The notes below the pieces were generated by a model. That model did not search any database, had not been told where the DNA came from, and was given only the letters and a program-made list of their open reading frames with translations. This document shows positions 1-64,000 of a stretch of 64,000 nucleotides of DNA, one piece after another. A program made the position numbers and the translations under genes. The stretch covers positions 310,001-374,000 of the forward strand of contig NZ_VIQO01000011.1 of the NCBI RefSeq assembly GCF_007483665.1. The letters run 5' to 3'. Positions within the stretch are counted from its first letter, which is position 1, and each line of letters starts with the position of its first letter. This DNA is from Catellatospora sichuanensis. Its GTDB lineage: Bacteria > Actinomycetota > Actinomycetes > Mycobacteriales > Micromonosporaceae.

Positions 1-942
1 ACCTACCAGGACACCGCCGCCTTCCGGTCCGACAGCTCGTTCCGGATCACCGCACCGTGGGCCCCGAAGAGCAACACCGGTCCGGTGATCCCGGGGCTGT
101 TCGCCGATCCCCACATCGCGAACTTCGGCGGCCGCTACTACCTGTACCCGACCACCGACGGATACGCCGGCTGGAGCGGCACCTACTACAAAGCCTTCTC
201 CTCCACCGACCTGGTGAACTGGACCGACCACGGCGTCATCCTCGACCACGGCCCGGACGTCTCGTGGGCCGACAACTCCGCCTGGGCCCCGGCGGTCGCG
301 ACGAAGAACGGCCGCTACTACCTGTATTTCAGCGGCGGTTCGGCGACCGGCAACACCGCCAAGCAGCTCGGCGTGGCCGTGGCCGACACGCCGACCGGGC
401 CGTTCCGTGACGCCCTCGGCCGGCCGCTGGTCACCAGCGGACAGTTCTCCGGCGGTCAGGCGATCGACCCGATGGTCTTCACCGACGACGACGGTAAGTC
501 CTACCTGTACTGGGGCCAGGGTGTGGCCAGGATGGTCCCGCTGAACGCCGACATGATCAGCTTCGACTCCGCGCAGGTGCGCACCATCACGCCGACCGGC
601 TACAACGAGGCGCCGTTCGTGTTCAAGCGCAACGGCATGTACTACCTCATGTGGTCGGAGAACGACACGCGCAGCGAGGACTACCGGGTCGCGTACGCCA
701 CGGGATCCTCGCCCTTCGGGCCGTGGACCAACCGCGGCGTCGTTCTGCAGAAGCGGCTGGAGGCGGGCATCCGCGGCCCCGGCCACCACTCGGTGGTGCA
801 GGCCCCCGGCACCGACACCTGGCACATCGCCTACCACCGGTTCGCAGTGCCGGCCGGCAACGGCACCAACCGCGAGACCGCGATCGACCGCATGGCGTTC
901 AACGCCGACGGCACGATCCGCCCCGTCGTTCCCACCCTCTGA
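1..942 (+). CDS. GH43 family glycosidase, 5' end outside the window
   Basis: The reading frame is open from the first base, so the gene starts upstream of the window. The catalytic part is a GH43 five-bladed beta-propeller, a family of arabinofuranosidases, xylosidases and arabinanases. Candidate residues are visible: the base Asp in FADPHI, the pKa-modulating Asp in IDPMVFTDDDG, and the acid Glu in NEAPFVFKRNG. The first residues (DSSFRITAPW) resemble the end of an AbfB (CBM42) arabinose-binding domain like the one closing the next gene, so an N-terminal CBM is likely. The protein is probably secreted, but its signal peptide is not in view. It lies 28 bp before the next GH43 gene on the same strand, suggesting one operon for arabinose-containing polysaccharide. 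The exact substrate cannot be told from sequence. Confidence 0.85.
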   Translation, partial: TYQDTAAFRSDSSFRITAPWAPKSNTGPVIPGLFADPHIANFGGRYYLYPTTDGYAGWSGTYYKAFSSTDLVNWTDHGVILDHGPDVSWADNSAWAPAVATKNGRYYLYFSGGSATGNTAKQLGVAVADTPTGPFRDALGRPLVTSGQFSGGQAIDPMVFTDDDGKSYLYWGQGVARMVPLNADMISFDSAQVRTITPTGYNEAPFVFKRNGMYYLMWSENDTRSEDYRVAYATGSSPFGPWTNRGVVLQKRLEAGIRGPGHHSVVQAPGTDTWHIAYHRFAVPAGNGTNRETAIDRMAFNADGTIRPVVPTL

Positions 943-970
943 CCCCTTCCAGCTGAGGAGACATACATCC

Positions 971-2425
971 ATGCCGAGATCCAGAACCAGGCTGAGCACG
1001 CTGTTCGCCCTCGCCTGCCTGATACTCGTGTCCTGGTCGGTGGCGGCACCGAAGCCGGCGGCGGCACTCGACCCCTTCACCGGCTACCTGATGGCGCACT
1101 TCACCGGCGAATCGGCCAACGGCGAGCAGATCTACCTCGCCCACAGCACCGACGGCGTGCACTGGACCGATCTGAACAGTGGAGGACCGGTCCTGCTCTC
1201 CACGGTCGGCACCCGCGGAGTCCGCGACCCCGCGATCGTCCGCTCGCCGGCCGGTGACCGCTACTGGATCATCGCGACCGACCTGCGCATCGCCAGCGGC
1301 ACCTCGTGGAGCGACGCCGCGAACGCGGGCAGCAAGTCACTGGTCGTGTGGGAGTCCACCGACCTGGTGAACTGGTCGGCTCCCCGGCTGCTGAACGTGG
1401 CGGGCGCCATCTCCGGCGCCGGCGACGCCTGGGCACCCGAGGCGATCTACAACGCGGCGACCGGTGACTACGTCGTGTACTGGGCGACGAACGCCACCCT
1501 CAACGGCGTCAAGAAGCACCGTATCTACTACGTGCGCACCAGCGACTTCCGCACCTTCACCGCACCGCAGCTCTACATCGACCGCGGCGCCGGCCAGGGG
1601 ATCATCGACACGCAGATCGTCGAGGTGCCCGGCAGCGTCGGCGGCTACCGCTACTACCGGGCATCGGCCGACGGCCACATCACGGTCGAGGCCAGCAACT
1701 CGGTCCTCGGCACGTGGACGACCATCGGGAACCTGTCTCACCTGGGCATCTCCAACGGGACCGGGGGCGGCAACGTCGTCGAGGGCCCCATGTGGATGCA
1801 GTTCAACGGCCGTAACGAGTGGGCCCTGTGGCTGGACCAGTACGCCACCGGGCGCGGCTACATGCCGATCACCTCGACGAACCTGGGCAGCACGGCGAAC
1901 TTCCAGACCCGGTCCGACTACGCCCTGGGCGCCAGCCGCAAGCGCCACGGCTCCATCCTGAACCTGACCGCCGCCGAGTCGAGCCGGGTGCTGGCCCGAT
2001 GGCCCGCCGGCGCGGCGCCCAACCGCCTCCAGTCGTACAACTTCCAGACCCGGTACGTGCGGCACGCCAACTTCGACGTGCGTATCGACGCCAACGTCAG
2101 CCCGACTCAGGACGCCCAGTTCAGGGTGGTCCCGGGTCTGGCCAACAACTCGGGCTACGTGTCCTTCGAGTCGGTGAACTTCCCGGGGTACTACCTGCGG
2201 CACGTCAACTTCGACTTCGTGCTGGCCGCCAACGACGGCACCGCGGCCTTCTCCTCGTCCGCGACGTTCCGGCAGGTCGCCGGGCTGGCGGACGCGGGGT
2301 GGTCGTCGTTCCAGTCGTACAGCAACCCCGACAGGTACATCCGCCACTACAACTACCTGCTCAAGCTCGAGCAGACCACGACCACACAGGCGCGCGCCGA
2401 CGCCACCTTCCGCGTGACGACCTGA
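971..2425 (+). CDS. Secreted GH43 glycosidase with C-terminal AbfB (CBM42) domain
   Basis: This 484-residue protein opens with a Sec signal (hydrophobic LFALACLILVSWSVA, cleavage near AAA). A GH43-type propeller spans about residues 38-335, and a beta-trefoil AbfB domain about 345-484. Propeller motifs include RDPAIVRSPAGDRYWIIATD, DAWAPEAIYN and VVEGPMWMQF, the last with the likely acid Glu. The trefoil shows three related repeats containing YVRHANF, YLRHVNF and YIRHYNY, typical of arabinofuranose-binding CBM42. The start is set by GAGGAG at 955-960, 10 bases before the ATG. It follows another GH43 gene closely and precedes a GH5 gene, so it belongs to a secreted set attacking arabinoxylan or arabinan. 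The bond it cuts is not determined. Confidence 0.85.
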   Translation: MPRSRTRLSTLFALACLILVSWSVAAPKPAAALDPFTGYLMAHFTGESANGEQIYLAHSTDGVHWTDLNSGGPVLLSTVGTRGVRDPAIVRSPAGDRYWIIATDLRIASGTSWSDAANAGSKSLVVWESTDLVNWSAPRLLNVAGAISGAGDAWAPEAIYNAATGDYVVYWATNATLNGVKKHRIYYVRTSDFRTFTAPQLYIDRGAGQGIIDTQIVEVPGSVGGYRYYRASADGHITVEASNSVLGTWTTIGNLSHLGISNGTGGGNVVEGPMWMQFNGRNEWALWLDQYATGRGYMPITSTNLGSTANFQTRSDYALGASRKRHGSILNLTAAESSRVLARWPAGAAPNRLQSYNFQTRYVRHANFDVRIDANVSPTQDAQFRVVPGLANNSGYVSFESVNFPGYYLRHVNFDFVLAANDGTAAFSSSATFRQVAGLADAGWSSFQSYSNPDRYIRHYNYLLKLEQTTTTQARADATFRVTT

Positions 2426-2485
2426 CACGACCAGCAGCTGCATCACCTCGGAATGAGTCGTTTACCTTTAAGGATTGGACATTTC

Positions 2486-4006
2486 ATGACACAGATCGTG
2501 TCGTCTGGTGATTGTGTACCAGGACACTCCCGGAGCACCCGGTCGTCGCGCCGACTGCTGAGCGCCCTTGCGGTGACCGCCCTCACCGCGCTGGCCGGCG
2601 TGGTCGTCTCCGCTTCACCGGCCAATGCCGCCACCAGCCAGTTCCGGGGCATGAACTGGGCCGTGCTGGGTGACAACTTCAGCACCACCACGCTCGTCCT
2701 GGACGGCCTGAGCCAGTCCGACAGCAACGCGACGGTGCGGGCCAAGGCCAACGCCCTCTATGACGACATGGCCTCCACCATGGGGGTCAACACCGTCCGG
2801 CTGCCGATCAACACGCACACGGTGGCCAACACGACCTGGTGGAACGCCTACCGTGGCGCCATCGACGCGGCCACCGAGCGCGGGTTCAAGGTCATCCTCG
2901 CCTACTGGGAGGACGGCGCCGCCTCCGGCGGCAGGATCACGAACATCGCCGCGTGGAACACGATGTGGTCCAGCGTGACCAACACGTACGGCTCGAACGG
3001 CAACGTCTACTTCGAGCCGATGAACGAGCCGCACGGCTACACCTCGACAGAGTGGCGCAACGTCGCAGCGACCTGGCTCGGCTACCACACCTCGGCAGTG
3101 CCGGGCCGGGTGCTCATCGGCGGCACCGGCTACAGCCAGGACCTGCGGGATGTCTGCAACGACACCCGCTTCAACGCGACGCTGCTGTCCTTCCACCACT
3201 ACGCGTTCTTCTACGCCGAGATGACCTACGACGCCTTCCTGAGCCACATTCAGACACGTCTGGGCAACTGCGCCTCCCGCGCGGTCGTGACCGAGTTCGG
3301 CGCGGCCATGCACACCGGCCTCAACTACGCCGACGCCAACAGCACTGAAAACTTCGTGCGGTACATCCGCGCCATCGCCCAGGTCATGCGCAACAACCAG
3401 ATGGGCGGCACCTACTGGCCCGCCGTCGGCGGCAAGCCCACCGGAACCCTCGGCTACGACGGCTACTCGATGTACGCCCTGAGCGGCAGCGGCACCAACC
3501 TCAACCTGACCATCCGCAACACCTCCGGCGCCGACCGGGTCAAATACGCCTGGGGCGACACCGTCAGCAACCCCACGACGCCCCCGGCGACGTTCTACCG
3601 GATCAACGTGCGCCACAGCGGCAAGGCCATGGACGTCCAATCACCCAACACCGCCAACAGCGCGCGCATCGGCCAGTACACCTACAACGGCAACGCCTGG
3701 CAGCAGTGGCAGTTCCAGGACGCCGGCAGCGGCTACTGGCGCATCATCAGCCGGCACAGCGGAAAATGCCTCGATGTGGCGAGCGCCTCCACCGCCGACG
3801 GTGCCGAGCTCATCCAGTACACCTGTGGCACCGGCAACAACCAGCAGTTCCAGATGGTCGCCAACGGCAGCTACTTCCAGCTCCGGGCCCGACACAGCAG
3901 CAAATGCGTGGACGTACCCGCCGCATCGACCGCGGATGGCGTGATCCTCAAGCAGTACACGTGCAACACCGGCACCAACCAGCAGTGGTCGCGCACCGCC
4001 GTCTGA
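2486..4006 (+). CDS. Secreted GH5 glycanase (cellulase/mannanase type) with ricin-type lectin domain
   Basis: A twin-arginine-rich leader and a hydrophobic stretch (LLSALAVTALTALAGVVV) ending ANAA form the signal peptide. A GH5-like TIM barrel follows at about residues 50-355, with the acid/base Glu in YFEPMNEPHG and the nucleophile Glu in VVTEFGA. A short linker leads to a ricin B-type beta-trefoil (about 370-506) with QxW-like repeats QQWQF, QQFQM and QQWSR. GH5 enzymes cut beta-1,4-glucan, mannan or related chains by a retaining mechanism; which one applies here is not resolved. I prefer the ATG at 2486 because AAGGA lies 11 bases upstream (2470-2474); an in-frame ATG at 2453 has no good ribosome site. 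It is the last of three plus-strand secreted glycosidase genes. Confidence 0.85.
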   Translation: MTQIVSSGDCVPGHSRSTRSSRRLLSALAVTALTALAGVVVSASPANAATSQFRGMNWAVLGDNFSTTTLVLDGLSQSDSNATVRAKANALYDDMASTMGVNTVRLPINTHTVANTTWWNAYRGAIDAATERGFKVILAYWEDGAASGGRITNIAAWNTMWSSVTNTYGSNGNVYFEPMNEPHGYTSTEWRNVAATWLGYHTSAVPGRVLIGGTGYSQDLRDVCNDTRFNATLLSFHHYAFFYAEMTYDAFLSHIQTRLGNCASRAVVTEFGAAMHTGLNYADANSTENFVRYIRAIAQVMRNNQMGGTYWPAVGGKPTGTLGYDGYSMYALSGSGTNLNLTIRNTSGADRVKYAWGDTVSNPTTPPATFYRINVRHSGKAMDVQSPNTANSARIGQYTYNGNAWQQWQFQDAGSGYWRIISRHSGKCLDVASASTADGAELIQYTCGTGNNQQFQMVANGSYFQLRARHSSKCVDVPAASTADGVILKQYTCNTGTNQQWSRTAV

Positions 4007-4047
4007 CGGTCGTCACGACGTGACCGCGGATCCGAGGTAGGGCCCGC

Positions 4048-4087
4048 ACGGCCCCGGCGCCGAGCTCATGCTCGGCGCCGGGGCCGT
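4048..4087. terminator. Perfect 18-bp stem-loop between convergent genes
   Basis: An 18-base arm (4048-4065) pairs perfectly with 4070-4087 across a TCAT loop. It lies between the stops of two convergent genes and can serve both. There is no long T run, as is usual for GC-rich actinomycete terminators. Confidence 0.75.
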
Positions 4088-4125
4088 CGTCGTACCAGGG
4101 ACGGAATCGTACGGTCTGCGAGCTG

Positions 4126-5397
4126 TCACCAGTTCTTGTATGCGACGTCGCCGAGGTTGCAGAAGGTGCAGTCGGACCTCAGGAAGTTCTCCGTGCGGCG
4201 GAACTCCTCGTCGGCCAGGTGCCATCGCAGCCAGGCGGTGATGATGTGCTGGGCGTTGCGGGTAGCCGCGATGTGGTCGGTGTTGTCGAGGATGTTGAAC
4301 CACACCGGCACGCGGGTGTTGGTGTAGTCGCGTTGTACGTTCGAGGTGGCGAAGTCTGCGTCACCGCCGATGTAGAGCGCCGGGTTGCGCAGATTGCTCG
4401 GACCGTTGCCGTCGAAGGAGCCGCCGGCCACATGGATCGTGGTCTCCAGCCGCGGCTCGTTGGCCACGTCGAATGTTCCGATCGAACCCCGGGAATGGCC
4501 GCCGAAGGCCACCTCCGAGAGATCAAGGTCTTGGTATAGCGGACTGCTCGACCTGACGTTCTCGTCCTCCAGCCAGTCGAGAGCGTCGACCATGTAGTCG
4601 CCGCTGCTGGACGAGACCTCGCTGTAGACGACGAACCCGTGCGAAACCCACTGGCGCAGCATGTCCTCGTAGGCGGCCGGGTCGGACCCCGCGCCCGGGC
4701 CCCAGATGAGGATCGGGTGGTCCACCCCGTTCTGGCCCGCGTTCGTCGGGTACACCAGCCAGCCGTCGTCGCTGGGCCCGGCGGTCTGGTCGATGGTCAC
4801 CGCGTACGGCCCGGGCCTCGTCACGTCGCTCACCGGCGGCAACGAGCCGCCGGGTGAGCCGCTCGGCGAAGCGGTCGGGGTCGGGCCTGGGGTGACACTG
4901 TCGCCCTGGACGAGCACGTTGTCGACGGTCAGCGTCTCCAGGATGCTGCTGGCGTCCAGCGAGAACCGCAGCCGCAGGTCGCGGCCATTGACCGAGGCCG
5001 GCAGGGGGTACGTCGCCGTGCCGGTGGCGGTGCGCGCAGTTTCCAGGGCGGTGAACGGACCGCCGCTCACCGAGTAGCTCACGGTGAAGCTCTCGCCGAG
5101 GTCAAGGCCGGACGCCACCCGGGTGTAGGACACCGTCACGTTGCCGTATCCGGTCAGGCTGATGGGCGCGGACGTCATGGCTGGGTCGGAGAGCAGCGAC
5201 GCGGCCAACCGGGCGCTGCCCGCGCTGTTCGTGACGGAGCCGGACATGGTGAAGGTGCCGAGCCCGTTGGTGAAGGTCTCGCTGTAGATCGAGGTGGCGG
5301 CGGAGGCGGGCGGCATGACAGCGAAGACGGTGCCCAAGGCGATGAATCCGATGGACGGTACACCGAGTGCTCGGAGTCGGCCGCTGGTGTGAGACAT
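4126..5397 (-). CDS. Secreted alpha/beta hydrolase with N-terminal beta-sandwich domain
   Basis: About 423 residues. A Sec signal (GFIALGTVFAVMPPASAA) is followed by a beta-sandwich region at about 30-160, rich in Ser, Thr and Val and likely jelly-roll or MAM-like. A Pro/Thr/Ser linker near 165-190 leads to an alpha/beta hydrolase fold. The nucleophile elbow is GGHSRGS (Ser near 302); the acid is probably in GGDADFAT and the His in DNTDHIAATR. The catalytic part resembles chlorophyllase/cutinase-like and PET-hydrolase-like esterases, so an ester in plant polymer or lipid is a plausible substrate. Two Cys near the C-terminus (CTFC) are notable. I use the start at 5397, preceded by AAGGGA, rather than an upstream in-frame start that lacks a signal peptide. 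Confidence 0.75.
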   Translation of the reverse strand: MSHTSGRLRALGVPSIGFIALGTVFAVMPPASAATSIYSETFTNGLGTFTMSGSVTNSAGSARLAASLLSDPAMTSAPISLTGYGNVTVSYTRVASGLDLGESFTVSYSVSGGPFTALETARTATGTATYPLPASVNGRDLRLRFSLDASSILETLTVDNVLVQGDSVTPGPTPTASPSGSPGGSLPPVSDVTRPGPYAVTIDQTAGPSDDGWLVYPTNAGQNGVDHPILIWGPGAGSDPAAYEDMLRQWVSHGFVVYSEVSSSSGDYMVDALDWLEDENVRSSSPLYQDLDLSEVAFGGHSRGSIGTFDVANEPRLETTIHVAGGSFDGNGPSNLRNPALYIGGDADFATSNVQRDYTNTRVPVWFNILDNTDHIAATRNAQHIITAWLRWHLADEEFRRTENFLRSDCTFCNLGDVAYKNW

Positions 5398-5712
5398 GTC
5401 GGAGATCCCTTCTGACTGCGCCTGACCGAATGCGCCAGCGCTGTTCTGTCGGATGCGCGGAAATGCGCCTGCTCCCGATGACCGACGGTCACCTCTATCG
5501 GCAGGCGTCGATTTCAACAGAAACTTCCGACGCGGGAATCAGCAAAATCACCAGTGTGGCCCACGCTTCCTTGTCGCAACCAACACGGCGGCAGGTTACG
5601 ACCACCTGACCGAGCAGAATCACCAACTCGACACGCGACGCGTCCCGGCCGATCACCTCGACCGGGACAACGATCACGCCCTTCCAGGGCCCGGGTCACC
5701 CGAGTTGCCGGT
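5398..5712. other. Intergenic region upstream of the secreted hydrolase
   Basis: About 315 bases separating two minus-strand genes. It must hold the promoter of the secreted hydrolase. I see an imperfect inverted repeat (GCGTCG-A-TTTC against GAAA-CTTC-CGACGC, 5505-5533) but no recognised gene or RNA. Confidence 0.35.
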
Positions 5713-6420
5713 TCACTCCTTCTTCGCAGCGGACACGTCGACGCATACGATTCCCTTGTTGCCGTCCTGGTCGGCGATCACGGTGAGCGAGGGCGCGTTG
5801 CTGTCATCGACGACGGTCCCGCCCGCGGCGAGGGCGGCGGCGATCCGTTGCTCGGCCACCTCTGGCGCCACGTAGACCTCGACGTGGAACCGCTGACGCG
5901 AGGTCTCGTGCTCATCGGCGTCCCCGAACCACAGGTTCGGCACCCGGCCCGTGGCGTCCCGGATCTCGTCACTGGGGGACCCGTGGCCCTGGGCCCCGGG
6001 GTTCCCGGTCAGCAGGGCGGCCCACACCGGGGCGATGGTCGCGGAGCGCGCCGTGTCGAGGCCGAGCTCGATCATGCTGACCGAGGCCGGGTCGGCGTCG
6101 ACCTTGTGGTCGGCGGCGATCTCGGTGATCCGTCGCGCGAGGTCGATGTCCTGCTGGGTCACCCATTCGAGGACGTGTTCGGTGCCCTCGTCGTCGCGGT
6201 AGACGGCGTCGTCGGTGATCAGCTTGAGATCGACGTACCCGTTGCCGATCGACACGCGCGGGTGGTGGCCGAGCGCATCGCCCGCATCGCCCACCGCGGC
6301 GACGAACCGTACGCCGGTGCCGAAGTCCCCGACCAGGTAGCGGGCATGCAGTCCCTGGGCCAGCTTGCGCCAGTCGGCCAGGTTGGCCTCGGCGATCTTC
6401 TCGCCCTTCAGCATGTCCAT
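5713..6420 (-). CDS. Pterin-4a-carbinolamine dehydratase-like / VOC fusion protein
   Basis: 235 residues with two parts. Residues about 1-105 match the pterin-4a-carbinolamine dehydratase fold: ALGHHPRVSIGNGYVDLKL carries the paired His of the family active site, followed by TQQDIDLARRITEIA. In the usual enzyme this domain dehydrates 4a-hydroxytetrahydrobiopterin. Residues about 115-230 look like a glyoxalase/VOC domain (MIELGLDTAR, WFGDADEHET, RFHVEVYV), a metal-binding fold of varied function. Similar two-domain proteins occur in actinobacteria, but the joint function is not known to me. No aromatic amino acid hydroxylase is nearby to supply a pterin substrate. The neighbouring genes are not functionally related. 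Confidence 0.75.
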   Translation of the reverse strand: MDMLKGEKIAEANLADWRKLAQGLHARYLVGDFGTGVRFVAAVGDAGDALGHHPRVSIGNGYVDLKLITDDAVYRDDEGTEHVLEWVTQQDIDLARRITEIAADHKVDADPASVSMIELGLDTARSATIAPVWAALLTGNPGAQGHGSPSDEIRDATGRVPNLWFGDADEHETSRQRFHVEVYVAPEVAEQRIAAALAAGGTVVDDSNAPSLTVIADQDGNKGIVCVDVSAAKKE

Positions 6421-6586
6421 AGACGGGGACCCTATCTCGGTTCAACCGTGGCGCTCGCGCCCATCGCGCCGCCCGTTTCGATCACCGGCAGCTCCGACCG
6501 GAAACCGGCAGTGCCCCCGGGCCGCGCCGGCCGAGCGGCAGACGACAGTTGGTGTCGGCGGCTGCTCGCCGGGAAGCGTCGCTGGT

Positions 6587-7492
6587 CTATGCCGTCGAGA
6601 GTGCTGGCAGTTGCCTGTCAAACCAGGCGAGCATGGTGCTGGTGTATCGAGGACTGATGTCCGCGAGGTCAGGGCCCCCGTTCAGGGTGGGTTGATGCCC
6701 GCAGCCGTGCAGTCGGCAGATCGTCAGATCGGGTTCGTCCCCGATGGCGTAAGCGTGACGCCATGCCGCGACGCTGTCGCCGATGGGCATCCACTCGTCG
6801 GTCTCGCCGTAGAACAGCAGCACGGGGCACTGCAACCCCGCGATCGCGGATGTCGGGTCGAAGTCCATGTCCGCCCAGGTGCCTGACCGTTCGGGTAGCT
6901 GCCGAGGAATGTAGGCCAACGGGAACCAGGGCCGCTCGGCGGCGTGGTCGACGACGGATTGCGCTGTGGCGCGAGGGATGTCGCCCCGCAGGAATTCCTC
7001 GACGGTGGTGCGGAGGTCGATCAGCTCGGCGATGGCAGCCGGGTCGAAGCCGTTCCGCCTCAGCTGTTCGGCTGTGCCGAAGCGCATCTGACGTGCTGGA
7101 GATACTCCGCATGATGACACCAGCACCAGGAACGCAATATCGTCTGGCTTGGTGTTCGCCGCTACGGTCGCGGCCCAGGCGCCCTGGCTGAACCCCCAGA
7201 GCCCTATCGGAACGTCCCCGATCTGCCGACGCAGCGCTTCGACTGCCGCGTACGCGTCGGCGGCCTGCACCGCCAACGGCACGTCGTCGCCGTCCTTCGC
7301 GGGCCGCCGGTCGTAACGCAGCACCCCGATCCCCGCGGCTGGGAGCTGGTCGGCAAGGTGCTCGTACAGAAAAAAGGAGCGTTGGCCGGCCTCGGCGCCA
7401 TGCAACGCCACAACGGCGGCGCGTGCATGCCCCACGGGCAAGTCCAGTGAGGCGGGCAGGACGGCCCCCTCAGCTTCAACGACCAACTCCAT
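6587..7492 (-). CDS. Cytoplasmic alpha/beta hydrolase
   Basis: 301 residues with no signal peptide. The fold is clear: an oxyanion-type HG at residues 31-32 (VALHGAEAG), the nucleophile elbow GFSQG with Ser102, the likely acid in YGETDEWMP, and the His in CRLHGCGHQP. The family includes esterases, lipases and dipeptidyl-peptidase-like hydrolases; nothing here sets the substrate. The start ATG at 7492 has no strong ribosome site, so the true start could differ by a few codons. It is divergent from the clpP pair, and the 253-base gap between them must hold both promoters. Confidence 0.75.
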   Translation of the reverse strand: MELVVEAEGAVLPASLDLPVGHARAAVVALHGAEAGQRSFFLYEHLADQLPAAGIGVLRYDRRPAKDGDDVPLAVQAADAYAAVEALRRQIGDVPIGLWGFSQGAWAATVAANTKPDDIAFLVLVSSCGVSPARQMRFGTAEQLRRNGFDPAAIAELIDLRTTVEEFLRGDIPRATAQSVVDHAAERPWFPLAYIPRQLPERSGTWADMDFDPTSAIAGLQCPVLLFYGETDEWMPIGDSVAAWRHAYAIGDEPDLTICRLHGCGHQPTLNGGPDLADISPRYTSTMLAWFDRQLPALSTA

Positions 7493-7554
7493 TGATCGAT
7501 TACATCACGGATCGAACGTGTCATTCACCGCCGCGATGCGCTCCAGCCGCGATC

Positions 7555-7586
7555 CGGTCGGCAGTCCGTACGACGATCGCCGACCG
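7555..7586. promoter_or_regulatory. Inverted repeat upstream of the clpP pair
   Basis: CGGTCGGC (7555-7562) and GCCGACCG (7579-7586) form 8-base arms separated by 16 bases, in the gap between the divergent hydrolase and clpP genes. It is a candidate operator for the PopR-like regulator but could be chance in GC-rich DNA. Confidence 0.25.
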
Positions 7587-7745
7587 AGTAACCCCGGCCG
7601 TAACCATGCACCTGCGGAGCCACCTCGCAGGCGACCTGAGCCTGATCTGCCCTCGGCTAAGTCGCTGTCAGCAGATTGCCTTGGTATGCCGCGCCTCGGG
7701 CCTGATCGTGGACCGTGAACGACCCGAGGGAACAGGAGTGCACAA

Positions 7746-8342
7746 GTGAGCGTCACCACCACACTGGACGACGAGATCAGCAAGAGGCTGTTGCACGAGC
7801 GGATCATCGTGCTCGGATCCGACGTCGAGGACGAGATCGCCAACCGGATGTGCGCTCAGCTCCTGGCGCTGTCCGCCGAGGACCCGCGCCGCGACGTCGC
7901 GCTGTACCTGAACTCGCGGGGCGGTTCGGTGCTCGCGGGGCTGGCCGTGTACGACATGATGCAGCTCATCCCCAACGATGTGATCACCGTGGCGATGGGG
8001 CTGGCGGGCAGCATGGCGCAGTTCCTGCTGTGCGCCGGGACGCCGGGCAAGCGGTTCGCCCTGCCCAGTGCGCAGATACTCATGCACCAGGGTTCGGCGG
8101 GACTGGGCGGCACTGCGGCCGACGTCGAGATCTACGCCGGTCAGCTGGACCGGATCAGCACCATGATGAGTGCGTTGACCGCCGGGCACACCGGCCGGCC
8201 GGTGGCGACGATCGTCGAAGACGGGCAACGCGATCGCTGGTTCAGCGCGCAGGAGGCGTTGGACTACGGGATGGTCGATCACATCGTCGCGCACCTCGAC
8301 GACATCCGCCCACGCGTGGTCAAGCAGCGGATGGGGGTGTAG
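7746..8342 (+). CDS. clpP: ClpP-type serine protease subunit (first of pair)
   Basis: 198 residues, about the normal ClpP length. ClpP forms a cytoplasmic tetradecameric barrel that degrades proteins fed by ClpX or ClpC. The triad is complete: Ser89 in GLAGSMAQ, His114 in LMHQG, and Asp163 in QRDRWF. GTG at 7746 is preceded by AGGAG (7734-7738) at ideal spacing. Only 4 bases separate it from a second clpP gene, and a PopR-like regulator sits convergent just beyond. The arrangement matches the Streptomyces clpP3-clpP4 operon, a secondary Clp protease induced when ClpP1P2 fails, rather than the main clpP1-clpP2-clpX locus, since no clpX or trigger factor gene is near. Confidence 0.9.
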
Positions 8343-8346
8343 GACC

Positions 8347-8970
8347 ATGGGCCAGTACACGATTCCCACCGTCGTCGAGCGGACCTCGCGTGGCGAGCGG
8401 GCCTTCGACATCTACTCCCGGCTGCTGTCGGAGCGGATCGTCTTCCTCGGCACGGAGATCAACGACGACGTCGCCAACGTGATCATCGCGCAGCTGCTGT
8501 ACCTGCAGTCCGAGAGCGCCGACCTGGACATCGAGTTCTACATCAATTCACGGGGCGGCTCCTACAGTGCGCTGACCGCGATCTACGACACGATGCAGTA
8601 CGTCCGGCCTGACGTCGCCACCCTGTGCATCGGGCAGGCGTCCTCGGCCGCGGCCGTGCTGCTGGCGGCGGGGACGGCCGGCAAGCGGTCGGTGCTGCGG
8701 CACGCCAAGGTGGTGCTGCATCAGCCGTCCACCGAGGAGGGGTCCTTCGACGTGGCTCAGGGCACGCTGCCCGACCTGGCGATACGGGCGCGCGATGTGT
8801 CCCGCGTGCGGGCCGAGATGGACGACATACTCAGCCGCCACACGGGTCACCCCGCCACGAAGATCCGGCACGACCTCGATCGGCACAAGACGTTCAGCGC
8901 GGGCGAAGCCGTCGCGTACGGCTTGGCCGACCAGGTCATCAGCACCGTGAAGACGACACCGAAAGACTAG
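8347..8970 (+). CDS. clpP: ClpP-type subunit (second of pair), catalytic Asp replaced by His
   Basis: 207 residues, ClpP fold throughout. Ser100 (GQASSAAAV) and His125 (VVLHQP) of the triad are present. The position of the catalytic Asp, which lies in the RDR(F/W) or DRDK motif of other ClpPs, reads [10 protein letters not shown] here, placing His180 at that site. The subunit may be weakly active or need its partner ring, as in heteromeric ClpPs such as Listeria ClpP1, which has Asn at this site. It is co-transcribed with the preceding clpP (4-base gap), and its stop codon overlaps the stop of the convergent regulator gene. By analogy with Streptomyces it corresponds to ClpP4. Confidence 0.88.
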
Positions 8971-9350
8971 GCGGCCAGGGCGTAGGCGTCGCCGGCTCGC
9001 CGGGTCGGCGGCGCCGCCACCTCGAACCGCCCCGCGTCTGCCTGGCGGGCGGCAAGCACCGCGGCCGTGCCGCTGTCCGACGAGAGGTGAAAGGCGACGG
9101 AGACGAGCAGTTCTGCCAGCTCGATGCCCAATGCCGCGCACAACGCCGCGAGCACCTCGGAGGAGATCTCCTTGAGGCCGCGCTCGACCTCGGAAAGGTA
9201 GGGCATCGAGATCCGCGCCGCCAGCGAGACTTCGGCCAGCGTACGGCCCTGTTCGAGGCGCAGGCGCCGTAGTGCTTCGCCCAGCGCCGAGCGCAACAGC
9301 ACCCGACGCGGAGTCGCCTGGGCGCGAGCCCGCTCCGCCGGATTCAACAT
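8967..9350 (-). CDS. popR: PopR-like XRE-family regulator ending in an ssrA-like degron
   Basis: 127 residues. An XRE helix-turn-helix spans about residues 20-80 ([38 protein letters not shown]), with the pattern shared by the ClgR and PopR activators of Clp genes in actinobacteria. The protein ends YALAA, identical to the last five residues of the E. coli ssrA tag. Streptomyces PopR is known to be degraded by ClpP1P2 through its C-terminal alanines, so it accumulates and switches on clpP3-clpP4 only when that protease is impaired. Position beside a clpP pair and the tail together support the call. An RBS-like AAAGGA precedes the ATG. The stop overlaps that of clpP by 4 bases. Confidence 0.8.
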
Positions 9351-9395
9351 GGGTCCTTTATAACCAGGCCGGCCACGACCTGACAGCCGAGTTCG

Positions 9396-9530
9396 CTACG
9401 GGCAGAGCGCGCAGCCAAGGTAGGCGAGCAGGGCGCCGACCCGGCGGCGCGTGCTGGGCTGGCGGCGAGCCAGAGCAGCAGCCATGCGGCGGTACGCCGT
9501 CGCGACGGCGTACCGGCGGAACGTGGTCAT
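9396..9530 (-). CDS. Possible small Arg-rich ORF upstream of popR
   Basis: A 44-codon frame starting at ATG 9530 with an excellent ribosome site (AGGAGAG) just before it, lying 45 bases upstream of the popR start on the same strand. The product is basic (MTTFRRYAVATAYRR followed by more Arg). Its first third is encoded by a perfect 26-bp palindrome, so the same peptide segment RRYAVATAYRR is read on both strands. That makes it doubtful whether selection acts on the peptide or on the DNA structure. I recognise no homologue. Confidence 0.3.
   Translation of the reverse strand: MTTFRRYAVATAYRRMAAALARRQPSTRRRVGALLAYLGCALCP
9490..9515. repeat. Perfect 26-bp palindrome without spacer
   Basis: The 13-base half CGGTACGCCGTCG (9490-9502) is followed directly by its exact reverse complement (9503-9515). 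It may be an operator dyad, or a hairpin with an 11-bp stem and CGCG loop. It lies between popR and the next plus-strand gene. Confidence 0.7.
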
Positions 9531-9615
9531 GTCTCTCCTGGTCGCACCGGCGCCGGGTGCGCCCCGCACCCGGCGCTGTTCTCAGCTGGTGACCTCGAAG
9601 TCACAGCCGGGAATT

Positions 9616-9954
9616 ATGTTGACCGGCATGGACCGTTCACCCGTCCCCAGCGCAGACAATCCATTCCGTCACTGGATCGACGAAGAAGCCCCCAACGCCG
9701 GGGCGGCCTGCGCCCTCTACGACGCCACGCTTCTCGCGCTCAAAGCGGTGCCGGCCGGCACCGACCCGATCAGCGCAGCTGAGCCCATCCTGCGCGCGTT
9801 CATCAACGGGCTCGACGACCTCGACGGCGAAGAGTTCCTCATGGACACCATCCGCCGCGAAGAAGCAGGCGACGTGTTCGCCGACCTCGCCCGACAAGCC
9901 GGAGTGCCCGCTGAGATCTCCGACGAGTGGTTCGACGAATGGCGAGACTTCTGA
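9616..9954 (+). CDS. Small acidic protein of unknown function
   Basis: About 112 residues, strongly acidic in its second half (NGLDDLDGEEFLMDTIRREEAGDVF) and ending DEWFDEWRDF. There is no signal, membrane segment or motif I recognise. Composition and good codon use suggest a real gene; the helical acidic character suggests a soluble cytoplasmic protein. The start is uncertain: ATG 9616 follows a weak GGGAA, and an internal ATG at 9628 is equally possible. It is convergent with the PPOX flavoprotein gene and stands alone. Confidence 0.6.
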   Translation: MLTGMDRSPVPSADNPFRHWIDEEAPNAGAACALYDATLLALKAVPAGTDPISAAEPILRAFINGLDDLDGEEFLMDTIRREEAGDVFADLARQAGVPAEISDEWFDEWRDF

Positions 9955-10064
9955 CCAGAACACCGCCACCAGCGTCGATCACGGCCAACAAACCCACTCA
10001 GGTTCCGATGGTGAAAACGACCCCACGGGCAACCGTAGTGATCACACCATCGCTGTGCGGCACG

Positions 10065-10724
10065 TCACTCGTACCGATACTTCAGCGAGTCCGCCTCCGC
10101 CTGCTCGATGTCAGCGATCGTCAGCTCAGGCATCCGCAGCTGGGCCAGCGTCACCTCAGCCGAGGTCGGCTGGGCGTCGGCCGGCAGCCACTGCTCCGGC
10201 TTCCAGGCACCGCTGCGCAGCAGCGCCTTGGGGCAGTGCGGGTAGACCTCCTCGATCCCCAGCACCAGCGCACTGGCCGGCGGCTTGCCCACGGCGGTCA
10301 GTTGCGACAACAGCTCGGGGCGAGTGGAGACGCAGGCCCGGCCGTTCACCCTGAGCGTCGTGGTGCGCCCCGGGATGATGAACAGCAGCCCGGCCCGCCC
10401 CGTCGCGATGACGTTCTGCAGGGTGTCCAGACGCTTGTTGCCAGTCGCGTCCGGTATCGCCACCGTCCGTGCGTCCAGGACGGCGACGAACCCGGCAGGT
10501 CCGCCGCGCGGGGTGACGTCACAGTTGCCCTCGGCGTCCACGCTGGCGACCAGGACCAGCGACGAGCAGTCGATCAACTGCCGGGTCTGGTCGGTGAGTT
10601 CGGTCATCTGCTTGCGCACGGCCGCGTCGCTGGGCAGTTCGTAGGCCAGGCGCAGCGTCTCCTGGTCGGGCACGGCGTCGAGGCACAGCGAGTCGAAGGC
10701 ACTGGCGGCAACGGCTGGCGTCAT
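10065..10724 (-). CDS. PPOX-type FMN-dependent flavoprotein
   Basis: About 219 residues of the pyridoxamine 5'-phosphate oxidase-like split-barrel family, closest in layout to the MSMEG_1061-type proteins. Typical parts are LVLVASVDAEGNCDVTPRGG in the first barrel strands, DATGNKRLDTLQNVIATGR (phosphate-contact region) and GRTTTLRVNGRACVST. Such proteins bind FMN or F420 and reduce small substrates; the substrate here is unknown. I start at ATG 10724, where homology begins, rather than 39 codons upstream. It is a single gene, and the upstream gap to the next minus-strand gene holds its promoter. Confidence 0.78.
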   Translation of the reverse strand: MTPAVAASAFDSLCLDAVPDQETLRLAYELPSDAAVRKQMTELTDQTRQLIDCSSLVLVASVDAEGNCDVTPRGGPAGFVAVLDARTVAIPDATGNKRLDTLQNVIATGRAGLLFIIPGRTTTLRVNGRACVSTRPELLSQLTAVGKPPASALVLGIEEVYPHCPKALLRSGAWKPEQWLPADAQPTSAEVTLAQLRMPELTIADIEQAEADSLKYRYE

Positions 10725-10898
10725 GCCGCCGACCCTAATGGACCGACCTGGCTGACGACCAGACCGCTTACCCGCCGGAACCTCGGCGCAGATTGCGGCG
10801 CAGTGGTGTCGAAACTCGTGGACACGACGATCACCAGGCACTGTACGACGGCGCCAACCTCGCTCGTGCGGCTCTCGGCCACCGGGCCTTTCGGATAC

Positions 10899-12923
10899 TC
10901 AGTCGATGACCGGGCCGAAGGCCAGGCTGCGGGTGCCGTCGCCACGCACGAGTCGCATCGTGCAGTAGCGCTGCTCGACTCCCGCGTGGCGCAGACGCAC
11001 GTTGACCTGGCCGGCTGACTGGTGAACCACGTCGATCGGCGTTTCCGTGCCGTCGCACAGAGCAGTCGCCGTGAACGGGCCGCTCGGAAACGATCCGTAG
11101 AGTTCGAAGAATCTGTAGTCGATGCCGCCGATCGGCGTGACGCCGCGGTCTGCGGCGGCGAGGATTCGGGCGGAAGGGTTCGTCGCCATCTCGGTGGCCT
11201 GTGCCTGCAGTTCCCGCCGCAGGATGTCCATCACGGCTCGCGCGCCGCCAGTCGCGTGCAGCAGCCCGTACGGCCGGACACGGTCACCAGAGTTCGTATC
11301 GAACGCCTCCCAGAGGATCGCGATAGGCAGCCCCACCCGTTGGACGGCCTTGGCCGTCTCCACAGTCCGGAAGCCGTCGACACCATCGATCGCGTGGCGC
11401 GGGAAACCGACCTCGCCGACAGCCAACTGCGCCCCGGGCGAGCTGGTGCCCAACCAGTCGCGGATCTCGCGTAGATCCTGTTCCATCCGGCCACGGTTCT
11501 GGCTGTCATATGCGGAGTAGAGCACGTAGCCGGGGCGAACTGACGGCACGACGTCCTTCAACACCGACCGCAGGACCGTCCCGCCGACATCATAGATGTT
11601 TGTCAGCGTGTTCATGTTGAACTCGACGCCGTCCGAGACCGTGACACCTCCATACCCGGCGTCGCGGGCAAGTCGCTGTCCTGCCGAGATTCCGTCGCGA
11701 CGAACCTTGAACCACTCGGTAATCGCCGCGATCGCGCGGTCGCGCGAAGGAATATCGCCGCAGGAGGTGCGGAAACCCGGCTTGGTCCAGTAATCGTAGA
11801 ACGATCCGCAGTAGGCCTGGTTGTCGGCCTCCCAGGACGCGATGACGAACGTTTTCCCGGTGTCGTTCTGCGTTTCATACAACGCGTACGCCAAGTCGCG
11901 GTATTCGCGGAAGACCGCGTCACGGTTGCTTGGGTTCTGCCAGAACACCGGATCGACGTAGTCGGCCGATTGCCCCGACGACCCCGATGACGCGGAATCG
12001 TAGGCTGTCAACACGATCTTGCGCACAGAGGCGGGAGACATCACCGTTTGGTATTCAGGTCTACTGATCGCACAGGGAAGGAAGGCCGTGGTCGGCGGGC
12101 ATGCGGCGTTCAGGCTGTCCAGATCGAAGTTGTAGTAGTTGTCGATCGGGTCGCCGCTGCGCACGCGGGGCGTGATGACAAGCCGGGCGGTGTCGAAGCC
12201 GGCAGAGTCGAGGAAGGCTTGCCCACGTACGAGCGACCCTGCCGGATGCGGGGGCACTCCGCCGTAGAAGTAGCCGCCGAACCCCGGCAAAGCCGCGTCG
12301 GTGGCGGCAGGAGCCGAGCCGAAGACCGGGCTGGCCAGTCCGGTGCCGGGTTGACGCAGCACGAATGTGCATGCGCCGGCCGGGCCGGCATCCGGCAATG
12401 AGACGTTGATCTGGCCGAACGATGCGAACTCCACCCGTCCTCCGGCGTAGCGGCCTCCACACACCACCCGTGCTTGCAGGCTCGGCGCGTGGGCGAAGGA
12501 GCCGTACAACTCCACGAACCGCCGGCCGCCGGTGACGCCCCGGTCGGCCATGCCATTGATCTGAATCGGGATGGGGCCGGTCACGACCGAACGCGCACCG
12601 CTGTTCGACCCGTCGCTCAGACGCTCCAGGAAAAAGGTGCAGGTCGAGCCCGCAGGCATCGCTTCGACGTTAACGTTGATCTGCGTACGAAGCGGCGGTG
12701 CCATCATCTCCGCCGGCATGACCTTCCCGTTGCAGGTCACGACAGGTCGGACGTTGGCGTTGGCGGGGAAGTCGCCATAGAGTTCGAACGCGTGCGCGCC
12801 GCCATTGGCCTCGCGTTCGTTGATTCCGGACAGGACAAGATCGGGCCCCGCAGTGGTCGCTGTGACGCAGAATGTGTTGACCATGAAAAGTACCACTGCG
12901 GCACCAAACACTCTGCGCGGCAC
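10899..12923 (-). CDS. Large secreted protein: three TIG-like repeats around a glycosidase-like barrel
   Basis: 674 residues with a Sec signal (VFGAAVVLFMVNTFCVTATTAG). Two related modules of about 85 residues (about 29-115 and 120-205) precede a central domain (about 215-565), and a third copy (about 583-674) closes the protein. Each copy contains ELYG(D/S)F, a Cys pair, and a Q(I/V)NV motif (TQINVNVE, GQINVSLP, GQVNVRLR). This recalls the TIGR03437-type domain that ends in a QINVQVP-like strand. The central part (VIASWEADNQAYCG, LAVGEVGFPRH, ILWEAFDTN) has the look of a TIM-barrel glycoside hydrolase with candidate Glu residues, but I cannot name the family. GTG start with GAGGTG upstream. 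Function unknown, probably extracellular carbohydrate-related. Confidence 0.7.
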   Translation of the reverse strand: MPRRVFGAAVVLFMVNTFCVTATTAGPDLVLSGINEREANGGAHAFELYGDFPANANVRPVVTCNGKVMPAEMMAPPLRTQINVNVEAMPAGSTCTFFLERLSDGSNSGARSVVTGPIPIQINGMADRGVTGGRRFVELYGSFAHAPSLQARVVCGGRYAGGRVEFASFGQINVSLPDAGPAGACTFVLRQPGTGLASPVFGSAPAATDAALPGFGGYFYGGVPPHPAGSLVRGQAFLDSAGFDTARLVITPRVRSGDPIDNYYNFDLDSLNAACPPTTAFLPCAISRPEYQTVMSPASVRKIVLTAYDSASSGSSGQSADYVDPVFWQNPSNRDAVFREYRDLAYALYETQNDTGKTFVIASWEADNQAYCGSFYDYWTKPGFRTSCGDIPSRDRAIAAITEWFKVRRDGISAGQRLARDAGYGGVTVSDGVEFNMNTLTNIYDVGGTVLRSVLKDVVPSVRPGYVLYSAYDSQNRGRMEQDLREIRDWLGTSSPGAQLAVGEVGFPRHAIDGVDGFRTVETAKAVQRVGLPIAILWEAFDTNSGDRVRPYGLLHATGGARAVMDILRRELQAQATEMATNPSARILAAADRGVTPIGGIDYRFFELYGSFPSGPFTATALCDGTETPIDVVHQSAGQVNVRLRHAGVEQRYCTMRLVRGDGTRSLAFGPVID

Positions 12924-12934
12924 GGTCGCACCTC

Positions 12935-12971
12935 TTTACCCGATAACGATCGTCGTCTCTTATCAGGTTAA
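12935..12971. promoter_or_regulatory. AT-rich inverted repeat just upstream of the 12923 start
   Basis: TTTACCCGATAA (12935-12946) and TTATCAGGTTAA (12960-12971) form 12-base arms matching at 10 positions across a 13-base spacer. It sits 12 bases before the GTG start, so it could be an operator or a 5'-leader hairpin affecting translation. Confidence 0.4.
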
Positions 12972-13229
12972 CTTGTCCGTCAGCCGAAAATCGTCGATCC
13001 TCGCTCGTGGATATAGCACTGCCAACAATATCGGCGAACTCCGCAACCTTTCGGATATCGCCGCCCGGCTGGCCACCATCAAAGATGGTCGCCGGAAATC
13101 GCATCGGAGAGCAGCGACCTGGAACCTGACCGAATGCTATTTTCGAAGCAATGCTGCTCGGCTACGCGTGCAAAAACGTCCACGCCACGATCCCGCTGAT
13201 GCTTCCCACTCAAGGATGTCACCGCCGAG

Positions 13230-13423
13230 CGACCGTTCGACGCCTGGCGTATCGTCGCCGCCGGAGATCGCGGCTCGGCTCGTGGTCGGCATGGAGACGG
13301 CGATTGCCCACGTCAGCCGCATCCCGGGCAAGTCGGGGTTGCGCGACCGAACCCAGGCCGTGGTGGTTGGCCTATGAATCGGGCCTGGGCGTGCCCGGTC
13401 GGTCGCCGCGCGCCGACCGTTGA
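13230..13423 (+). pseudogene. Remnant of a LuxR-type helix-turn-helix (response regulator tail)
   Basis: The frame at 13264-13374 reads EIAARLVVGMETAIAHVSRI then PGKSGLRDRTQAVV, which follows the LuxR/NarL HTH pattern (EIAARLVVSEATVKTHVSRI, then KLGLRDRVQAVV). The family's usual next residues AYESGLV appear as AYESGLGVPG in another frame after GTGGTGGTTGG, implying a one-base shift. There is no receiver domain or start upstream. I see this as a decayed gene end. The rest of the 12.97-13.54 kb gap shows nothing else recognisable. Confidence 0.5.
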
Positions 13424-13540
13424 GGGCCGGTAGCGCCACCGTCCCGGTCACCGCCCTGTCCGGGTGACGATCGGGCAGCCGCGGGCGGCCGAGGACGTTC
13501 ATGGCAGACTTCACCAGGCAGACCCGGCCGGAGGTGAGAG

Positions 13541-14443
13541 ATGTTCGACCATTTCGTGTGGTCCGTGCTCATCGTTCCCGTGCTGGTCAGCATCGCGGTG
13601 CGGCTGCTGGCCGACCGCTTGCCGCCCGGCCGCGCGGCCCGCGCCGTAGCCTGGTCGGCTGCTGCGACGGCCGCCGCGTGCATCGCCAACCTCCTGGTGT
13701 TCACTCTCAAAGCCGTCGCTCAGGTGCCCGCCGTGGCGAGCTGGTTCGGCTGGTCGGCCCGCACGGTTTACGACGACACCGCCTATGTGGCCTGGGTGCC
13801 GGTCCTCAGCGCCGTACTGCTGCTCGCTTCGGTCACCGCCGTGTCGGTCAGAACCCGGCGGCACCTGCGCACCCTCGCCGAGGCACGTCGCTACATCGAC
13901 GGCGCGGCCTCCGTGCTGGTGCTGCCCGACGACCGGCCCCAGGCGTTCGCGGTGCCCGGACGTCCCGGCCGCATCGTCATCACCACCGGCATGCGTGAGC
14001 ACCTCAGCAGCGCCCACCTCGACGCGGTCATCGCGCACGAGCGCGCCCACCTCGACGCCGGCCATCACCGCCTGGTCGCCCTCGCCGATGTCGCCGCCGC
14101 GGCACACCCCGCACTGTGGTGGGTTTCACGCCATGTCGGCTACCTCGTCGAACGGGCCGCTGACGAGTATGCCGCCGAGGCCGTCGGCGACCGCCGCACC
14201 GTCGCCCACGCCATCGGGCACGCCTCGCTGGCCGCGCCCGCCGCGGTCGGGCTGGGACTGCACGCCGCCGGCCGCGGCGGCGTCGTCCCGCGCCGGGTGG
14301 CGAGCCTGCTCCACCCGTCCAAGCCCGGTGCGTCGGGCTGGCGTGCCGTTCCCGTGCTGCTCGCGGCGTCGTCGCTGGTCTGGACCGTCGAAGCGGCTTA
14401 CGACCTGGTCGAGTTGCTCGTCAAGGCCAGCTCCGCGGCATGA
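13541..14443 (+). CDS. M56 (BlaR1-type) membrane metallopeptidase
   Basis: 300 residues with hydrophobic segments near 5-22, 36-60, 83-103 and close to the C-terminus, and a cytoplasmic zinc peptidase site HERAH at residues 166-170 followed by DAGHH. M56 peptidases usually act with a BlaI/MecI/CopY repressor, cleaving it or releasing it in response to a signal. A BlaI gene does lie downstream, but about 4 kb away, beyond the iron ABC operon; normally the two are adjacent. No penicillin-binding sensor domain is present, so the signal is not obviously a beta-lactam. Strong GGAGGTGA ribosome site 6 bases before the ATG. Confidence 0.85.
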   Translation: MFDHFVWSVLIVPVLVSIAVRLLADRLPPGRAARAVAWSAAATAAACIANLLVFTLKAVAQVPAVASWFGWSARTVYDDTAYVAWVPVLSAVLLLASVTAVSVRTRRHLRTLAEARRYIDGAASVLVLPDDRPQAFAVPGRPGRIVITTGMREHLSSAHLDAVIAHERAHLDAGHHRLVALADVAAAAHPALWWVSRHVGYLVERAADEYAAEAVGDRRTVAHAIGHASLAAPAAVGLGLHAAGRGGVVPRRVASLLHPSKPGASGWRAVPVLLAASSLVWTVEAAYDLVELLVKASSAA

Positions 14444-14573
14444 GTTCAGCCTGCCGCTTGCGGTCGGACCGCTACATGTGGCGCGGCTAGGGCGTTTCGA
14501 CGGGCCCGCTGTGCGGCCGAGCGCAGGTCGGTGACCGAAATTGTTGAGGGCTGCATCACCTCAGGTCGACATC

Positions 14574-14592
14574 TAAGGCCTGCCTTACCTAA
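14574..14592 (+). promoter_or_regulatory. IdeR/DmdR1-type iron box
   Basis: TAAGGCCTGCCTTACCTAA matches the iron-box consensus TTAGGTTAGGCTAACCTAA at 13 of 19 positions by my count. It lies 32 bases upstream of the first gene of the iron ABC operon, where an iron-dependent repressor would block transcription when iron is plentiful. Confidence 0.7.
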
Positions 14593-14624
14593 GCTCCCGG
14601 ATCGTCGGTAACAAGGGGGCGACG

Positions 14625-15626
14625 ATGCGGGGCATGGCGAAACGGGGCGGCTACGTCCTGCTAGCCGTACTCATTCTGCTGGCAGCAGTAGCCACCAGCC
14701 TCACCATCGGCAGCCGCCACATCCCGCTCGCCGAAGCCGTCGACGCGCTGCTGCACCCGTCGACCAGCGAAGCCGCGCTCATCGTCCGCGAACTGCGGGT
14801 GCCGCGCACCCTCATCGGCATCGAGGTCGGCGCAGCCCTGGCCATCGCCGGTGTGATCATGCAGGCGCTGACCCGCAACCCCCTCGCCGAAGCACGCGTG
14901 CTGGGCATCTCCGCAGGCGCAGCCACCGGCGTCGTCGCCGCGATCGCCCTGTTCGGCATAACGAGCCTGGCCGGCTGGATCTGGTTCGGCCTGACCGGCG
15001 CCGCACTCGCCGGCGCCCTGGTGTTCTTCGTCGCCGCCCGCACCCGCGACGGGTCCGGGCCGGTCAGCCTGGCCCTGTCCGGTGCGGCGATCGACGCCGG
15101 CCTCGGCGCGCTGATCTACGGCATCCTCAGCATCGACGCCGCCACCTTCGAGCAGTACCGGTTCTGGGTCGTCGGGTCCATCGCCGGACGCACCCCGGCC
15201 ATGGCCTCGCAGATGGCCCCGTTCCTGGCGATCGGACTGCTGCTCGCCGCGGTCGTCGCGCGCGGACTGGACGCGCTGGCGCTCGGCGACGACGTCGCCC
15301 GCGGGCTCGGCCACCGCATAGCCCGGGTCCGCCTGCTCGCCGCGATCGCCGCGATCGTGCTCACCGGAGCCGCCGTCGCGCTCGCCGGGCCGATCGCCTT
15401 CGTCGGCCTCGCCGTCCCGCACGCCGCCCGCGCCATGGTCGGCACCGCACACCGCTGGGTACTGCCGCTGTCGGCGCTGCTGGGCTCCGCCCTGCTGCTG
15501 TTCGCCGACGTACTCGGCCGGGTCGTCACGCCGCCCGGTGAGGTCGCCGCAGGTGTGGTCACCGCGCTGGTGGGCGCGCCCGTGCTGCTGTGGCTGGTCC
15601 GCCGCGCCCGGGTGGTGACCGCATGA
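14625..15626 (+). CDS. FecCD-family ferric-siderophore ABC permease, subunit 1
   Basis: 333 residues with about nine or ten hydrophobic segments, all in the FecCD/BtuC family pattern (VRELRVPRTLIGIEVGAALAIAG, MQALTRNPLAEARVLGISAG, GPIAFVGLAVPHAAR). It forms half of the inner-membrane channel for iron(III)-siderophore import. The start ATG follows AGGGGG and an iron box. Its stop overlaps the next start as ATGA, so the permease pair is translationally coupled. The siderophore imported cannot be told from sequence. Confidence 0.9.
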   Translation: MRGMAKRGGYVLLAVLILLAAVATSLTIGSRHIPLAEAVDALLHPSTSEAALIVRELRVPRTLIGIEVGAALAIAGVIMQALTRNPLAEARVLGISAGAATGVVAAIALFGITSLAGWIWFGLTGAALAGALVFFVAARTRDGSGPVSLALSGAAIDAGLGALIYGILSIDAATFEQYRFWVVGSIAGRTPAMASQMAPFLAIGLLLAAVVARGLDALALGDDVARGLGHRIARVRLLAAIAAIVLTGAAVALAGPIAFVGLAVPHAARAMVGTAHRWVLPLSALLGSALLLFADVLGRVVTPPGEVAAGVVTALVGAPVLLWLVRRARVVTA

Positions 15627-16627
15627 TCGTCACGGCCGGCCCGGCGAGTTTCGTACTCCCCCGCCGCACCCTGCTCGTCACCCTCGCGCTCGGCGCGCTG
15701 CTGATCGTGGTGATGGTGGCCGCCGTCGGCATCGGCACCCGCACCATCGCGCCGCTCGACGTCGTCCGCGCCCTGCTCACCGGCGGCACCGAGCACGACC
15801 TCGTCGTGCGCGAGCTGCGCCTGCCACGCGTCGTGCTCGGCGCGGTGTGCGGGGTCGCGTTCGGCCTCGGTGGGGCTCTGATCCAGTCCGTTGCCCGCAA
15901 CCCGCTGTCCAGCCCCGACGTCATCGGAGTCACCCAGGGCGCCGGCCTGGCCGCCACGATCGCGCTGACCTCCGGCACCGCGTACGCCCTCGTCGCACCG
16001 AGCGCGATGCTCGGCGGCCTGCTCGCCGCACTGGCCGTGTTCGCGTTCGGTGCCCGTACCGGCTTCACCGCCAACCGGTTCGTGCTGGCCGGCGTCGCAA
16101 TCGCGTTCGCGCTGCGGGCCTGCATCGAGGTCGTGATGAGCTCCGCCGAGAGCATCGACGCGCTGCGCGCCCAGATCTGGCTCATCGGCTCGCTGGGCGG
16201 CCGCGGCTACGAAGAAGCCGGCGCCCTTGGCCTGGTGCTGCTGATAGCGCTACCCGCCCTGCTCTGGGCGGCTCGGGCGCTGCGCACCAGCGCCCTGGAC
16301 GACGACACCGCCCGTGCGCTCGGTGTACGCCCCGCAGCCCGCCGCCTGGGCGCCGGCGCACTCGGAGTGGTACTCGCTGCAGCCGCCACCGCACAGGTCG
16401 GCGCGGTCGACTTCGTGGCCCTCGTCGCACCGCAGATGGCCCGGCGGCTGTGCCGGACCGAACGCCCGCCGCTGGCCGCCTCCGCGCTGGCCGGAGCAGT
16501 ACTGGTGGTGCTGGCCGACCTGGCCGCCCGGACCCTGCTTGCCCCGACGCAGCTGCCCGTCGGTGTGCTGACCGCCGGCATCGGCGGCCCCTACCTGGTC
16601 TATCTGCTCGTCCGGAGGCGTCGATGA
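15623..16627 (+). CDS. FecCD-family ferric-siderophore ABC permease, subunit 2
   Basis: 334 residues of the same FecCD permease family (VRELRLPRVVLGAVCGVAFG, QSVARNPLSSPDVIGVTQG, GAVDFVALVAPQMARR). It pairs with the preceding subunit to form the transmembrane dimer. ATG overlaps the previous TGA and its own stop overlaps the ATPase start, again as ATGA. This is a tightly coupled permease-permease-ATPase run as in FepDGC or FecCDE. Confidence 0.9.
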   Translation: MIVTAGPASFVLPRRTLLVTLALGALLIVVMVAAVGIGTRTIAPLDVVRALLTGGTEHDLVVRELRLPRVVLGAVCGVAFGLGGALIQSVARNPLSSPDVIGVTQGAGLAATIALTSGTAYALVAPSAMLGGLLAALAVFAFGARTGFTANRFVLAGVAIAFALRACIEVVMSSAESIDALRAQIWLIGSLGGRGYEEAGALGLVLLIALPALLWAARALRTSALDDDTARALGVRPAARRLGAGALGVVLAAAATAQVGAVDFVALVAPQMARRLCRTERPPLAASALAGAVLVVLADLAARTLLAPTQLPVGVLTAGIGGPYLVYLLVRRRR

Positions 16628-17394
16628 GACTTGAGGGCAAAGACCTGGTCGTCGGCTACGACGACCGCACCGTCATCGACGGCCTGTCCGTGCAGATCCC
16701 CCACGGCCGACTCACCGTCATCATCGGGCCGAACGCCTGCGGCAAGTCGACATTGCTGCGCACCCTCGGCCGGCTGCTCAGGCCCCGCGGCGGCAGCGTG
16801 CTGCTCGACGGCGAACTCCTGCACGACCTGCCTCCGCGCCAGGTCGCCCAGCGCCTGGGCGTGCTGCCGCAGTCGCCGCTGGTGCCCGAAGGAGTCACCG
16901 TCGCCGACCTGGTCGCCCGCGGCCGCCAGCCGCACCAGCGCTGGTGGCAGCAATGGAGCCCCGGCGACCAGGACGCCGTCGCGGCCGCGCTCGCCGACGC
17001 CGACATCACCGAGCTGGCCGGCCGGCCGGTGGAGGCGCTGTCGGGCGGGCAACGCCAGCGGGTCTGGATCGCGATGGCGCTGGCCCAGCAGACCGAAGCG
17101 CTGCTGCTGGACGAGCCGACCACCTTCCTCGACCTGGCGCACCAGGTCGAGGTCCTGCGGCTGCTGGAGCGGCTGCGTGACGGCGGGCGCACCGTCGTGG
17201 CGGTGCTGCACGAGCTCAACCAGGCCGCCCGGCACGCCGATCACATGATCGCGATGAAGGACGGCCGCATCGTCGCCACCGGATCGCCGCGTGAGGTCGT
17301 CACCGAGCAGCTGATGACCGACGTCTTCGGGCTGAGCTGTGCCGTCGTCGCCTGCCCGCTGACCGGTGTGCCGCTGGTCATCCCGAGACCCTGA
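16624..17394 (+). CDS. Ferric-siderophore ABC transporter ATPase
   Basis: 256 residues with all ABC ATPase motifs: Walker A GPNACGKST (near 36-44), Q-loop in LGVLPQSPLV, signature LSGGQRQR, Walker B ALLLDEPTT and switch His in VLHELNQ. It matches the FepC/FecE class that powers siderophore import at the cytoplasmic membrane face. ATGA overlap with the upstream permease. The substrate-binding lipoprotein gene follows after 29 bases. Confidence 0.93.
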   Translation: MRLEGKDLVVGYDDRTVIDGLSVQIPHGRLTVIIGPNACGKSTLLRTLGRLLRPRGGSVLLDGELLHDLPPRQVAQRLGVLPQSPLVPEGVTVADLVARGRQPHQRWWQQWSPGDQDAVAAALADADITELAGRPVEALSGGQRQRVWIAMALAQQTEALLLDEPTTFLDLAHQVEVLRLLERLRDGGRTVVAVLHELNQAARHADHMIAMKDGRIVATGSPREVVTEQLMTDVFGLSCAVVACPLTGVPLVIPRP

Positions 17395-17423
17395 ACTCGT
17401 ACAACCAGAAAGGAAGTGACGCT

Positions 17424-18362
17424 GTGAACAAGCGTCTTCTGCTCACGGCCGCCGTCGCGGCCGGGCTGGCCCTGGCCGGATGCGGCACCAGCGCCGACAA
17501 CGGCGACAACGGCACGGCGGCCACGGTCGAGATCGCCCACGCGATGGGCACCACCAAGGTCCCGGCCGCGCCGCAGCGTGTGGTCGTGCTCGACACCGAC
17601 AAGGTCGACACTGCCCTGACGCTGGGCGTCAAGCCGGTCGGTGCCGCCCGTGCCGGCGAGCTCACCGGCTGGCCGACGTACTTCGGCGCCGGCACGACCG
17701 ACGGCATCACCGAGGTCGGCGTGCTCACCGAGCCGGACCTGGAGGCCATCGCCGGACTCAAGCCCGACCTCATCCTGGGCAGCAAGTTCCGGCAGGAGAA
17801 GTTCTACGCCGAGCTGTCGAAGATCGCCCCGACGGTGTTCACCGAGAACGTCGGCAAGACCTGGAAGGCGAACTTCCTGCTCGACGGCAAGGCGTTGGGC
17901 AAGGAGCAGCAGGCCAAGGACCTGCTGGCCACGTACGAGAAGCGAGCCGACGAGGTCGGCGCGGCGATCCCGGACGCCGCCGCGCGCAAGGTCTCGCTGG
18001 TGCGGTTCATGCCGGACCACATCCGCGTCTACGGCCCGGAGTCGTTCGCGGGCATCGTCCTCGGTGACGCCGGCCTCGGCCGCCCCGAGCGGCAGCTGCT
18101 GGCCGACAAGGACGACAAGCGGTTCGACAAGGTCAGCGCCGAGCGGGTGACCGAGGTCGACGGCGACTTCGTCTTCGTTGCCGCGTACGGCGAGAAGGCG
18201 GCAGCCGAGCAGCAGAAGATCACCGCCGGGCCGCTGTGGGCCACGCTGGGCGCGGTCAAGGCCGGAAAGACTCAGGTCGTCGCCGACGAGACCTGGATGA
18301 CCGGCATCGGCGTCACCGCCGCCAACAAGATCCTCGACGACCTGGCCAAGTACCTCGGCTAG
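17424..18362 (+). CDS. Iron-siderophore-binding lipoprotein (FecB/FepB-like)
   Basis: 312 residues beginning with a lipoprotein signal (LLLTAAVAAGLALAGC, lipobox Cys near 20). The two-lobed class III binding protein fold is evident (RVVVLDTDKVDTALTLGVKP; EPDLEAIAGLKPDLILGS; ending NKILDDLAKYLG). It captures ferric-siderophore outside the membrane and delivers it to the adjacent permeases. GTG start with AGGAAG 7 bases upstream. It is the last gene of the operon, and a strong stem-loop follows. Confidence 0.9.
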   Translation: MNKRLLLTAAVAAGLALAGCGTSADNGDNGTAATVEIAHAMGTTKVPAAPQRVVVLDTDKVDTALTLGVKPVGAARAGELTGWPTYFGAGTTDGITEVGVLTEPDLEAIAGLKPDLILGSKFRQEKFYAELSKIAPTVFTENVGKTWKANFLLDGKALGKEQQAKDLLATYEKRADEVGAAIPDAAARKVSLVRFMPDHIRVYGPESFAGIVLGDAGLGRPERQLLADKDDKRFDKVSAERVTEVDGDFVFVAAYGEKAAAEQQKITAGPLWATLGAVKAGKTQVVADETWMTGIGVTAANKILDDLAKYLG

Positions 18363-18376
18363 TCGCTTCGCGTCCG

Positions 18377-18406
18377 GGCCGGACCTGCTTTCGTGCAGGT
18401 CCGGCC
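18377..18406 (+). terminator. Stem-loop ending the iron ABC operon
   Basis: A 12-bp perfect stem (18377-18388 with 18395-18406) closes a TTTCGT loop, 15 bases after the lipoprotein stop codon. Confidence 0.75.
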
Positions 18407-18513
18407 TGGATGGACCGGCGTCAGTCGTCCTCGGCGAACGACAGCCGCTTCGCGCAGCCGCCCGCCACGGGCGGTGGCAGCCACCACCGGTTGCAGCGAT
18501 AGAGTCGGTGCTG

Positions 18514-18918
18514 ATGAGCCCTACCCAGCCAGCTGCCGGCCCAGAGTCCGCTGACCCTGGCCGCCGCCGGTCCGGGCAGCTGGAGTCTCAGATCATCACC
18601 GTGCTGACCGAAGCCGGCCTGGCCCTGACCCCCGGCCAGGTCCGCGACCGGCTGGCCGTGCAGGCCGACCTGTCCTACAGCACCGTCGTCACGATCCTCA
18701 CCCGCCTGCACACCAAGGGTGCGGTCATCCGCGAACGCCACGGGCGGGCCTATCACTACGCCGCGGTCCGCGACGCCGCCGGCCTGGTCGCCGACCGTAT
18801 GAATCGGCTGCTGGCCGCCGAGCGCGACCGCATCTCCGTACTGCGGCGATTCGTCGGCAGCCTCAACGCCGAGGACGAGCAGATTCTGCGCTCGCTGCTG
18901 CACGACGAACTGGAATAG
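18514..18918 (+). CDS. BlaI/MecI/CopY-family repressor
   Basis: About 134 residues. The winged helix is clear: LESQIITVLTEAGLALTPGQ, VRDRLAVQADLSYSTVVTIL and RLHTKGAVIRERHGRAYHY. A C-terminal helix follows for dimerisation. Family members bind TACA-N-TGTA dyads and are released by proteolysis through an M56 partner or by metal. Two such dyads lie just downstream (18971 and 19280), so its targets probably include the small ORF there and efeUOB. Start either ATG 18514 or GTG 18508; neither has a strong ribosome site. Its likely M56 partner is about 4 kb upstream, beyond the iron operon. Confidence 0.88.
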   Translation: MSPTQPAAGPESADPGRRRSGQLESQIITVLTEAGLALTPGQVRDRLAVQADLSYSTVVTILTRLHTKGAVIRERHGRAYHYAAVRDAAGLVADRMNRLLAAERDRISVLRRFVGSLNAEDEQILRSLLHDELE

Positions 18919-18970
18919 CCCAGCAGCAGCACGGACTCCCACGCCGGTGGATTGAGGGGAAGCCTCGGTT

Positions 18971-18993
18971 AACTTCTACAGTCTGTAGAAGTT
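18971..18993. promoter_or_regulatory. BlaI-type operator 1, perfect 23-bp dyad
   Basis: AACTTCTACA (18971-18980), a GTC centre, then the exact reverse complement (18984-18993). The TACA-N3-TGTA core is the BlaI/MecI signature. It overlaps a possible -35 (TTAACT, 18969-18974) and the first bases of the small ORF that follows. Confidence 0.75.
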
Positions 18994-19279
18994 GAGCGAC
19001 AGAAAGACCCGCCTGGTCACGGTCGATGCGAACTCGACCGCCGAGGATCCGGTCCGGCAAGGCCCGCTTGCCCTTGACGCTGAGCAGGCCGACTTCGACG
19101 AGTTCGTCCAGCGGGCGCTGGCGATGCTGCGACTGCAGCACGGACGCCGCGCAGCCGGGCACCACTCCCCCGCGGAGGCAGCCCGGCCGGCTTTCGACCA
19201 GGAGATCACCCACGCGCTGGCGGTCTGGCTTCACCAGCTGCCCGCCCAGCGAGCGGCCCCGCGTCGGCCCTCGGCTTGA
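18992..19279 (+). CDS. Small ORF bracketed by two BlaI-type operators
   Basis: A 95-codon frame with TTG start lying in the first operator, so the true start may be internal or the mRNA leaderless. The product is soluble-looking, with an amphipathic middle (FDEFVQRALAMLRLQHGRR) and a second helix (FDQEITHALAVWLHQL). The stop is one base before the second operator. I recognise no family. Its position between twin operators next to a BlaI gene suggests a repressor-controlled transcript, but the coding status is uncertain. Confidence 0.4.
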   Translation: MSDRKTRLVTVDANSTAEDPVRQGPLALDAEQADFDEFVQRALAMLRLQHGRRAAGHHSPAEAARPAFDQEITHALAVWLHQLPAQRAAPRRPSA

Positions 19280-19298
19280 CTTCTACAACCTGTAGAAG
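19280..19298. promoter_or_regulatory. BlaI-type operator 2 in the efeUOB promoter region
   Basis: CTTCTACAACCTGTAGAAG, an 8+3+8 dyad sharing both arms with operator 1. A -35-like TTGACT (19276-19281) overlaps its left edge, the usual place for a repressor of this family. An iron box follows 24 bases later, so efeUOB appears to be under two repressors. Confidence 0.75.
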
Positions 19299-19322
19299 CC
19301 ACTATGCGTAGGCAACCCTAAT

Positions 19323-19341
19323 TTAGGAGAGCCTCACCTAC
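19323..19341 (+). promoter_or_regulatory. IdeR/DmdR1-type iron box upstream of efeUOB
   Basis: TTAGGAGAGCCTCACCTAC matches the iron-box consensus at 14 of 19 positions by my count. It lies about 130 bases upstream of efeU and next to BlaI operator 2. Confidence 0.7.
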
Positions 19342-19470
19342 AGCTAGCCCTCTTTCGCACCGGCTTGATCCGCATCTCGCGGATGGGCCCGCCGACCGAC
19401 GAACAGCCACAGCGGCCGACCTCATGGTCAGGACGCTCACAGCCAGCAGCAACCGACAAGGCGTACCCCC

Positions 19471-20346
19471 ATGTCCAACGTGTTTCTTCCGACCTTCCTG
19501 ATCGGGCTCCGTGAAGGCCTCGAGGCCACCCTGGTGGTGACGATCCTGCTGGCATTCCTGGTCAAGACCGGACGCCGCAACCGGATCGGTCACGTGTGGG
19601 CCGGCGTCGGGGCGGCAGTAGCGTTGTCGGTCGGCTTCGCCGCGGTGCTGCAGTTCACGACAGCGCACCTGCCCACCCAGCGCCAGGAGCTGTTCGACGC
19701 GCTCACCTCGATCCTCGCCGTCGTGTTCGTCACTTGGATGATCTTCTGGATGCGGCGTGCCGCGAGGTCCATCTCCGGACAGCTGCGGGCAAAACTCGAC
19801 GCTGCCATCTCCCTGGGCCCGATCGCCGTCGTCGTCACCGCGTTCCTGGCGGTGGCCCGCGAAGGTCTGGAGACGGCGCTGATCTTCTTCGCCACCGTGC
19901 AAGGCGGCACCTCGTCCTGGTCGGTCATCGCGATCGTGACGGGTATCGCCACCTCGGCCCTGCTCGGTGTCCTGATGTACCGCCGCGCCGTACGGATCGA
20001 CCTGACCCGCTTCTTCACCTGGACCGGCGTGCTGCTGATCGTGGTCGCCGCGGGCATCCTCAAATACGGCGTGCACGACCTGCTGGAGGCCGGCGTGCTG
20101 CCCGGCCTGAACACCCTGGCGTTCGACATCTCCGGCGCGCTGCCGCCCACCAGCTGGTACGCCGAGCTGCTGCGCGGGACGTTCAACTTCACGCCCGCAC
20201 CGACGGTGCTGGAGACCGTCGCCTGGGTGGCCTATGCCGTCCCGGTACTCGTGCTGTTCCTGATGCCCGCCCGCACCACGGCCCCGCCCGCCACCGCTCC
20301 CACCCCGACTCCGGCGCCAACGAAGGAAGCCGGTAACCCCGTATGA
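19471..20346 (+). CDS. efeU: EfeU/FTR1-type iron permease
   Basis: 291 residues with seven or so membrane segments and the two REGLE iron-coordination motifs of the FTR1 family (LIGLREGLEATLVV near the N-terminus and LAVAREGLETALIF near 130). EfeU is the inner-membrane channel of the EfeUOB ferrous iron importer, active in acidic or iron-poor conditions. The C-terminus is a Pro/Thr/Ala tail. First gene of the operon, downstream of an iron box and a BlaI operator; a modest AAGG precedes the ATG. efeO starts 17 bases after its stop. Confidence 0.92.
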   Translation: MSNVFLPTFLIGLREGLEATLVVTILLAFLVKTGRRNRIGHVWAGVGAAVALSVGFAAVLQFTTAHLPTQRQELFDALTSILAVVFVTWMIFWMRRAARSISGQLRAKLDAAISLGPIAVVVTAFLAVAREGLETALIFFATVQGGTSSWSVIAIVTGIATSALLGVLMYRRAVRIDLTRFFTWTGVLLIVVAAGILKYGVHDLLEAGVLPGLNTLAFDISGALPPTSWYAELLRGTFNFTPAPTVLETVAWVAYAVPVLVLFLMPARTTAPPATAPTPTPAPTKEAGNPV

Positions 20347-20363
20347 CGATCAGGAGTATCCCC

Positions 20364-21491
20364 ATGCGCAAGCTCACCGTGCTGGCCGCAGCGGCCGCGC
20401 TCGGTCTCGGCCTGGCCGGTTGCACCACCGACCCGCAGCCGGCCGCCCCCGGCGACGCCACCGGCCCGGTCACGGTCAAGTCGACCGATACCGCCTGCGA
20501 GGTCGCCCGTGCTGAGACCGCGGCCGGCACCGTCACCTTCACCGTCAGCAACAGCGGCGCGAAGGTCACCGAGTTCTACTTGTACGCCGCGGGCGACCGG
20601 GTGATGGGTGAGGTCGAGAACATCGCGCCGGGCCTGACCCGGGAGCTGAAGGTCGAGCTGACCGCCGGTACGTACGAGACCGCCTGCAAGCCGGGCATGA
20701 TCGGCAAGGGCATCCGGGGCGCGTTCAAGGTGACCGGCTCGGCCGCGCCGCTGACCGCCGACGCCAAGCTGGCCGAGGCCACCGCCAGCTACCAGCGCTA
20801 CATCCGCAGCCAGACCGCGGCGCTGCTGCCCAAGACCGAGGAGTTCGTCGCCGCGGTCAAGGCCGGTGATGCGGAGAAGGCCAAGGCACTGTTCCCGATC
20901 GCGCGCACCTACTGGGAGCGCATCGAGCCGGTGGCAGAGATCTTCGGCGACCTGGACCCGAAGATCGACGGCCGGGCCGAGGTGATCGAGGAGGGCATGC
21001 CCTTCACCGGTTTCCACCGCCTCGAGCAGGACCTGTGGGAGAAGAAGGACATCAGCAAGTCCGGGCCGATCGCCGACCAGCTCCTGGTGGACGTGAAGGA
21101 GATCGTGGCCAAGGCCAACGCGGAGAAGCTGTCGCCGCTGCAGCTGGCCAACGGCGCGAAGGAGCTGCTGGACGAGGTCGCCAGCGGCAAGATCACCGGC
21201 GAGGAGGACCGCTACTCGCACACCGACCTGTGGGACTTCGCCGCCAACGTCGAGGGCTCCAAGGCCTCGGTGCAGGCGCTGCGCCCGACCCTGGAGGAGC
21301 GTGCGCCGGAGCTGGTCACCGCGCTGGACACCGCGTTCGCCAACGTGGAGACGGCGCTGGGCAAGCACCGCGCCGGTGACGGCTGGAAGCTGCACAACCA
21401 GCTCACCCAGGCAGAGCTGAAGGAGCTCAGCGACGTCATCAACGCCCTCGCCGAGCCGATCAGCAAGGTCGCCGCGGTCGTCGCCAAGTAG
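20364..21491 (+). CDS. efeO: EfeO iron-binding lipoprotein
   Basis: About 375 residues. A lipoprotein signal ends LGLGLAGC. A cupredoxin-like domain (about 35-135) is followed by an imelysin/M75-like helical domain (about 140-370) that keeps the metal-binding HxxE in GFHRLEQD. EfeO is thought to gather iron outside the membrane for EfeU, with EfeB. I start at ATG 20364, preceded by AGGAG (20352-20356), because this places the signal peptide correctly; an upstream in-frame ATG at 20343 overlaps efeU. Confidence 0.92.
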   Translation: MRKLTVLAAAAALGLGLAGCTTDPQPAAPGDATGPVTVKSTDTACEVARAETAAGTVTFTVSNSGAKVTEFYLYAAGDRVMGEVENIAPGLTRELKVELTAGTYETACKPGMIGKGIRGAFKVTGSAAPLTADAKLAEATASYQRYIRSQTAALLPKTEEFVAAVKAGDAEKAKALFPIARTYWERIEPVAEIFGDLDPKIDGRAEVIEEGMPFTGFHRLEQDLWEKKDISKSGPIADQLLVDVKEIVAKANAEKLSPLQLANGAKELLDEVASGKITGEEDRYSHTDLWDFAANVEGSKASVQALRPTLEERAPELVTALDTAFANVETALGKHRAGDGWKLHNQLTQAELKELSDVINALAEPISKVAAVVAK

Positions 21492-21496
21492 TCGCC

Positions 21497-21544
21497 CGCC
21501 GGTCCGCCGCGCCGCCCCACGGGGCCGGCCGCGGCGGACCGGCG
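21497..21544 (+). terminator. Large hairpin between efeO and efeB
   Basis: A 15-bp perfect stem (21497-21511 with 21530-21544), with further partial pairing inside. It starts 6 bases after the efeO stop. As efeB clearly belongs to the operon, it may attenuate or stabilise the transcript rather than end it. Confidence 0.55.
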
Positions 21545-21570
21545 TCGGATCCGCAGAAGAGGTGGAGCAG

Positions 21571-22830
21571 ATGATTTCGCGACGGGTGGCCCTGACCGCG
21601 GCCGGGGTCGGTATCGCAGGTGTGGCGGGTGCGGCCGCCGTGGCAACGGCGATGATGGACAACGAGCGGTCGCCTGCGTCGGCGTCGCCGGGCGACGCGG
21701 TGGCGTTCTACGGTGAGCACCAGGCGGGCATCGTCACGCCTGCGCAGGACCGGCTGCACTTCGCGGCGTTCGACGTGATCACGAAGGATCGCGCGAAGCT
21801 GGTCGAGATGCTGCGGGAGTGGACCGCGGCCGCGGCGCGGATGACGCAGGGCCGGGACGCGGGCCTGCTCGGCGCGGTCGGCGGCCAGGCCGAGGCACCG
21901 CCGGACGACACCGGCGAGGCGCTCGGGCTGCCCGCCTCCGGGCTGACCCTGACCGTCGGGTTCGGTCGCAGCCTGTTCCGCGACGCCGCGGGCACCGACC
22001 GGTTCGGCATCGGCGAAAGTCTGCCGGCCGCGCTGGAGGCGCTGCCGCATTTCCCGGGCGACGCGCTGCGGCCCGAGATCAGCGACGGCGACCTGTGCGT
22101 GCAGGCCTGCGCCAACGACCCCCAGGTGGCGGTGCACGCGATCCGCAACCTGGCCCGCATCGGCTTCGGCACGGTGTCCATCCGCTACTCCCAGCTCGGC
22201 TTCGGGCGCACCTCCAGCACGTCACGGGAGCAGGCCACGGCCCGCAACCTGATGGGCTTCAAGGACGGCACCCGCAATATGAAGCTCGAAGACACCGGCC
22301 TGCTGCGCGAGCAGCTGTGGGCGCGCGCAGAGGACGGCGCGGCCTGGATGGCGGGCGGCAGCTACCTGGTCAGCCGCCGCATCCGGATGACCGTCGAGAC
22401 CTGGGACCGCACCTCGCTCACCGAGCAGGAGGCGATCTTCGGCCGGGACAAGGGCGAGGGCGCACCCCTGGGGCGAGCCAAGGAGTTCGACGAGCCGGAC
22501 TTCGAGGCCAAGGGCGCCGACGGCGAGCCCGTCATCGCCAAGCAGGCCCACATCCGGCTGGCCCACCCCGACTTCAACAGCGGGGCGCACCTGCTGCGCC
22601 GGGGCTACAACTTCGTCGACGGCACCGACGGACTGGGCCGCCTGGACGCGGGGCTGTTCTTCATCGCCTACCAGCGCGACCCGCGCAAGCAGTTCGTGCC
22701 GGTCCAGCGCAGCCTGGCCCGCGCCGACATCCTCAACGAATACATCCGGCACGTCTCCAGCGGCCTGTGGGCCTGCCCGCCCGGCGTCACGGACGAGTCC
22801 GACCACTGGGGCCGCGCCTTGTTCGCCTGA
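21571..22830 (+). CDS. efeB: EfeB, Tat-exported DyP-type heme peroxidase
   Basis: About 419 residues. A Tat signal opens the protein (ISRRVALTAAGVGIAG), followed by a dye-decolorising peroxidase fold. GFKDGTRN carries the distal Asp and NSGAHLLRRGYNF the downstream proximal region of the family; a haem-ligand His lies in the C-terminal half. EfeB works outside the membrane with EfeO and EfeU and is thought to oxidise ferrous iron or act on haem. ATG 21571 has AGAGG 8 bases upstream; an in-frame GTG lies 3 codons earlier. Last gene of the efeUOB operon. Confidence 0.92.
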   Translation: MISRRVALTAAGVGIAGVAGAAAVATAMMDNERSPASASPGDAVAFYGEHQAGIVTPAQDRLHFAAFDVITKDRAKLVEMLREWTAAAARMTQGRDAGLLGAVGGQAEAPPDDTGEALGLPASGLTLTVGFGRSLFRDAAGTDRFGIGESLPAALEALPHFPGDALRPEISDGDLCVQACANDPQVAVHAIRNLARIGFGTVSIRYSQLGFGRTSSTSREQATARNLMGFKDGTRNMKLEDTGLLREQLWARAEDGAAWMAGGSYLVSRRIRMTVETWDRTSLTEQEAIFGRDKGEGAPLGRAKEFDEPDFEAKGADGEPVIAKQAHIRLAHPDFNSGAHLLRRGYNFVDGTDGLGRLDAGLFFIAYQRDPRKQFVPVQRSLARADILNEYIRHVSSGLWACPPGVTDESDHWGRALFA

Positions 22831-22849
22831 ACACGCCTGGCCCGACTGT

Positions 22850-22887
22850 GGCTGGGCTCGGGCCGTCGTGTCGGTCCGAACCCAGCC
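22850..22887. terminator. Interrupted stem-loop after efeB
   Basis: GGCTGGG-C-TCGG (22850-22861) pairs with CCGA-A-CCCAGCC (22876-22887) with one internal mismatch and a 14-base loop, 19 bases after efeB and between convergent genes. Confidence 0.5.
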
Positions 22888-22932
22888 CTGGCTGAGCGGT
22901 TGCACGATCGCCGCCACCTGCGGCTGCCGCGG

Positions 22933-23889
22933 TCAGAATGTGGCGATCGGGTTGACCGGGCTGCCGGACGTACCGGCGAAGCGGACCGGCGCGACTGCGA
23001 GGTGGAAGTCCCACTGGCCGAGCTCGGCAGCCGTCGTCGCGCACTCCTCCAGGTCGCAGTTGTCGAGCATCCACAGACCCATCGCGACGAGACTCACGGT
23101 GTGAACCGGCATCAGCACGTCTGGGTACCCCGACGGCTGAACGTCCTGGGGGGTGTCAGCGCCGATCAGCGCGACCTCCCGTTCATGCAGCCACGGCAGG
23201 CAGGACGCGTGCCAGCCGGCCTGCGTGAAACCGGTGGCCTCACCGGCCTCGTGCCGGACGCGGCCGTAGCCGGTCCGCAGGAGTACCGCATCGCCCGGTC
23301 GCACCCGGACGCCCTGGCGACGCTCGGCCTCCTCAAGATCGTCGGGAAACACGCCCTGCCCCGGTTCCAACCACGGCACATCGCGGACCCTCGCGATGTC
23401 CAGCAGGACACCACGCGTGACGATTCCGTTCGCCGCCGCCGTGACGGCCGCCCACGCCGATCCCGCTGCGGCGTCGACCGACGAGTGCGACCGCCCGTTG
23501 TACATCGTGCCGTCCCAGAAGATGTGGCACGGCGAGTCGATGTGGGTGATGGTGTTGCCGTGGAACGCGATGCCGAGCCGCTCGGACGAAAAGCCCCAGC
23601 GCCGGTCGGCGTGGAATGCGGGCACCGGCATGTTCTCGGCACCAGGCATGTCGGCGGCGCACGGGCACGTCGTCGTCGACCGCTCCATGTCTGCCGGCAC
23701 GGCAACTTCCCATGCACACGACACGCTCCTGCCGTGGCGCACGGCCCGCGCCGCCGCCAGCCGGACGTCGTCGGTGATGTGGTTCAGCGTCCCGAGTTCG
23801 TCGTCGTCGCCCCACCGTCCCCAGTTCGACAGCGTGTTGAAGTACCCGAGCACGTCGTCCTGTGTGGGCATCGGTCGACTTGCCGCCAT
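22933..23889 (-). CDS. Cyclase-family (KynB-like) metal-dependent hydrolase
   Basis: About 318 residues of the cyclase/kynurenine formamidase superfamily. The metal site is visible in FHGNTITHIDSPCHIFWDG (His, Asp and His ligands of the HxGTHxDxPxH pattern). The length is typical of the longer bacterial cyclases annotated near degradation genes rather than of KynB itself, which is nearer 210 residues. It hydrolyses an amide or lactone-like bond; no tryptophan catabolism gene is near to fix the substrate. Start 23889, supported by GGAGGAG 11 bases upstream. Confidence 0.75.
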   Translation of the reverse strand: MAASRPMPTQDDVLGYFNTLSNWGRWGDDDELGTLNHITDDVRLAAARAVRHGRSVSCAWEVAVPADMERSTTTCPCAADMPGAENMPVPAFHADRRWGFSSERLGIAFHGNTITHIDSPCHIFWDGTMYNGRSHSSVDAAAGSAWAAVTAAANGIVTRGVLLDIARVRDVPWLEPGQGVFPDDLEEAERRQGVRVRPGDAVLLRTGYGRVRHEAGEATGFTQAGWHASCLPWLHEREVALIGADTPQDVQPSGYPDVLMPVHTVSLVAMGLWMLDNCDLEECATTAAELGQWDFHLAVAPVRFAGTSGSPVNPIATF

Positions 23890-24287
23890 CCGAGCATCGA
23901 CTCCTCCGGTCACGCGGTTCGAGGCACCGTGGGGTGGGGCATCCCGACCTCTCCCTCGACATGCCAAGGCCGCTCATGAGCTGGCATGACACTACATCGA
24001 CGGGCCGACAGCCGGCCTTGGAAGGTCGGGTACGGCACGCATATGGTGCCGGCCGCGTACACCCCCACCCGTTTCGCTGTCCAACGCGGCACTGGTCGCC
24101 GGTGCACCACTCGTAGACCTCAACCAGGTCGGATGTTCGGCCCGGAGTGTCCCAGCGCACCGCGGGCGACGCCGTGGCCGAAGGTGTTCCCACGTTGATG
24201 ACCTGGCGGTGATCGCGCCACCTGCCGTTACGCCGGCATAGGTTCGGACGGCCACGGGAACGTATCCCCTGATCCGCCGAAGGTTAC
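23890..24287. other. Gene-free stretch of about 400 bases
   Basis: It must hold the cyclase promoter near 23,900-24,000. Short frames occur on both strands, but none has a good start site or a recognisable product. I see no RNA gene or repeat. Confidence 0.4.
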
Positions 24288-24983
24288 CTAGGCGGGCTCA
24301 AGGACGAAGAAGAGGAAACACATGAAGCGCCCGGAACCCTTGTCGGGTGGAAGCAGCTCCGCGGGGGTGTCCGGAGAAGGGGGCGGTTCGCTGATCGTCA
24401 CGATGCGGAACCCGGCAGCGGCAAAAGCATCTGACATGGCGTGCAGCGGCCGGTGCCAGTAGGTCAGCCACACGGTCTGGCCGTCCATGACGTAGTCCTC
24501 GGTGTACCTCGTGACCGCGAAGTAGTCGGCCTCGGGGTACTCCATCGCATAGCCGGCGGGGTGCATGGTCGAGATAATCAGGCGACCGCCTGGCTTCAGC
24601 ACGCGACGCAGCTCGGCGAGAGGGCCGGACCAATCCTGCAGGTAGTGCAGGACCAGGGACGCGACGACGTCGTCGAACTCGGCGTCTGCGAACGGCAGCG
24701 GCTCGCTCAGGTCCGCGACGTGCAGGTCGGCGTCTTCGCCCAGCCGCTGGCGGGCCAGGTCGACCATGGCGGCACTGACATCGAAGCCGGTGACCACGGC
24801 TCCCTTGGCGCGCAGTGCCGCAGACAACGGGCCGGAACCGCACCCCGCGTCGAGGATTCGGCGGCCGGAGACGTCGCCGGCGAGGTGAAGTATCGCGGGT
24901 CGCTCGTAGTAGGTGTTGAAAAGGCCGGACTCGTTCTCCGCCGAGTAGACGGCCGCGAAGTCGTCGTAGTCGGTTGCTGTCAC
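24288..24983 (-). CDS. Class I SAM-dependent methyltransferase
   Basis: 231 residues with a Rossmann-type methyltransferase core: motif I ILDAGCGSG, acidic loop VVTGFDVSAAMV, motif II-like FADAEFDDVVAS and ELRRVLKPGGRLIIS. Such enzymes methylate small molecules or cofactors; the acceptor is unknown. GTG start. The gene is isolated, with a decayed transposase upstream, so context gives no clue. Confidence 0.8.
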   Translation of the reverse strand: MTATDYDDFAAVYSAENESGLFNTYYERPAILHLAGDVSGRRILDAGCGSGPLSAALRAKGAVVTGFDVSAAMVDLARQRLGEDADLHVADLSEPLPFADAEFDDVVASLVLHYLQDWSGPLAELRRVLKPGGRLIISTMHPAGYAMEYPEADYFAVTRYTEDYVMDGQTVWLTYWHRPLHAMSDAFAAAGFRIVTISEPPPSPDTPAELLPPDKGSGRFMCFLFFVLEPA

Positions 24984-25019
24984 AGTGACCCCGTTCCCAT
25001 GAGAGGCAAGGGTGCATTC

Positions 25020-25310
25020 CTACCAAAGCCGCGTGGGCGAGGCAACAAGCGCCCGGCTCGTGCGCGTGCGGGATCCGATCCCACGTGCCGTCCGCTGCCG
25101 CAACCGCTCATCGCAGCTTTTCCACGGCCCGTAGCGGCCGGGTTCCGCCGCGGCGCCCCCGGTCCGCAGCCTCCACAGAGATCCGTTGATCCTCTGCGGG
25201 TGATCCCGCCACCGGCCCGAACGCCGGCCCGGCGCGGACAACGACTCAACCACCGTCCACGCTCTATCCGTCAACTCACCACGATCGACCACCGAGGTAT
25301 GGCGAACCAA
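25020..25310 (-). pseudogene. Decayed IS5-family transposase N-terminus (DUF4096 type)
   Basis: The frame reads ELTDRAWTVVESL, then GRWRDHPQRINGSLWRLRTG and RYGPWKSCDERLRQRTA. This is the N-terminal DUF4096 pattern of IS5-type transposases (LTDRAWxxxxPLLP, GRPWRDHRxVxNGILWRLRTG, RYGPWKTCHERLRRW). The segment between LRTG and RYGPW is altered and lost relative to the usual APWRDLPE, and after TARG the frame departs from the family. No catalytic DDE part, inverted repeats or target duplication are visible. It is a leftover of an old insertion. Confidence 0.7.
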
Positions 25311-25424
25311 CCCTCACAGGCGGCACCGGCCGGGACCGAGCCGGTCCGCACCCGCGCGAGCAGGTCCAGGTCAGCCCTCGATACTCCTGGCCGGCGTGGC
25401 TGAGGAAGGGCCGAAGGTGCCAAT

Positions 25425-26147
25425 TCAGCACGGCACCTTGGTGAGGACAACGTGATCTTTGCGGACTTCGCCGACCATGGCGAATTCGGACCGGTCGACA
25501 TCGCAGCAGAACCGGAGGTCCCTGGAAAGATCAACACGTTCGGACGCGGAAAGTTGTGCATAGAAGTGAGCATGCTCCGCGGCGCCGTCCATGATGCCAG
25601 TGACCAGGTCTGCCCGTCCCGGCGCCGACCCGTCGAGAAGGTCACCCAGGTAACTCGCACAGGCCCAGTCCTCAGCGGTCCGCCCGGTGCAGATGAGAGT
25701 GCATGGAATGTCGGCGTGGTTGCCGGCGATCCATCGGGCGGTGGCACCGACGTTCCGCGCTGACACCGCGAGCAGTGCGGCCGGGTCCGGACACCGGGCG
25801 AGCCCGAGCGTGCCGTTCGATGTCGCCTGGATCAACCGCCGGCCGTCAAGCTGCGCCGTCGACATCTCGAACGGCGAGTTCCCGAAGTCGAAATCTGCGG
25901 GCTTGAGCCCGTCGGTCTCCCCGACCAGCAGACGGTCCGGGTATAGCCGCCGGAGACCTCGGCCGACCTCGGCTGACGGCGCACAGGCGATTTCTGTCAC
26001 GCCACGCTCAAAGGCAACCGCGGCCGTCGTGAAAGCCCGGATGACATCGATGACGACGACGATTCCGCCAGGCGGGATTTCGGCATCCATACCTACGATC
26101 GACACGGCGCTGATCGTTCGCCGCAGAAGTCCGGCTTGCAAGGACAT
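25425..26147 (-). CDS. comB: ComB-like 2-phosphosulfolactate phosphatase
   Basis: About 240 residues of the ComB family: VVVIDVIRAFTTAAVAFERG, LLVGETDGLKPADFDFGNSP, LIQATSNGTLGLA and ending near SRDLRFCCDVDRSEFAMVG. ComB removes phosphate from 2-phosphosulfolactate, an early step of coenzyme M synthesis in archaea. Many bacteria carry a homologue whose role is less clear, and no other CoM gene is in the window. Start chosen at ATG 26147, just upstream of the conserved region; an in-frame start 24 codons earlier adds low-complexity sequence. Confidence 0.78.
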   Translation of the reverse strand: MSLQAGLLRRTISAVSIVGMDAEIPPGGIVVVIDVIRAFTTAAVAFERGVTEIACAPSAEVGRGLRRLYPDRLLVGETDGLKPADFDFGNSPFEMSTAQLDGRRLIQATSNGTLGLARCPDPAALLAVSARNVGATARWIAGNHADIPCTLICTGRTAEDWACASYLGDLLDGSAPGRADLVTGIMDGAAEHAHFYAQLSASERVDLSRDLRFCCDVDRSEFAMVGEVRKDHVVLTKVPC

Positions 26148-26377
26148 TCTCGCAGCGTGATCTGGCGCGCTGTCATCGGCGTCACCGCGCGACTCGCGGC
26201 ATGACCGGTCACGCGACACCGAGCGACCAGCGCCGCCAGGACAGTCCTTTGCGCTGCGGCCGCAGCCGCTTCCGCATGTGGCAGTCTCGCGTACTCCGGG
26301 AGTGGCGGGCTGAAGGGCTGACGCGCATAAGGTCGGCTCGACACGGCGTTCTTCGCGAGACCAGGACGGGGCAGGAC

Positions 26378-27052
26378 ATGAACCAAGGCACCCGCAAGGA
26401 GATGCTCGGCCGCCTGGCTGAGGCAGTCAGGTCCGTCACAGTCGCACACCCGACGCGGGTTGCCATCGACGGACCGCCCGCCGCCGGTAAGACCACTCTC
26501 GCCGACGAACTGGCCGTCGTCTTGCGTACACAGGGCCGCGACGTCATCCGCGCGACGATCGACGATTTCCTCTTCCCCCGGGCACAGCGCTATCCGCGCG
26601 GCGAGTACTCGGCCGAAGGCTGCTACTTCGACACCCACGACTACAACGCGCTGAACCGGGTTCTGCTCGATCCGCTCGGCCCAGGCGGAGATCGACGCTT
26701 CCGACACGCGGTCTACGACCACACAGCGGATACTGCGCTGTCCCCGCCGGTCACGACTGCCCCTGCCGACGCCGTGCTCGTCTTCGACGGCGTCTTCCTC
26801 ATGCGCCCGGAACTGATCGATCGGTGGGATCTTCGGATCTTCGTGTCTACGGCACTCGAGAAGACAGTGGATCGTGCCGTGATCCGAGAGCGCCAGGCGC
26901 CATCGCGGGCCGAAGTCGAACGGCGTTGGCGCGAGCGTTACATCCCCTCTCAACAGTTCTACTTCGCTACGGTCCGGCCGACCGATCGCGTCGACATCAT
27001 CGTGCACAACGACGTGCCCCAGCAGCCGGCCTGGGAGACCCGAACACACTGA
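26378..27052 (+). CDS. Uridine kinase-like P-loop kinase
   Basis: About 224 residues with a Walker A site GPPAAGKTT near residue 32 and a uridine kinase/phosphoribulokinase-like layout: TIDDFLFPRAQRYPRG, the substrate-site CYFDTHDYNALN, and VLVFDGVFLMRPEL with the Asp that follows the Walker B strand. It likely phosphorylates a nucleoside or related small molecule with ATP. Usual bacterial Udk is similar in length but different in the lid. The start at ATG 26378 has AGGA 11 bases upstream. It is divergent from the comB-like gene and not linked to others. Confidence 0.72.
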   Translation: MNQGTRKEMLGRLAEAVRSVTVAHPTRVAIDGPPAAGKTTLADELAVVLRTQGRDVIRATIDDFLFPRAQRYPRGEYSAEGCYFDTHDYNALNRVLLDPLGPGGDRRFRHAVYDHTADTALSPPVTTAPADAVLVFDGVFLMRPELIDRWDLRIFVSTALEKTVDRAVIRERQAPSRAEVERRWRERYIPSQQFYFATVRPTDRVDIIVHNDVPQQPAWETRTH

Positions 27053-27349
27053 CCGCACTCGATCCGGCACGACCGCACGGCGGCCGCGGCTCGTTTCAGC
27101 GCCTGATCTGCGGCAGATCAGCACGGCCAGGCACCTCGCGTCGCCGGGCGGGCCGCGCGGACCTTCCTGCGGCGGTCGAGGCCCGCACAGGGTGTCGTCT
27201 CCTACCGAGTGACAGCCGTCAGATGCTCCCTGCTGGCAGCCGGACATCGACATCTTGATGCCGGCCGCCAGCACTATGTACAGAAGCCCTGGAAATGCCG
27301 AAATACCCTGAGCCGGACGGTCCGTAGGGTAAAACGAGCGGTGCAACGG

Positions 27350-30300
27350 TCACGGGATGGCGCAGGAGGCCGCACCATAAGGCACCTCCACCTGCGTGGT
27401 CACTGGCACCCCGTCGACCGTCGCGGTTGCCTTCACGGTCGCGGAGCCTGCTGGTGCGTCCACGCTGCGTGTGTTGAACGCCTGGTACGCGGACTTGCCT
27501 GGAGCGACGCCGTTCACTGTGCGGGAGCCGTACGTTGTGATCATTTCGATGGTGAGCGTGTCGGTGTCGGTGTTGCGTACGCGGACCGCCAAATAGGCGC
27601 CGGCGCTGATGCACTGGGTGTGGGCTTGGACTTCGATGTTCCACGTGCGTGGCGGCTGCAGTTCCCTTTCTGACCGGGTGGCGTGCAGGATGACGAGGTC
27701 CCGGTCGGCTGCGGTCAGCGCGCCCGCCGCCGCGAACGCCTCGGCGGTAGCGGTGACGGCTGCGACGAATTCGCTGTGGGTGCGGAAGGGCGCCTGGTCC
27801 CATACCAGGTCGAGGAAGGTCGGGCCGTCGGTGCCGGGTGAGGGGATGCCGGTCACGGGCACGTCGTAGTTCGGCAGGCTGTCGTTGCGCTTCCGGTTGG
27901 GCACGCCGGTGTCGACGGCACCGAACACGATCGTCGGCTCGACGCGGCGGATGTAGGACGACACCGGTTGGGTGTCGCTGATGTAGTACGGCCGCAGGGT
28001 GAAGCCCTGGGCTGTGAAGAGCGGGTCACCGGTAGCCGTGGTGCCTGCCTGTGTGATGGCCGCGTGGGTGTAGTCGCCGTCACGCTTGAGGTGGCGGTAG
28101 AGGGTCAGTTCGCGGAAACTGCCACCGCCGGGGTTGCCCAGGACCTGCAGGACCACCGGGCCCCAGAAGATCGCCTGGGTGTCGGGACGATCCGCGGCCC
28201 GCTCGATCCGGATGCTGAACGGCATCCGGATCTCGACGGTGTCGCCGGGGCGCCAGGTGCGGCTGATCGTCAGGTAGCTGCCCGGCTGCGCTGCGACGGT
28301 CTGCGCGATGCCGTTGACCGTGACGAAGAAGCCCTTGCGTGCCCAGCCTGGGACCCGCAGTTTGATGTCGAGCGGGCCGGTGCCGTCGATGGTCAGTCTG
28401 CTGCGGTCCTCGCGCGGATAGGCCGTCTGCTGGGTGACGGTGAAGCCCTTCTCAGCCCAGGTCAGCGTCGAGGCCGCGTAGAGGTTGACCCACAGTGTGG
28501 TGCCGTCGGCGGACCGGAGATAGATCGTCTCCTGGTATTTGGTGTGGTTCTCCAGTCCGGTGCCGCCGCAGCAGGTGCCGGTGTTGCCGTAGCTGCGACT
28601 GGATCCCGGCGTCAGCGGCTGGAAATAGGTCAGTTGCGGGTCGCTGGTGGTCGCGGTGTCGGCTCGTGACCCGGTGATCATGTTGAGCAGGCCACGTTCG
28701 TAATAATCCATGTACGCCGGGTCGTGCTCGTGCAGGAACAGGTTGCGGGCCAGCTTGATGAGGTTGTACGTGGTGCAGGTCTCCGCTCCGCCCTGGGCGA
28801 TCGCGTTGGCGATGTTGCCCCGGTTCTGGAACAGCTCGACGTTGTTGTTCGAGCCCGGATAGTTGCCGCCCGCCCCGCCGCTGGCGAACATCCGGTGCGG
28901 GACGACCATGCCGTAGAAGTTCTTGGCCGCGGTGAAGTAGTCGGCGTCGCCGGTGTGCTCGAAGACGCGCAGGTAGCCGATGAACTGCGGCACGTGGGTG
29001 TTGGCGTGCAGGCGTTCCGGGCGGCGTCGGCCGGGCCTGTTCTGCGAAGTGACCACGAGGATGTCCCTATTCTCCACGCAGGCGGTGAACAGGGACTCCC
29101 GGTTGTCGAAGCACTTGGCGGTCTGCAGGTGCCTCGGGTCGGCGGTGATCGCGTAGATCTCGGGGAACACCTCGTTGGCGCCGCCGAACTCGCCGGCGAT
29201 GTAGAGGTCCCACATGTAGTTCAGGTTGTCGCGGGTGATCGGGCCGGTGTAGTCGGGGTGGTTGCTGTCCCCGACGGTCAGCGCGAGGTGGGCCCAGTCG
29301 GCCATCATCACGACGACGTCGCGGGCCTGCGTGTTGCCGGTGTGGTAGTACGCGTCGAGCAGACCGCGCATGATCTTGTGCTGGGTGTACCACGACGCCC
29401 AGGTGTTGGTGTCGGCGTCGCCGCCGTAGACGGCCCAGCGCGGTGGGCCGAGCCGCAGCACCGCGTCCTCCGGGATCGCGCCGAGGTAGCCGGGGTGGGT
29501 CGGCACCCAGTCTGCGGCCCCACCTTCCCGGGCCGCGACGATGCCCCCGTCACGGCCGTTGGGCGAGGCGTCGCGCAGCGTGGTGCCACCGTCCTCGTCG
29601 AAGCGGTACCAGGCGATGCTGCCGCCGCCGGTGCCGCCGGCCGGGGAGTCCAGCATCGACAGCAGTTCCGGCTGGCTCAGCGCCCGGTCGAAGATGTGGA
29701 ACTCGTCGATGGTCGCGTCGAGGAACGCGTCGCCGTACTGCGAGCGCCCGATCCACCGGTTGCCGGGGTTTCCCAGGCTGGCCGGGTTGAGTGTCATGTT
29801 GGTGTTCGTGCCTGTGGGCTGGCCGTTGACGTACAGCGTCCCGGTCGTTCCCGACAGCGTGACGGCCAGATGCACCCACTGGTTCGTCGGTAGCGCGGCG
29901 GTGCCGTTGATCCGCTGTTCCTGGCCCGATCCCCCGATGGTGATGGCGAACCGGGGCACGTTGCCGGTCACCCCGGCGCGCGGGGTCAGGAACATGTTGA
30001 CCGTGGTGTTCTGCCCGAAGTCGAACAACCGGCTCCAGCTCTGTGTGGACGCGAGGTTCACCCAGGTCGCGATGGTGAAGTCGGTCAGCTGGTTGATCGC
30101 TTCCTGCGGCAGCGTCGCGTACTGGGCCTTGCTCGGCCCGTTCAGACGCAGCGCGCTGCCGTACCGGCCCGGCACCCGGTCGATCTGGGGCTCGGCCGGC
30201 GGTTCGCCGCCCGGCCCGCCGGTCCCCATCCGCGCCGTGATCGCAGCCTGGCAGGCGGCGAGCTCGGTGACCATCCAGTCGAGCTTGTCCTTGTAGACGG

Positions 30301-30739
30301 CCTCACCCTGGTCGGCGTAAGCCTGCGCGAGCGCCGTCATGTAGTGGCCCGCCCAGTGGCCGCTGAGCAGGCCGCCGTCCTCCCAGCCGCCGGGCACCGG
30401 CACTTCTGGCGGGTTCGGCCGGCCGGCCTGGTTGTTGAACAGGACGAGGAAGCGCCGGTGGTCGTACTGGAGCAGGTAGTTCTTCATGCGGTCGCGTTTT
30501 TCCTGCAGCAGGCCACTGCCCAGACGCACCTCGTGCAGTTCGAACGGCCGGACCGGCGCGGTGGCGCCGGGACCGAGACCGGGCGGCCCGGCTGCGGCGA
30601 GCGCGGCTGAGGCGGTGGCCGGCGCGGCCCTGGTCGCGGATGCCGGCAGTACGGTTGCGCCGGTGACCGTGACCGCGCTGAGGGCGGAGGCCTGAAGCAG
30701 CTGACGCCGGTTGACTCTGACTTCGTCGAACGGAGACAT
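27350..30739 (-). CDS. Tat-secreted GH127 beta-L-arabinofuranosidase with inserted LamG domain
   Basis: About 1129 residues. A Tat signal (VNRRQLLQASALSAVTVTG) is followed by the first part of a GH127 (DUF1680) alpha/alpha barrel. At about residues 172-409 a LamG/concanavalin-like domain is inserted (FTIATWVNLASTQSWSRLFD, ATIDEFHIFDRALSQPEL). The barrel then resumes at HPGYLGAIPED. Zinc and catalytic residues of GH127 appear in GAETCTTYN (Glu and Cys near 650) and TGTCCGGTGLENH (paired Cys near 720). The last 95 residues are a module shared with two other proteins of this operon. GH127 enzymes release beta-linked L-arabinofuranose from arabinan or glycoprotein arabinosides. AAGGA precedes the ATG by 9 bases. 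Last gene of the operon. Confidence 0.9.
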   Translation of the reverse strand: MSPFDEVRVNRRQLLQASALSAVTVTGATVLPASATRAAPATASAALAAAGPPGLGPGATAPVRPFELHEVRLGSGLLQEKRDRMKNYLLQYDHRRFLVLFNNQAGRPNPPEVPVPGGWEDGGLLSGHWAGHYMTALAQAYADQGEAVYKDKLDWMVTELAACQAAITARMGTGGPGGEPPAEPQIDRVPGRYGSALRLNGPSKAQYATLPQEAINQLTDFTIATWVNLASTQSWSRLFDFGQNTTVNMFLTPRAGVTGNVPRFAITIGGSGQEQRINGTAALPTNQWVHLAVTLSGTTGTLYVNGQPTGTNTNMTLNPASLGNPGNRWIGRSQYGDAFLDATIDEFHIFDRALSQPELLSMLDSPAGGTGGGSIAWYRFDEDGGTTLRDASPNGRDGGIVAAREGGAADWVPTHPGYLGAIPEDAVLRLGPPRWAVYGGDADTNTWASWYTQHKIMRGLLDAYYHTGNTQARDVVVMMADWAHLALTVGDSNHPDYTGPITRDNLNYMWDLYIAGEFGGANEVFPEIYAITADPRHLQTAKCFDNRESLFTACVENRDILVVTSQNRPGRRRPERLHANTHVPQFIGYLRVFEHTGDADYFTAAKNFYGMVVPHRMFASGGAGGNYPGSNNNVELFQNRGNIANAIAQGGAETCTTYNLIKLARNLFLHEHDPAYMDYYERGLLNMITGSRADTATTSDPQLTYFQPLTPGSSRSYGNTGTCCGGTGLENHTKYQETIYLRSADGTTLWVNLYAASTLTWAEKGFTVTQQTAYPREDRSRLTIDGTGPLDIKLRVPGWARKGFFVTVNGIAQTVAAQPGSYLTISRTWRPGDTVEIRMPFSIRIERAADRPDTQAIFWGPVVLQVLGNPGGGSFRELTLYRHLKRDGDYTHAAITQAGTTATGDPLFTAQGFTLRPYYISDTQPVSSYIRRVEPTIVFGAVDTGVPNRKRNDSLPNYDVPVTGIPSPGTDGPTFLDLVWDQAPFRTHSEFVAAVTATAEAFAAAGALTAADRDLVILHATRSERELQPPRTWNIEVQAHTQCISAGAYLAVRVRNTDTDTLTIEMITTYGSRTVNGVAPGKSAYQAFNTRSVDAPAGSATVKATATVDGVPVTTQVEVPYGAASCAIP

Positions 30740-30837
30740 CGGGTTCGTCCTTTGCACGCGGTGGTGTCGGGGGATGCGGTCCGCGGCGGGAGTTCACCGC
30801 CGACCGGGCGGGCTGTATGCGTCGGGGTCTCCAGCCC

Positions 30838-31893
30838 TTACCTGCCGGGCCCTTCGGGCGGTCCGCCGACGAGGGCGGCCTGTTGTGCCTGCGCCCGGCC
30901 TTCGTCACGGGCGAGTGCGAGCAGGCGTGCGAGCCGTTGTCGGCGTCGGCGCAGGAGAGCCCGGACGGCGAGGGCGAGGGCCGCGAGGGCCGCGGTGAGG
31001 ATCAGCTGGGGCCAGGGCAGCGTCCAGACCGTCACGGTCGCCGACGCGGACCTGAGCTCGGCACCGGCCTGGTCGCCCTCGAGGACCGCGGGGGTCAGGT
31101 CGACGGTCGTCCGCAGCGTTCCCAGCGCCCATACGCCGTCTATGTGCAGTTCGACGTCCTGGCGGCCGCCGGGAAGCAGTTGTCTGGCCCCGGTCGTGGT
31201 GTGGTGTCGGATGGCGCCGAGCAGTTCGGTGGTGGTGACCTGGCCGGCGCCGGTCACCGCGACGCTGCCGGCGTTGGTGGTGGTGTAGCTGACCCGCACG
31301 GTGCCTGCGGCGAACGGGTTCCATGAGGGCCGGTACGTGGCGGTGAGGCCGTCGACGGCGAGGGCGGCGGTGATGGTGCCGCTGACCCGCATCATCACCC
31401 GGAACCCGACCCGGCTCTCGACGGCGACCGAGCCTCCGGCACTGGTGATCGTCGCTGCGATGCCGGCCGGATGGTCTCCGGGTGTGGCGTGTCGCGGCAC
31501 CGTGATCGTAAACTGCACGACTTCGGTCTCGTTCGGCCCGACGGTCACCGTCGGCTGCACCTGGATCCAGGTGCCGCCGTCGATGGACGCCTGGTGCGAC
31601 GGGAGCATGTTGAAGCGGCCCCGGTCAGTGAGGTAACCGTCGGCTGCTTTCAGGGCGAAGACGGCGGTGCGGTCGCTGAGGTTGCGTACCGCCAGGTGCT
31701 CGGTCACTACCTGTCCTGGGTCGAGTGTGCGCTCGATCCATCGGCGGCCGTCGGGACCCCGGTTGTCGGCCGGTTGGACCGCCCAGGTCAGCGCCGGCGA
31801 GCTCGGTTCGGCGGCGGCGGAGACAGGTGCGCCCGGCACGGCGATGAGCACCGCCGACAGCACGGCTAGCAGCCGTGGCAGGTTTCGGTTCAT
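30838..31893 (-). CDS. DUF916-like (WxL-interacting) membrane-anchored surface protein
   Basis: 351 residues: signal peptide (LLAVLSAVLIAVPGAPVSAAAE), two immunoglobulin-like beta domains (about 35-155 and 165-285), then a single membrane helix (LILTAALAALALAVRALL, near 300) and a basic cytoplasmic tail. The first domain has the DUF916 look (DPGQVVTEHLAVRNLSDRTA; EVVQFTITVPRHATPGDHPAG). In Firmicutes, DUF916/DUF3324 proteins are encoded beside WxL proteins and hold them at the cell surface. Here the upstream neighbour is indeed WxL-like. The pair may anchor or present the arabinan-degrading enzymes encoded around them. GGAGGA ribosome site before the ATG. Confidence 0.78.
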   Translation of the reverse strand: MNRNLPRLLAVLSAVLIAVPGAPVSAAAEPSSPALTWAVQPADNRGPDGRRWIERTLDPGQVVTEHLAVRNLSDRTAVFALKAADGYLTDRGRFNMLPSHQASIDGGTWIQVQPTVTVGPNETEVVQFTITVPRHATPGDHPAGIAATITSAGGSVAVESRVGFRVMMRVSGTITAALAVDGLTATYRPSWNPFAAGTVRVSYTTTNAGSVAVTGAGQVTTTELLGAIRHHTTTGARQLLPGGRQDVELHIDGVWALGTLRTTVDLTPAVLEGDQAGAELRSASATVTVWTLPWPQLILTAALAALALAVRALLRRRRQRLARLLALARDEGRAQAQQAALVGGPPEGPGR

Positions 31894-31916
31894 GGCGAGT
31901 CCTCCGGCCCGGATGG

Positions 31917-31948
31917 CGGTGGGGGCCGCGTGGGTGCGGCCCCCACCG
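31917..31948 (-). terminator. 13-bp perfect hairpin between the WxL and DUF916 genes
   Basis: Arms 31917-31929 and 31936-31948 pair perfectly around GTGGGT. Being inside an apparent operon, it may lower downstream expression or protect the upstream mRNA, giving more WxL than anchor protein. Confidence 0.6.
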
Positions 31949-31953
31949 GTCGG

Positions 31954-32586
31954 TCACTCGAACAGCGACAGGGTCAGCGTCGAGGTGTACGTGCCGGCGG
32001 GTACGTCGGCCGGGGTGCGAAGGAACAGGTCGGCGTTGACCGAGTACGCATCGCCGGTCACGGCCTCGGAGTCGAACGTGGACACCAGCAGCTCCTGGTC
32101 GACCAGGCCGACATTGTTGCCGGGCTGCGTCGGAGCGTCGAGGACTGTCACCACCTCCTCGCCTTCGGTGACCAGACCGGTGTCGCCGCCGTCGATCAGA
32201 TGCGGCTTCCAGCCGAGGTGGCCGGCGCTGATCGGTGCCTGACCGGCGGTGCCCACGAAATCGGTCGCGCTGCCCAGCACGGCCCATGCGGCGCCGTCGG
32301 GCACCTCTTCGGCGGTGCGGGTGTCGGTGACCGTGACCGCCGGCAGGGTGCCGACGAACTGGCGGATCAGCAGGGTCGAGCCGTCCTCGGACAGCGCGAC
32401 GGCGTCGCCGGCGATCGACATGGCGAGCACACCCGGTTCCCGGATCTCCTCGATGTCGACTGTCACCCGGACGTCGCCGCTGTCGCCGGGCGCGGCCAGG
32501 GCCGGTGCGGGCAGGGCCATCGCCCCGGCCAGGACCGCGCTCGCGGCTCCCGCCACGGCCAGCCGCCGGTGGTTCATCGTGCTCAT
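31954..32586 (-). CDS. WxL-domain-like secreted surface protein
   Basis: 210 residues with a signal peptide (AVAGAASAVLAGAMALPAPALA). A beta-rich body contains two short W-containing motifs (AAWAVLGSATDF and GHLGWKPHLI) and ends VPAGTYTSTLTLSLFE. This close (AGTYTxTLTxxL) is the hallmark of WxL surface domains, which bind peptidoglycan or polysaccharide in Firmicutes. The protein is short and has no catalytic domain, so it is probably a binding or scaffolding partner of the DUF916-like membrane protein encoded next. ATG at 32586 follows AGAGGAG. It lies 32 bases after a GH43 gene in the same operon. Confidence 0.75.
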   Translation of the reverse strand: MSTMNHRRLAVAGAASAVLAGAMALPAPALAAPGDSGDVRVTVDIEEIREPGVLAMSIAGDAVALSEDGSTLLIRQFVGTLPAVTVTDTRTAEEVPDGAAWAVLGSATDFVGTAGQAPISAGHLGWKPHLIDGGDTGLVTEGEEVVTVLDAPTQPGNNVGLVDQELLVSTFDSEAVTGDAYSVNADLFLRTPADVPAGTYTSTLTLSLFE

Positions 32587-32618
32587 GGGTACTCCTCTGT
32601 TCTTCGTGGCTGATGGGT

Positions 32619-35600
32619 TCAGGCGGTGCAGGCGATGGCGGGGTGCTGCGCGGTGTAGACGGTCGTCACCTCCTGCCCGTCCACGGTTCCGGTCGCGCGT
32701 ACCGTCACCGTGCCGGCCGCGACCGAGGCCGCCCGCGTGGCGAATGACTGGTAGGCGCCGGCGCCGGGCGCGACGGCCGAAAAGGACCGTTCGCCGTGCC
32801 CGGTCTCGATCTCGACCTGCACCGGTGCGTCGTAATCGTTGATCGCCCGCACGGCGATGTATGCCGCGCCTGCCAGACAGCGGGGCACGACGGTGATCGT
32901 GACGGGCACTGTTGCGGGCTGGGTGCCTGGGTCGTCGGCGAAAACCCGCCATTCGGTGACCGCGACTGCGGAGAAGTCGGTGCCGTTGCCGTCGGCCCGG
33001 ACCATGGCCCGTACGCGGGGTGTGGTGACCGGGTCGAACGTGACGTTGTTGAACGCCGCGGTGCTGGTGCCGTACCCGGACGCGCCGGTCACGTCACGCC
33101 ACGCTGCGCCGGCCTCGTCCCAGTACTGCAGGATCCAGCCGTCGGGTTCGGCGACGCCGTTGCCGGTGCCCTGGTCGGAGTCGCGCCAGAATTTCAGCTC
33201 CGTGGCGGTGATCCGCACGGGTCGCGCCCAGTCGTACTGGATCCACTGGGTCTGCGGGCGGGTCCCGGACCAGGTGCCCCAGATCTGGGCCTGGCTCGGG
33301 TTCGGCGGGTCGGTCCCGTCGTTGAGTGCGGTGACGCTGTTCCAGCTTGCCGTGTACGACGCGGTCGGCGTCGCGATCGGCCCGATGTTGCCGGTGAGCG
33401 GCCCGGACACGTCCGCCGGGATGATCACCGTCTTCGCGGTCTCCAGGTTGCCGGCCGCGTCGAGTGCCCGGAACGACACCGTGTGCCGGTTCGCGTCGGG
33501 TGCCGCGACGGCACCGGTGTATGCGGTCCAGGCGCCCGTGCCGACGGCGTACTCGATCCGGGCCACCCCGGACGTCGCGTCGCTCGCGCTCACGGTGACC
33601 GCCCGGGTCGCCGGGTTCACCGCGCCGACGCTGGCGGGGGCCGTGGTGTCGATGCGTACGGCGAGGTCCGCGGGCGCCGAGACGTTGCCCGCCCGGTCGG
33701 TCGCGGTCGCCGTGACGGTGTGCCGGCCTTCCCCGGCGACGTCGACGTCGGCGTGGCGCACCGGTGTCGCGACGACCGGCGCCGCGTCGTCGACCCTGGT
33801 CGCGATGGTGAGCCGGCCGCCACGGTCGTCGGATGCCGCCGCGCGCACCCGCACCGCCGAACGGAACCAGCCGGCGCTGCCCGCGCTGCCGCTGGCTCCG
33901 AGCGTCACCGTCGGCGCAGTGACGTCGCCCTCGGTGTCGCCGGGCGAGACCACCCGGACCTGCGCCGAGATGCGGCCTGCGGCATGTCCGAGCACGGTGC
34001 CCTGAACGGTGAACGTGCCGGGTTGCGCGACCTGCTCGGTGGTGACCGGATCCCAGAAGACCGGCACCTGCAGCGTCTGGTCGCCGAACGTCGCTGCGAC
34101 GGCGCCGGGCAGCTCCTGCTCCCCCACCTCGACGGTCAGTGCCGGTGGTGCGACCGAGTCCGGCTGCACGGCGAGGATCTTCCACTCCTCGACCGCCACC
34201 GCCGAGTAGGTGCTGCCGTTGGTCGACGCGTCGAACAGCGCCCGGACCTGCGTGGTGGTGACCGGATCGAACGTCGTGTCCTGCCAGCCCTGCGTGCCGG
34301 TCGGGTATCCGCTCGGGTTCGGCACGTCGGTCCACTGCCCGGCGCCGAGGTCCCAGTACTGGATGCGCCAGCGGGCCGGTGCCGCCACGCCCACCCCGGT
34401 GGCCTGCGGCTGGTCGTTCCAGAACTCGATCTGCGAACCGGAGATCCGCATCGGCTGGTCCCAGGTGTATTGCGCCCATTGCTGGGGTGGGTTGCTGCCG
34501 GTCCAGGTCCCCCACATGTCCGGCGGCAGCGGGTTCGGGCGGACGATCTCGTCGTTGAGCGCCTTGATCCAGTACTGGACGGGCACCGGCTCGTTGGAGA
34601 CGGTGGCCTTCGCCTCCTGGGCGATGTTGCGCCGGGGGGTGAGGTCGCGGCCCGTGGCGGGCGTCGGCGTTACGGGTCTCATCCGCGGCGGGTTCTGGGT
34701 GTCGTCCCACTCGACCCGGTCGATGGCCACCGATCGGCGGAAGTGGCCTCCGCCCACGGCGTCGGCGGTGTGGTAGGTGATGTACCACTGGCCGTTGAAC
34801 TCCAGGATCCCCGAATGGCTCGTCGTCGACGACACCGGCCGCAGGACCGTGCCCCGGTAGGTCCACGGCCCGGCGGGCGACGCGGCCGTCGCATAGGCGA
34901 TGCAGGCGTGGTAGTTCGCCGGGGTGCACTGGGAGGTCGGGCCGGCGTTGTTGCCGGCATATGCCAGGTAATAGGTGCCGCCGCGGTGGAAGATCCAGGC
35001 CGCTTCGAAGAAGCCTGTCAGGCCGGTGACGGTCTGCGGGGTGCCGACGGGGGTCTTCATGTCCGGCTGGAACTCCAGCATCCGCAGATTGCCGAACGAG
35101 CCCCAGTAGACGAATACCCGCCGGCCTTCGACCAGGATCGTCGGGTCGATGTTGTGGATGTTGTTGGTGGTGGGCACCCGCTGGGAGATGATCGGGCCAC
35201 CGACGTGATCGGTCCAGGGACCGGTCGGGCTGTCGGAGACGGCCACGCCGATCGCGAACTTGTCCGGCGCCGGGCTGTCTCGCTCGTTGATGGGGACGTA
35301 CCAGTAGTAGCGTCCGTCCACGCCCCGGACCACCTGGCCGGCGTAGGCGCGCCCCGGGGTCGCCCAGGCGAAGACCTGCTCCGGGCGCATGAGCGACGGG
35401 AAATGCGTCCACTGTCCCGCGGGGACGTCCGTGGTGCGGAACGCACCCCACTCGTTCATGACGAAGTCGTTGGTGGCCGGCCCGGCCTGGTCATGCCCGG
35501 TATAGAGGTAAAGCTGGTCGTGTTCGCCGTCGTTGCCGGGCGCACCCGCCGGCACGACGACCGGCGCGGGGTCGGCCGAGTAGTAGCTGCCGTCACCGAG

Positions 35601-35720
35601 GATCGGATTGGCGGTGCTGGTGAACGTGGTCGAGTCAGCCGCGTGGGCGGGCGCGGCGAGCCCGCCGGCGACCAGCACGGCCGCCGCTGCAGTGGCCGCT
35701 AGGTGTCTCAGGGTGGGGTG
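32619..35720 (-). CDS. Multidomain secreted GH43 glycosidase with discoidin-like and Ig-like modules
   Basis: About 1033 residues. A signal peptide (LAATAAAAVLVAGGLAAPAHA) is followed by a GH43 propeller (about 30-345; YYSADPAPVV, NIDPTILVEGRRVFVYWGS, GFFEAAWIFHRGGTYY). Next come a discoidin-like CBM (about 370-520), a Big_4-type Ig domain (about 525-595), further Ig-like modules with a DRAGNVSAPADL pattern (about 600-780), a second discoidin-like CBM (about 785-915) and the C-terminal 95-residue module shared within this operon. It probably releases arabinose or xylose while held on polymer by its CBMs. I use GTG 35720, preceded by AAGGA, over an upstream in-frame GTG without signal-peptide logic. 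Confidence 0.85.
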   Translation of the reverse strand, partial: HPTLRHLAATAAAAVLVAGGLAAPAHAADSTTFTSTANPILGDGSYYSADPAPVVVPAGAPGNDGEHDQLYLYTGHDQAGPATNDFVMNEWGAFRTTDVPAGQWTHFPSLMRPEQVFAWATPGRAYAGQVVRGVDGRYYWYVPINERDSPAPDKFAIGVAVSDSPTGPWTDHVGGPIISQRVPTTNNIHNIDPTILVEGRRVFVYWGSFGNLRMLEFQPDMKTPVGTPQTVTGLTGFFEAAWIFHRGGTYYLAYAGNNAGPTSQCTPANYHACIAYATAASPAGPWTYRGTVLRPVSSTTSHSGILEFNGQWYITYHTADAVGGGHFRRSVAIDRVEWDDTQNPPRMRPVTPTPATGRDLTPRRNIAQEAKATVSNEPVPVQYWIKALNDEIVRPNPLPPDMWGTWTGSNPPQQWAQYTWDQPMRISGSQIEFWNDQPQATGVGVAAPARWRIQYWDLGAGQWTDVPNPSGYPTGTQGWQDTTFDPVTTTQVRALFDASTNGSTYSAVAVEEWKILAVQPDSVAPPALTVEVGEQELPGAVAATFGDQTLQVPVFWDPVTTEQVAQPGTFTVQGTVLGHAAGRISAQVRVVSPGDTEGDVTAPTVTLGASGSAGSAGWFRSAVRVRAAASDDRGGRLTIATRVDDAAPVVATPVRHADVDVAGEGRHTVTATATDRAGNVSAPADLAVRIDTTAPASVGAVNPATRAVTVSASDATSGVARIEYAVGTGAWTAYTGAVAAPDANRHTVSFRALDAAGNLETAKTVIIPADVSGPLTGNIGPIATPTASYTASWNSVTALNDGTDPPNPSQAQIWGTWSGTRPQTQWIQYDWARPVRITATELKFWRDSDQGTGNGVAEPDGWILQYWDEAGAAWRDVTGASGYGTSTAAFNNVTFDPVTTPRVRAMVRADGNGTDFSAVAVTEWRVFADDPGTQPATVPVTITVVPRCLAGAAYIAVRAINDYDAPVQVEIETGHGERSFSAVAPGAGAYQSFATRAASVAAGTVTVRATGTVDGQEVTTVYTAQHPAIACTA

Positions 35721-35749
35721 CACGGGGTCGATGTCCTTCTGCAGGAGGG

Positions 35750-35781
35750 AAGGTGGCGGCACCGCGAGGCACCGCCACCTT
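35750..35781 (-). terminator. Intercistronic hairpin after the MGH1-like gene
   Basis: AAGGTGGCGG (35750-35759) pairs perfectly with CCGCCACCTT (35772-35781), loop 12 bases, directly after the upstream stop and before the GH43 ribosome site. It may be a partial terminator or an mRNA stabiliser. Confidence 0.5.
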
Positions 35782-35790
35782 TCGACAGGG

Positions 35791-38700
35791 CTAGCCGCAG
35801 GTGATCGCGCCGTAGGGCGCGGTCAGCTGCGCGGTCACCGGCTGGCCGCCGACGACCCCGGTCGCCTTCACCGTCGCGATGCCCGCCGGCACCGTCCGTG
35901 CCCGACTGTTGAAGGCCTGATAAGCGGACTTGCCGGGAACCACCTTCGGCACGGTGCGTGCGCCGTACGGCGTGCTCAACTCGATGGTGAGCGGCTCGTC
36001 CTCGGCGTTGCGGGCGTTGACCGTGACATAGGCGTTGGCGCCGATGCACTGCGTGCGGGCCTGGACCTCGACGTCCCATACGGGTGCGCCGTCGCCCACG
36101 ACAAGGGTCAGCGTGGTCTGTGTGGTTCCGGCCTCGCTGACGTATCGGGGCAGGACCAGGTCACCGACGACGGTGTAGCGGCCAGGGGTGCCGACGATGC
36201 CGGCGTCGAAGTTCCAGTCGACGCCGATAGCCTGGTTGTCCCGGGAGCCGTCGTTGTAGGACACCTCGACTTCGGTGGGCAGGTAGGGCAGCTCCCCCAC
36301 GGCCACGTTCTGCTCGAACGTCTCCGCGCCCTGGATCGAGATGCCGTCGTCGGCCGTCTCGGGACGCACGTAGACGCGGGCCTCGGCGATCAGCCCGTAG
36401 GCGTCGTTCGTGCCGTAGACGACGAACGGGTCGACGTTGGTCTCGGCGACCATGTCCGGCGTGATCTGCTGCCAGGTGAATCCGATCTGCCCGCGGGCGC
36501 CGCCGGCGTACACCCCGTCGAGCGTGCTCGGCAGGGTGGGCACCTGACCGACGGTGGTCCGGATGAGCACCGGAGTGCGCACCGTGTCGACGGTCTCGCC
36601 GTTGGCCCGCCAGCGCAGCACACCGGTGCCTGCGCCGCCGGTCTGTACGCCCCAGATCCGGATGCGCAGCCGACTGGTCGCGATCGGCTCGAACGTGAAT
36701 CTGTTGTAGGCGCCGACGGCCAGGCCGTCGGCGTACGTCGAGCCCTTGAGGGTTACCGGAGTCCAGGTGGTGCCGTCGGTGGAGCTCTCGATGACGTACG
36801 TCGTGGCCGTGGGTCGGCGGGTGCCGCCGTTGTCGTCGTACCAGTAGACGTCGGCCGACGACAGCCGGACCGGTGAAGGCCACTGGTACTGGATCCACGC
36901 CTCCTGCTCGGGGCTGGTGCCGTTCTGCGGCTGGCCCCAGTTGCCCCAGCCGTTGCCGGCACCCGGGCTCGAGCTGCTCGGGGTGGTGCCTTCACTGACC
37001 CGCTGGTGGTTCTCCCACGATGCGGTGCCGCTGGTGGTGACGACCGCCGAGGCGCCGAACTCTGCGACGACCTCCCTCTCGGCAAGGGTCACGGTGACGG
37101 TCCGCTCGGAGCGCTTCTCGCCGTCGTCGGCGAAGAACCTCAGCACGTATTCGCCGGCGAGCGTGCCGGTCACCCGGGTCGCCGGCGCCTTGGCGTCGGC
37201 GAAGATGACACCTGCGCCGGCCGGCTTGGATACCGTCTCCCAGCCGAAGGCGAGTTCGCCGTCGTAGGGAACTCCGTCGTCGGAGGCGGTGCCGACCAGC
37301 CTGGTGGACAGGTTGCCGTCCGCGGAGCCGTCGCGCAGCGCGGTGACCACGGGAGCCTGGTTGACGACCGGGGGCACGTCGCGGCCGGAGGCGAACACCT
37401 GGATCTCCGAGATCGCCGTGTAGAAGGTCGGGTTGTTGGTGAACGCGACGCGGAGCTTGCCCGACGTCACCGCCGGGAACAGCACCTCGTTGAACTTCGC
37501 CGAGGTCACAGTGGGGCTCTTGGCCTGCCCCGGTAGTTCCCGCCATCCGCCGTTTCCGTCGGGCACCTGCACCCACCAGCGGGCGGGCTCCCGGTAGCCG
37601 CCAGGCTGGCGGTCGCTGACGAAGTACACCTTCACGTTGTCGAAAGACTTCGCTGAGCCCAGGTCGAGCTCGACGTAGCCGTTCTTGTCCGCCGTGCCGA
37701 AGTTGCCCCAGTACGGCTCGCTGGCGGTGACGCCGTCGGTCACCGCGGCCCGCGACACGGGCCGCTCGGTCAAGTTGATCGCGCCGGGCGCGTGGTTCAT
37801 CGAGGAGCTGCTCCAGCCGGGCGTGTGGAACTGCCGCCACGGCGTCGGCCGCACGCCCTGCTGGGAGTACGACGAGCTGAGTGCGGCGCCGGCCGCCAGG
37901 TTGGGCGCGTCCTCGGTGAGGTCGATGCCGGCCGTCTTGAGGTACTCGACGACCCGCTCGTCCTGGATCGGCGTGTCGACCGCGCTCGGGAAGTCGGCCC
38001 CGGCCGCCGCGGCGAAGGTGACGGTCAACCCGTCCTCGGCCTGCACCTGGTTGGTCTTCGGGTCGTAGGTGAGCCGGCCGAGCTTGTCGGTGCTGACCTT
38101 CCGCTCGCCGTTGAGGAACAGGCTGTAGCCCGCGCCGAGGCCGTACTTCGTGCCGTCGGGGTCCCAGACGATCGTGACGTCCTGGCCGTGGTACCGCAGG
38201 TTGTTCGCCATGAAGTGCTCGTAGCCGAACTTGATCGGCCACAGCTCGATCCTGTCGTCGGAACGCGGCTGCAGGCCCGCCATGTCCTCGACGAAGATGT
38301 AGTTCATGTTGCCGAGCATGATGTGGTTCGGGTTGTTGCGGTTGTAGGTCTTCGTGGCGGAGTTCCAGTTGGAGTAGTACTCAGCCTGGTTCGCGACCCG
38401 CAGGTCCGCGCCCGGGTAGATGCTCCAGGCCATCCAGTCCAGCAGCCGCTTGGCGTACGCCGGGCTGAGGTACTTGCCCTGCGGGTCGTAGTGGCGCAGC
38501 CCTGAGCGGACGCCGCGGTACTGCACGGTGAAGTTGATGTTGGAGAAGTTGTTGGAGCCACCGATCCCGTAGGCGGCACGGTCGTACTGGTTGGCGGTGT
38601 AGAACGGGAAGATCGGGAAGTTGTCGCCGTAGGTCAGGAAGCGGAATCCGTCGACGTAGGTCTGCCACTGGTCGAACGGGATGAGGTTCTGTGCGTATAC

Positions 38701-40521
38701 GTCGTAGAGGTTGGACTCCTTCGCCGGAATCAGCGTGCGGGCCGACTCGGGCAGCGGGTTGGGCCGGCCGTTGGAGCTGGGCGCGCTGACGGCTCCGTGC
38801 GACGTGCCGGCCAGGAACATCCGCATGTCGGAGCTCCACAGGCGGTTGAGCACCGCGGCGCGCACGCCGTCGGCACCGGCCGCCATCTGGTCGACCTTGG
38901 CCTGATCGGCACCGGAGATCTGGTACAGCTGCCGGGCGGCGTCGAACGCGCCCCACACGTACGCCGACTCGGGACGCTCGATCGTCCGCGACCCGGGTGC
39001 GCCGGCGTCGGCCTTCGGGTAGCCGAAAGTGATGGCGTCGGCGTCGTTGCCCGGCATGTAGTTGGTGTCGTAGGCGATGAGCTGGTCGTCATTGCCGTCG
39101 TAGTGCTCTAGCTGGCCGACCCCGTCGCCCTCGAAGTAGTGCGCGAACTTCGCGGCGAGCTGCCTGCCTCCGCCGTGCACGTTGTACGCCTCGAGGCCGG
39201 CTGTGCCGATGTACTGCGAGTAGTGGTTGTTCCAGCTCGTGTGACCAGGGCTGTCCAGGAAGGCCGAGGAACCCGACAGCTCGCCGATGTTGAGGATCTG
39301 CCCGTACGGCAGGTAGGGCGTGCGCAGCCACTTGGTGTCCTGCAGATGCATCGGCTGGGTCAGCGCCACCGCGTTCTGGTAGAGGTTCACCCCCTCGATC
39401 GTCGTCGGGTACTGGTAGACATGGCCGGGAGCGTTGGCGTCGAGGCTGTTGTAGCGCTCGCCCCACCACCGGTAGACAATGGCTTTCTCGAGCGCGGGGT
39501 CCGGCACGTCGATGTAGGGGACGTCCTGGGCCCAGCGGCGATGGAACGCCGTGATGCCGGTGCGCACCGCGTCGGCCGGCGCCATCTCGGCGTACTCGTG
39601 GAAGCTCGGCACTGTCTGCGGCAGGGAGGCCGAGGAGACCGCGCCGACCACCGACAGCGACAACGAGCCACCGGCGGGCACGGTCACCTCACGGTCGAGG
39701 TTCGCGCCGGTCCGGGTGAACCCGGCTGCGGTCAGGTGCGTCGCGACCGTGTTCCATGCGGTGTCGACGAGGCCGTTGTTGGATCCGCTGGTGATGGCGC
39801 GAGTGCCGGTGAGCTCGGCGGCACCTTCGCCAGGCTGGGTGGCGAGCGGCGAGGCGGCGCGGACGGTGAAGGTCGCGGGCCCGCTGCCCGGGTTGGTGAA
39901 CGAGATGGCGGTGACCGCGACGTTGTCGTGGGTGATGAACTTCGTCAGTTCGGCGGAAACGCCCGTGGTGCCGATCGTGTAGCGGCTCTTGGCGTGGCTC
40001 GGCGCGTTGAACCGGTTGGCGTTGACCTCGGCGACCGTCTGGCCGGGCACGGTCACGGTGTAGAGGTTGCCGAGATTGTTGGGCCCACCCACGAACGCGC
40101 TTCCGGCGAAGCCCATGACGGTGAAGTTGTTGTTGCTCGCGCCGCGCATGTACAGCGACCGGCCACGAGTCATCAACACCGCCGACCCGATCGTTCCCGG
40201 GACGCCGAGAATGCGGTCGAGGTAGTAGTCGGTGCCGCCCGCGGCCAGGTCTTTGTCGAAGATCGACTGGTGCATGCTGCCGGCGGAGAAAGGCACACCT
40301 GGCATCAGCTGGTTGGCGACGTCCCCGGCGTTGCTGTAGATCGGGTCGCCGATGTCCATCACGTGGCTCTGGCCGTCGGTGTAGACCCCGACGTCGCCCT
40401 CGTTGCCTGGCAGGATCGGGCTGGCGGCATGGGCCGGTGACGGCAGGCTCACCGCCCCTCCCAGCACGAGCGCGGCGAGGGCGCTCCACACCGGTACCGT
40501 CCTCACGCGTCTCCGGATCAT
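35791..40521 (-). CDS. Very large secreted MGH1-like (alpha/alpha)6-barrel glycosidase
   Basis: 1576 residues, the first gene of the operon. A signal peptide (WSALAALVLGGAVSLPSPAHA) leads to a beta-sandwich (about 35-310) and a helical barrel (about 320-790). The barrel motifs (YRWWGERYNSLDANAPGHVY, LQDTKWLRTPYLPYG, RPESAYVWGAFDAARQLYQ) look like MGH1/GH63-type glycosidases. Then follow a discoidin-like domain (about 870-1030), a PKD/Ig-like region (1035-1130), a second discoidin-like domain (1140-1260), Big_4 Ig modules (1265-1470) and the operon's shared C-terminal 95-residue module. The substrate is inferred from neighbours to be arabinose-rich glycan. ATG preceded by AAGGAG, 9 bases away. 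Confidence 0.72.
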   Translation of the reverse strand: MIRRRVRTVPVWSALAALVLGGAVSLPSPAHAASPILPGNEGDVGVYTDGQSHVMDIGDPIYSNAGDVANQLMPGVPFSAGSMHQSIFDKDLAAGGTDYYLDRILGVPGTIGSAVLMTRGRSLYMRGASNNNFTVMGFAGSAFVGGPNNLGNLYTVTVPGQTVAEVNANRFNAPSHAKSRYTIGTTGVSAELTKFITHDNVAVTAISFTNPGSGPATFTVRAASPLATQPGEGAAELTGTRAITSGSNNGLVDTAWNTVATHLTAAGFTRTGANLDREVTVPAGGSLSLSVVGAVSSASLPQTVPSFHEYAEMAPADAVRTGITAFHRRWAQDVPYIDVPDPALEKAIVYRWWGERYNSLDANAPGHVYQYPTTIEGVNLYQNAVALTQPMHLQDTKWLRTPYLPYGQILNIGELSGSSAFLDSPGHTSWNNHYSQYIGTAGLEAYNVHGGGRQLAAKFAHYFEGDGVGQLEHYDGNDDQLIAYDTNYMPGNDADAITFGYPKADAGAPGSRTIERPESAYVWGAFDAARQLYQISGADQAKVDQMAAGADGVRAAVLNRLWSSDMRMFLAGTSHGAVSAPSSNGRPNPLPESARTLIPAKESNLYDVYAQNLIPFDQWQTYVDGFRFLTYGDNFPIFPFYTANQYDRAAYGIGGSNNFSNINFTVQYRGVRSGLRHYDPQGKYLSPAYAKRLLDWMAWSIYPGADLRVANQAEYYSNWNSATKTYNRNNPNHIMLGNMNYIFVEDMAGLQPRSDDRIELWPIKFGYEHFMANNLRYHGQDVTIVWDPDGTKYGLGAGYSLFLNGERKVSTDKLGRLTYDPKTNQVQAEDGLTVTFAAAAGADFPSAVDTPIQDERVVEYLKTAGIDLTEDAPNLAAGAALSSSYSQQGVRPTPWRQFHTPGWSSSSMNHAPGAINLTERPVSRAAVTDGVTASEPYWGNFGTADKNGYVELDLGSAKSFDNVKVYFVSDRQPGGYREPARWWVQVPDGNGGWRELPGQAKSPTVTSAKFNEVLFPAVTSGKLRVAFTNNPTFYTAISEIQVFASGRDVPPVVNQAPVVTALRDGSADGNLSTRLVGTASDDGVPYDGELAFGWETVSKPAGAGVIFADAKAPATRVTGTLAGEYVLRFFADDGEKRSERTVTVTLAEREVVAEFGASAVVTTSGTASWENHQRVSEGTTPSSSSPGAGNGWGNWGQPQNGTSPEQEAWIQYQWPSPVRLSSADVYWYDDNGGTRRPTATTYVIESSTDGTTWTPVTLKGSTYADGLAVGAYNRFTFEPIATSRLRIRIWGVQTGGAGTGVLRWRANGETVDTVRTPVLIRTTVGQVPTLPSTLDGVYAGGARGQIGFTWQQITPDMVAETNVDPFVVYGTNDAYGLIAEARVYVRPETADDGISIQGAETFEQNVAVGELPYLPTEVEVSYNDGSRDNQAIGVDWNFDAGIVGTPGRYTVVGDLVLPRYVSEAGTTQTTLTLVVGDGAPVWDVEVQARTQCIGANAYVTVNARNAEDEPLTIELSTPYGARTVPKVVPGKSAYQAFNSRARTVPAGIATVKATGVVGGQPVTAQLTAPYGAITCG

Positions 40522-40808
40522 GTCCCTTGCTCCTTAATGTCGGTGGGTGTCCCCCGCCTGGGGAAAGCGCCGGCATCGGGCCTGCAGCGCTCACTTCGAT
40601 CGGACGACGGCACCCAACTCGTCAGGGCGGCCCGGACGCGCGTTGCCGAGGTTTTGTCCGGACCTTCGGGTCGAGGTCCGGCTGCAGCACCTCGCCGGTG
40701 GACGTACCGGCGCCGAGGTGCGGCTGGCAAGACGGCGTTGCGGCGAGGTCACTCGTGCTCGTGCCTACACGCCGCGGGCGCTTGCCGCCTACGGCGATGA
40801 TTTTTGAC

Positions 40809-40826
40809 GCCGAAAACCTTTTCGGC
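40809..40826. promoter_or_regulatory. 18-bp dyad, candidate LacI-type operator of the arabinan operon
   Basis: GCCGAAAACCTTTTCGGC: 8-base arms around CC. The overlapping 19-mer CGAAAACCTTTTCGGCAAT (40811-40829) recurs exactly at 58936-58954 before the NRPS operon. LacI-family repressors of glycosidase genes in actinomycetes use related CGAA-N-TTCG sites. It lies about 290 bases before the first start codon. Confidence 0.6.
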
Positions 40827-40918
40827 AATATGCACGGCACATTTCATGGTGGTGACATGGGGCGAAACCAGCTCGCCTACATCGCTGCGCAGGTTCGCCG
40901 TGGCCGCCAGGAACCCGC

Positions 40919-40931
40919 CGAAAACATTTCG
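40919..40931. promoter_or_regulatory. Second CGAAA-type dyad
   Basis: CGAAAACATTTCG: 5-base perfect arms around ACA, about 90 bases from the 40809 dyad. Paired sites would suit a looping or cooperative repressor. On its own it could be chance. Confidence 0.4.
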
Positions 40932-41051
40932 ACTCGCGCGGCGAGGCCGTGCAGAAACCGGTTGGCTGCCGGCTTCTGCACGGCCTAATGCAGGGTCGCT
41001 GCGGGAGGGGTCCGCGACGCGCGCCGCGCCGTCTGCGTCACTCTGCGCCAG

Positions 41052-41083
41052 ACCGCGGGTGGGCCTCGCGGCCCACCCGCGGT
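41052..41083 (-). terminator. Stem-loop ending the DUF6055 metalloprotease gene
   Basis: A 13-bp perfect stem (41052-41064 with 41071-41083) around CTCGCG, 4 bases beyond the stop codon on the minus strand. Confidence 0.7.
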
Positions 41084-41087
41084 GCGG

Positions 41088-43352
41088 TCAGGACGTGAAC
41101 ACCTTCACTTCGAGTAGGCCCACGGAGAATCCGGAGGCGCTTTGCAGCAGGACCCGCAGCCGGGTCGTGCTGACACTGGAGAAGGTCACCGTGTTGTACT
41201 GATTGACATTTCGCTGATAGGCACTCGCTCCGGGGACATCCACGTAGGAGCTGCCGTTCCAGTACTGCAACCGCCACGAGGCCGGAATGTCGATGCCACC
41301 GTTGTCGTCGAAGAGGTAGACCTGCGCGCGGCTGACCGTCTGCGCCGAGGACCACTGCAGCTCCGCCCACTGCTCGCCCTGATTGGGCCAGGTGCCCCAG
41401 CGGTTGCCCTGGTTGGCGCCGCCGAAGTTGGAACTCGTGGGCTCGTCGCCGTTGTTGACGGCTGCGCAGCTCTCCCATGCCGAGGTGAACGAGCAGACGG
41501 CGGTGGCCGACCGGGCGAGGTTCGTGCCCGGGTTCGGGCTCGGGGACGTCGACGGTGAGGGCGAGGGCGTCGGGTCGGTGCCGCCGGTGATGGCAAGTTC
41601 CGCGCTGCTGAACGTGCCGTGGGCCGGGTTGACGTCCGCCTCGGCGCCGCCGCCGTTGCAGGCGCGGCTCGGGTTGAACATCAGGTAGGTGCCCGCGGTG
41701 CAGCTGGCGCCGGTCGGACCGGCCGGTGGTTCGGCGTCGCCGCCGATGACGGCGCTGCCGCCGATGGTCACCCCGCCCTGGACGATGGCGTTGTGGCGGA
41801 CGATGGCGTTGCCGGTCACCGTCCCGCCGTTGACCCACGCCAGATCCTCGATGCGGGCGTTGCTGTTCACCGTGCCGCTGAACACCGCCGCCCGCGGCCC
41901 GACGTACGCGGACGCGGCGACGTTGGCGCTGTTGGAAACCCAGCCACCGCCGTTGGCGTGCCAGCGGCCGCCGACAGCGGCGGGCTTGACGTAGCCGGGC
42001 TGGTGGCCGTCGGGGATCGCACCTGAGATCCGGAATTCGTACGGGTAGCGCCGTTGGAGCGGCCAGCCGTCGAGGAAGGCGTACTTGGGCACGGCTGTCG
42101 GGGTGCCCGTCACGACGAGGAACACCTGGCTCTCGCCCGACTGCGTCTGGAAGCTGATCTGGCCGTCGTTTGAAGTGGTCAGCGGCCCGTAGCGGGGCAC
42201 GCCGTTGCGGACCGCGACGAAGCCGAAGGTCCAGCCGTTGGATCCGGTCTCGGCATGTCCCTTGAGGTGCAGACGGATCAAGGCACCGTCACTGTCCGGG
42301 ACCAGTTGGATCTTGTTATAGCCGTAGTCGGAGGGGGCCATGGCGTCGGAGATCCGGTAGTGCCGCAGGGAGGCGTTGACCGCATCGACGGGCACGCCCT
42401 TGTATGCGTTGAGGAAGCCGGCGCCGTAGACGCTCTGGATGAACGGCATGAAGGCGGCCCGGTTGGAGTAGTCCCAGGTGACGTTGCGCTGTGCGTACTC
42501 GCCCATCCGCCGGTTGAGTTCGGCCTGGGTGATGCCGGTGATCCGGCGGTAGACCTCGAGCGGGTGTTCGGTGTTGCGCGCCTCGTTCCAGATCCGGTTG
42601 AACATGCCGATGCCGTCGCGGTCCTTGATGTACTGCGCGAGCATCCAGGCGCCGTAGTGGTGGCGCGAGGACGAGTAGGTGAGGTTCTCGGTGCGCAGCC
42701 AGCGGGTCAGGTCTCCGGCGCCGCCGTTGGGGTAGACCTGCATCGCCATGAACTCGGCGCTGGCCTCCCAGAACGTTCCGGCCGATGCGTGGGTCAGGCC
42801 CATGCCGGAGCGGCCGAGGAAGGTGTAGTTCTGGAAGACGTGGCCCAGCTCGTGCGCCAAGCCCCATGATCCGGGGGCGGCTGCGGCCGGGGCGATGTTG
42901 ATGACGCCGACGCGGCCGTCGGTCGAGCCGCCAGTGGCCCAGGCGTCAAGCGCGGTGCGGTTCCATGTTCTCGTGACGATAACGATGATCTTGTGCTGGG
43001 CCAGCAGCCCGGTCTCCGGGGTGAACCGCATCGTGTTGACGTAGAACGAGTACAGGCTCTCCAATTGCGACAAGACGTTGGCGGGGTCGAATCGGAATTC
43101 GGCCGGGGCGCTGAGGGGGTTGGTGCCCGACTTCTCGCCCCACAGGAGGATGAAGTTGTTGGATTCGCGGGTGCGCTCCTGTGCCCATGGCACTTCGCCG
43201 GTGGTGCGCCACCGTTCCGGGATGAATACCGTCTTCGCGGCAGCGAAGGCTGGTGGCTGCAGCACTGTCGGCATTGCCGCCGGCAGCAGCGCCGCCGTCG
43301 CCACGCACAATGCGAGCGCGGCGCGGCGCCAGAATTTGTTTTGGGACGTCAT
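41088..43352 (-). CDS. Secreted DUF6055-type zinc metalloprotease with beta-helix and discoidin-like domains
   Basis: About 754 residues. Signal peptide (ALALCVATAALLPAAMPT). A DUF6055-like metalloprotease domain (about 45-440) has the zinc site GLAHELGHVFQN and a downstream acidic FWEASAEF. A segment of hexapeptide-like repeats (about 480-560; SNSANVAASAYVGPRAAVFS, NGGTVTGNAIVRHNAIVQGG) suggests a left-handed beta-helix. After a Pro/Ser/Thr linker comes a discoidin-like domain (about 625-754), highly similar to that of the metalloprotease at 59238. The target protein is unknown; a role in plant wall glycoprotein breakdown would fit the arabinosidases nearby. Start ATG 43352 with TGAGG upstream. 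It lies downstream of mbtH but behind a terminator. Confidence 0.78.
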   Translation of the reverse strand: MTSQNKFWRRAALALCVATAALLPAAMPTVLQPPAFAAAKTVFIPERWRTTGEVPWAQERTRESNNFILLWGEKSGTNPLSAPAEFRFDPANVLSQLESLYSFYVNTMRFTPETGLLAQHKIIVIVTRTWNRTALDAWATGGSTDGRVGVINIAPAAAAPGSWGLAHELGHVFQNYTFLGRSGMGLTHASAGTFWEASAEFMAMQVYPNGGAGDLTRWLRTENLTYSSSRHHYGAWMLAQYIKDRDGIGMFNRIWNEARNTEHPLEVYRRITGITQAELNRRMGEYAQRNVTWDYSNRAAFMPFIQSVYGAGFLNAYKGVPVDAVNASLRHYRISDAMAPSDYGYNKIQLVPDSDGALIRLHLKGHAETGSNGWTFGFVAVRNGVPRYGPLTTSNDGQISFQTQSGESQVFLVVTGTPTAVPKYAFLDGWPLQRRYPYEFRISGAIPDGHQPGYVKPAAVGGRWHANGGGWVSNSANVAASAYVGPRAAVFSGTVNSNARIEDLAWVNGGTVTGNAIVRHNAIVQGGVTIGGSAVIGGDAEPPAGPTGASCTAGTYLMFNPSRACNGGGAEADVNPAHGTFSSAELAITGGTDPTPSPSPSTSPSPNPGTNLARSATAVCSFTSAWESCAAVNNGDEPTSSNFGGANQGNRWGTWPNQGEQWAELQWSSAQTVSRAQVYLFDDNGGIDIPASWRLQYWNGSSYVDVPGASAYQRNVNQYNTVTFSSVSTTRLRVLLQSASGFSVGLLEVKVFTS

Positions 43353-43668
43353 GCAGGCCTCACATCGCAAGGGCGACCGCGTAAGTGCGGCGGTCGCGCG
43401 TCGTGTCCGGACCCGAGGTGCCCAAAACGCCGCCTGGTCTCCCGCTCGGCCTCGTTGCCGCGGAAGCGTGACGGCGTGCCTACCCGTCACCTTCAGTGGT
43501 ACGGCGAGTGTCGCACATATCGACATTCATCGACAAGATGTGCGGCAGCAGGGGCTTGTCGGAGATATTGCGATACAGAGTGTTCGGAGATGGATTCTGA
43601 GCGGGCTCGCCGCCGCCGCAGGCAAGCCCGCTCAGGTCACCGCAGGGGACGCCCCCGCCGCCTTCAGG
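43353..43668. other. Region between mbtH-like gene and DUF6055 gene
   Basis: 316 bases on which the NRPS transcript ends (stem-loop at 43597) and the DUF6055 promoter must lie. An inverted repeat, CGCACAT (43512-43518) and ATGTGCG (43538-43544) with inner TCGA copies, is a candidate operator. Confidence 0.4.
43597..43635 (-). terminator. Stem-loop ending the NRPS operon
   Basis: CTGAGCGGGCT (43597-43607) pairs with AGCCCGCTCAG (43625-43635), 17-base loop, about 34 bases past the mbtH-like stop. Confidence 0.65.
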
Positions 43669-43854
43669 TCAGCGGCGGGCACTGACCGGGGTCAGCTCAG
43701 TCCAGACGTCGTCGATGTGAGCCAGGCACCGGTCGCGCGGGCCGGTGAACCCCTCGGCATGCCAGCCTTCCGGCCGGTCTCGGTTGGCGGGCCAGATCGA
43801 GTGCTGGCCCTCGTCGTTGACGACCACCTGGAATGTGGTCACGTCGTCGAACAT
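43669..43854 (-). CDS. MbtH-like NRPS accessory protein
   Basis: 61 residues, the usual MbtH size, with the family pattern: FQVVVNDEGQHSIWP, then RPEGWHAEGF and CLAHIDDVWTELTP. The conserved Trp residues that cup the adenylation domain are present. MbtH proteins bind and activate A domains. It starts inside the end of the terminal NRPS gene (16-base overlap), with GGAGAGGA as ribosome site, so it is translationally coupled to the synthetases. It probably serves the Gly-, Ser- or cationic-residue A domains of this operon; which one needs it is not visible. Confidence 0.93.
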   Translation of the reverse strand: MFDDVTTFQVVVNDEGQHSIWPANRDRPEGWHAEGFTGPRDRCLAHIDDVWTELTPVSARR

Positions 43855-46800
43855 GGCGTCCTCTCCGCGCCGGGTCCGGCGCTCGGGTCGGCGTGCTGCT
43901 CGGCCGGGGTGGCCGTGAGCCGTTGTAGTTCGGCGAGCCCGACCAGGTCGTCGGGCTCGGCGTCGGGGGTGTTCCGGTCGAAGTGGGCCAGTACCCGGTG
44001 GCGCAGCGCGGCGGCGCTGAACGCGGCGATACACAGCCCGAATACCAGGTAGGTCAGGGCGATGCCACGTCCTTCGCCGACGCCCAGCAGGACGCCTACG
44101 GTGTCGGCGAGCGCCCCGCCCGGTGCCATCCATCGCTCCGCGGCGCCGGTTGCGGCTGGGGCGATGACCGCGAAGCCGAGCGGGATCGTCGACCAGGCGA
44201 CCAGCGTGTTGAGTGCGAATACCCGCCCGTGGAACCGCTGCGGCACCTTCGTTTGCACGATGGTGGCGTACACGCCGTTGACGACGGCGAGCAGGAACAG
44301 CATCCCGAAGGCGCCGGTGCCGATGATCGCGGTCGAGGGCCGTAGTCCGATCAGTGCGCCGCAGGCGCCCAAGGCGATGGCGCATCGGAGCATGCCGCGC
44401 ATCCGGTCGGTGCGCGGGCCGCCCCACACTCCGACCGCCAGGCCGCCGGCCAGTGCACCGCCACCGGCCGCGACCGCGACGTGGCCGGCCGTGGCGACGT
44501 CACCCTGCGAGATTGCCAGCGGTGACAGGAGCAGCAGCAGCGGTGACAGGAACACGTTGAGCCCGGCGAAGTAGAGCAGCATGGTGCGCAGCCCGGGGCG
44601 GCCCAGCGAGTAGCGCAGCCCGTGCCGTATCTCGGCGGCGATCGATTCGCGCCGTGAGTGGGCCAGCGTCGCCGGGAAGCGCATCAGCAGCAGAACCCCG
44701 ATGGAGAAGGCGTAGCTGAGTACGTCCGCGATCAGGATCCCGGCGATGCCGAACCAGGCCAGCGCGGCGACGGCGACCACCGGCACGACGAGCTGCGCCA
44801 GTCCGCCGGACATCTGGACCAGGCCGTTGGCGTGGCCGAGATAGCGCTTGGGGACCAGTTGCGGCACCGCCGAGGCGTAGGCCAGCCGCTGGAACGCCAG
44901 CGCCACCGACAGCAGTGCGATCATGATGTACACGGCGGTGGTGTCCAGCCGCCCGAAGGCGAGCAGGGCGAGCATGGCGGCCTGGGTGCCGCCGGCCGCG
45001 CAGTCGGCCAGCAGCATGACCCGACGGCGGTCGCTGCGATCGACGATCGCGCCTGCCAGGGGCAGGACCAGCAGGCCCGGCACGAGCCCGAGGGTGGCCA
45101 TCAGGGCGAAGCCCACCAGCGACCCGGTCTGGGTGTACAGCCACAGCGGCACCGCGAACTCGGTCAGCGCCGAACCGGTGATGGAGACGAGCTGGCTGAG
45201 CGCGACCACCGCGAAGCGCCCCATGCTGGGGGCGGGGGTGGTCGGTCGGTTGCCGGGCTGGTCCGCCTTCGGCGCGGCCGGGCCGATCCCGTCGGGCTCG
45301 TCGTGTGGGCCGGTGGGGCTCTCGTCGCCGGTCGGGTCTGTCAGGTTCAGGTCGACGGTCGTGGTGGCGGAGACGCCGCGCACGTGCCAGGTGCCCGCTG
45401 ACGGATTGGGGTCCGGTTCGGCCTGTAGGCCGCCTGCGAGCAAGGCCGGGTGGATCGTCGTGATGATCTGGGCGACTTCGGCGGCGCGATGGTTGATGAA
45501 GTAGTGGCCGCCCTCGTCGAGGGCGACCACGGCGGTGTGGTCGCTGAAGGCGTGCCATTCCCGGTAGCGCTCGCGGTAGAGGTCGGTGGCGGGGTCGCGG
45601 TCGCCGACGATCGAGATCACGGCCGCGTCGAGGCGGGGCGGCGTGCCGGCGAACAGGTCGGTGTAGAAGTCTTCGGCCTCGACGCTGTCGCGGCGCATGG
45701 CTTTGATGACTGCACCCACCTCGGCGGGTTCCAGGCCGGACAGGTCTACGCCCATGCCGGTGAGCCAGCTGGCGAAGACCCGGTCGCCGAGTAGCCGCTC
45801 GCGGTCGGCAAGCCGGGTCAGCAGGCCCAGTAGCCGACCCTTCGGACGGGCGAACGGGAACATCGCGCCGATGTAGACGGCAGCCGGCGGCCGGCCGGCC
45901 GCCTGCAGCCCCAGCGCGATCGCCATGGCGTACGCGCTGCCGACGCCGCAGTGGCCGTAGACGATCACGGGCCCGGGGACATGCGCGGCGATCTCGGCGA
46001 CGACGGCGGGCACCACTTCGGCCATGGGCCGGGCCTGCTCCTCGGTGCCCAGGTCGTGGCCGGGCAGCGCGAGGCTGAACAGCCGGTGGTGCGACGCGAG
46101 TGCTTCGGCCAGCGGCTGGTAGACGACGGCGCTGCCGCCGCCGTAGGGCACGCACACGACAGAGGCCAGGTGCGCGCCGGCGGTCGCGCGGGCCGGGCGC
46201 AGCTCGTGCAGCAGGCGGGCGGGGCCGTGGTCGGCGGTGTCGCGGGTCGTGTGCTCGGCCAGCCCGGCCACGGTCGGCAGCCGGAACAGGTCCATCACGC
46301 TGACCGCTGCCCAGCCCGCCTCGGCCAGGGGTCGCCGCAGCTTCGCGACGACCTGCACGGCCAGCAGGGAGTGGCCGCCCAGGTCGAAGAAGCTGTCGTC
46401 GCGGCCGACGCCGGTCGTGTCGAGGATCTGCCCGAACACGGCGGCGATCAGCTCCTCGGCCGGCGTGGCCGGGGCGGGGCCGTCGGTCACCGGGGTCCGC
46501 ACGGGCGCGGGCAGGGCCCGCCGGTCGACTTTGCCGCTCGGGCTCAGCGGCAACTGGTCGAGCAGCACGACCGACGCGGGGATGAGCTGCTCGGGCAGTG
46601 TGTCGCGCAGCCGTTCGCGCAGCCGGACCGGGTCCGGCGACGTGCCGGGGGCGGGCACTGCGTACGCGACCAGCCGTTGATCGCCGGGGCTGTCCTCGCG
46701 CAGCGCGACCACAGCCTCGGCGACGTCGGGTCGTTCGCGCAGCGCCGCCTCTATCTCGCCCAGCTCGATCCGAACGCCGCGAAGTTTGACCTGGTCGTCG

Positions 46801-47627
46801 AGGCGCCCAAGGTAGGTCAGCGTGCCGTCGGGGCGTAGCGCGGCCCGGTCGCCGGTGCGGTAGAGCCGTGTGCCGGCCGGGCCGTACGGGTCGGGCGGGA
46901 ACCGTTGCGCGGTCAGCCCTGGGCGGCCGAGGTAGCCGTCGCCGAGCCCCGCCCCGGCGATGCACAGCTCGCCGGGCACGCCGACCGGCTGGGGGCGGCC
47001 GCGCCGGTCGACGACGTGCAGATCGATGTTCTGGATCGGGCGGCCGATCGGCACCGACGCGACGGTGGCGAGGGCGTCGGGGTGGCAGTGCCAGGCGCTG
47101 ACGTCGATCGCGGCCTCGGTGGGGCCGTACAGGTTGTGCAGCTGGGCCGACGGCAGCGCCTGGATGCAGCGCAGCGCGAGCGGGCGGGGCAGTTCCTCGC
47201 CGCTGCACACGATGCGGCGCAGGTGCGCGCGGGCGCCGTCGAGGGCGGCCGGGTCGTCGTCGGCGTGGGCGAGCAGTGCCGCCAGCATTGACGGCACGAA
47301 GTGGACGGTCGTCACCTGGGCCTGGTCCAGCAGCCGGCACAGGTAGGCCGGATCGCGGTGCCCGCCGGGTCGGGCCAGGACCAGTCGCGCGCCTGCGGTC
47401 AGTGGCCAGATGAGTTCCCATACGGAGACGTCGAAGCTGGTCGGTGTCTTGTGCAGTACGGCGTCGGTGCGGTCGAGGGGGTAGGTGCGTTGCATCCAGT
47501 CGAGGCGGTTGACGATGGCGCGGTGGGAGTTGACCGCGCCCTTGGGCCGGCCGGTGGAGCCGGAGGTGTAGATCGCGTATGCCGGGTCGGTGGTGCGCAG
47601 ATCGACGGCGGGCGGTGGGCGGGCCGG
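43839..47627 (-). CDS. Terminal NRPS, 3' part: A (rest)-T-TE fused to an MFS exporter
   Basis: The open frame runs from just after an in-frame TGA at 47628-47630 and continues the A domain interrupted in the preceding frame (YTSGSTGRPKGAV, FDVSVWEL, NLYGPTEAAIDVS, ending SGKVDRRAL). A T domain (FFDLGGHSLLA) and a thioesterase follow. The thioesterase motif VIVYGHCGVGS has Cys where Ser is usual; partners are SIVGDRDP and EGGHYFINH. After a Pro-rich linker comes a complete MFS_3/EntS-like transporter (about 43.9-45.2 kb; LADCAAGGTQAAMLALL and about 11-12 hydrophobic segments). No ribosome site precedes the MFS part, supporting a true fusion. The hand-read A code DVWHVSLIDK matches serine. The end overlaps the MbtH-like gene. 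Confidence 0.88.
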   Translation of the reverse strand, partial: PARPPPAVDLRTTDPAYAIYTSGSTGRPKGAVNSHRAIVNRLDWMQRTYPLDRTDAVLHKTPTSFDVSVWELIWPLTAGARLVLARPGGHRDPAYLCRLLDQAQVTTVHFVPSMLAALLAHADDDPAALDGARAHLRRIVCSGEELPRPLALRCIQALPSAQLHNLYGPTEAAIDVSAWHCHPDALATVASVPIGRPIQNIDLHVVDRRGRPQPVGVPGELCIAGAGLGDGYLGRPGLTAQRFPPDPYGPAGTRLYRTGDRAALRPDGTLTYLGRLDDQVKLRGVRIELGEIEAALRERPDVAEAVVALREDSPGDQRLVAYAVPAPGTSPDPVRLRERLRDTLPEQLIPASVVLLDQLPLSPSGKVDRRALPAPVRTPVTDGPAPATPAEELIAAVFGQILDTTGVGRDDSFFDLGGHSLLAVQVVAKLRRPLAEAGWAAVSVMDLFRLPTVAGLAEHTTRDTADHGPARLLHELRPARATAGAHLASVVCVPYGGGSAVVYQPLAEALASHHRLFSLALPGHDLGTEEQARPMAEVVPAVVAEIAAHVPGPVIVYGHCGVGSAYAMAIALGLQAAGRPPAAVYIGAMFPFARPKGRLLGLLTRLADRERLLGDRVFASWLTGMGVDLSGLEPAEVGAVIKAMRRDSVEAEDFYTDLFAGTPPRLDAAVISIVGDRDPATDLYRERYREWHAFSDHTAVVALDEGGHYFINHRAAEVAQIITTIHPALLAGGLQAEPDPNPSAGTWHVRGVSATTTVDLNLTDPTGDESPTGPHDEPDGIGPAAPKADQPGNRPTTPAPSMGRFAVVALSQLVSITGSALTEFAVPLWLYTQTGSLVGFALMATLGLVPGLLVLPLAGAIVDRSDRRRVMLLADCAAGGTQAAMLALLAFGRLDTTAVYIMIALLSVALAFQRLAYASAVPQLVPKRYLGHANGLVQMSGGLAQLVVPVVAVAALAWFGIAGILIADVLSYAFSIGVLLLMRFPATLAHSRRESIAAEIRHGLRYSLGRPGLRTMLLYFAGLNVFLSPLLLLLSPLAISQGDVATAGHVAVAAGGGALAGGLAVGVWGGPRTDRMRGMLRCAIALGACGALIGLRPSTAIIGTGAFGMLFLLAVVNGVYATIVQTKVPQRFHGRVFALNTLVAWSTIPLGFAVIAPAATGAAERWMAPGGALADTVGVLLGVGEGRGIALTYLVFGLCIAAFSAAALRHRVLAHFDRNTPDAEPDDLVGLAELQRLTATPAEQHADPSAGPGAERTPCSTT

Positions 47628-49495
47628 TCACGCCACGGGGTGTCGTCGTCGAGCAGCACCAGCCGGCCGTGGCCGGGAAGGGCCGTCGCGGCGTCGCGGG
47701 TGGCGAGCACCATCAGCGCGCCGCAGTCGCCGAGCATGAACTCCAGCCGGCGGGCGGGGTAGTCCGGGTCGAGCGGCACGTATGCCGCGCCGGATTTGAG
47801 CACGGCGAGTACGGCGGTGACCAGGGCCGTGCCGCGTGGGGCGCAGACGGCGACGCGCACCCCGGGCCGGGCGCCGCGTTCGACGAGGTGGTGCGCCAGC
47901 CGGTCGGCGCGGGCGTGTAGTTCGGCGTAGGTGACGGTGTCCGCGCCGTCGATGAGCGCCACGTCGTCCGGCGTGGCGTGGACCTGCCGGTGCAGCAGGT
48001 CGAGCAGGGTCTGGTCGGGCACCACGACGCGGGGTCCCCGGCCCTCGGCCAGCACCCGCTCGGTCCCGGCGACGTCGAGCAGCGGCAGGTCCGCGATCGG
48101 GGTGTGCGGTTCGGCGAGGGCCGCGGCGAGCAGGGTCAGCAGGTGGTCGGCCATCCTGGCCACGGTGTCCGGGTCGAACAGGGCCGTGTCGTAGGTGAGG
48201 AAGGCGGCCAGGCCGCGGTCGTGCTCGTAGAGGTACAACTCGAGGTCGAAGCGGGTGGCGACGGCGTCGACGGGGAACCAGGCGATGGTGACCCCGCCGT
48301 GCAGCGTGCGCTGGGCGCGGGTGTAGTTCTGCATCGCGAGCGCGACCTGGAACAGTGGGGAGCGGCTGGTGTCGCGGGTGACCTTCAGCTCGTTGACCAG
48401 GTGCTCGAACGGAAGCTCCTGGTGGCTGTAGGCGTCCAGGGCGGTGTCGCGGACCCGGGTGACCAGTTGTGCGAAGGTCGGGTCGCCGGTCAGGTCGGCG
48501 CGCTGGGCCAGCACGTTGGCGCACATGCCGACCAGGTTCTCGAGCTCCGGGCGGGTGCGTCCGGCCACCGGCGAGCCGACTGCGAAGTCGTCCTGCCCGC
48601 TGTGCCGCCACAGCAGCACCTGGAAGGCCGCCAGCAGCACCATGTACGGTGTCGCGCCCAACGTGGTGGCGAGCCGGCCGGCTGCGGCGGTCAGCTGGGC
48701 GTCGAGGTGGAAGCCGTGGGCCGCACCGGCGAACGCCTGCCGCGCTGGGCGGGGACGGTCGGTGGGCAGGTCCAGCGGCGGCAGTGCGGCGAGCCGGTCT
48801 CGCCAGTAGCCGAGGTCGTCCGCGCAGGCCTGGGCGGTGAGCCGGGCCCGCTGCCAGGCGGCGTAGTCCCCGTAGCGGACCGGTGGCTCGGTGGTGTCGG
48901 GGACGCCGCCGACGAGCACGGTGTCGTAGGCGGCGGCGAACTCGCCGATGATCAGGTCGGTGGACCAGCCGTCGGCGGCGATGTGGTGCAGGGACAGCAG
49001 CAGGATGTGGTCGTCGGGGCCGCGGCCGATCAGCGTGGCGCGTAGCAGCGGCCCGGCGGCCAGGTCGAACGGCTGGGCCGCGTCCGCGGTGACCAAATCG
49101 CGGGTGTGCCGGTCGCGTCCGGCGGGGTCCAGCCCGGCGGGCACGGTCACCACGGCCAGTGGCACAGGCGCGGGGGCGGCAGTGGTGGCGTGCGGGCGGC
49201 CGTCTTCGTCGGCGTGGACCCGCAGGCGCAGGCTCTCGTGCCGGGCGACGACGGCGGTCAGCGCGGCGGTGACAGCGTCGGGGTCGAGGGGCCCGCGTAG
49301 TTCGAGGGCGACGGGCACGACGTAGGCGGCGGTGCCGGGCGCGTACTGCTCCATAAACCACAGCCGTTCCTGCGCGAACGACAGCGGCAGCGGGGAGGCG
49401 GGGCGGCGGGCGATGCCTGCCGTCAGTTCCCGTCGGCGCAGCCGTTGCTGCAGCAGCGCCTGTTTTGCGTCGCTGACCTGGTGGGCCGCTGTCAT
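47399..49495 (-). CDS. Terminal NRPS, 5' part: C-A (frameshifted gene)
   Basis: This frame encodes a condensation domain (about residues 25-450; LSFAQERLWFMEQY, active-site LLSLHHIAADGWS near 170) and the start of an A domain (LTYAEL-type VTYAELHARADRLA, KSGAAYVPLDPDYP). Past VLLDDDTPWRDRPAHRPP the residues become meaningless until the stop at 47399. The expected continuation (VDLRTTDPAYAIYTSGSTG) sits in another frame. A one-base insertion or two-base loss in the GC run at 47607-47627 would rejoin the two parts into one gene of about 1880 codons. Start ATG overlaps the upstream NRPS stop as ATGA. Whether the shift is real or a sequencing error cannot be decided here. Confidence 0.85.
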   Translation of the reverse strand: MTAAHQVSDAKQALLQQRLRRRELTAGIARRPASPLPLSFAQERLWFMEQYAPGTAAYVVPVALELRGPLDPDAVTAALTAVVARHESLRLRVHADEDGRPHATTAAPAPVPLAVVTVPAGLDPAGRDRHTRDLVTADAAQPFDLAAGPLLRATLIGRGPDDHILLLSLHHIAADGWSTDLIIGEFAAAYDTVLVGGVPDTTEPPVRYGDYAAWQRARLTAQACADDLGYWRDRLAALPPLDLPTDRPRPARQAFAGAAHGFHLDAQLTAAAGRLATTLGATPYMVLLAAFQVLLWRHSGQDDFAVGSPVAGRTRPELENLVGMCANVLAQRADLTGDPTFAQLVTRVRDTALDAYSHQELPFEHLVNELKVTRDTSRSPLFQVALAMQNYTRAQRTLHGGVTIAWFPVDAVATRFDLELYLYEHDRGLAAFLTYDTALFDPDTVARMADHLLTLLAAALAEPHTPIADLPLLDVAGTERVLAEGRGPRVVVPDQTLLDLLHRQVHATPDDVALIDGADTVTYAELHARADRLAHHLVERGARPGVRVAVCAPRGTALVTAVLAVLKSGAAYVPLDPDYPARRLEFMLGDCGALMVLATRDAATALPGHGRLVLLDDDTPWRDRPAHRPPSICAPPTRHTRSTPPAPPAGPRARSTPTAPSSTASTGCNAPTPSTAPTPYCTRHRPASTSPYGNSSGH

Positions 49496-52400
49496 GCCTG
49501 CCCTCCCAGCAGTGCCTGGGCCTCGTCGTCGGTGAGCCGGTCCAGGTCGGCCAGGATCAGTTGCTCGACCGCGGCGGCCAGCGCGGCGAGGGTGCGGTGG
49601 GTGAACAGCGTCCGCAGCGGCACCGGCACCTCGACCGTCGCGGTGAGTCGGGCGGCGACACGGGTTGCCAGCAGCGAGTGCCCGCCGACGGCAAAGAAGT
49701 CGTCGTGCGCACCGACGCGGTCCACGCCGAGCACGTCCTGCCAGACCTGCGCCACCAGCTCTTCGGCGTCGGTGCGCGGCGGGGTGTGCGGCTGTTCACG
49801 CAACCGCTGGTCGGCAGGGTCGGGCAGGGCGGCTCGGTCGACCTTGCCGTGCCGGTTCAAAGGCAGCCGGGGCAGCGCGACGAACCAGTTGGGCACGAGA
49901 TGCGCCGGCAGCCGCTCAGTCAGGTGTGCACGCAGGTCCGCGGCTTCGACGTCGGGAGCGACGACGTAGGCGACGAGGCGGCGGTCGCCGGCGATGACCT
50001 CCCGGGCCACCACCGCGGCCTGGGTCACCCCGGGGTGGTCCAGCAGGTGCGCCTGCACCTCACCCGTCTCGATCCGGAAACCGCGGATCTTGACCTGGTC
50101 GTCGTCGCGGCCGAGGAACGTCAGCACACCTGCGGAGTCCAGGCGCACCCGGTCGCCGGTGCGGTAGAGCCGTGCCCCCGGCGGCCCGAACGGGTCCGGG
50201 ACGAACCGCGACGCGGTGAGCCCGGCCCGCCCGTGGTAGCCGTCGGCCAGCCCGGTCCCACCGAGGTACAGCTCGCCGACCGCGCCGGCGGGCAGCATGC
50301 GCAGATCGCCGCCGAGCACGTACGCCCGTACCCCGGCCAGCGGACGTCCGATCGGGACGATGCGGTCGGCGTCGGCGGCGGTGAGTTCGTGTGCGGTGGC
50401 GACGATGGTGGTCTCGGTGGGGCCGTATGTGTTGACCAGCCGGATCCGTTCGCCGTGGGTGGCGTGCCAGCGCGCCAGCGCGGCGGCGTCGACCTGGTCG
50501 GCGCCGAGGATCAGCAGCCGCAGTCCGGACGGCCAGGCCACCTCGCCGTCGACCAGCTCGTGCCAGTACGCCGTGGGCAGGTCGAGGACGGTGACGTCGC
50601 CGCCGGCGGGGGTGGCCAGGATCTCGGGCAGCAGCGCGTCGGGCTGCTCGCGCAGCAGCAGGGTCGCGCCGGCGCTCAGGCTGGGGAACACCTCCTCGGC
50701 GTGGGTGTCGAAGCTGGTGGCGGCGAACTGAAGCACCGTGTCGCCGGGTTCGAGACGGTAGTGCGCCCGCATCCAGCGCACCCGGGCGGTCAGGGCGCGG
50801 TGGCTGACGCGTACGCCTTTGGGCTGCCCGGTGGAGCCGGAGGTGTAGATGAGGTAGGCGGTGTCACCCGGCCGAGCGGCCGGGGCCCCGCTGTCGTGCG
50901 GCCCGTCCGCGTGGTCGGGGACGTCGGCGCCGGGGATAGACAGCGCGGGTGGGGGCTCGGTCAGGTCGAGCAGGGTGGGGGCCGCGGGCAGGCGGTGGTG
51001 CAGGCCCGCGGGCGCGACGACGGCCGTGGCGTTGCTGTCGCGCACCAGGTGGTGCAGGCGCGCATCGGGGTAGGACGGGTCGAGCGGCAGGTAGGCGGCG
51101 CCCGTTTGCCAGCAGGCGAGCATCGCGGTGACCAGGTCGAACGACGGCGGCAGGCAGATGCCGACCACGTCGCCTGCGGTGACCCCGGCGGCGCGCAGCT
51201 TCGCTGCCGTCGCGGCGACCCGCTGGTGCAGTTGGGCGTAACCGAGCCGGTGTTGTCCCTGGCGCAGCGCGACCGCACCGGGTGTGGTGCGGGCACGGTC
51301 GGCGATCAGGTGGGCCACGGTCCGCCCGGCGGAATCCAGCTCGGGTTCGGGTCCGCGGGCCCATGCGGTGAGCTGTGCGCGCTCGGCGGGCAGCAGCGGG
51401 TCCAGGTCCCGCAGGCGGGTCGCGGGGTCGGCGACGACCTGGCGCAGCAGCGCCTCGAAGTGGGCGCCGAGGCGGGCGACGGCGTGGGGGCTGAACAGCC
51501 TGGCGCGGTAGCCGAAGATCACCGCGAGGCCGTGGGCGTCGCGCCAGGCCTCGACCGCGAGGTCGAGCTTGCTGTGCCGGAAGCCGTCGTCGAACGGCTC
51601 GGTGGTCAGCCCGTCGAGCGTGAACGCGGCGCTGTGCGGGTTCTGCAGCACGAACGTCGTACGCAGCAGGCCTTGCCGGGATGGGTCGCGGCCGCCCGGG
51701 CCGTCGGCGAGCAGCTGCTCGAACGGGACGGCGGGGTGGGCGTAGGCCCGTAGCGCGGTGTTTCTGGTGCGGGCGAGCAGATCGGTGAAGCTCGGGTCGC
51801 CGGTCAGGTCGCCGCGCAGCACGATCGTGTGCAGGAAGCAGCCGACCAGCGGTTCGGTCTGCACCTGGTCGCGGCCGGCGGTGAAGGTGCCGACGGCGAT
51901 GTCGCGCTGACCGGTGTAGCAGTGCAGCAGGGCCTGGTAGGCGGTCAGCAGGGTCATGAACAGGCTGCACCGGGCGCTGCGGGCCAGTTGTTCGACGGCG
52001 GCGGTGAGGTCGGCGGGCAGGCGGTGGGTGTGGTAAGCGCCGCTGCTGTCACCGCCGCCGGGCAGGTCTGCGGGCAGCTGCGGCGGGTCGAGCCCGGCCA
52101 GCTGTTCGCGCCAGAACTCCTGCGCCGTCGGGTCGATCCCGGCCGCGCGTTGTCCGCCGGCCCACCGGGCGTGGCTGGTCGTCAGCGGAGGAAGCGGCTC
52201 GTCGGCGCCACGCCGGTGGCCGCGGTAGCGCCGGCCGAGGTCGCCGGCCAGCACGTCCAGCGACCAGCCGTCGGCGACGAGGTGGTGCATCACCAGGACC
52301 AGGACGTGGTCGTGCGGGGCGAGCCGCAGCAGCGCGACCCGCAGCAGCGGCGCGGTGGCCGGGTCGAACGGCTCGTTGGTGCGCGCGGCGACGGCGGCGT

Positions 52401-52692
52401 GGGTGCGCTGCTCGACCGTTGCCGGGTCGCCGGCGCTCAGGTCGACGTGCTCGATCGGCACCGGCGCAGGGGCGGTGGTGTGCTGTCGCAGTACGCCCGC
52501 GGCGTCGCAGTCGAAGACGGTGCGCAGCGGCTCGTGGCGGGCGGACAGGTCGTCGACGGCACGCTGGAGCGCGTCGGAGTCGAGGTCGCCGCGCAGTCGC
52601 CGGACCAGGAACATGTTGTAGGACGGGTCGCCGGGAGCAAGCCGGTCCTGCAGCCACATCCGTTCCTGGGTCAGCGTCACCGGTGCCGTCAT
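49492..52692 (-). CDS. NRPS module C-A-T, predicted cationic amino acid
   Basis: 1066 residues. C domain (about 1-430; LTQERMWLQDRLAPGD, LVMHHLVADGWSLD near 137), A domain (about 450-970; YLIYTSGSTGQPKGV, TYGPTETTIVAT, YRTGDRVRLDSAG, HGKVDRAAL) and T domain (FFAVGGHSLLATR near 1005). My hand alignment of pocket residues gives about DTEDIGTIVK; the acidic Glu and Asp at the third and fourth positions suit a positively charged side chain such as Lys, Orn or beta-Lys. Start ATG 52692 and stop at 49492 both overlap neighbours as ATGA, so the synthetases are made in step. No epimerase or methylase domain. Confidence 0.92.
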   Translation of the reverse strand: MTAPVTLTQERMWLQDRLAPGDPSYNMFLVRRLRGDLDSDALQRAVDDLSARHEPLRTVFDCDAAGVLRQHTTAPAPVPIEHVDLSAGDPATVEQRTHAAVAARTNEPFDPATAPLLRVALLRLAPHDHVLVLVMHHLVADGWSLDVLAGDLGRRYRGHRRGADEPLPPLTTSHARWAGGQRAAGIDPTAQEFWREQLAGLDPPQLPADLPGGGDSSGAYHTHRLPADLTAAVEQLARSARCSLFMTLLTAYQALLHCYTGQRDIAVGTFTAGRDQVQTEPLVGCFLHTIVLRGDLTGDPSFTDLLARTRNTALRAYAHPAVPFEQLLADGPGGRDPSRQGLLRTTFVLQNPHSAAFTLDGLTTEPFDDGFRHSKLDLAVEAWRDAHGLAVIFGYRARLFSPHAVARLGAHFEALLRQVVADPATRLRDLDPLLPAERAQLTAWARGPEPELDSAGRTVAHLIADRARTTPGAVALRQGQHRLGYAQLHQRVAATAAKLRAAGVTAGDVVGICLPPSFDLVTAMLACWQTGAAYLPLDPSYPDARLHHLVRDSNATAVVAPAGLHHRLPAAPTLLDLTEPPPALSIPGADVPDHADGPHDSGAPAARPGDTAYLIYTSGSTGQPKGVRVSHRALTARVRWMRAHYRLEPGDTVLQFAATSFDTHAEEVFPSLSAGATLLLREQPDALLPEILATPAGGDVTVLDLPTAYWHELVDGEVAWPSGLRLLILGADQVDAAALARWHATHGERIRLVNTYGPTETTIVATAHELTAADADRIVPIGRPLAGVRAYVLGGDLRMLPAGAVGELYLGGTGLADGYHGRAGLTASRFVPDPFGPPGARLYRTGDRVRLDSAGVLTFLGRDDDQVKIRGFRIETGEVQAHLLDHPGVTQAAVVAREVIAGDRRLVAYVVAPDVEAADLRAHLTERLPAHLVPNWFVALPRLPLNRHGKVDRAALPDPADQRLREQPHTPPRTDAEELVAQVWQDVLGVDRVGAHDDFFAVGGHSLLATRVAARLTATVEVPVPLRTLFTHRTLAALAAAVEQLILADLDRLTDDEAQALLGGQA

Positions 52693-55600
52693 CGGGCTGC
52701 CGCCTGGCGTACGGCGGCGGTCACGGCCCGCAGCGTCGGGGCGTCCCACAGCACGTGCAGGGGCAGGTCGACGTCGAACCGGTCGCGCACGCGGGCCAGG
52801 ATCCGGGTCACGGTCAGCGAGTGGCCGCCGGAATCGAACAGGTCGTCGTCGGGTCCGGCGGCGGTGACCTCCAGCGCCTCGCACCAGATCGCGGTCATGG
52901 CGGCGGTGAGGTCGTCGCCGGGTTCGGGCGCGCTGGAGCGACCGGGTGGCACGGCCGCGCACGGTGGGGGCAGTGCGGCGCGGTCGAGTTTGCCGTTGGG
53001 GGTGGTAGGCAGCATGTCCAGCCGCACGAAGACTCCCGGGAGCAGCGGTTCTGGCAGGTATGCGGCCAGGTGGGCACGCAGCGAGGGCTCATCGGCGGCC
53101 GCGGGTCCGGTGACATAGGCGACCAGTCGCCGCCCGGCGGGTTCGTCGAGTACGGCGACCGCGGCTCCGGTGACGGCGGGGTGCTCGCGCAGGCGGGCCT
53201 CGATCTCGCCCAGCTCGATGCGGTGCCCGCGGATCTTGACTTGGAGGTCGTCGCGGCCCAGGCAGGCCAGCGTGCCGTCGGCGAGCAGCAGCGCATGGTC
53301 GCCGGTGAGGTAGACGCGGCTGCCGGGTGGGCCGTACGGATCGGGCAGGAAGCGTGCCGCGGTCAGCGCTGGTCGATCATGGTAGTGGTCGGCCACGCCC
53401 ACCCCGGCCAGGCACAGCTGCCCGGTGATCCCGACGGGGACGGGGCGCAGGTCCCGGTCGAGGACGTACGCGGTGGTGCCGGCGATGGGGCGGCCGATGG
53501 TGACCCGGTCGGGTGCGGTGATGTCGGCCAGCGTGGACCAGACGGTGGTCTCGGTGGGGCCGTATACGTTGACCAGCCGGGAGACCCGGGGCAGTAGACG
53601 CGCGGCGAGTGCGGGAGTCAGCGGTTCGCCACCGCAGAGGGCGGTGGCCGCGATCGGCGCCGCGGCGGGGTCCTGCCGGTCGGCGGGTTCGGCGGCGAGG
53701 ATCAGTTCCCACGTGGACGGGGTGGCCTGGACGTGGGTGACGCCGGTGGCGCGGATGGTGCGCAGCAGCGCGGCCCCGTCGCGGACCTGGGTGTCGTCAG
53801 CGAGAACCAGGCACGCGCCGGTCAGCTGCGGCAGGAAGCATTCGACCGTGGAGATGTCGAAGGCCGGCGAGGTAAGGCCCAGCCACACGTCGCCTGGTCC
53901 GGAACCGAGGTCGGCGGCCAGTGCCTGGAGCAGGTTGGCGATGGCGCGGTGCGGGACCACCACGCCTTTGGGCCGCCCGGTCGAACCGGAGGTGTGGATG
54001 ATGTAGGCCGGGTCTCCCGGTGAAGGTGCGTCGCTCCGGCCGCTGTCGGCCTGCCCGTCGTCGCCGGGTGGCAGCAGCGCGTCCACCGGCATGCCGGGCT
54101 CGGACTCGTCGAGGACGAGGACCGGGAGAGAGGTGGGCGGCAGCGCCTCGCGTCCCGCGGAGCAGCACAGCACCAGTGCCGGTGCGGTGTCGTCGAGGAC
54201 CAGCTGAAGTCGCTGCGCGGGGTGCTGCGGGTCCAGTGGCAGGTAGGCCGCGCCGGTGCGCACGATCGCCAGCAGCCCGATCAGCTGCGTGATGCCGCGA
54301 GGCGCGCAGAGGCCCACGACCTGGCCTGGCCCGATGCCCTGCGCGGTGAGCCTGCGGGCCAGGCGCGACGTCGCGTCGTGGACCTGGCTGCGAGTCAGGC
54401 GGTGCGGCCCGAAGACCACACCGGGGTTGTCGTCGCCGGACCCGGGCTCGGCTCGGCGCAGCAGCTCGGTCAGCGTGGTTTCGGCAGTGGCCGGCGGGCC
54501 GCTGAGCTGGTCGCGGACCCATGCGGCCTCGGCCTCGGGGACGGTGTCGGCGTGGCGAGCCGGGGCTGCGGGTTCACGGACCAGCTGTGGCAGCAGGTGC
54601 GCCAGTTGTCGGGCGACGGCCGCCGCGGTGGCGGCGTCGACGTGGTGGCCGTCGTAGCGCAGCCGGACGACGAGTTCGTCATCGGCGTCGACCAGGTGCA
54701 GATGCAGCGGGCTACGGGCGGCGCCGGTGTGCGGGGCCCAGTCCACCACCGTGTCGAGGCCCACGAAGACCGGCTGAGGGTCGCGGCGACGGTAGCTGAG
54801 GGTCGCTGCGGCCAGGGCGGCGCCGGCGCGGACCGGGACGGACCGGCCCACCGGCACGGCGCGCAGCGGGTACGCCGCGCGCAGCTGGGCACGCAGGGTC
54901 ACGGCCAGGTCCGCGCAGGATCCGGTGACGGGACCATACGTGGTGACCGGCAGCTCGTTGACGAACATGCCGACGACGTCGGCGTGGTCGCGGTCGCGGG
55001 TGCCCACGTCGACGGCGACGGTGACGGTGTCGTTGCCGTAGCGGTGCAGCAGCAGGTGCACGGCGGCCAGCAGGAATTCGAACCGGGTGCAGCCGGCGTC
55101 TCGGGTGGCGTCGTCCAGCGCGGCGTGAACGGCGGCGCTGACCGGCACGTCCACGGAGCCGCCAGGGCCCGACGCCGTGCCGGATGCTCCCGCCGGCACC
55201 CGGGCCCCGGGCAGCAGCAGCGGCAGTGGTGCGCTCCACTGCTCGGACCAGTGCGCGCGGGCCGCCTCGGCCAGCTGCTTCGCCCGCTGCCGCTCGGCGC
55301 GTACGGCGTCTTCGTAGCCGGACGCTGCGATGGGTCCGGGATCGGCCGGGGCGCGGTACGCGTGGGCCAGGTCTCGCAGCAGGATGTCCTTGGACCGTCC
55401 GTCCCAGACGAGGTGGTGGGCGGCGAGCACGAGCCGATGCCGGGCCGGGCCGATCCGCTGCAACGTGAACCGGGTCAGCGCCGCGGAGCCGTCCAGGGTG
55501 AACGGTAGGGCTATGAGTCCGGCGGGGTCGGCCGGGTCGGCGCGGTCCAGGCGGACCCGGTGGCGTCCCGGGCGCAGCGACGGCTGTCCGTCGCGGACGT

Positions 55601-55811
55601 CGAGCGCGGCTGCGAGCACTGGGTGGCGGGCGACGACGTCGACCACGGCGCGGTCCAGGGCCGCGCCGTCGAGCTCGCCGTGCAGGTCGACGACCAGCCC
55701 GAGGTGGTATGCGGCGCGGTTGTCGCCCAGCTGCTCGGCGAACCAGATGCCGTGCTGGGCGTCGGTGAGCGGCACCGGGTCGGTGCGGGTGATCAGGGAT
55801 TCGGCGGGCAC
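52689..55811 (-). CDS. NRPS module C-A-T, predicted glycine
   Basis: 1040 residues. C domain (about 10-430; PLTDAQHGIWFAEQL, AAHHLVWDGRSKD near 132), A domain (about 450-950; YIIHTSGSTGRPKGV, VNVYGPTETTVWST, YLTGDHALLLADG, NGKLDRAAL) and T domain (LFDSGGHSLTVTR near 996). Hand-read pocket residues give about DIVQLGVVWK, close to the glycine code DILQLGLIWK. I start at GTG 55811, 8 bases after the upstream stop, because GAGG overlaps that stop and the C domain begins there; a longer in-frame extension would overlap the previous gene by 500 bases. The C domain directly follows another C domain that ends the upstream protein. Confidence 0.9.
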   Translation of the reverse strand: MPAESLITRTDPVPLTDAQHGIWFAEQLGDNRAAYHLGLVVDLHGELDGAALDRAVVDVVARHPVLAAALDVRDGQPSLRPGRHRVRLDRADPADPAGLIALPFTLDGSAALTRFTLQRIGPARHRLVLAAHHLVWDGRSKDILLRDLAHAYRAPADPGPIAASGYEDAVRAERQRAKQLAEAARAHWSEQWSAPLPLLLPGARVPAGASGTASGPGGSVDVPVSAAVHAALDDATRDAGCTRFEFLLAAVHLLLHRYGNDTVTVAVDVGTRDRDHADVVGMFVNELPVTTYGPVTGSCADLAVTLRAQLRAAYPLRAVPVGRSVPVRAGAALAAATLSYRRRDPQPVFVGLDTVVDWAPHTGAARSPLHLHLVDADDELVVRLRYDGHHVDAATAAAVARQLAHLLPQLVREPAAPARHADTVPEAEAAWVRDQLSGPPATAETTLTELLRRAEPGSGDDNPGVVFGPHRLTRSQVHDATSRLARRLTAQGIGPGQVVGLCAPRGITQLIGLLAIVRTGAAYLPLDPQHPAQRLQLVLDDTAPALVLCCSAGREALPPTSLPVLVLDESEPGMPVDALLPPGDDGQADSGRSDAPSPGDPAYIIHTSGSTGRPKGVVVPHRAIANLLQALAADLGSGPGDVWLGLTSPAFDISTVECFLPQLTGACLVLADDTQVRDGAALLRTIRATGVTHVQATPSTWELILAAEPADRQDPAAAPIAATALCGGEPLTPALAARLLPRVSRLVNVYGPTETTVWSTLADITAPDRVTIGRPIAGTTAYVLDRDLRPVPVGITGQLCLAGVGVADHYHDRPALTAARFLPDPYGPPGSRVYLTGDHALLLADGTLACLGRDDLQVKIRGHRIELGEIEARLREHPAVTGAAVAVLDEPAGRRLVAYVTGPAAADEPSLRAHLAAYLPEPLLPGVFVRLDMLPTTPNGKLDRAALPPPCAAVPPGRSSAPEPGDDLTAAMTAIWCEALEVTAAGPDDDLFDSGGHSLTVTRILARVRDRFDVDLPLHVLWDAPTLRAVTAAVRQAAAR

Positions 55812-55819
55812 GGTGAACC

Positions 55820-58800
55820 TCAGCTGCGGGAACGGGGACGGGATGTAGCGGGCGCGGGGACGGCGCGCACCGGGTCGGGGCTGATCCGGACGAAGCGCTG
55901 GCAGGTGCGCAGGAACTCCTCGGCCAGCGATTCGACGGCCGCCCGGGGCAGGGCGTGGCGGTTGTAGACCAGCTGTGCCTGGAGCACGTCGCCGGTGCGT
56001 TCGACCAGCCGCAGCCGGGGTGGGCTGAGGTCGGGGCGGTCGCGTGCGACGGCCCACCGCAGGCCGAGTTCCGGTGGTAGGTCGAGCTGGGCCGATCGCA
56101 TGCCGGGCAGGTGCGCTGCGCGGGCCCAGGGTTCGTAGAAGAAGTACGCCGGGTGCGCGATGCGGTCGATGAACTCGTGCAGCGGGTGGAACTGGTGCTC
56201 GGTGGCGTCGGCGGCCTGGCGGTGCACCCGCTGCAGCAGCTGGGCGGGGGTCGGGTCGTCGTGCAGCGCGACGCGGATCACGGGCTGCTGGATGAGGCAG
56301 CCGACGACGTGCTCCCATTCAGGTCGTATGCGTCCGGTCAGCGGCGACAGGAACGCCAGTTCGGCGGAGCCGGTGGTACGGCGCAGGGTCGCCGCCCATA
56401 CGGCCAGTGTCATCCGCATCATGGTGGTGCGGTGGGTTCGGGCGACCGTGCGCAGCGCCGCGACCGTCGGCGTAGGCACGGTGAAGGTGTGCGAAGCGCC
56501 GTGGTAGGCCTGGGAGTGCGCGTGCTGGCCGGGCAGGGGTGCGGGGTCGGCGATCGGGGGGCCGAGCAGACGCTGCCAGAACTCCCGGTGGCGGGGCCAC
56601 TGCTGCCTGGCCCACTGCGCGGCCTGTCCTGCGGTCGCGGCCGGCGGACGCAGCGGGTTCGCGCCGGCGTGGCGTGCGGCCGAGTAGAGCAGGCCCAGCT
56701 CGCGTAGCAGGATGCCGAGCGACCAGCCGTCGCAGCGCAGGTGGTCGATGCTGAGCACGAGTACGTGCCGTTCCGGGGCGATGTCGAGCGTCAATGCGCG
56801 TACGGGCACGGTCGAGGCGTCGGTGACGAAGCCGGCGGCTTCCGCGGCGGCCTGGATCACGGTGCGGGCGGTGCGCCGCGCGGTGTGCAGGGTCGGGCCG
56901 GCGTCGGCGGGGCCGACCGGGGTGCGCAGCGCGTCGTGGCGGGCGACGAGCTGTTCCAGGCAGTGGTGCCAGACGTCGTGGTCGAAGGGTTCATCCACCC
57001 GCAGCGCGACGTGGATGGGCACGACGTGGCGGGGCGGGTCGGCGGCGCGCTCGGCCAGCCAGACTTGCTGGATCGCGGTGGGCTCGACGGTGGTGGCGGT
57101 GGTGGTGGCGGTGGACGGGCCGGCGGCGTTGGTCTGCTCGTCGAGCCAGGTCGCGAGAGCACGCACGGACGGGTGGGCGAACACGTCGTCGACGGTCACC
57201 TCGACCTGCCAGGCCTGCCCGGCGCGGGTGGCGAGCTGGGCGGCGCGCAGGGAGTCGCCGCCGAGGGCGAAGAAGTCGGCGGTGACGTCGTCGTCGCGGG
57301 TGCGCAGAATCTCCCGCCAGAATGCGGCGAGCCGCCGCTCGCCGGGCGTCGCCGAGGGGGTCGCCGCTGGCTTGACGCGTGGATGCAGCACTGTTCCGAG
57401 GTCGCGTTTGATGACCTTGCCGGCCTCGTTGCGGGGCAGGGCGTCGACCACGGCCACATGGGTGGGGATCTCATGGCGGGCGAGCCGGTCGGCGAGGTGG
57501 GCGCGTAGTTCGGCGGGCTCGATGTGGGCGCGTGCGGTGACGACCGCGCCCACCGTCGCGCCGAGGACAGGATGCGCGACGGGCACCACGGCGGCCTCGA
57601 CGACAGACGGGTGGGTGTGCAGTGCCTCCTCGACGCGAAGTGAGGAGACTTTGTGTGCGCCGGTGACGACGAGGTCACTCTCCCGGTCGATCAGGTGCAG
57701 GTAGCCGTCGGCGTCGAGGTGGCCGACGTCGCCCATGCGCACCCACCCGTCGGCGAACACGGCCTTGGTGGCTTCGGGGTCGTCGACGTAGTGCCGAGGT
57801 GTGGTGGGCGAGCGCAACCAGACGGCCCCAGGCTGGCCGGGCTGGGCGGCAGAACCGTCGTCGGCGCGGATGGCGAGGTCGCCGGGGGCGGCGGGGCGCC
57901 CGACGGCAGCGGGGCGGCGCGGGTCGAACACCATCGTGGTCTGCGCGGGTGCGGCCTCGGTTGAGGTGTAGTAGTTGACTATGGTGGCGTTCGGGACGGC
58001 CGCGGCCAGTGCGGCGGCGACGGGGCCGGGCAGCGCGGCGGCGGTGCAGCCGAGTAGGCGCAGGCTGGACAGGTCGGCGCCGGCCAGTGTGCCGCAGCGC
58101 AGCAGGTCGATGGCCATCGCCGGGACGAGGAACGCGGTTCCGGCGCGCAACGTGTCGATCAGCTCGCACCAGCGTGCGGCGTCGAAACGGGCCATCGCCA
58201 CCACAGCCGGTCGAGCGATGAGGGCGTTGAGCAGCATGTTCTGGCCGGCGTTGGTGCCGATCGGAAACGCATGCACGGCGTGGCGAGAGTGGGCCAACGG
58301 GCGCAGGGCGCGGCGGGCGACGAAACCGGAGGTCAGGTTGGCGTGTGCCGCGCCGACGCCTTTGGGCTGCCCGGTGGTGCCGGAGGTGTAAAGGATCTGC
58401 GCGAGGTCACCAGGGCCGAGCGGGAGCGGGTCTGCGGCGTCGGCGGGGCCGCCCTCGTCGTCGGCTGTCCACGCCACGCAGGGCGGCGGCGTGGCAAGCG
58501 TGACCGCGGTGCCATGCAGGACGCCGCTGGCGCGGCATTGGGCGAGCACGGCGCGCAGGTCGTCGGGGGCGCGGGCGGCCGACAGCGGCACGGCGACACC
58601 GCCGGCGATCTGCACCGCGCAGTACGCGACGGCGTACCGGGTCCACTCGGTGGTGTCGAAGACGAGCCCGACCCGGTCACCCGGGCGCAGTCCGCGTGCG
58701 GTGAGGCCGCGGGCGGTGTCAGCTGCGCGTCGCTGCCAGTCGTCATAGGTCAGGGTGTCGTGCCCGTCGACGGCCAGCGCGACGGCGTCGGGGTCTTCGG

Positions 58801-58870
58801 CGGCGCGCAGTGCGAGCAAGCCGGGCACTGTGCGCAGCGCGGCCGTGCCGTCGGCGCTCGGGCGCGTCAC
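55820..58870 (-). CDS. NRPS loading protein: acyl-AMP ligase-like A, T and C domains
   Basis: About 1016 residues. The A domain (about 1-490; ILYTSGTTGQPKGV, NYYTSTEAAPAQT, RMGDVGHLDADGYLHLIDR, NEAGKVIKRDL) belongs to the acyl-/aryl-acid ligase branch of the ANL superfamily rather than the amino acid branch. It probably loads a carboxylic acid starter. A T domain (FFALGGDSLRAAQ near 537) and a C domain (about 590-1000) follow. The C-domain motif reads IDHLRCDGWS near 710: the first His of HHxxxDG is Asp, while the second, catalytic, His remains. GTG 58870 is the best start by homology, but no clear ribosome site precedes it. First gene of the NRPS operon. Confidence 0.88.
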   Translation of the reverse strand: MTRPSADGTAALRTVPGLLALRAAEDPDAVALAVDGHDTLTYDDWQRRAADTARGLTARGLRPGDRVGLVFDTTEWTRYAVAYCAVQIAGGVAVPLSAARAPDDLRAVLAQCRASGVLHGTAVTLATPPPCVAWTADDEGGPADAADPLPLGPGDLAQILYTSGTTGQPKGVGAAHANLTSGFVARRALRPLAHSRHAVHAFPIGTNAGQNMLLNALIARPAVVAMARFDAARWCELIDTLRAGTAFLVPAMAIDLLRCGTLAGADLSSLRLLGCTAAALPGPVAAALAAAVPNATIVNYYTSTEAAPAQTTMVFDPRRPAAVGRPAAPGDLAIRADDGSAAQPGQPGAVWLRSPTTPRHYVDDPEATKAVFADGWVRMGDVGHLDADGYLHLIDRESDLVVTGAHKVSSLRVEEALHTHPSVVEAAVVPVAHPVLGATVGAVVTARAHIEPAELRAHLADRLARHEIPTHVAVVDALPRNEAGKVIKRDLGTVLHPRVKPAATPSATPGERRLAAFWREILRTRDDDVTADFFALGGDSLRAAQLATRAGQAWQVEVTVDDVFAHPSVRALATWLDEQTNAAGPSTATTTATTVEPTAIQQVWLAERAADPPRHVVPIHVALRVDEPFDHDVWHHCLEQLVARHDALRTPVGPADAGPTLHTARRTARTVIQAAAEAAGFVTDASTVPVRALTLDIAPERHVLVLSIDHLRCDGWSLGILLRELGLLYSAARHAGANPLRPPAATAGQAAQWARQQWPRHREFWQRLLGPPIADPAPLPGQHAHSQAYHGASHTFTVPTPTVAALRTVARTHRTTMMRMTLAVWAATLRRTTGSAELAFLSPLTGRIRPEWEHVVGCLIQQPVIRVALHDDPTPAQLLQRVHRQAADATEHQFHPLHEFIDRIAHPAYFFYEPWARAAHLPGMRSAQLDLPPELGLRWAVARDRPDLSPPRLRLVERTGDVLQAQLVYNRHALPRAAVESLAEEFLRTCQRFVRISPDPVRAVPAPATSRPRSRS

Positions 58871-58935
58871 TGTGTACGACTCGCGGCCACTGGCCCTCCC
58901 GGGGTGCGGGTCTCGATGGCTGCCACCATGCCGGA

Positions 58936-58954
58936 CGAAAACCTTTTCGGCAAT
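58936..58954. promoter_or_regulatory. CGAAAACCTTTTCG dyad upstream of the NRPS operon
   Basis: The 19-mer CGAAAACCTTTTCGGCAAT is identical to 40811-40829 upstream of the arabinan operon. The dyad lies about 65 bases before the first NRPS start codon, a good place for a repressor. Confidence 0.65.
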
Positions 58955-59044
58955 CGTCTCGCATCTGGAGTGCGATAGACCTATTCGGCTGGCTGGCGTT
59001 CGAATCACACGTCTTGGCACATGAGGACAGCACATCGCCCCCGC

Positions 59045-59057
59045 CGAAAACTTTTCG
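59045..59057. promoter_or_regulatory. CGAAAACTTTTCG dyad, second site before the NRPS operon
   Basis: Perfect 6-base arms around a single C, about 96 bases from the 58936 dyad. The spacing between paired sites resembles that at 40809 and 40919. Confidence 0.55.
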
Positions 59058-59194
59058 TACCGTGGAACACGGACGCCGCAAGGATGCCGACGTGCAAACC
59101 CGACGCCTTCGAGTGCGTACGCGATGGCCGACCACCTGGGGACAGGCGGCCGCGAGCATGGACGAGGTCGGATCGGCTGTTCATCGTCCCGGGT

Positions 59195-59231
59195 CCGTGC
59201 AGCGTCCGGGGCAGACCCGGACGCTGCACGG
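59195..59231 (-). terminator. 16-bp stem-loop ending the sugar ABC-metalloprotease operon
   Basis: Perfect 16-bp stem (59195-59210 with 59216-59231) with a GCAGA loop, 6 bases past the metalloprotease stop on the minus strand. Confidence 0.8.
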
Positions 59232-59237
59232 TCGCTG

Positions 59238-61184
59238 CTAACTGAAGGCCTTGACCTCCAGCAGGCCGACGGACAGGTTCGGTGCGCTCTGCAGCAGAAC
59301 ACGCAGCCGGGTGGTGCTCACCGGGGTGAAGTTGACGGTGTTGTACTGGTTGGCCGCGACCGGGTATCCGCTGGCTGCGGGCACGTCGACGTAGGCGGTG
59401 CCGTTCCAGTACTGCAGCTTCCACGAGGCGGGCAGGTCGATGCCCTGTCCGTCGTCGAAGAAGTACACCTGCGATTGGCGGATCGTCTGCGCCGACGACC
59501 AGGTCAGCTCGGCCCACTGCTGTCCCTGCTGCGGCCAGGTGCCCCAGCGGTTGCCCTGGTTGGGTGCGCCGATGTTGGAGCTGGCCGGGTCGCCGCCGGT
59601 GTTGATCGCCGCGCAGCTCTCCCAAGACGAGGTGAACGAGCACGACGGGGTCGCCTGCAGCGCAAGGTTGCCGCCGCCACCGCCACCGCCACCGCCGCCG
59701 ACGGTGAGCTGGAACGTCCGGTTCACCGGGGCGCTGAAGGCGTCGTAGTCACGCAACTCCACGTTGAACGAGTACGTGCCGGCCGCGGTCGGGGTGCCGG
59801 TGATCGCGCCGGTGAACCGGTCGAGGGTCAGACCGGGCGGCAGCGAGCCGCTGGTGACCCGCCAGTCGTAGAACGGCACGCCGCCCTTGGCCGCGAGGGT
59901 CTGCTGGTAGGCCTGGCCGGTCGGGGCGTTGGGCAGGCTGGTGGTCGTGATCGACGGCGCCAGGAACGGCGTGAGGTTGCGGTTGACCGGCCAGCCGGCG
60001 TTCTCGGCGACCAGCAGTGCCAGCTTGGTGAGCATCCACCGGCGGGTCGGGAACAGGTGGTTCCAGCCGCCGCTCTGGCCGCTGAGCCGGTCCCAGTACG
60101 GCTGGGTGCCGGGAATGTGGTAGCTGCTGTCCAGCGGCACCGTCCGGCCTTGGTAGGCAGTGACCTCCGCGTCGTTGGCGCCGGCGGTGTTGACGAAGTT
60201 GCGCATGCCTGCCCAGTCGCTGTGGAACGCGACGGCGTGGCCGTACTCGTGCATGACCAGGCCGTGCACGTCGAGCACCGAACCGGCGATCTCGGTCTTG
60301 TACCAGTCCTCGTCGGCCAGCGAGGTGAACAGCTGCTTGCCGGCCTCGTCGTACTCGAAGATCATCGCGGTGGAGCGGTGGATCGGCCCGGCGACCTGCT
60401 GGCCGTTGCGGGTGTGGTAGCGGCCGTTGTTGGCGGGATAGCCGGTGGAGTACGGGGTCTGGATGCCGCGGAAGTACACCCACATGCCGTTGTAGGCGGC
60501 GTTGTTGGTGACGTTGATCGTGTTCTGCCAGTCGTTGCCGGGCAGGTGGTTGGGCTCCGCCCCGGAAGCGACGGTGTCGAACGGCTGCAGGTTGAAGAAC
60601 CGGAACCAGTCCTTCACCCCCTCTTCGGCCGCGGTGCGGAACGCCGCGTTGTTGAAGTAGCCGGTGATGTTGTCGTAGCGGTAGTCGAACACGATCGGGA
60701 TCGTCGGTTCGAGCGCGGTCTTCTGGTCCTGCTGCACCCGGATCGGCATGGTCTGGGCGTAGGTGGAGTTGTCGGCCGCGCGGATGTTGAGCCGCAGCGT
60801 GTACAGCTCGTCCTGGCCAGGTCCGCGCTTGGAGTGGATCGCGAGCTTGAAGGTCTTCTGCTCGGAGGCGTTGGCGAAGGTCAGCTGCTTGGTCGCGCCG
60901 GTGGCGGTCAGCTGGCTGGGCAGGTCCATCATCAGCCGGGAGGTGCCCTCGGCCTTGAGATCGATGGTCACCGGGAACGGGCCGGCCGACGGCGGCCGCA
61001 CGGTCAGCTCGACATAGGGGTTGGCCAGGTAGCCTTCCCAGTCGACGAGCTTGACGCCGTAGGTGTTGACGGTGCGGCCGAATCGGTCGACGACCGTGGC
61101 CGGTCCCGCGGCGGCCTGCGACGGGGTGGCGATCAGCAGGGATGCGAGCAGCGCGAGCACCGCGGGTGGGACGAGGCGTTTCAT
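59238..61184 (-). CDS. Secreted zinc metalloprotease with Ig-like and discoidin-like domains
   Basis: 648 residues. Signal peptide (PPAVLALLASLLIATPSQAAA), a beta-rich N-terminal domain (about 30-155), then a metalloprotease domain (about 160-425) with zinc site LVMHEYGHAVAFHSDW. A putative-Ig (He_PIG-like) domain follows (about 430-505; LPPGLTLDRFTGAITGTPTA), then a poly-Gly linker and a C-terminal discoidin-like domain (about 515-648). The last domain is nearly the same as the end of the DUF6055 protein at 41088. Its ribosome site (GAGG) overlaps the stop of the ABC permease gene 11 bases upstream, so it is co-translated with a sugar importer, an unusual pairing. Its protein substrate is unknown. 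Confidence 0.82.
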   Translation of the reverse strand: MKRLVPPAVLALLASLLIATPSQAAAGPATVVDRFGRTVNTYGVKLVDWEGYLANPYVELTVRPPSAGPFPVTIDLKAEGTSRLMMDLPSQLTATGATKQLTFANASEQKTFKLAIHSKRGPGQDELYTLRLNIRAADNSTYAQTMPIRVQQDQKTALEPTIPIVFDYRYDNITGYFNNAAFRTAAEEGVKDWFRFFNLQPFDTVASGAEPNHLPGNDWQNTINVTNNAAYNGMWVYFRGIQTPYSTGYPANNGRYHTRNGQQVAGPIHRSTAMIFEYDEAGKQLFTSLADEDWYKTEIAGSVLDVHGLVMHEYGHAVAFHSDWAGMRNFVNTAGANDAEVTAYQGRTVPLDSSYHIPGTQPYWDRLSGQSGGWNHLFPTRRWMLTKLALLVAENAGWPVNRNLTPFLAPSITTTSLPNAPTGQAYQQTLAAKGGVPFYDWRVTSGSLPPGLTLDRFTGAITGTPTAAGTYSFNVELRDYDAFSAPVNRTFQLTVGGGGGGGGGGNLALQATPSCSFTSSWESCAAINTGGDPASSNIGAPNQGNRWGTWPQQGQQWAELTWSSAQTIRQSQVYFFDDGQGIDLPASWKLQYWNGTAYVDVPAASGYPVAANQYNTVNFTPVSTTRLRVLLQSAPNLSVGLLEVKAFS

Positions 61185-61194
61185 GGTGGATACC

Positions 61195-62025
61195 TCAGTT
61201 CTTGATGCCGGTGAGGGTGACCCCTTCGATGAAGTAGCGCTGCAGGAAGAAGAACAGCGCGATGATCGGGGCGATGACGGCGGCGGACGCGGCCATCAGG
61301 TAGCCCCACTGGGTGATGTAGATGCTCTGGAACGAGGCCAGGCCGAGCGAGAGCGTGTACTTCTCCTCGTCGTTGAGGTAGAGCAGGGGCCCGAGGAAGT
61401 CGTTCCAGACGCCGATGAAGGTGAAGATGGTGACCACGATGATCGCGGGCTTCGACAGCGGCATGACGATCAGCCAGAAGACCCGCCAGGGAGACGCGCC
61501 GTCGATGTAGGCGGCCTCGTCGAGCTCGAACGGGATGGTGAGGAAGAACTGGCGTAGCAGGAACACGTTGAAGACACCGCCGCCCGCTCCGGCGAACCAG
61601 CTGGGCAATGTCAGCGGGATGATGCTGTTGAGCGCGCCCAGTTCCTGCCACATGACGAAGGTCGGGATGAGTGTCACGGCGTAGGGCAGCATCACGCTGC
61701 TGAGCAGCACCGCGAAGACCACGTTGCGTCCGCGCCAGCGCAGCCGGGAGAAGCTGAACGCGGCCACCGAGCAGGTCAGCACGGTACCCAGGACGTTGAT
61801 GACGGCGATGACGACGGTGTTGACGAAGTAGCGGCCGAAGGGCTGCGCGGTGAGCGCCTCGGTGAAGTTCGACCACTGGAACGGCTCCGGGATCCACTGC
61901 GGCGGCGCGATGAACATCTGCGAGTCCTGCATCAGGGCACTGCGGATGAGCCATACGAAGGGCAGCAGGGTCGGCACGGCCCCGGCGATCAGAGCGAGGT
62001 ACAGCAGGAGATTTCGCTTCTTCAC
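61195..62025 (-). CDS. Sugar ABC transporter permease, MalG type
   Basis: 276 residues with six membrane segments and the cytoplasmic EAA loop of CUT1 sugar permeases (ELDEAAYIDGASPWRVFWLI). It pairs with the MalF-type subunit to form the membrane channel for an oligosaccharide. GTG 62025 overlaps the upstream stop as GTGA. No ATPase gene is in view; in actinomycetes such importers often share a general MsiK-type ATPase encoded elsewhere. Confidence 0.92.
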   Translation of the reverse strand: MKKRNLLLYLALIAGAVPTLLPFVWLIRSALMQDSQMFIAPPQWIPEPFQWSNFTEALTAQPFGRYFVNTVVIAVINVLGTVLTCSVAAFSFSRLRWRGRNVVFAVLLSSVMLPYAVTLIPTFVMWQELGALNSIIPLTLPSWFAGAGGGVFNVFLLRQFFLTIPFELDEAAYIDGASPWRVFWLIVMPLSKPAIIVVTIFTFIGVWNDFLGPLLYLNDEEKYTLSLGLASFQSIYITQWGYLMAASAAVIAPIIALFFFLQRYFIEGVTLTGIKN

Positions 62026-62921
62026 CGCGCACCGGCCATCTCGTAGTAGACCCAGCGGCGGGCGTTGCGGAACAGCAGGAAGGTGACCAGCATGATGATC
62101 ATGAAGAGCACCCACGCCAGCGCGCTGGCGTAACCCATCTCGCTCTCCCGGAACGCGACCCGGAACAGGTAGTAGACGTAGAAGAGGGTGGCGTTGTTGG
62201 GACCTCCTTCGGTCATCACGTAGGCCTGGCTGAACACCTGGAAGGTGCCGATGACGCCGACAACGAGGGTGTAGAAGATCGTCGGAGTCATCATCGGCAC
62301 CGTGACGTGCCGGAACCGGTGCCACGGGCCTCCCCCGTCGACCGACACCGCTTCGTAGAGGTGCTGCGGCACGCCCTGCAACCCGGCCAGGAAGATCACC
62401 ATCGTGTTGCCGAAGCCCCAGGTGCTCATGATGATCAGCGACGGCACCGCCATGGCCTCGTCGTAGATCCACATGCCGGTCGGCAGCCCGCCCTGACGCA
62501 GCAGCGAGTTGAGCAGCCCGAAGTCCGGGTTGAAGATCCAGATCCAGAGGACCACGTTGGCGATCGCCGGCACGAGCGTGGGCAGGTAGAAGATGGTGCG
62601 CCAGACAGGCAGGCCCCGCACCCGCTGGTTGAGCAGCATCGCCACGGCGAATGCGATGATCAGCGCGAGCGGGACCGCGCCGAGGGTGTAGTAGGTCGTG
62701 GCGGTCAGGGACTTCCAGAACAGCTCGTCGTCGGCCAGCGCGGTGTAGTTGTCGACTCCCACGAATGCGGGGGTGCCGCCGATCTGCCAGTCCGTGAGGC
62801 TGAACACGAACGAGGCGACCATCGGCCCGGCGGTGAAGATCACGAAACCGAGGACGGCCGGCACGGCCATGAAATAGCCCCAGCGCCGTTCCAGGCGCCG
62901 CTGGCCGGACAGAGCTGCCAT
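62022..62921 (-). CDS. Sugar ABC transporter permease, MalF type
   Basis: 299 residues, six membrane segments, with an EAA loop (HLYEAVSVDGGGPWHRFRHV). CUT1-type partner of the following permease. It starts 4 bases after the binding protein stop and overlaps the next gene as GTGA. The oligosaccharide is unknown; arabino-oligosaccharides are a reasonable guess given the arabinan enzymes 20 kb away. Confidence 0.92.
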   Translation of the reverse strand: MAALSGQRRLERRWGYFMAVPAVLGFVIFTAGPMVASFVFSLTDWQIGGTPAFVGVDNYTALADDELFWKSLTATTYYTLGAVPLALIIAFAVAMLLNQRVRGLPVWRTIFYLPTLVPAIANVVLWIWIFNPDFGLLNSLLRQGGLPTGMWIYDEAMAVPSLIIMSTWGFGNTMVIFLAGLQGVPQHLYEAVSVDGGGPWHRFRHVTVPMMTPTIFYTLVVGVIGTFQVFSQAYVMTEGGPNNATLFYVYYLFRVAFRESEMGYASALAWVLFMIIMLVTFLLFRNARRWVYYEMAGAR

Positions 62922-62925
62922 AGCC

Positions 62926-64000
62926 TCAGATCTCCTGCCGGTGATGCCAGCCCTGCATCTTGGCGGAGATCTTCGGCGCCGCCTCCTTGAGCACCTCGGC
63001 CGCCGACCGTTTGCCGGTCTCGATCTCCTGCAGTGCCGGGGTCAGCACATCGCTGTTGATCGCCGACAGGTTCTTCAGCCGGCCGCGCAGGTCCGCCACG
63101 CCGTGGTCGCGGGCGTAGTCGACCACCGCCGTACGGAACTCCGGCGGGTGGGAGTCGTTCTTCGTCCAGGAATCGATCGCGGCCTGGTCCTCGTAGTACT
63201 TGCGCTCCTGCGGCATCCAGAGACCCTGCTGGTACAGGTCGACGTGCTGCGGGTCGATGTGGAAGGCGAACAGCTCGATCGCCTCCTCGACGTGCTTACT
63301 GCCCGCGAACACGCCGGAGGCGCCGGCGACCTGGCTGGTGGTGAAAGGCGTGTCGTACTTGGGCAGCACACCGATGCCGTAGTCGGTCTTGCTCTCGTTC
63401 ATGTCGAGCAGGCTCCAGTGGCCGTCGACGACCATCGCCACCCGCTTGGTCTTGAGCAGGATGTTCGTGCCGGGAACGTCGTCGCCGGTCGCGGCGAGCT
63501 GGCCCGGACCCGGTGCGACCCGGTGCTTGTAGATGAGGTCCTGCAGGTTCTGGAACACCTCGATCGCCTCGGGCGCGTCCAGCAGGCACTTGGTGCCGGC
63601 GGTGTCGGCGAAGTCAGCGCCGTTGCTGCGCAGGAACCCGTACCAGGCCGCGGCGTAGGTGATGCTGCTGGAGATCCCGAACTGCCTGACCTGTTTGGGG
63701 TCGAAACCGGACTCGTCGGGGTGTCTGCCATTCTGGTCGATGGTGAGCTTGTACGCGTTCTGCACCAGGTCGTCCCACGTCCACGCACTGGCGGCCAGCG
63801 CCGGAGGGGCGGCGATCCCGGCGGCCGCGATGGCGGACTTGCTGTACCAGAGCAGCTCGATCTCGTTGGCGGTCGCCACGCCGTGCAGCTGGTCCTTGCC
63901 GTACCACAGGTACGCATCCGACAGGTAGCCTTTGAGCTGCGGGTACTTGTCGAGGTATGGGTGGAGGTTGACGAGCTTGCCCTGCTCGGCGAGGCGGTAT
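62926..64000 (-). CDS. Sugar ABC transporter substrate-binding protein, 5' end outside the window
   Basis: At least 357 residues; the frame is open to the window edge, so signal peptide and N-lobe start are missing. The sequence fits the family 1 solute-binding protein fold (LHGVATANEIELLWYSKSAI; WTWDDLVQNAYKLT; VAMVVDGHWSLLD; KHVEEAIELFAFH). It captures a sugar or oligosaccharide outside the membrane for the MalF/MalG-type permeases next to it, and is the first visible gene of a four-gene operon ending in a metalloprotease. Confidence 0.9.
   Translation of the reverse strand, partial: YRLAEQGKLVNLHPYLDKYPQLKGYLSDAYLWYGKDQLHGVATANEIELLWYSKSAIAAAGIAAPPALAASAWTWDDLVQNAYKLTIDQNGRHPDESGFDPKQVRQFGISSSITYAAAWYGFLRSNGADFADTAGTKCLLDAPEAIEVFQNLQDLIYKHRVAPGPGQLAATGDDVPGTNILLKTKRVAMVVDGHWSLLDMNESKTDYGIGVLPKYDTPFTTSQVAGASGVFAGSKHVEEAIELFAFHIDPQHVDLYQQGLWMPQERKYYEDQAAIDSWTKNDSHPPEFRTAVVDYARDHGVADLRGRLKNLSAINSDVLTPALQEIETGKRSAAEVLKEAAPKISAKMQGWHHRQEI

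Follow-up and report, generated by a model that had tools for sequence, protein, structure and literature searches.

Nonribosomal peptides are usually exported by proteins separate from the synthetase (NRPS), and efflux proteins of the major facilitator superfamily (MFS), whose MFS_3 family includes siderophore exporters, are usually free-standing. The obafluorin NRPS ObiF1 (ObiF; PDB 6N8E) forms a beta-lactone via the catalytic Cys, the position-II Asp, and Gly1173 at position I of its thioesterase (TE); the Cys is required for the lactone, the C1146S variant giving only the hydrolysed acid, and the loss of Arg1190 lowers the activity about tenfold (PMC6668435). The TE of the sulfazecin NRPS SulM (PDB 8W2C) also has a Cys nucleophile and a position-II Asp (PMC11298585). 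An Asp at position II is likewise present in the type II thioesterase RifR, and the TE of EntF carries its Asp at position I (PMC6668435).

The window analyzed here, a 64,000-nucleotide stretch of Catellatospora sichuanensis DNA, contains a terminal NRPS gene in which an MFS domain is fused behind the TE. Like ObiF1, the fusion has the order C-A-T-TE, a TE with a nucleophilic Cys, an Asp at position II, and a small position-I residue, and a predicted terminal beta-hydroxy amino acid; its MbtH partner is adjacent where that of ObiF1 is fused. It differs in that ObiF1 ends in an MbtH domain rather than an exporter, has the strict GXCXG motif, starts from 2,3-DHB, and incorporates a beta-hydroxy-nitro-homoPhe residue (PMC6668435). 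With SulM it shares the Cys, the position-II Asp, and a predicted small peptide product; SulM, however, has a Gln-Cys-Asn motif and a terminal diaminopropionate residue (beta-lactam). A SulM-type beta-lactam-forming TE was rejected, as the window has His-Cys-Gly at this motif. Neither 'MFS' nor 'transporter' occurs in the main text of the SulM paper (PMC11298585). The type II thioesterases RifR and BorB showed similarity to the fused TE at 69 to 94 bits in a profile search, and RifR shares its position-II Asp (PMC6668435); unlike the fused TE, type II enzymes are free-standing and usually have a Ser nucleophile. No bacterial NRPS-TE-MFS fusion was found described in the titles, opening parts of abstracts, and term counts of a literature in which subscription journals were thinly covered. 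Automatic product names at NCBI may join NRPS and MFS.

Organization of the NRPS locus

All features of the locus lie on the minus strand. The assembly line begins with a starter protein (55,820-59,302) comprising an acyl-ligase-like A domain followed by T and C domains; its code is NANFGTYPA, with no Asp at the amino-binding position, and its best NCBIfam matches were fatty-acyl-CoA ligases, with scores under their cut-offs. Two C-A-T modules follow, with the codes DIVQLGVVW (52,689-56,318; the true start is probably internal to the listed ORF) and DTEDIGTIV (49,492-52,962; the true start may be internal to the listed ORF). The termination module C-A-T-TE is split over two frames. The condensation domain and the N-terminal part of the terminal A domain (47,590-49,495, in the ORF 47,399-49,495) gave Pfam scores of 345.4 bits for Condensation and 107.1 bits for AMP-binding over profile positions 2-116. 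The C-terminal part of the A domain (46,530-47,615; AMP-binding 191.2 bits, profile positions 154-384) shares the frame of the TE-MFS segment, in which it is followed by a peptidyl carrier domain with a GGHSL motif (46,242-46,463; PP-binding 38.6 bits) and the TE (45,423-46,172; Thioesterase 63.5 bits). The TE contains the Cys nucleophile in YGHCGVGSA, the position-II Asp in GDRDP, and the His in GGHYF. From the TE, a linker (45,243-45,422) leads to the MFS exporter domain and its C-terminal tail (43,839-45,242), a range that includes the fused frame's stop codon. The linker core is predicted to be disordered; near the linker start lie a short strand and a conserved Trp.

The earlier note had read this segment as an exporter joined covalently to a terminal NRPS, and the reading held: TE, linker, and MFS domain share one open frame of 1,262 codons without a stop (43,842-47,627), which overlaps mbtH (43,669-43,854; MbtH 73.9 bits) by 16 bases. 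The start of mbtH and a clear ribosome site are readable, and no internal ribosome site was detected at a distance of up to 30 codons from the MFS start, as had also been claimed. The note had further expected a protein of about 200 kDa, which no single frame encodes in this assembly because the A domain is broken at about 47,588-47,609; the break was absent from the relatives examined, in which C-A-T-TE-MFS is all in one frame. Its position was deduced from where the alignments of relatives' proteins begin and end: six of six aligned in the TE-MFS frame from 47,588 onward, and of these six, four extended in the other frame to 47,591-47,609 and two ended there at 47,678 and 47,705. As assembled, the terminal NRPS gene of this strain may thus be non-functional or mis-sequenced.

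Recurrence and apparent joint inheritance of the fused domains

In a scan of named genomes, T-TE-MFS was found in one frame at 60 of 62 loci; of the two exceptions, one is broken at many places (L081) and the other runs off the contig edge (L082). The exporter therefore belongs to the frame of a terminal NRPS polypeptide in many genomes, and this recurrence rules out a chance or artefactual fusion. Within the genus, the MFS domain was matched at E 1e-30 in 9 of 11 genomes; open frames of at least 1,776 aa held 12 of the 16 listed matches. Matches were obtained at E 1e-40 in 187 of 354 genomes of the family and also in 25 of 394 genomes of the class, both tallies including some stand-alone transporters. 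Fusion-bearing genera include Micromonospora, Planotetraspora, Microtetraspora, Streptosporangium, Planomonospora, Dactylosporangium, Catenulispora, Actinophytocola, and Actinokineospora. With the TE-MFS segment as the query, 7 of 396 genomes of a phylum sample matched at E 1e-30; the fusion was present only in the window's own genome, and the other six matched the MFS part only, in frames of at most 788 aa. A phylum-wide spread was accordingly dropped, and the fusion is claimed only for the families in which it was seen. Five plasmid records had at least 80% query coverage, all from Streptomyces clavuligerus or Embleya, and in the three inspected the stretch was without an annotated feature. 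No phage sequence matched the query.

Several variant arrangements were observed. In six genomes of one family (f91), four MFS-domain matches each were detected, most of the listed ones in frames of more than 1,700 aa, and several such assembly lines may therefore coexist per cell. At one locus (L206:316-4119), the fusion continues past the MFS domain into a methyltransferase (T-TE-MFS-MT, 1,268 aa; Methyltransf_12 55 bits). At another (L147:3887-10960), a stand-alone MFS relative stands straight after an NRPS without a detected TE and ahead of mbtH, which represents an unfused arrangement within the same genus.

A set of 109 distinct fusions was compiled by leaving out the window copies (L009 and L123), broken loci (L019, L081, and L148), and identical rows. 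The pairwise identities of TE and MFS were correlated with r = 0.946 (5,886 pairs, from related and hence not independent sequences), and the mean identity was 0.64 for the TE, 0.58 for the MFS domain, and 0.29 for the linker. In an MFS tree of 75 rows, a 61-row clade (support 95/85) contained all 60 fused rows together with L207, the lone row without a TE, whose genome is in 650 contigs; the outer joins are unsure because several stand-alone rows have long branches. From these sequences, TE and MFS look co-inherited as a unit.

The linker ranged from 23 to 110 residues with 36 different lengths, always in frame, and was rich in Ala and Pro; a Trp was kept in 102 of the 109 rows. In the predicted structure, a strand at residues 271-278 precedes a core with pLDDT below 50 (model residues 280-318). 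Since the codon periodicity of G+C is kept and the third-position share of changes is low (0.39, versus 0.64 in the TE and 0.61 in the MFS domain; 564 pairs), the linker appears to be translated but loosely constrained. The direct hand-off from TE to exporter proposed at the outset found no support in a linker of this composition, predicted disorder, and variable length, which is consistent with a loose tether providing proximity rather than a fixed channel.

Thioesterase nucleophile and terminal residue

The best solved relative of the TE was ObiF1 in a single-sequence search (E 1.7e-24) and in a profile search (159 bits, E 1e-45; the next entry 94 bits, E 7.4e-26), and a Foldseek structure search ranked ObiF1 first and SulM third. 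The catalytic residue is Cys84 of the TE-MFS segment, which was Cys in 106 of the 109 distinct fusions, whereas Asp202 at position II, His232, and an Ala or Gly at position I (residue 112) were present in 109 of 109. An EntF-type trilactone synthetase was rejected on the position-I column, and this half of the protein scored 425.6 bits with the EntF model, whose cut-off is 2400. The window motif, GHCGVG, exceeds the strict GXCXG spelling in ObiF1 by one residue, so that the TE is described as resembling the ObiF1 type rather than as a member; the spelling GHCVG is present in L149 and a divergent class. In an alignment by eye, the column of ObiF1 Arg1190 is Leu in the window. By analogy, the window TE may work like ObiF1.

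The three Cys-less entries are free-standing TE-MFS proteins of 758-793 aa (L131:3998-6304, L132:7005-9278, and L133:6897-9275), in which the Cys is replaced (GHG, GHS, and GHG, respectively) and the Asp and His are kept. No NRPS domains were found in the 13 kb examined per locus, and all three adjoin a gene weakly matching DUF7133. That the domain is kept though its Cys is lost suggests a binding or docking role. Among 25 further fusions, in which identical rows are possible, 20 had Cys and 5 had Ser, which rules out a universal Cys nucleophile; in total, 126 of 131 NRPS-embedded fusions had Cys. As a control from the genus, 21 unfused TE-like hits yielded 15 with loci and 14 with the motif, of which 12 had Ser and 2 had Cys, in a set that may include other hydrolases.

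A-domain codes were read by alignment, and their assignments to Ser, Gly, Asn, Asp, and Orn are those we assume for such codes. The terminal code of the window, DVWHVSLID, is taken to specify serine, that is, a terminal beta-hydroxy amino acid. Among 69 terminal codes, 67 were of this serine type (DVWH-SL-D, the window included) and 2 of the Asp type. Of 107 fused ORFs in three sets, 67 combined Cys with a serine code, 18 Cys with an Asp-type code, 8 Cys with other codes, and 5 a Ser nucleophile with a DTEDIG code; 4 with Cys were covered without an A domain, 2 had no motif, and 3 were free-standing. Since the terminal code is of another type in eight Cys fusions, including the presumably Orn-like DVGEAGSID, the Cys nucleophile does not require a beta-hydroxy residue. 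Formation of a beta-lactone by the 18 fusions with an Asp-type code would depend on beta-hydroxylation, and no hydroxylase was found among the six proteins tested in one such cluster (L188). The five Ser-nucleophile fusions (L194, L195, L201, L217, and L218) all have the motif GHSSVG and the terminal code DTEDIGT[IV]I. These NRPS fusions nest inside the Cys clade of the MFS tree, and the nucleophile therefore seems to have switched when the terminal residue switched.

The order of the window line is an acyl starter, DIVQLGVVW, which we take to be glycine-like, DTEDIGTIV, and the serine code; the side chain selected by DTEDIGTIV was taken as basic because two of its pocket residues are acidic. 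The order Gly-like, DTEDIG, Ser was found again in several relatives. For a cluster of Micromonospora sp. DSW705, the backbone X-X-?-C2-Asn-Ser has been predicted (PMC5075396), a prediction that agrees with the order Asn-Ser seen in Micromonospora loci and makes that cluster a candidate counterpart.

Proposed release and export of the product

The MFS domain scored above the curated Pfam cut-off for MFS_3 and MFS_1, and its MFS fold is complete. A structure comparison (VIA-align) gave only MFS folds among 50 listed rows and was uninformative on the TE, and a single-sequence PDB search with the MFS domain gave no match at 0.01. The domain shares the common fold and family signatures of MFS efflux proteins (Pfam MFS_3, TIGR00900, and Mef(B)); all transporter models in the 25 NCBIfam rows shown belonged to efflux families (TIGR00900 and Mef(B)), with scores below their cut-offs. 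Similarity to EntS was at the MFS_3 level only, and the best 25 of 98 NCBIfam rows contained no EntS model. The MFS loops have invariant charged and Gly residues that suggest a working carrier, and no second exporter was found among the tested proteins of the operon and its flanks.

We infer the release chemistry, the export function and its direction, the beta-lactone, and the benefit of proximity from these comparisons, as follows. A short NRPS line would leave an N-acyl-Gly-(basic residue)-Ser chain bound as a thioester to its final carrier domain, and the TE Cys would accept this chain, as in ObiF1. Release would most likely occur when the serine hydroxyl attacks the thioester formed with the Cys, giving a serine beta-lactone, and the MFS domain, flexibly tethered to the cytosolic TE, would export the small product at the point of release, keeping a reactive compound from the cell interior. 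To the reading that a conserved release-and-export module of this kind ends a short NRPS line, we assign a probability of about 0.5. The limited self-exposure suggested in the earlier note gains plausibility from the likeness of the TE to enzymes that make reactive four-membered rings. The wider proposal, of widespread, undescribed synthesis-coupled exporters in which an ObiF1-like Cys TE forms a reactive peptidyl serine beta-lactone, the tethered MFS removes the product where it is set free, and the nucleophile follows the terminal residue while the exporter stays, is tentative and on the whole unlikely.

The same module might instead release its product by hydrolysis or macrocyclization only, as a linear acid, a larger lactone, or an EntF-like oligomer, and thus serve an ordinary lipopeptide or siderophore. 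This is possible, if on the doubtful side: the terminal residue of EntF is presumably also serine, with a similar code, siderophore exporters occur in MFS_3, and some Cys fusions have codes lacking a beta-hydroxy residue, whereas the Asp, His, and position-I columns are of the ObiF1 and SulM type throughout the 109 fusions and ObiF1 is far ahead of the other solved TEs in the profile search. A siderophore in particular is disfavored by a starter code that is presumably not of the DHB type and by the lack of siderophore import genes among the tested proteins in and beside the operon. It is improbable that the MFS domain acts as a membrane anchor or an importer with no product export; fold matches give no transport direction, but the transporter models matched are of efflux families and the invariant loop residues suggest a working carrier.

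It is equally improbable that the MFS domain is mainly a separate protein, made by an internal start or linker cleavage, with the open frame a by-product of high G+C and tight packing of genes. A broad scan detected an SD-like site ahead of some linker start codon in 22 of 115 fusions, and such sites preceded 6.8% of linker starts compared with 1.7% of all in-frame internal starts, an enrichment that speaks for such starts. Up to 30 codons from the MFS start, however, just 5 of 96 distinct rows had such a site, with three positions between them, and the window, whose neighboring mbtH has a clear ribosome site, had none; an independent start was mostly ruled out on this basis, and the 36 in-frame linker lengths and the codon periodicity also argue against a separate protein. 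That the window's own cluster is a decaying pseudogene or an assembly error, inert as written, is quite possible while falling short of probable. The break lies in a G+C-rich stretch where the examined relatives are intact, but the remaining NRPS domains of the window look intact by Pfam matches and motifs, and this explanation has no bearing on the fusion family as such.

Under the release-and-export reading, a fusion conserved in this way would bring export into the assembly line itself. It would offer a direct way to find products with coupled release and export, and would mark a large number of clusters as possible sources of small electrophilic peptides. The clade that apparently exchanged Cys for Ser along with the terminal residue provides a natural experiment.

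Upstream of the NRPS operon lie sugar-uptake-type ABC genes and an Ig-like/F5-8 protein, and downstream a DUF6055 protein. The operon adjoins a carbohydrate-degradation region (27,350-43,526) encoding GH127, GH43, F5/8 type C, Ig-like, and DUF6055 proteins.
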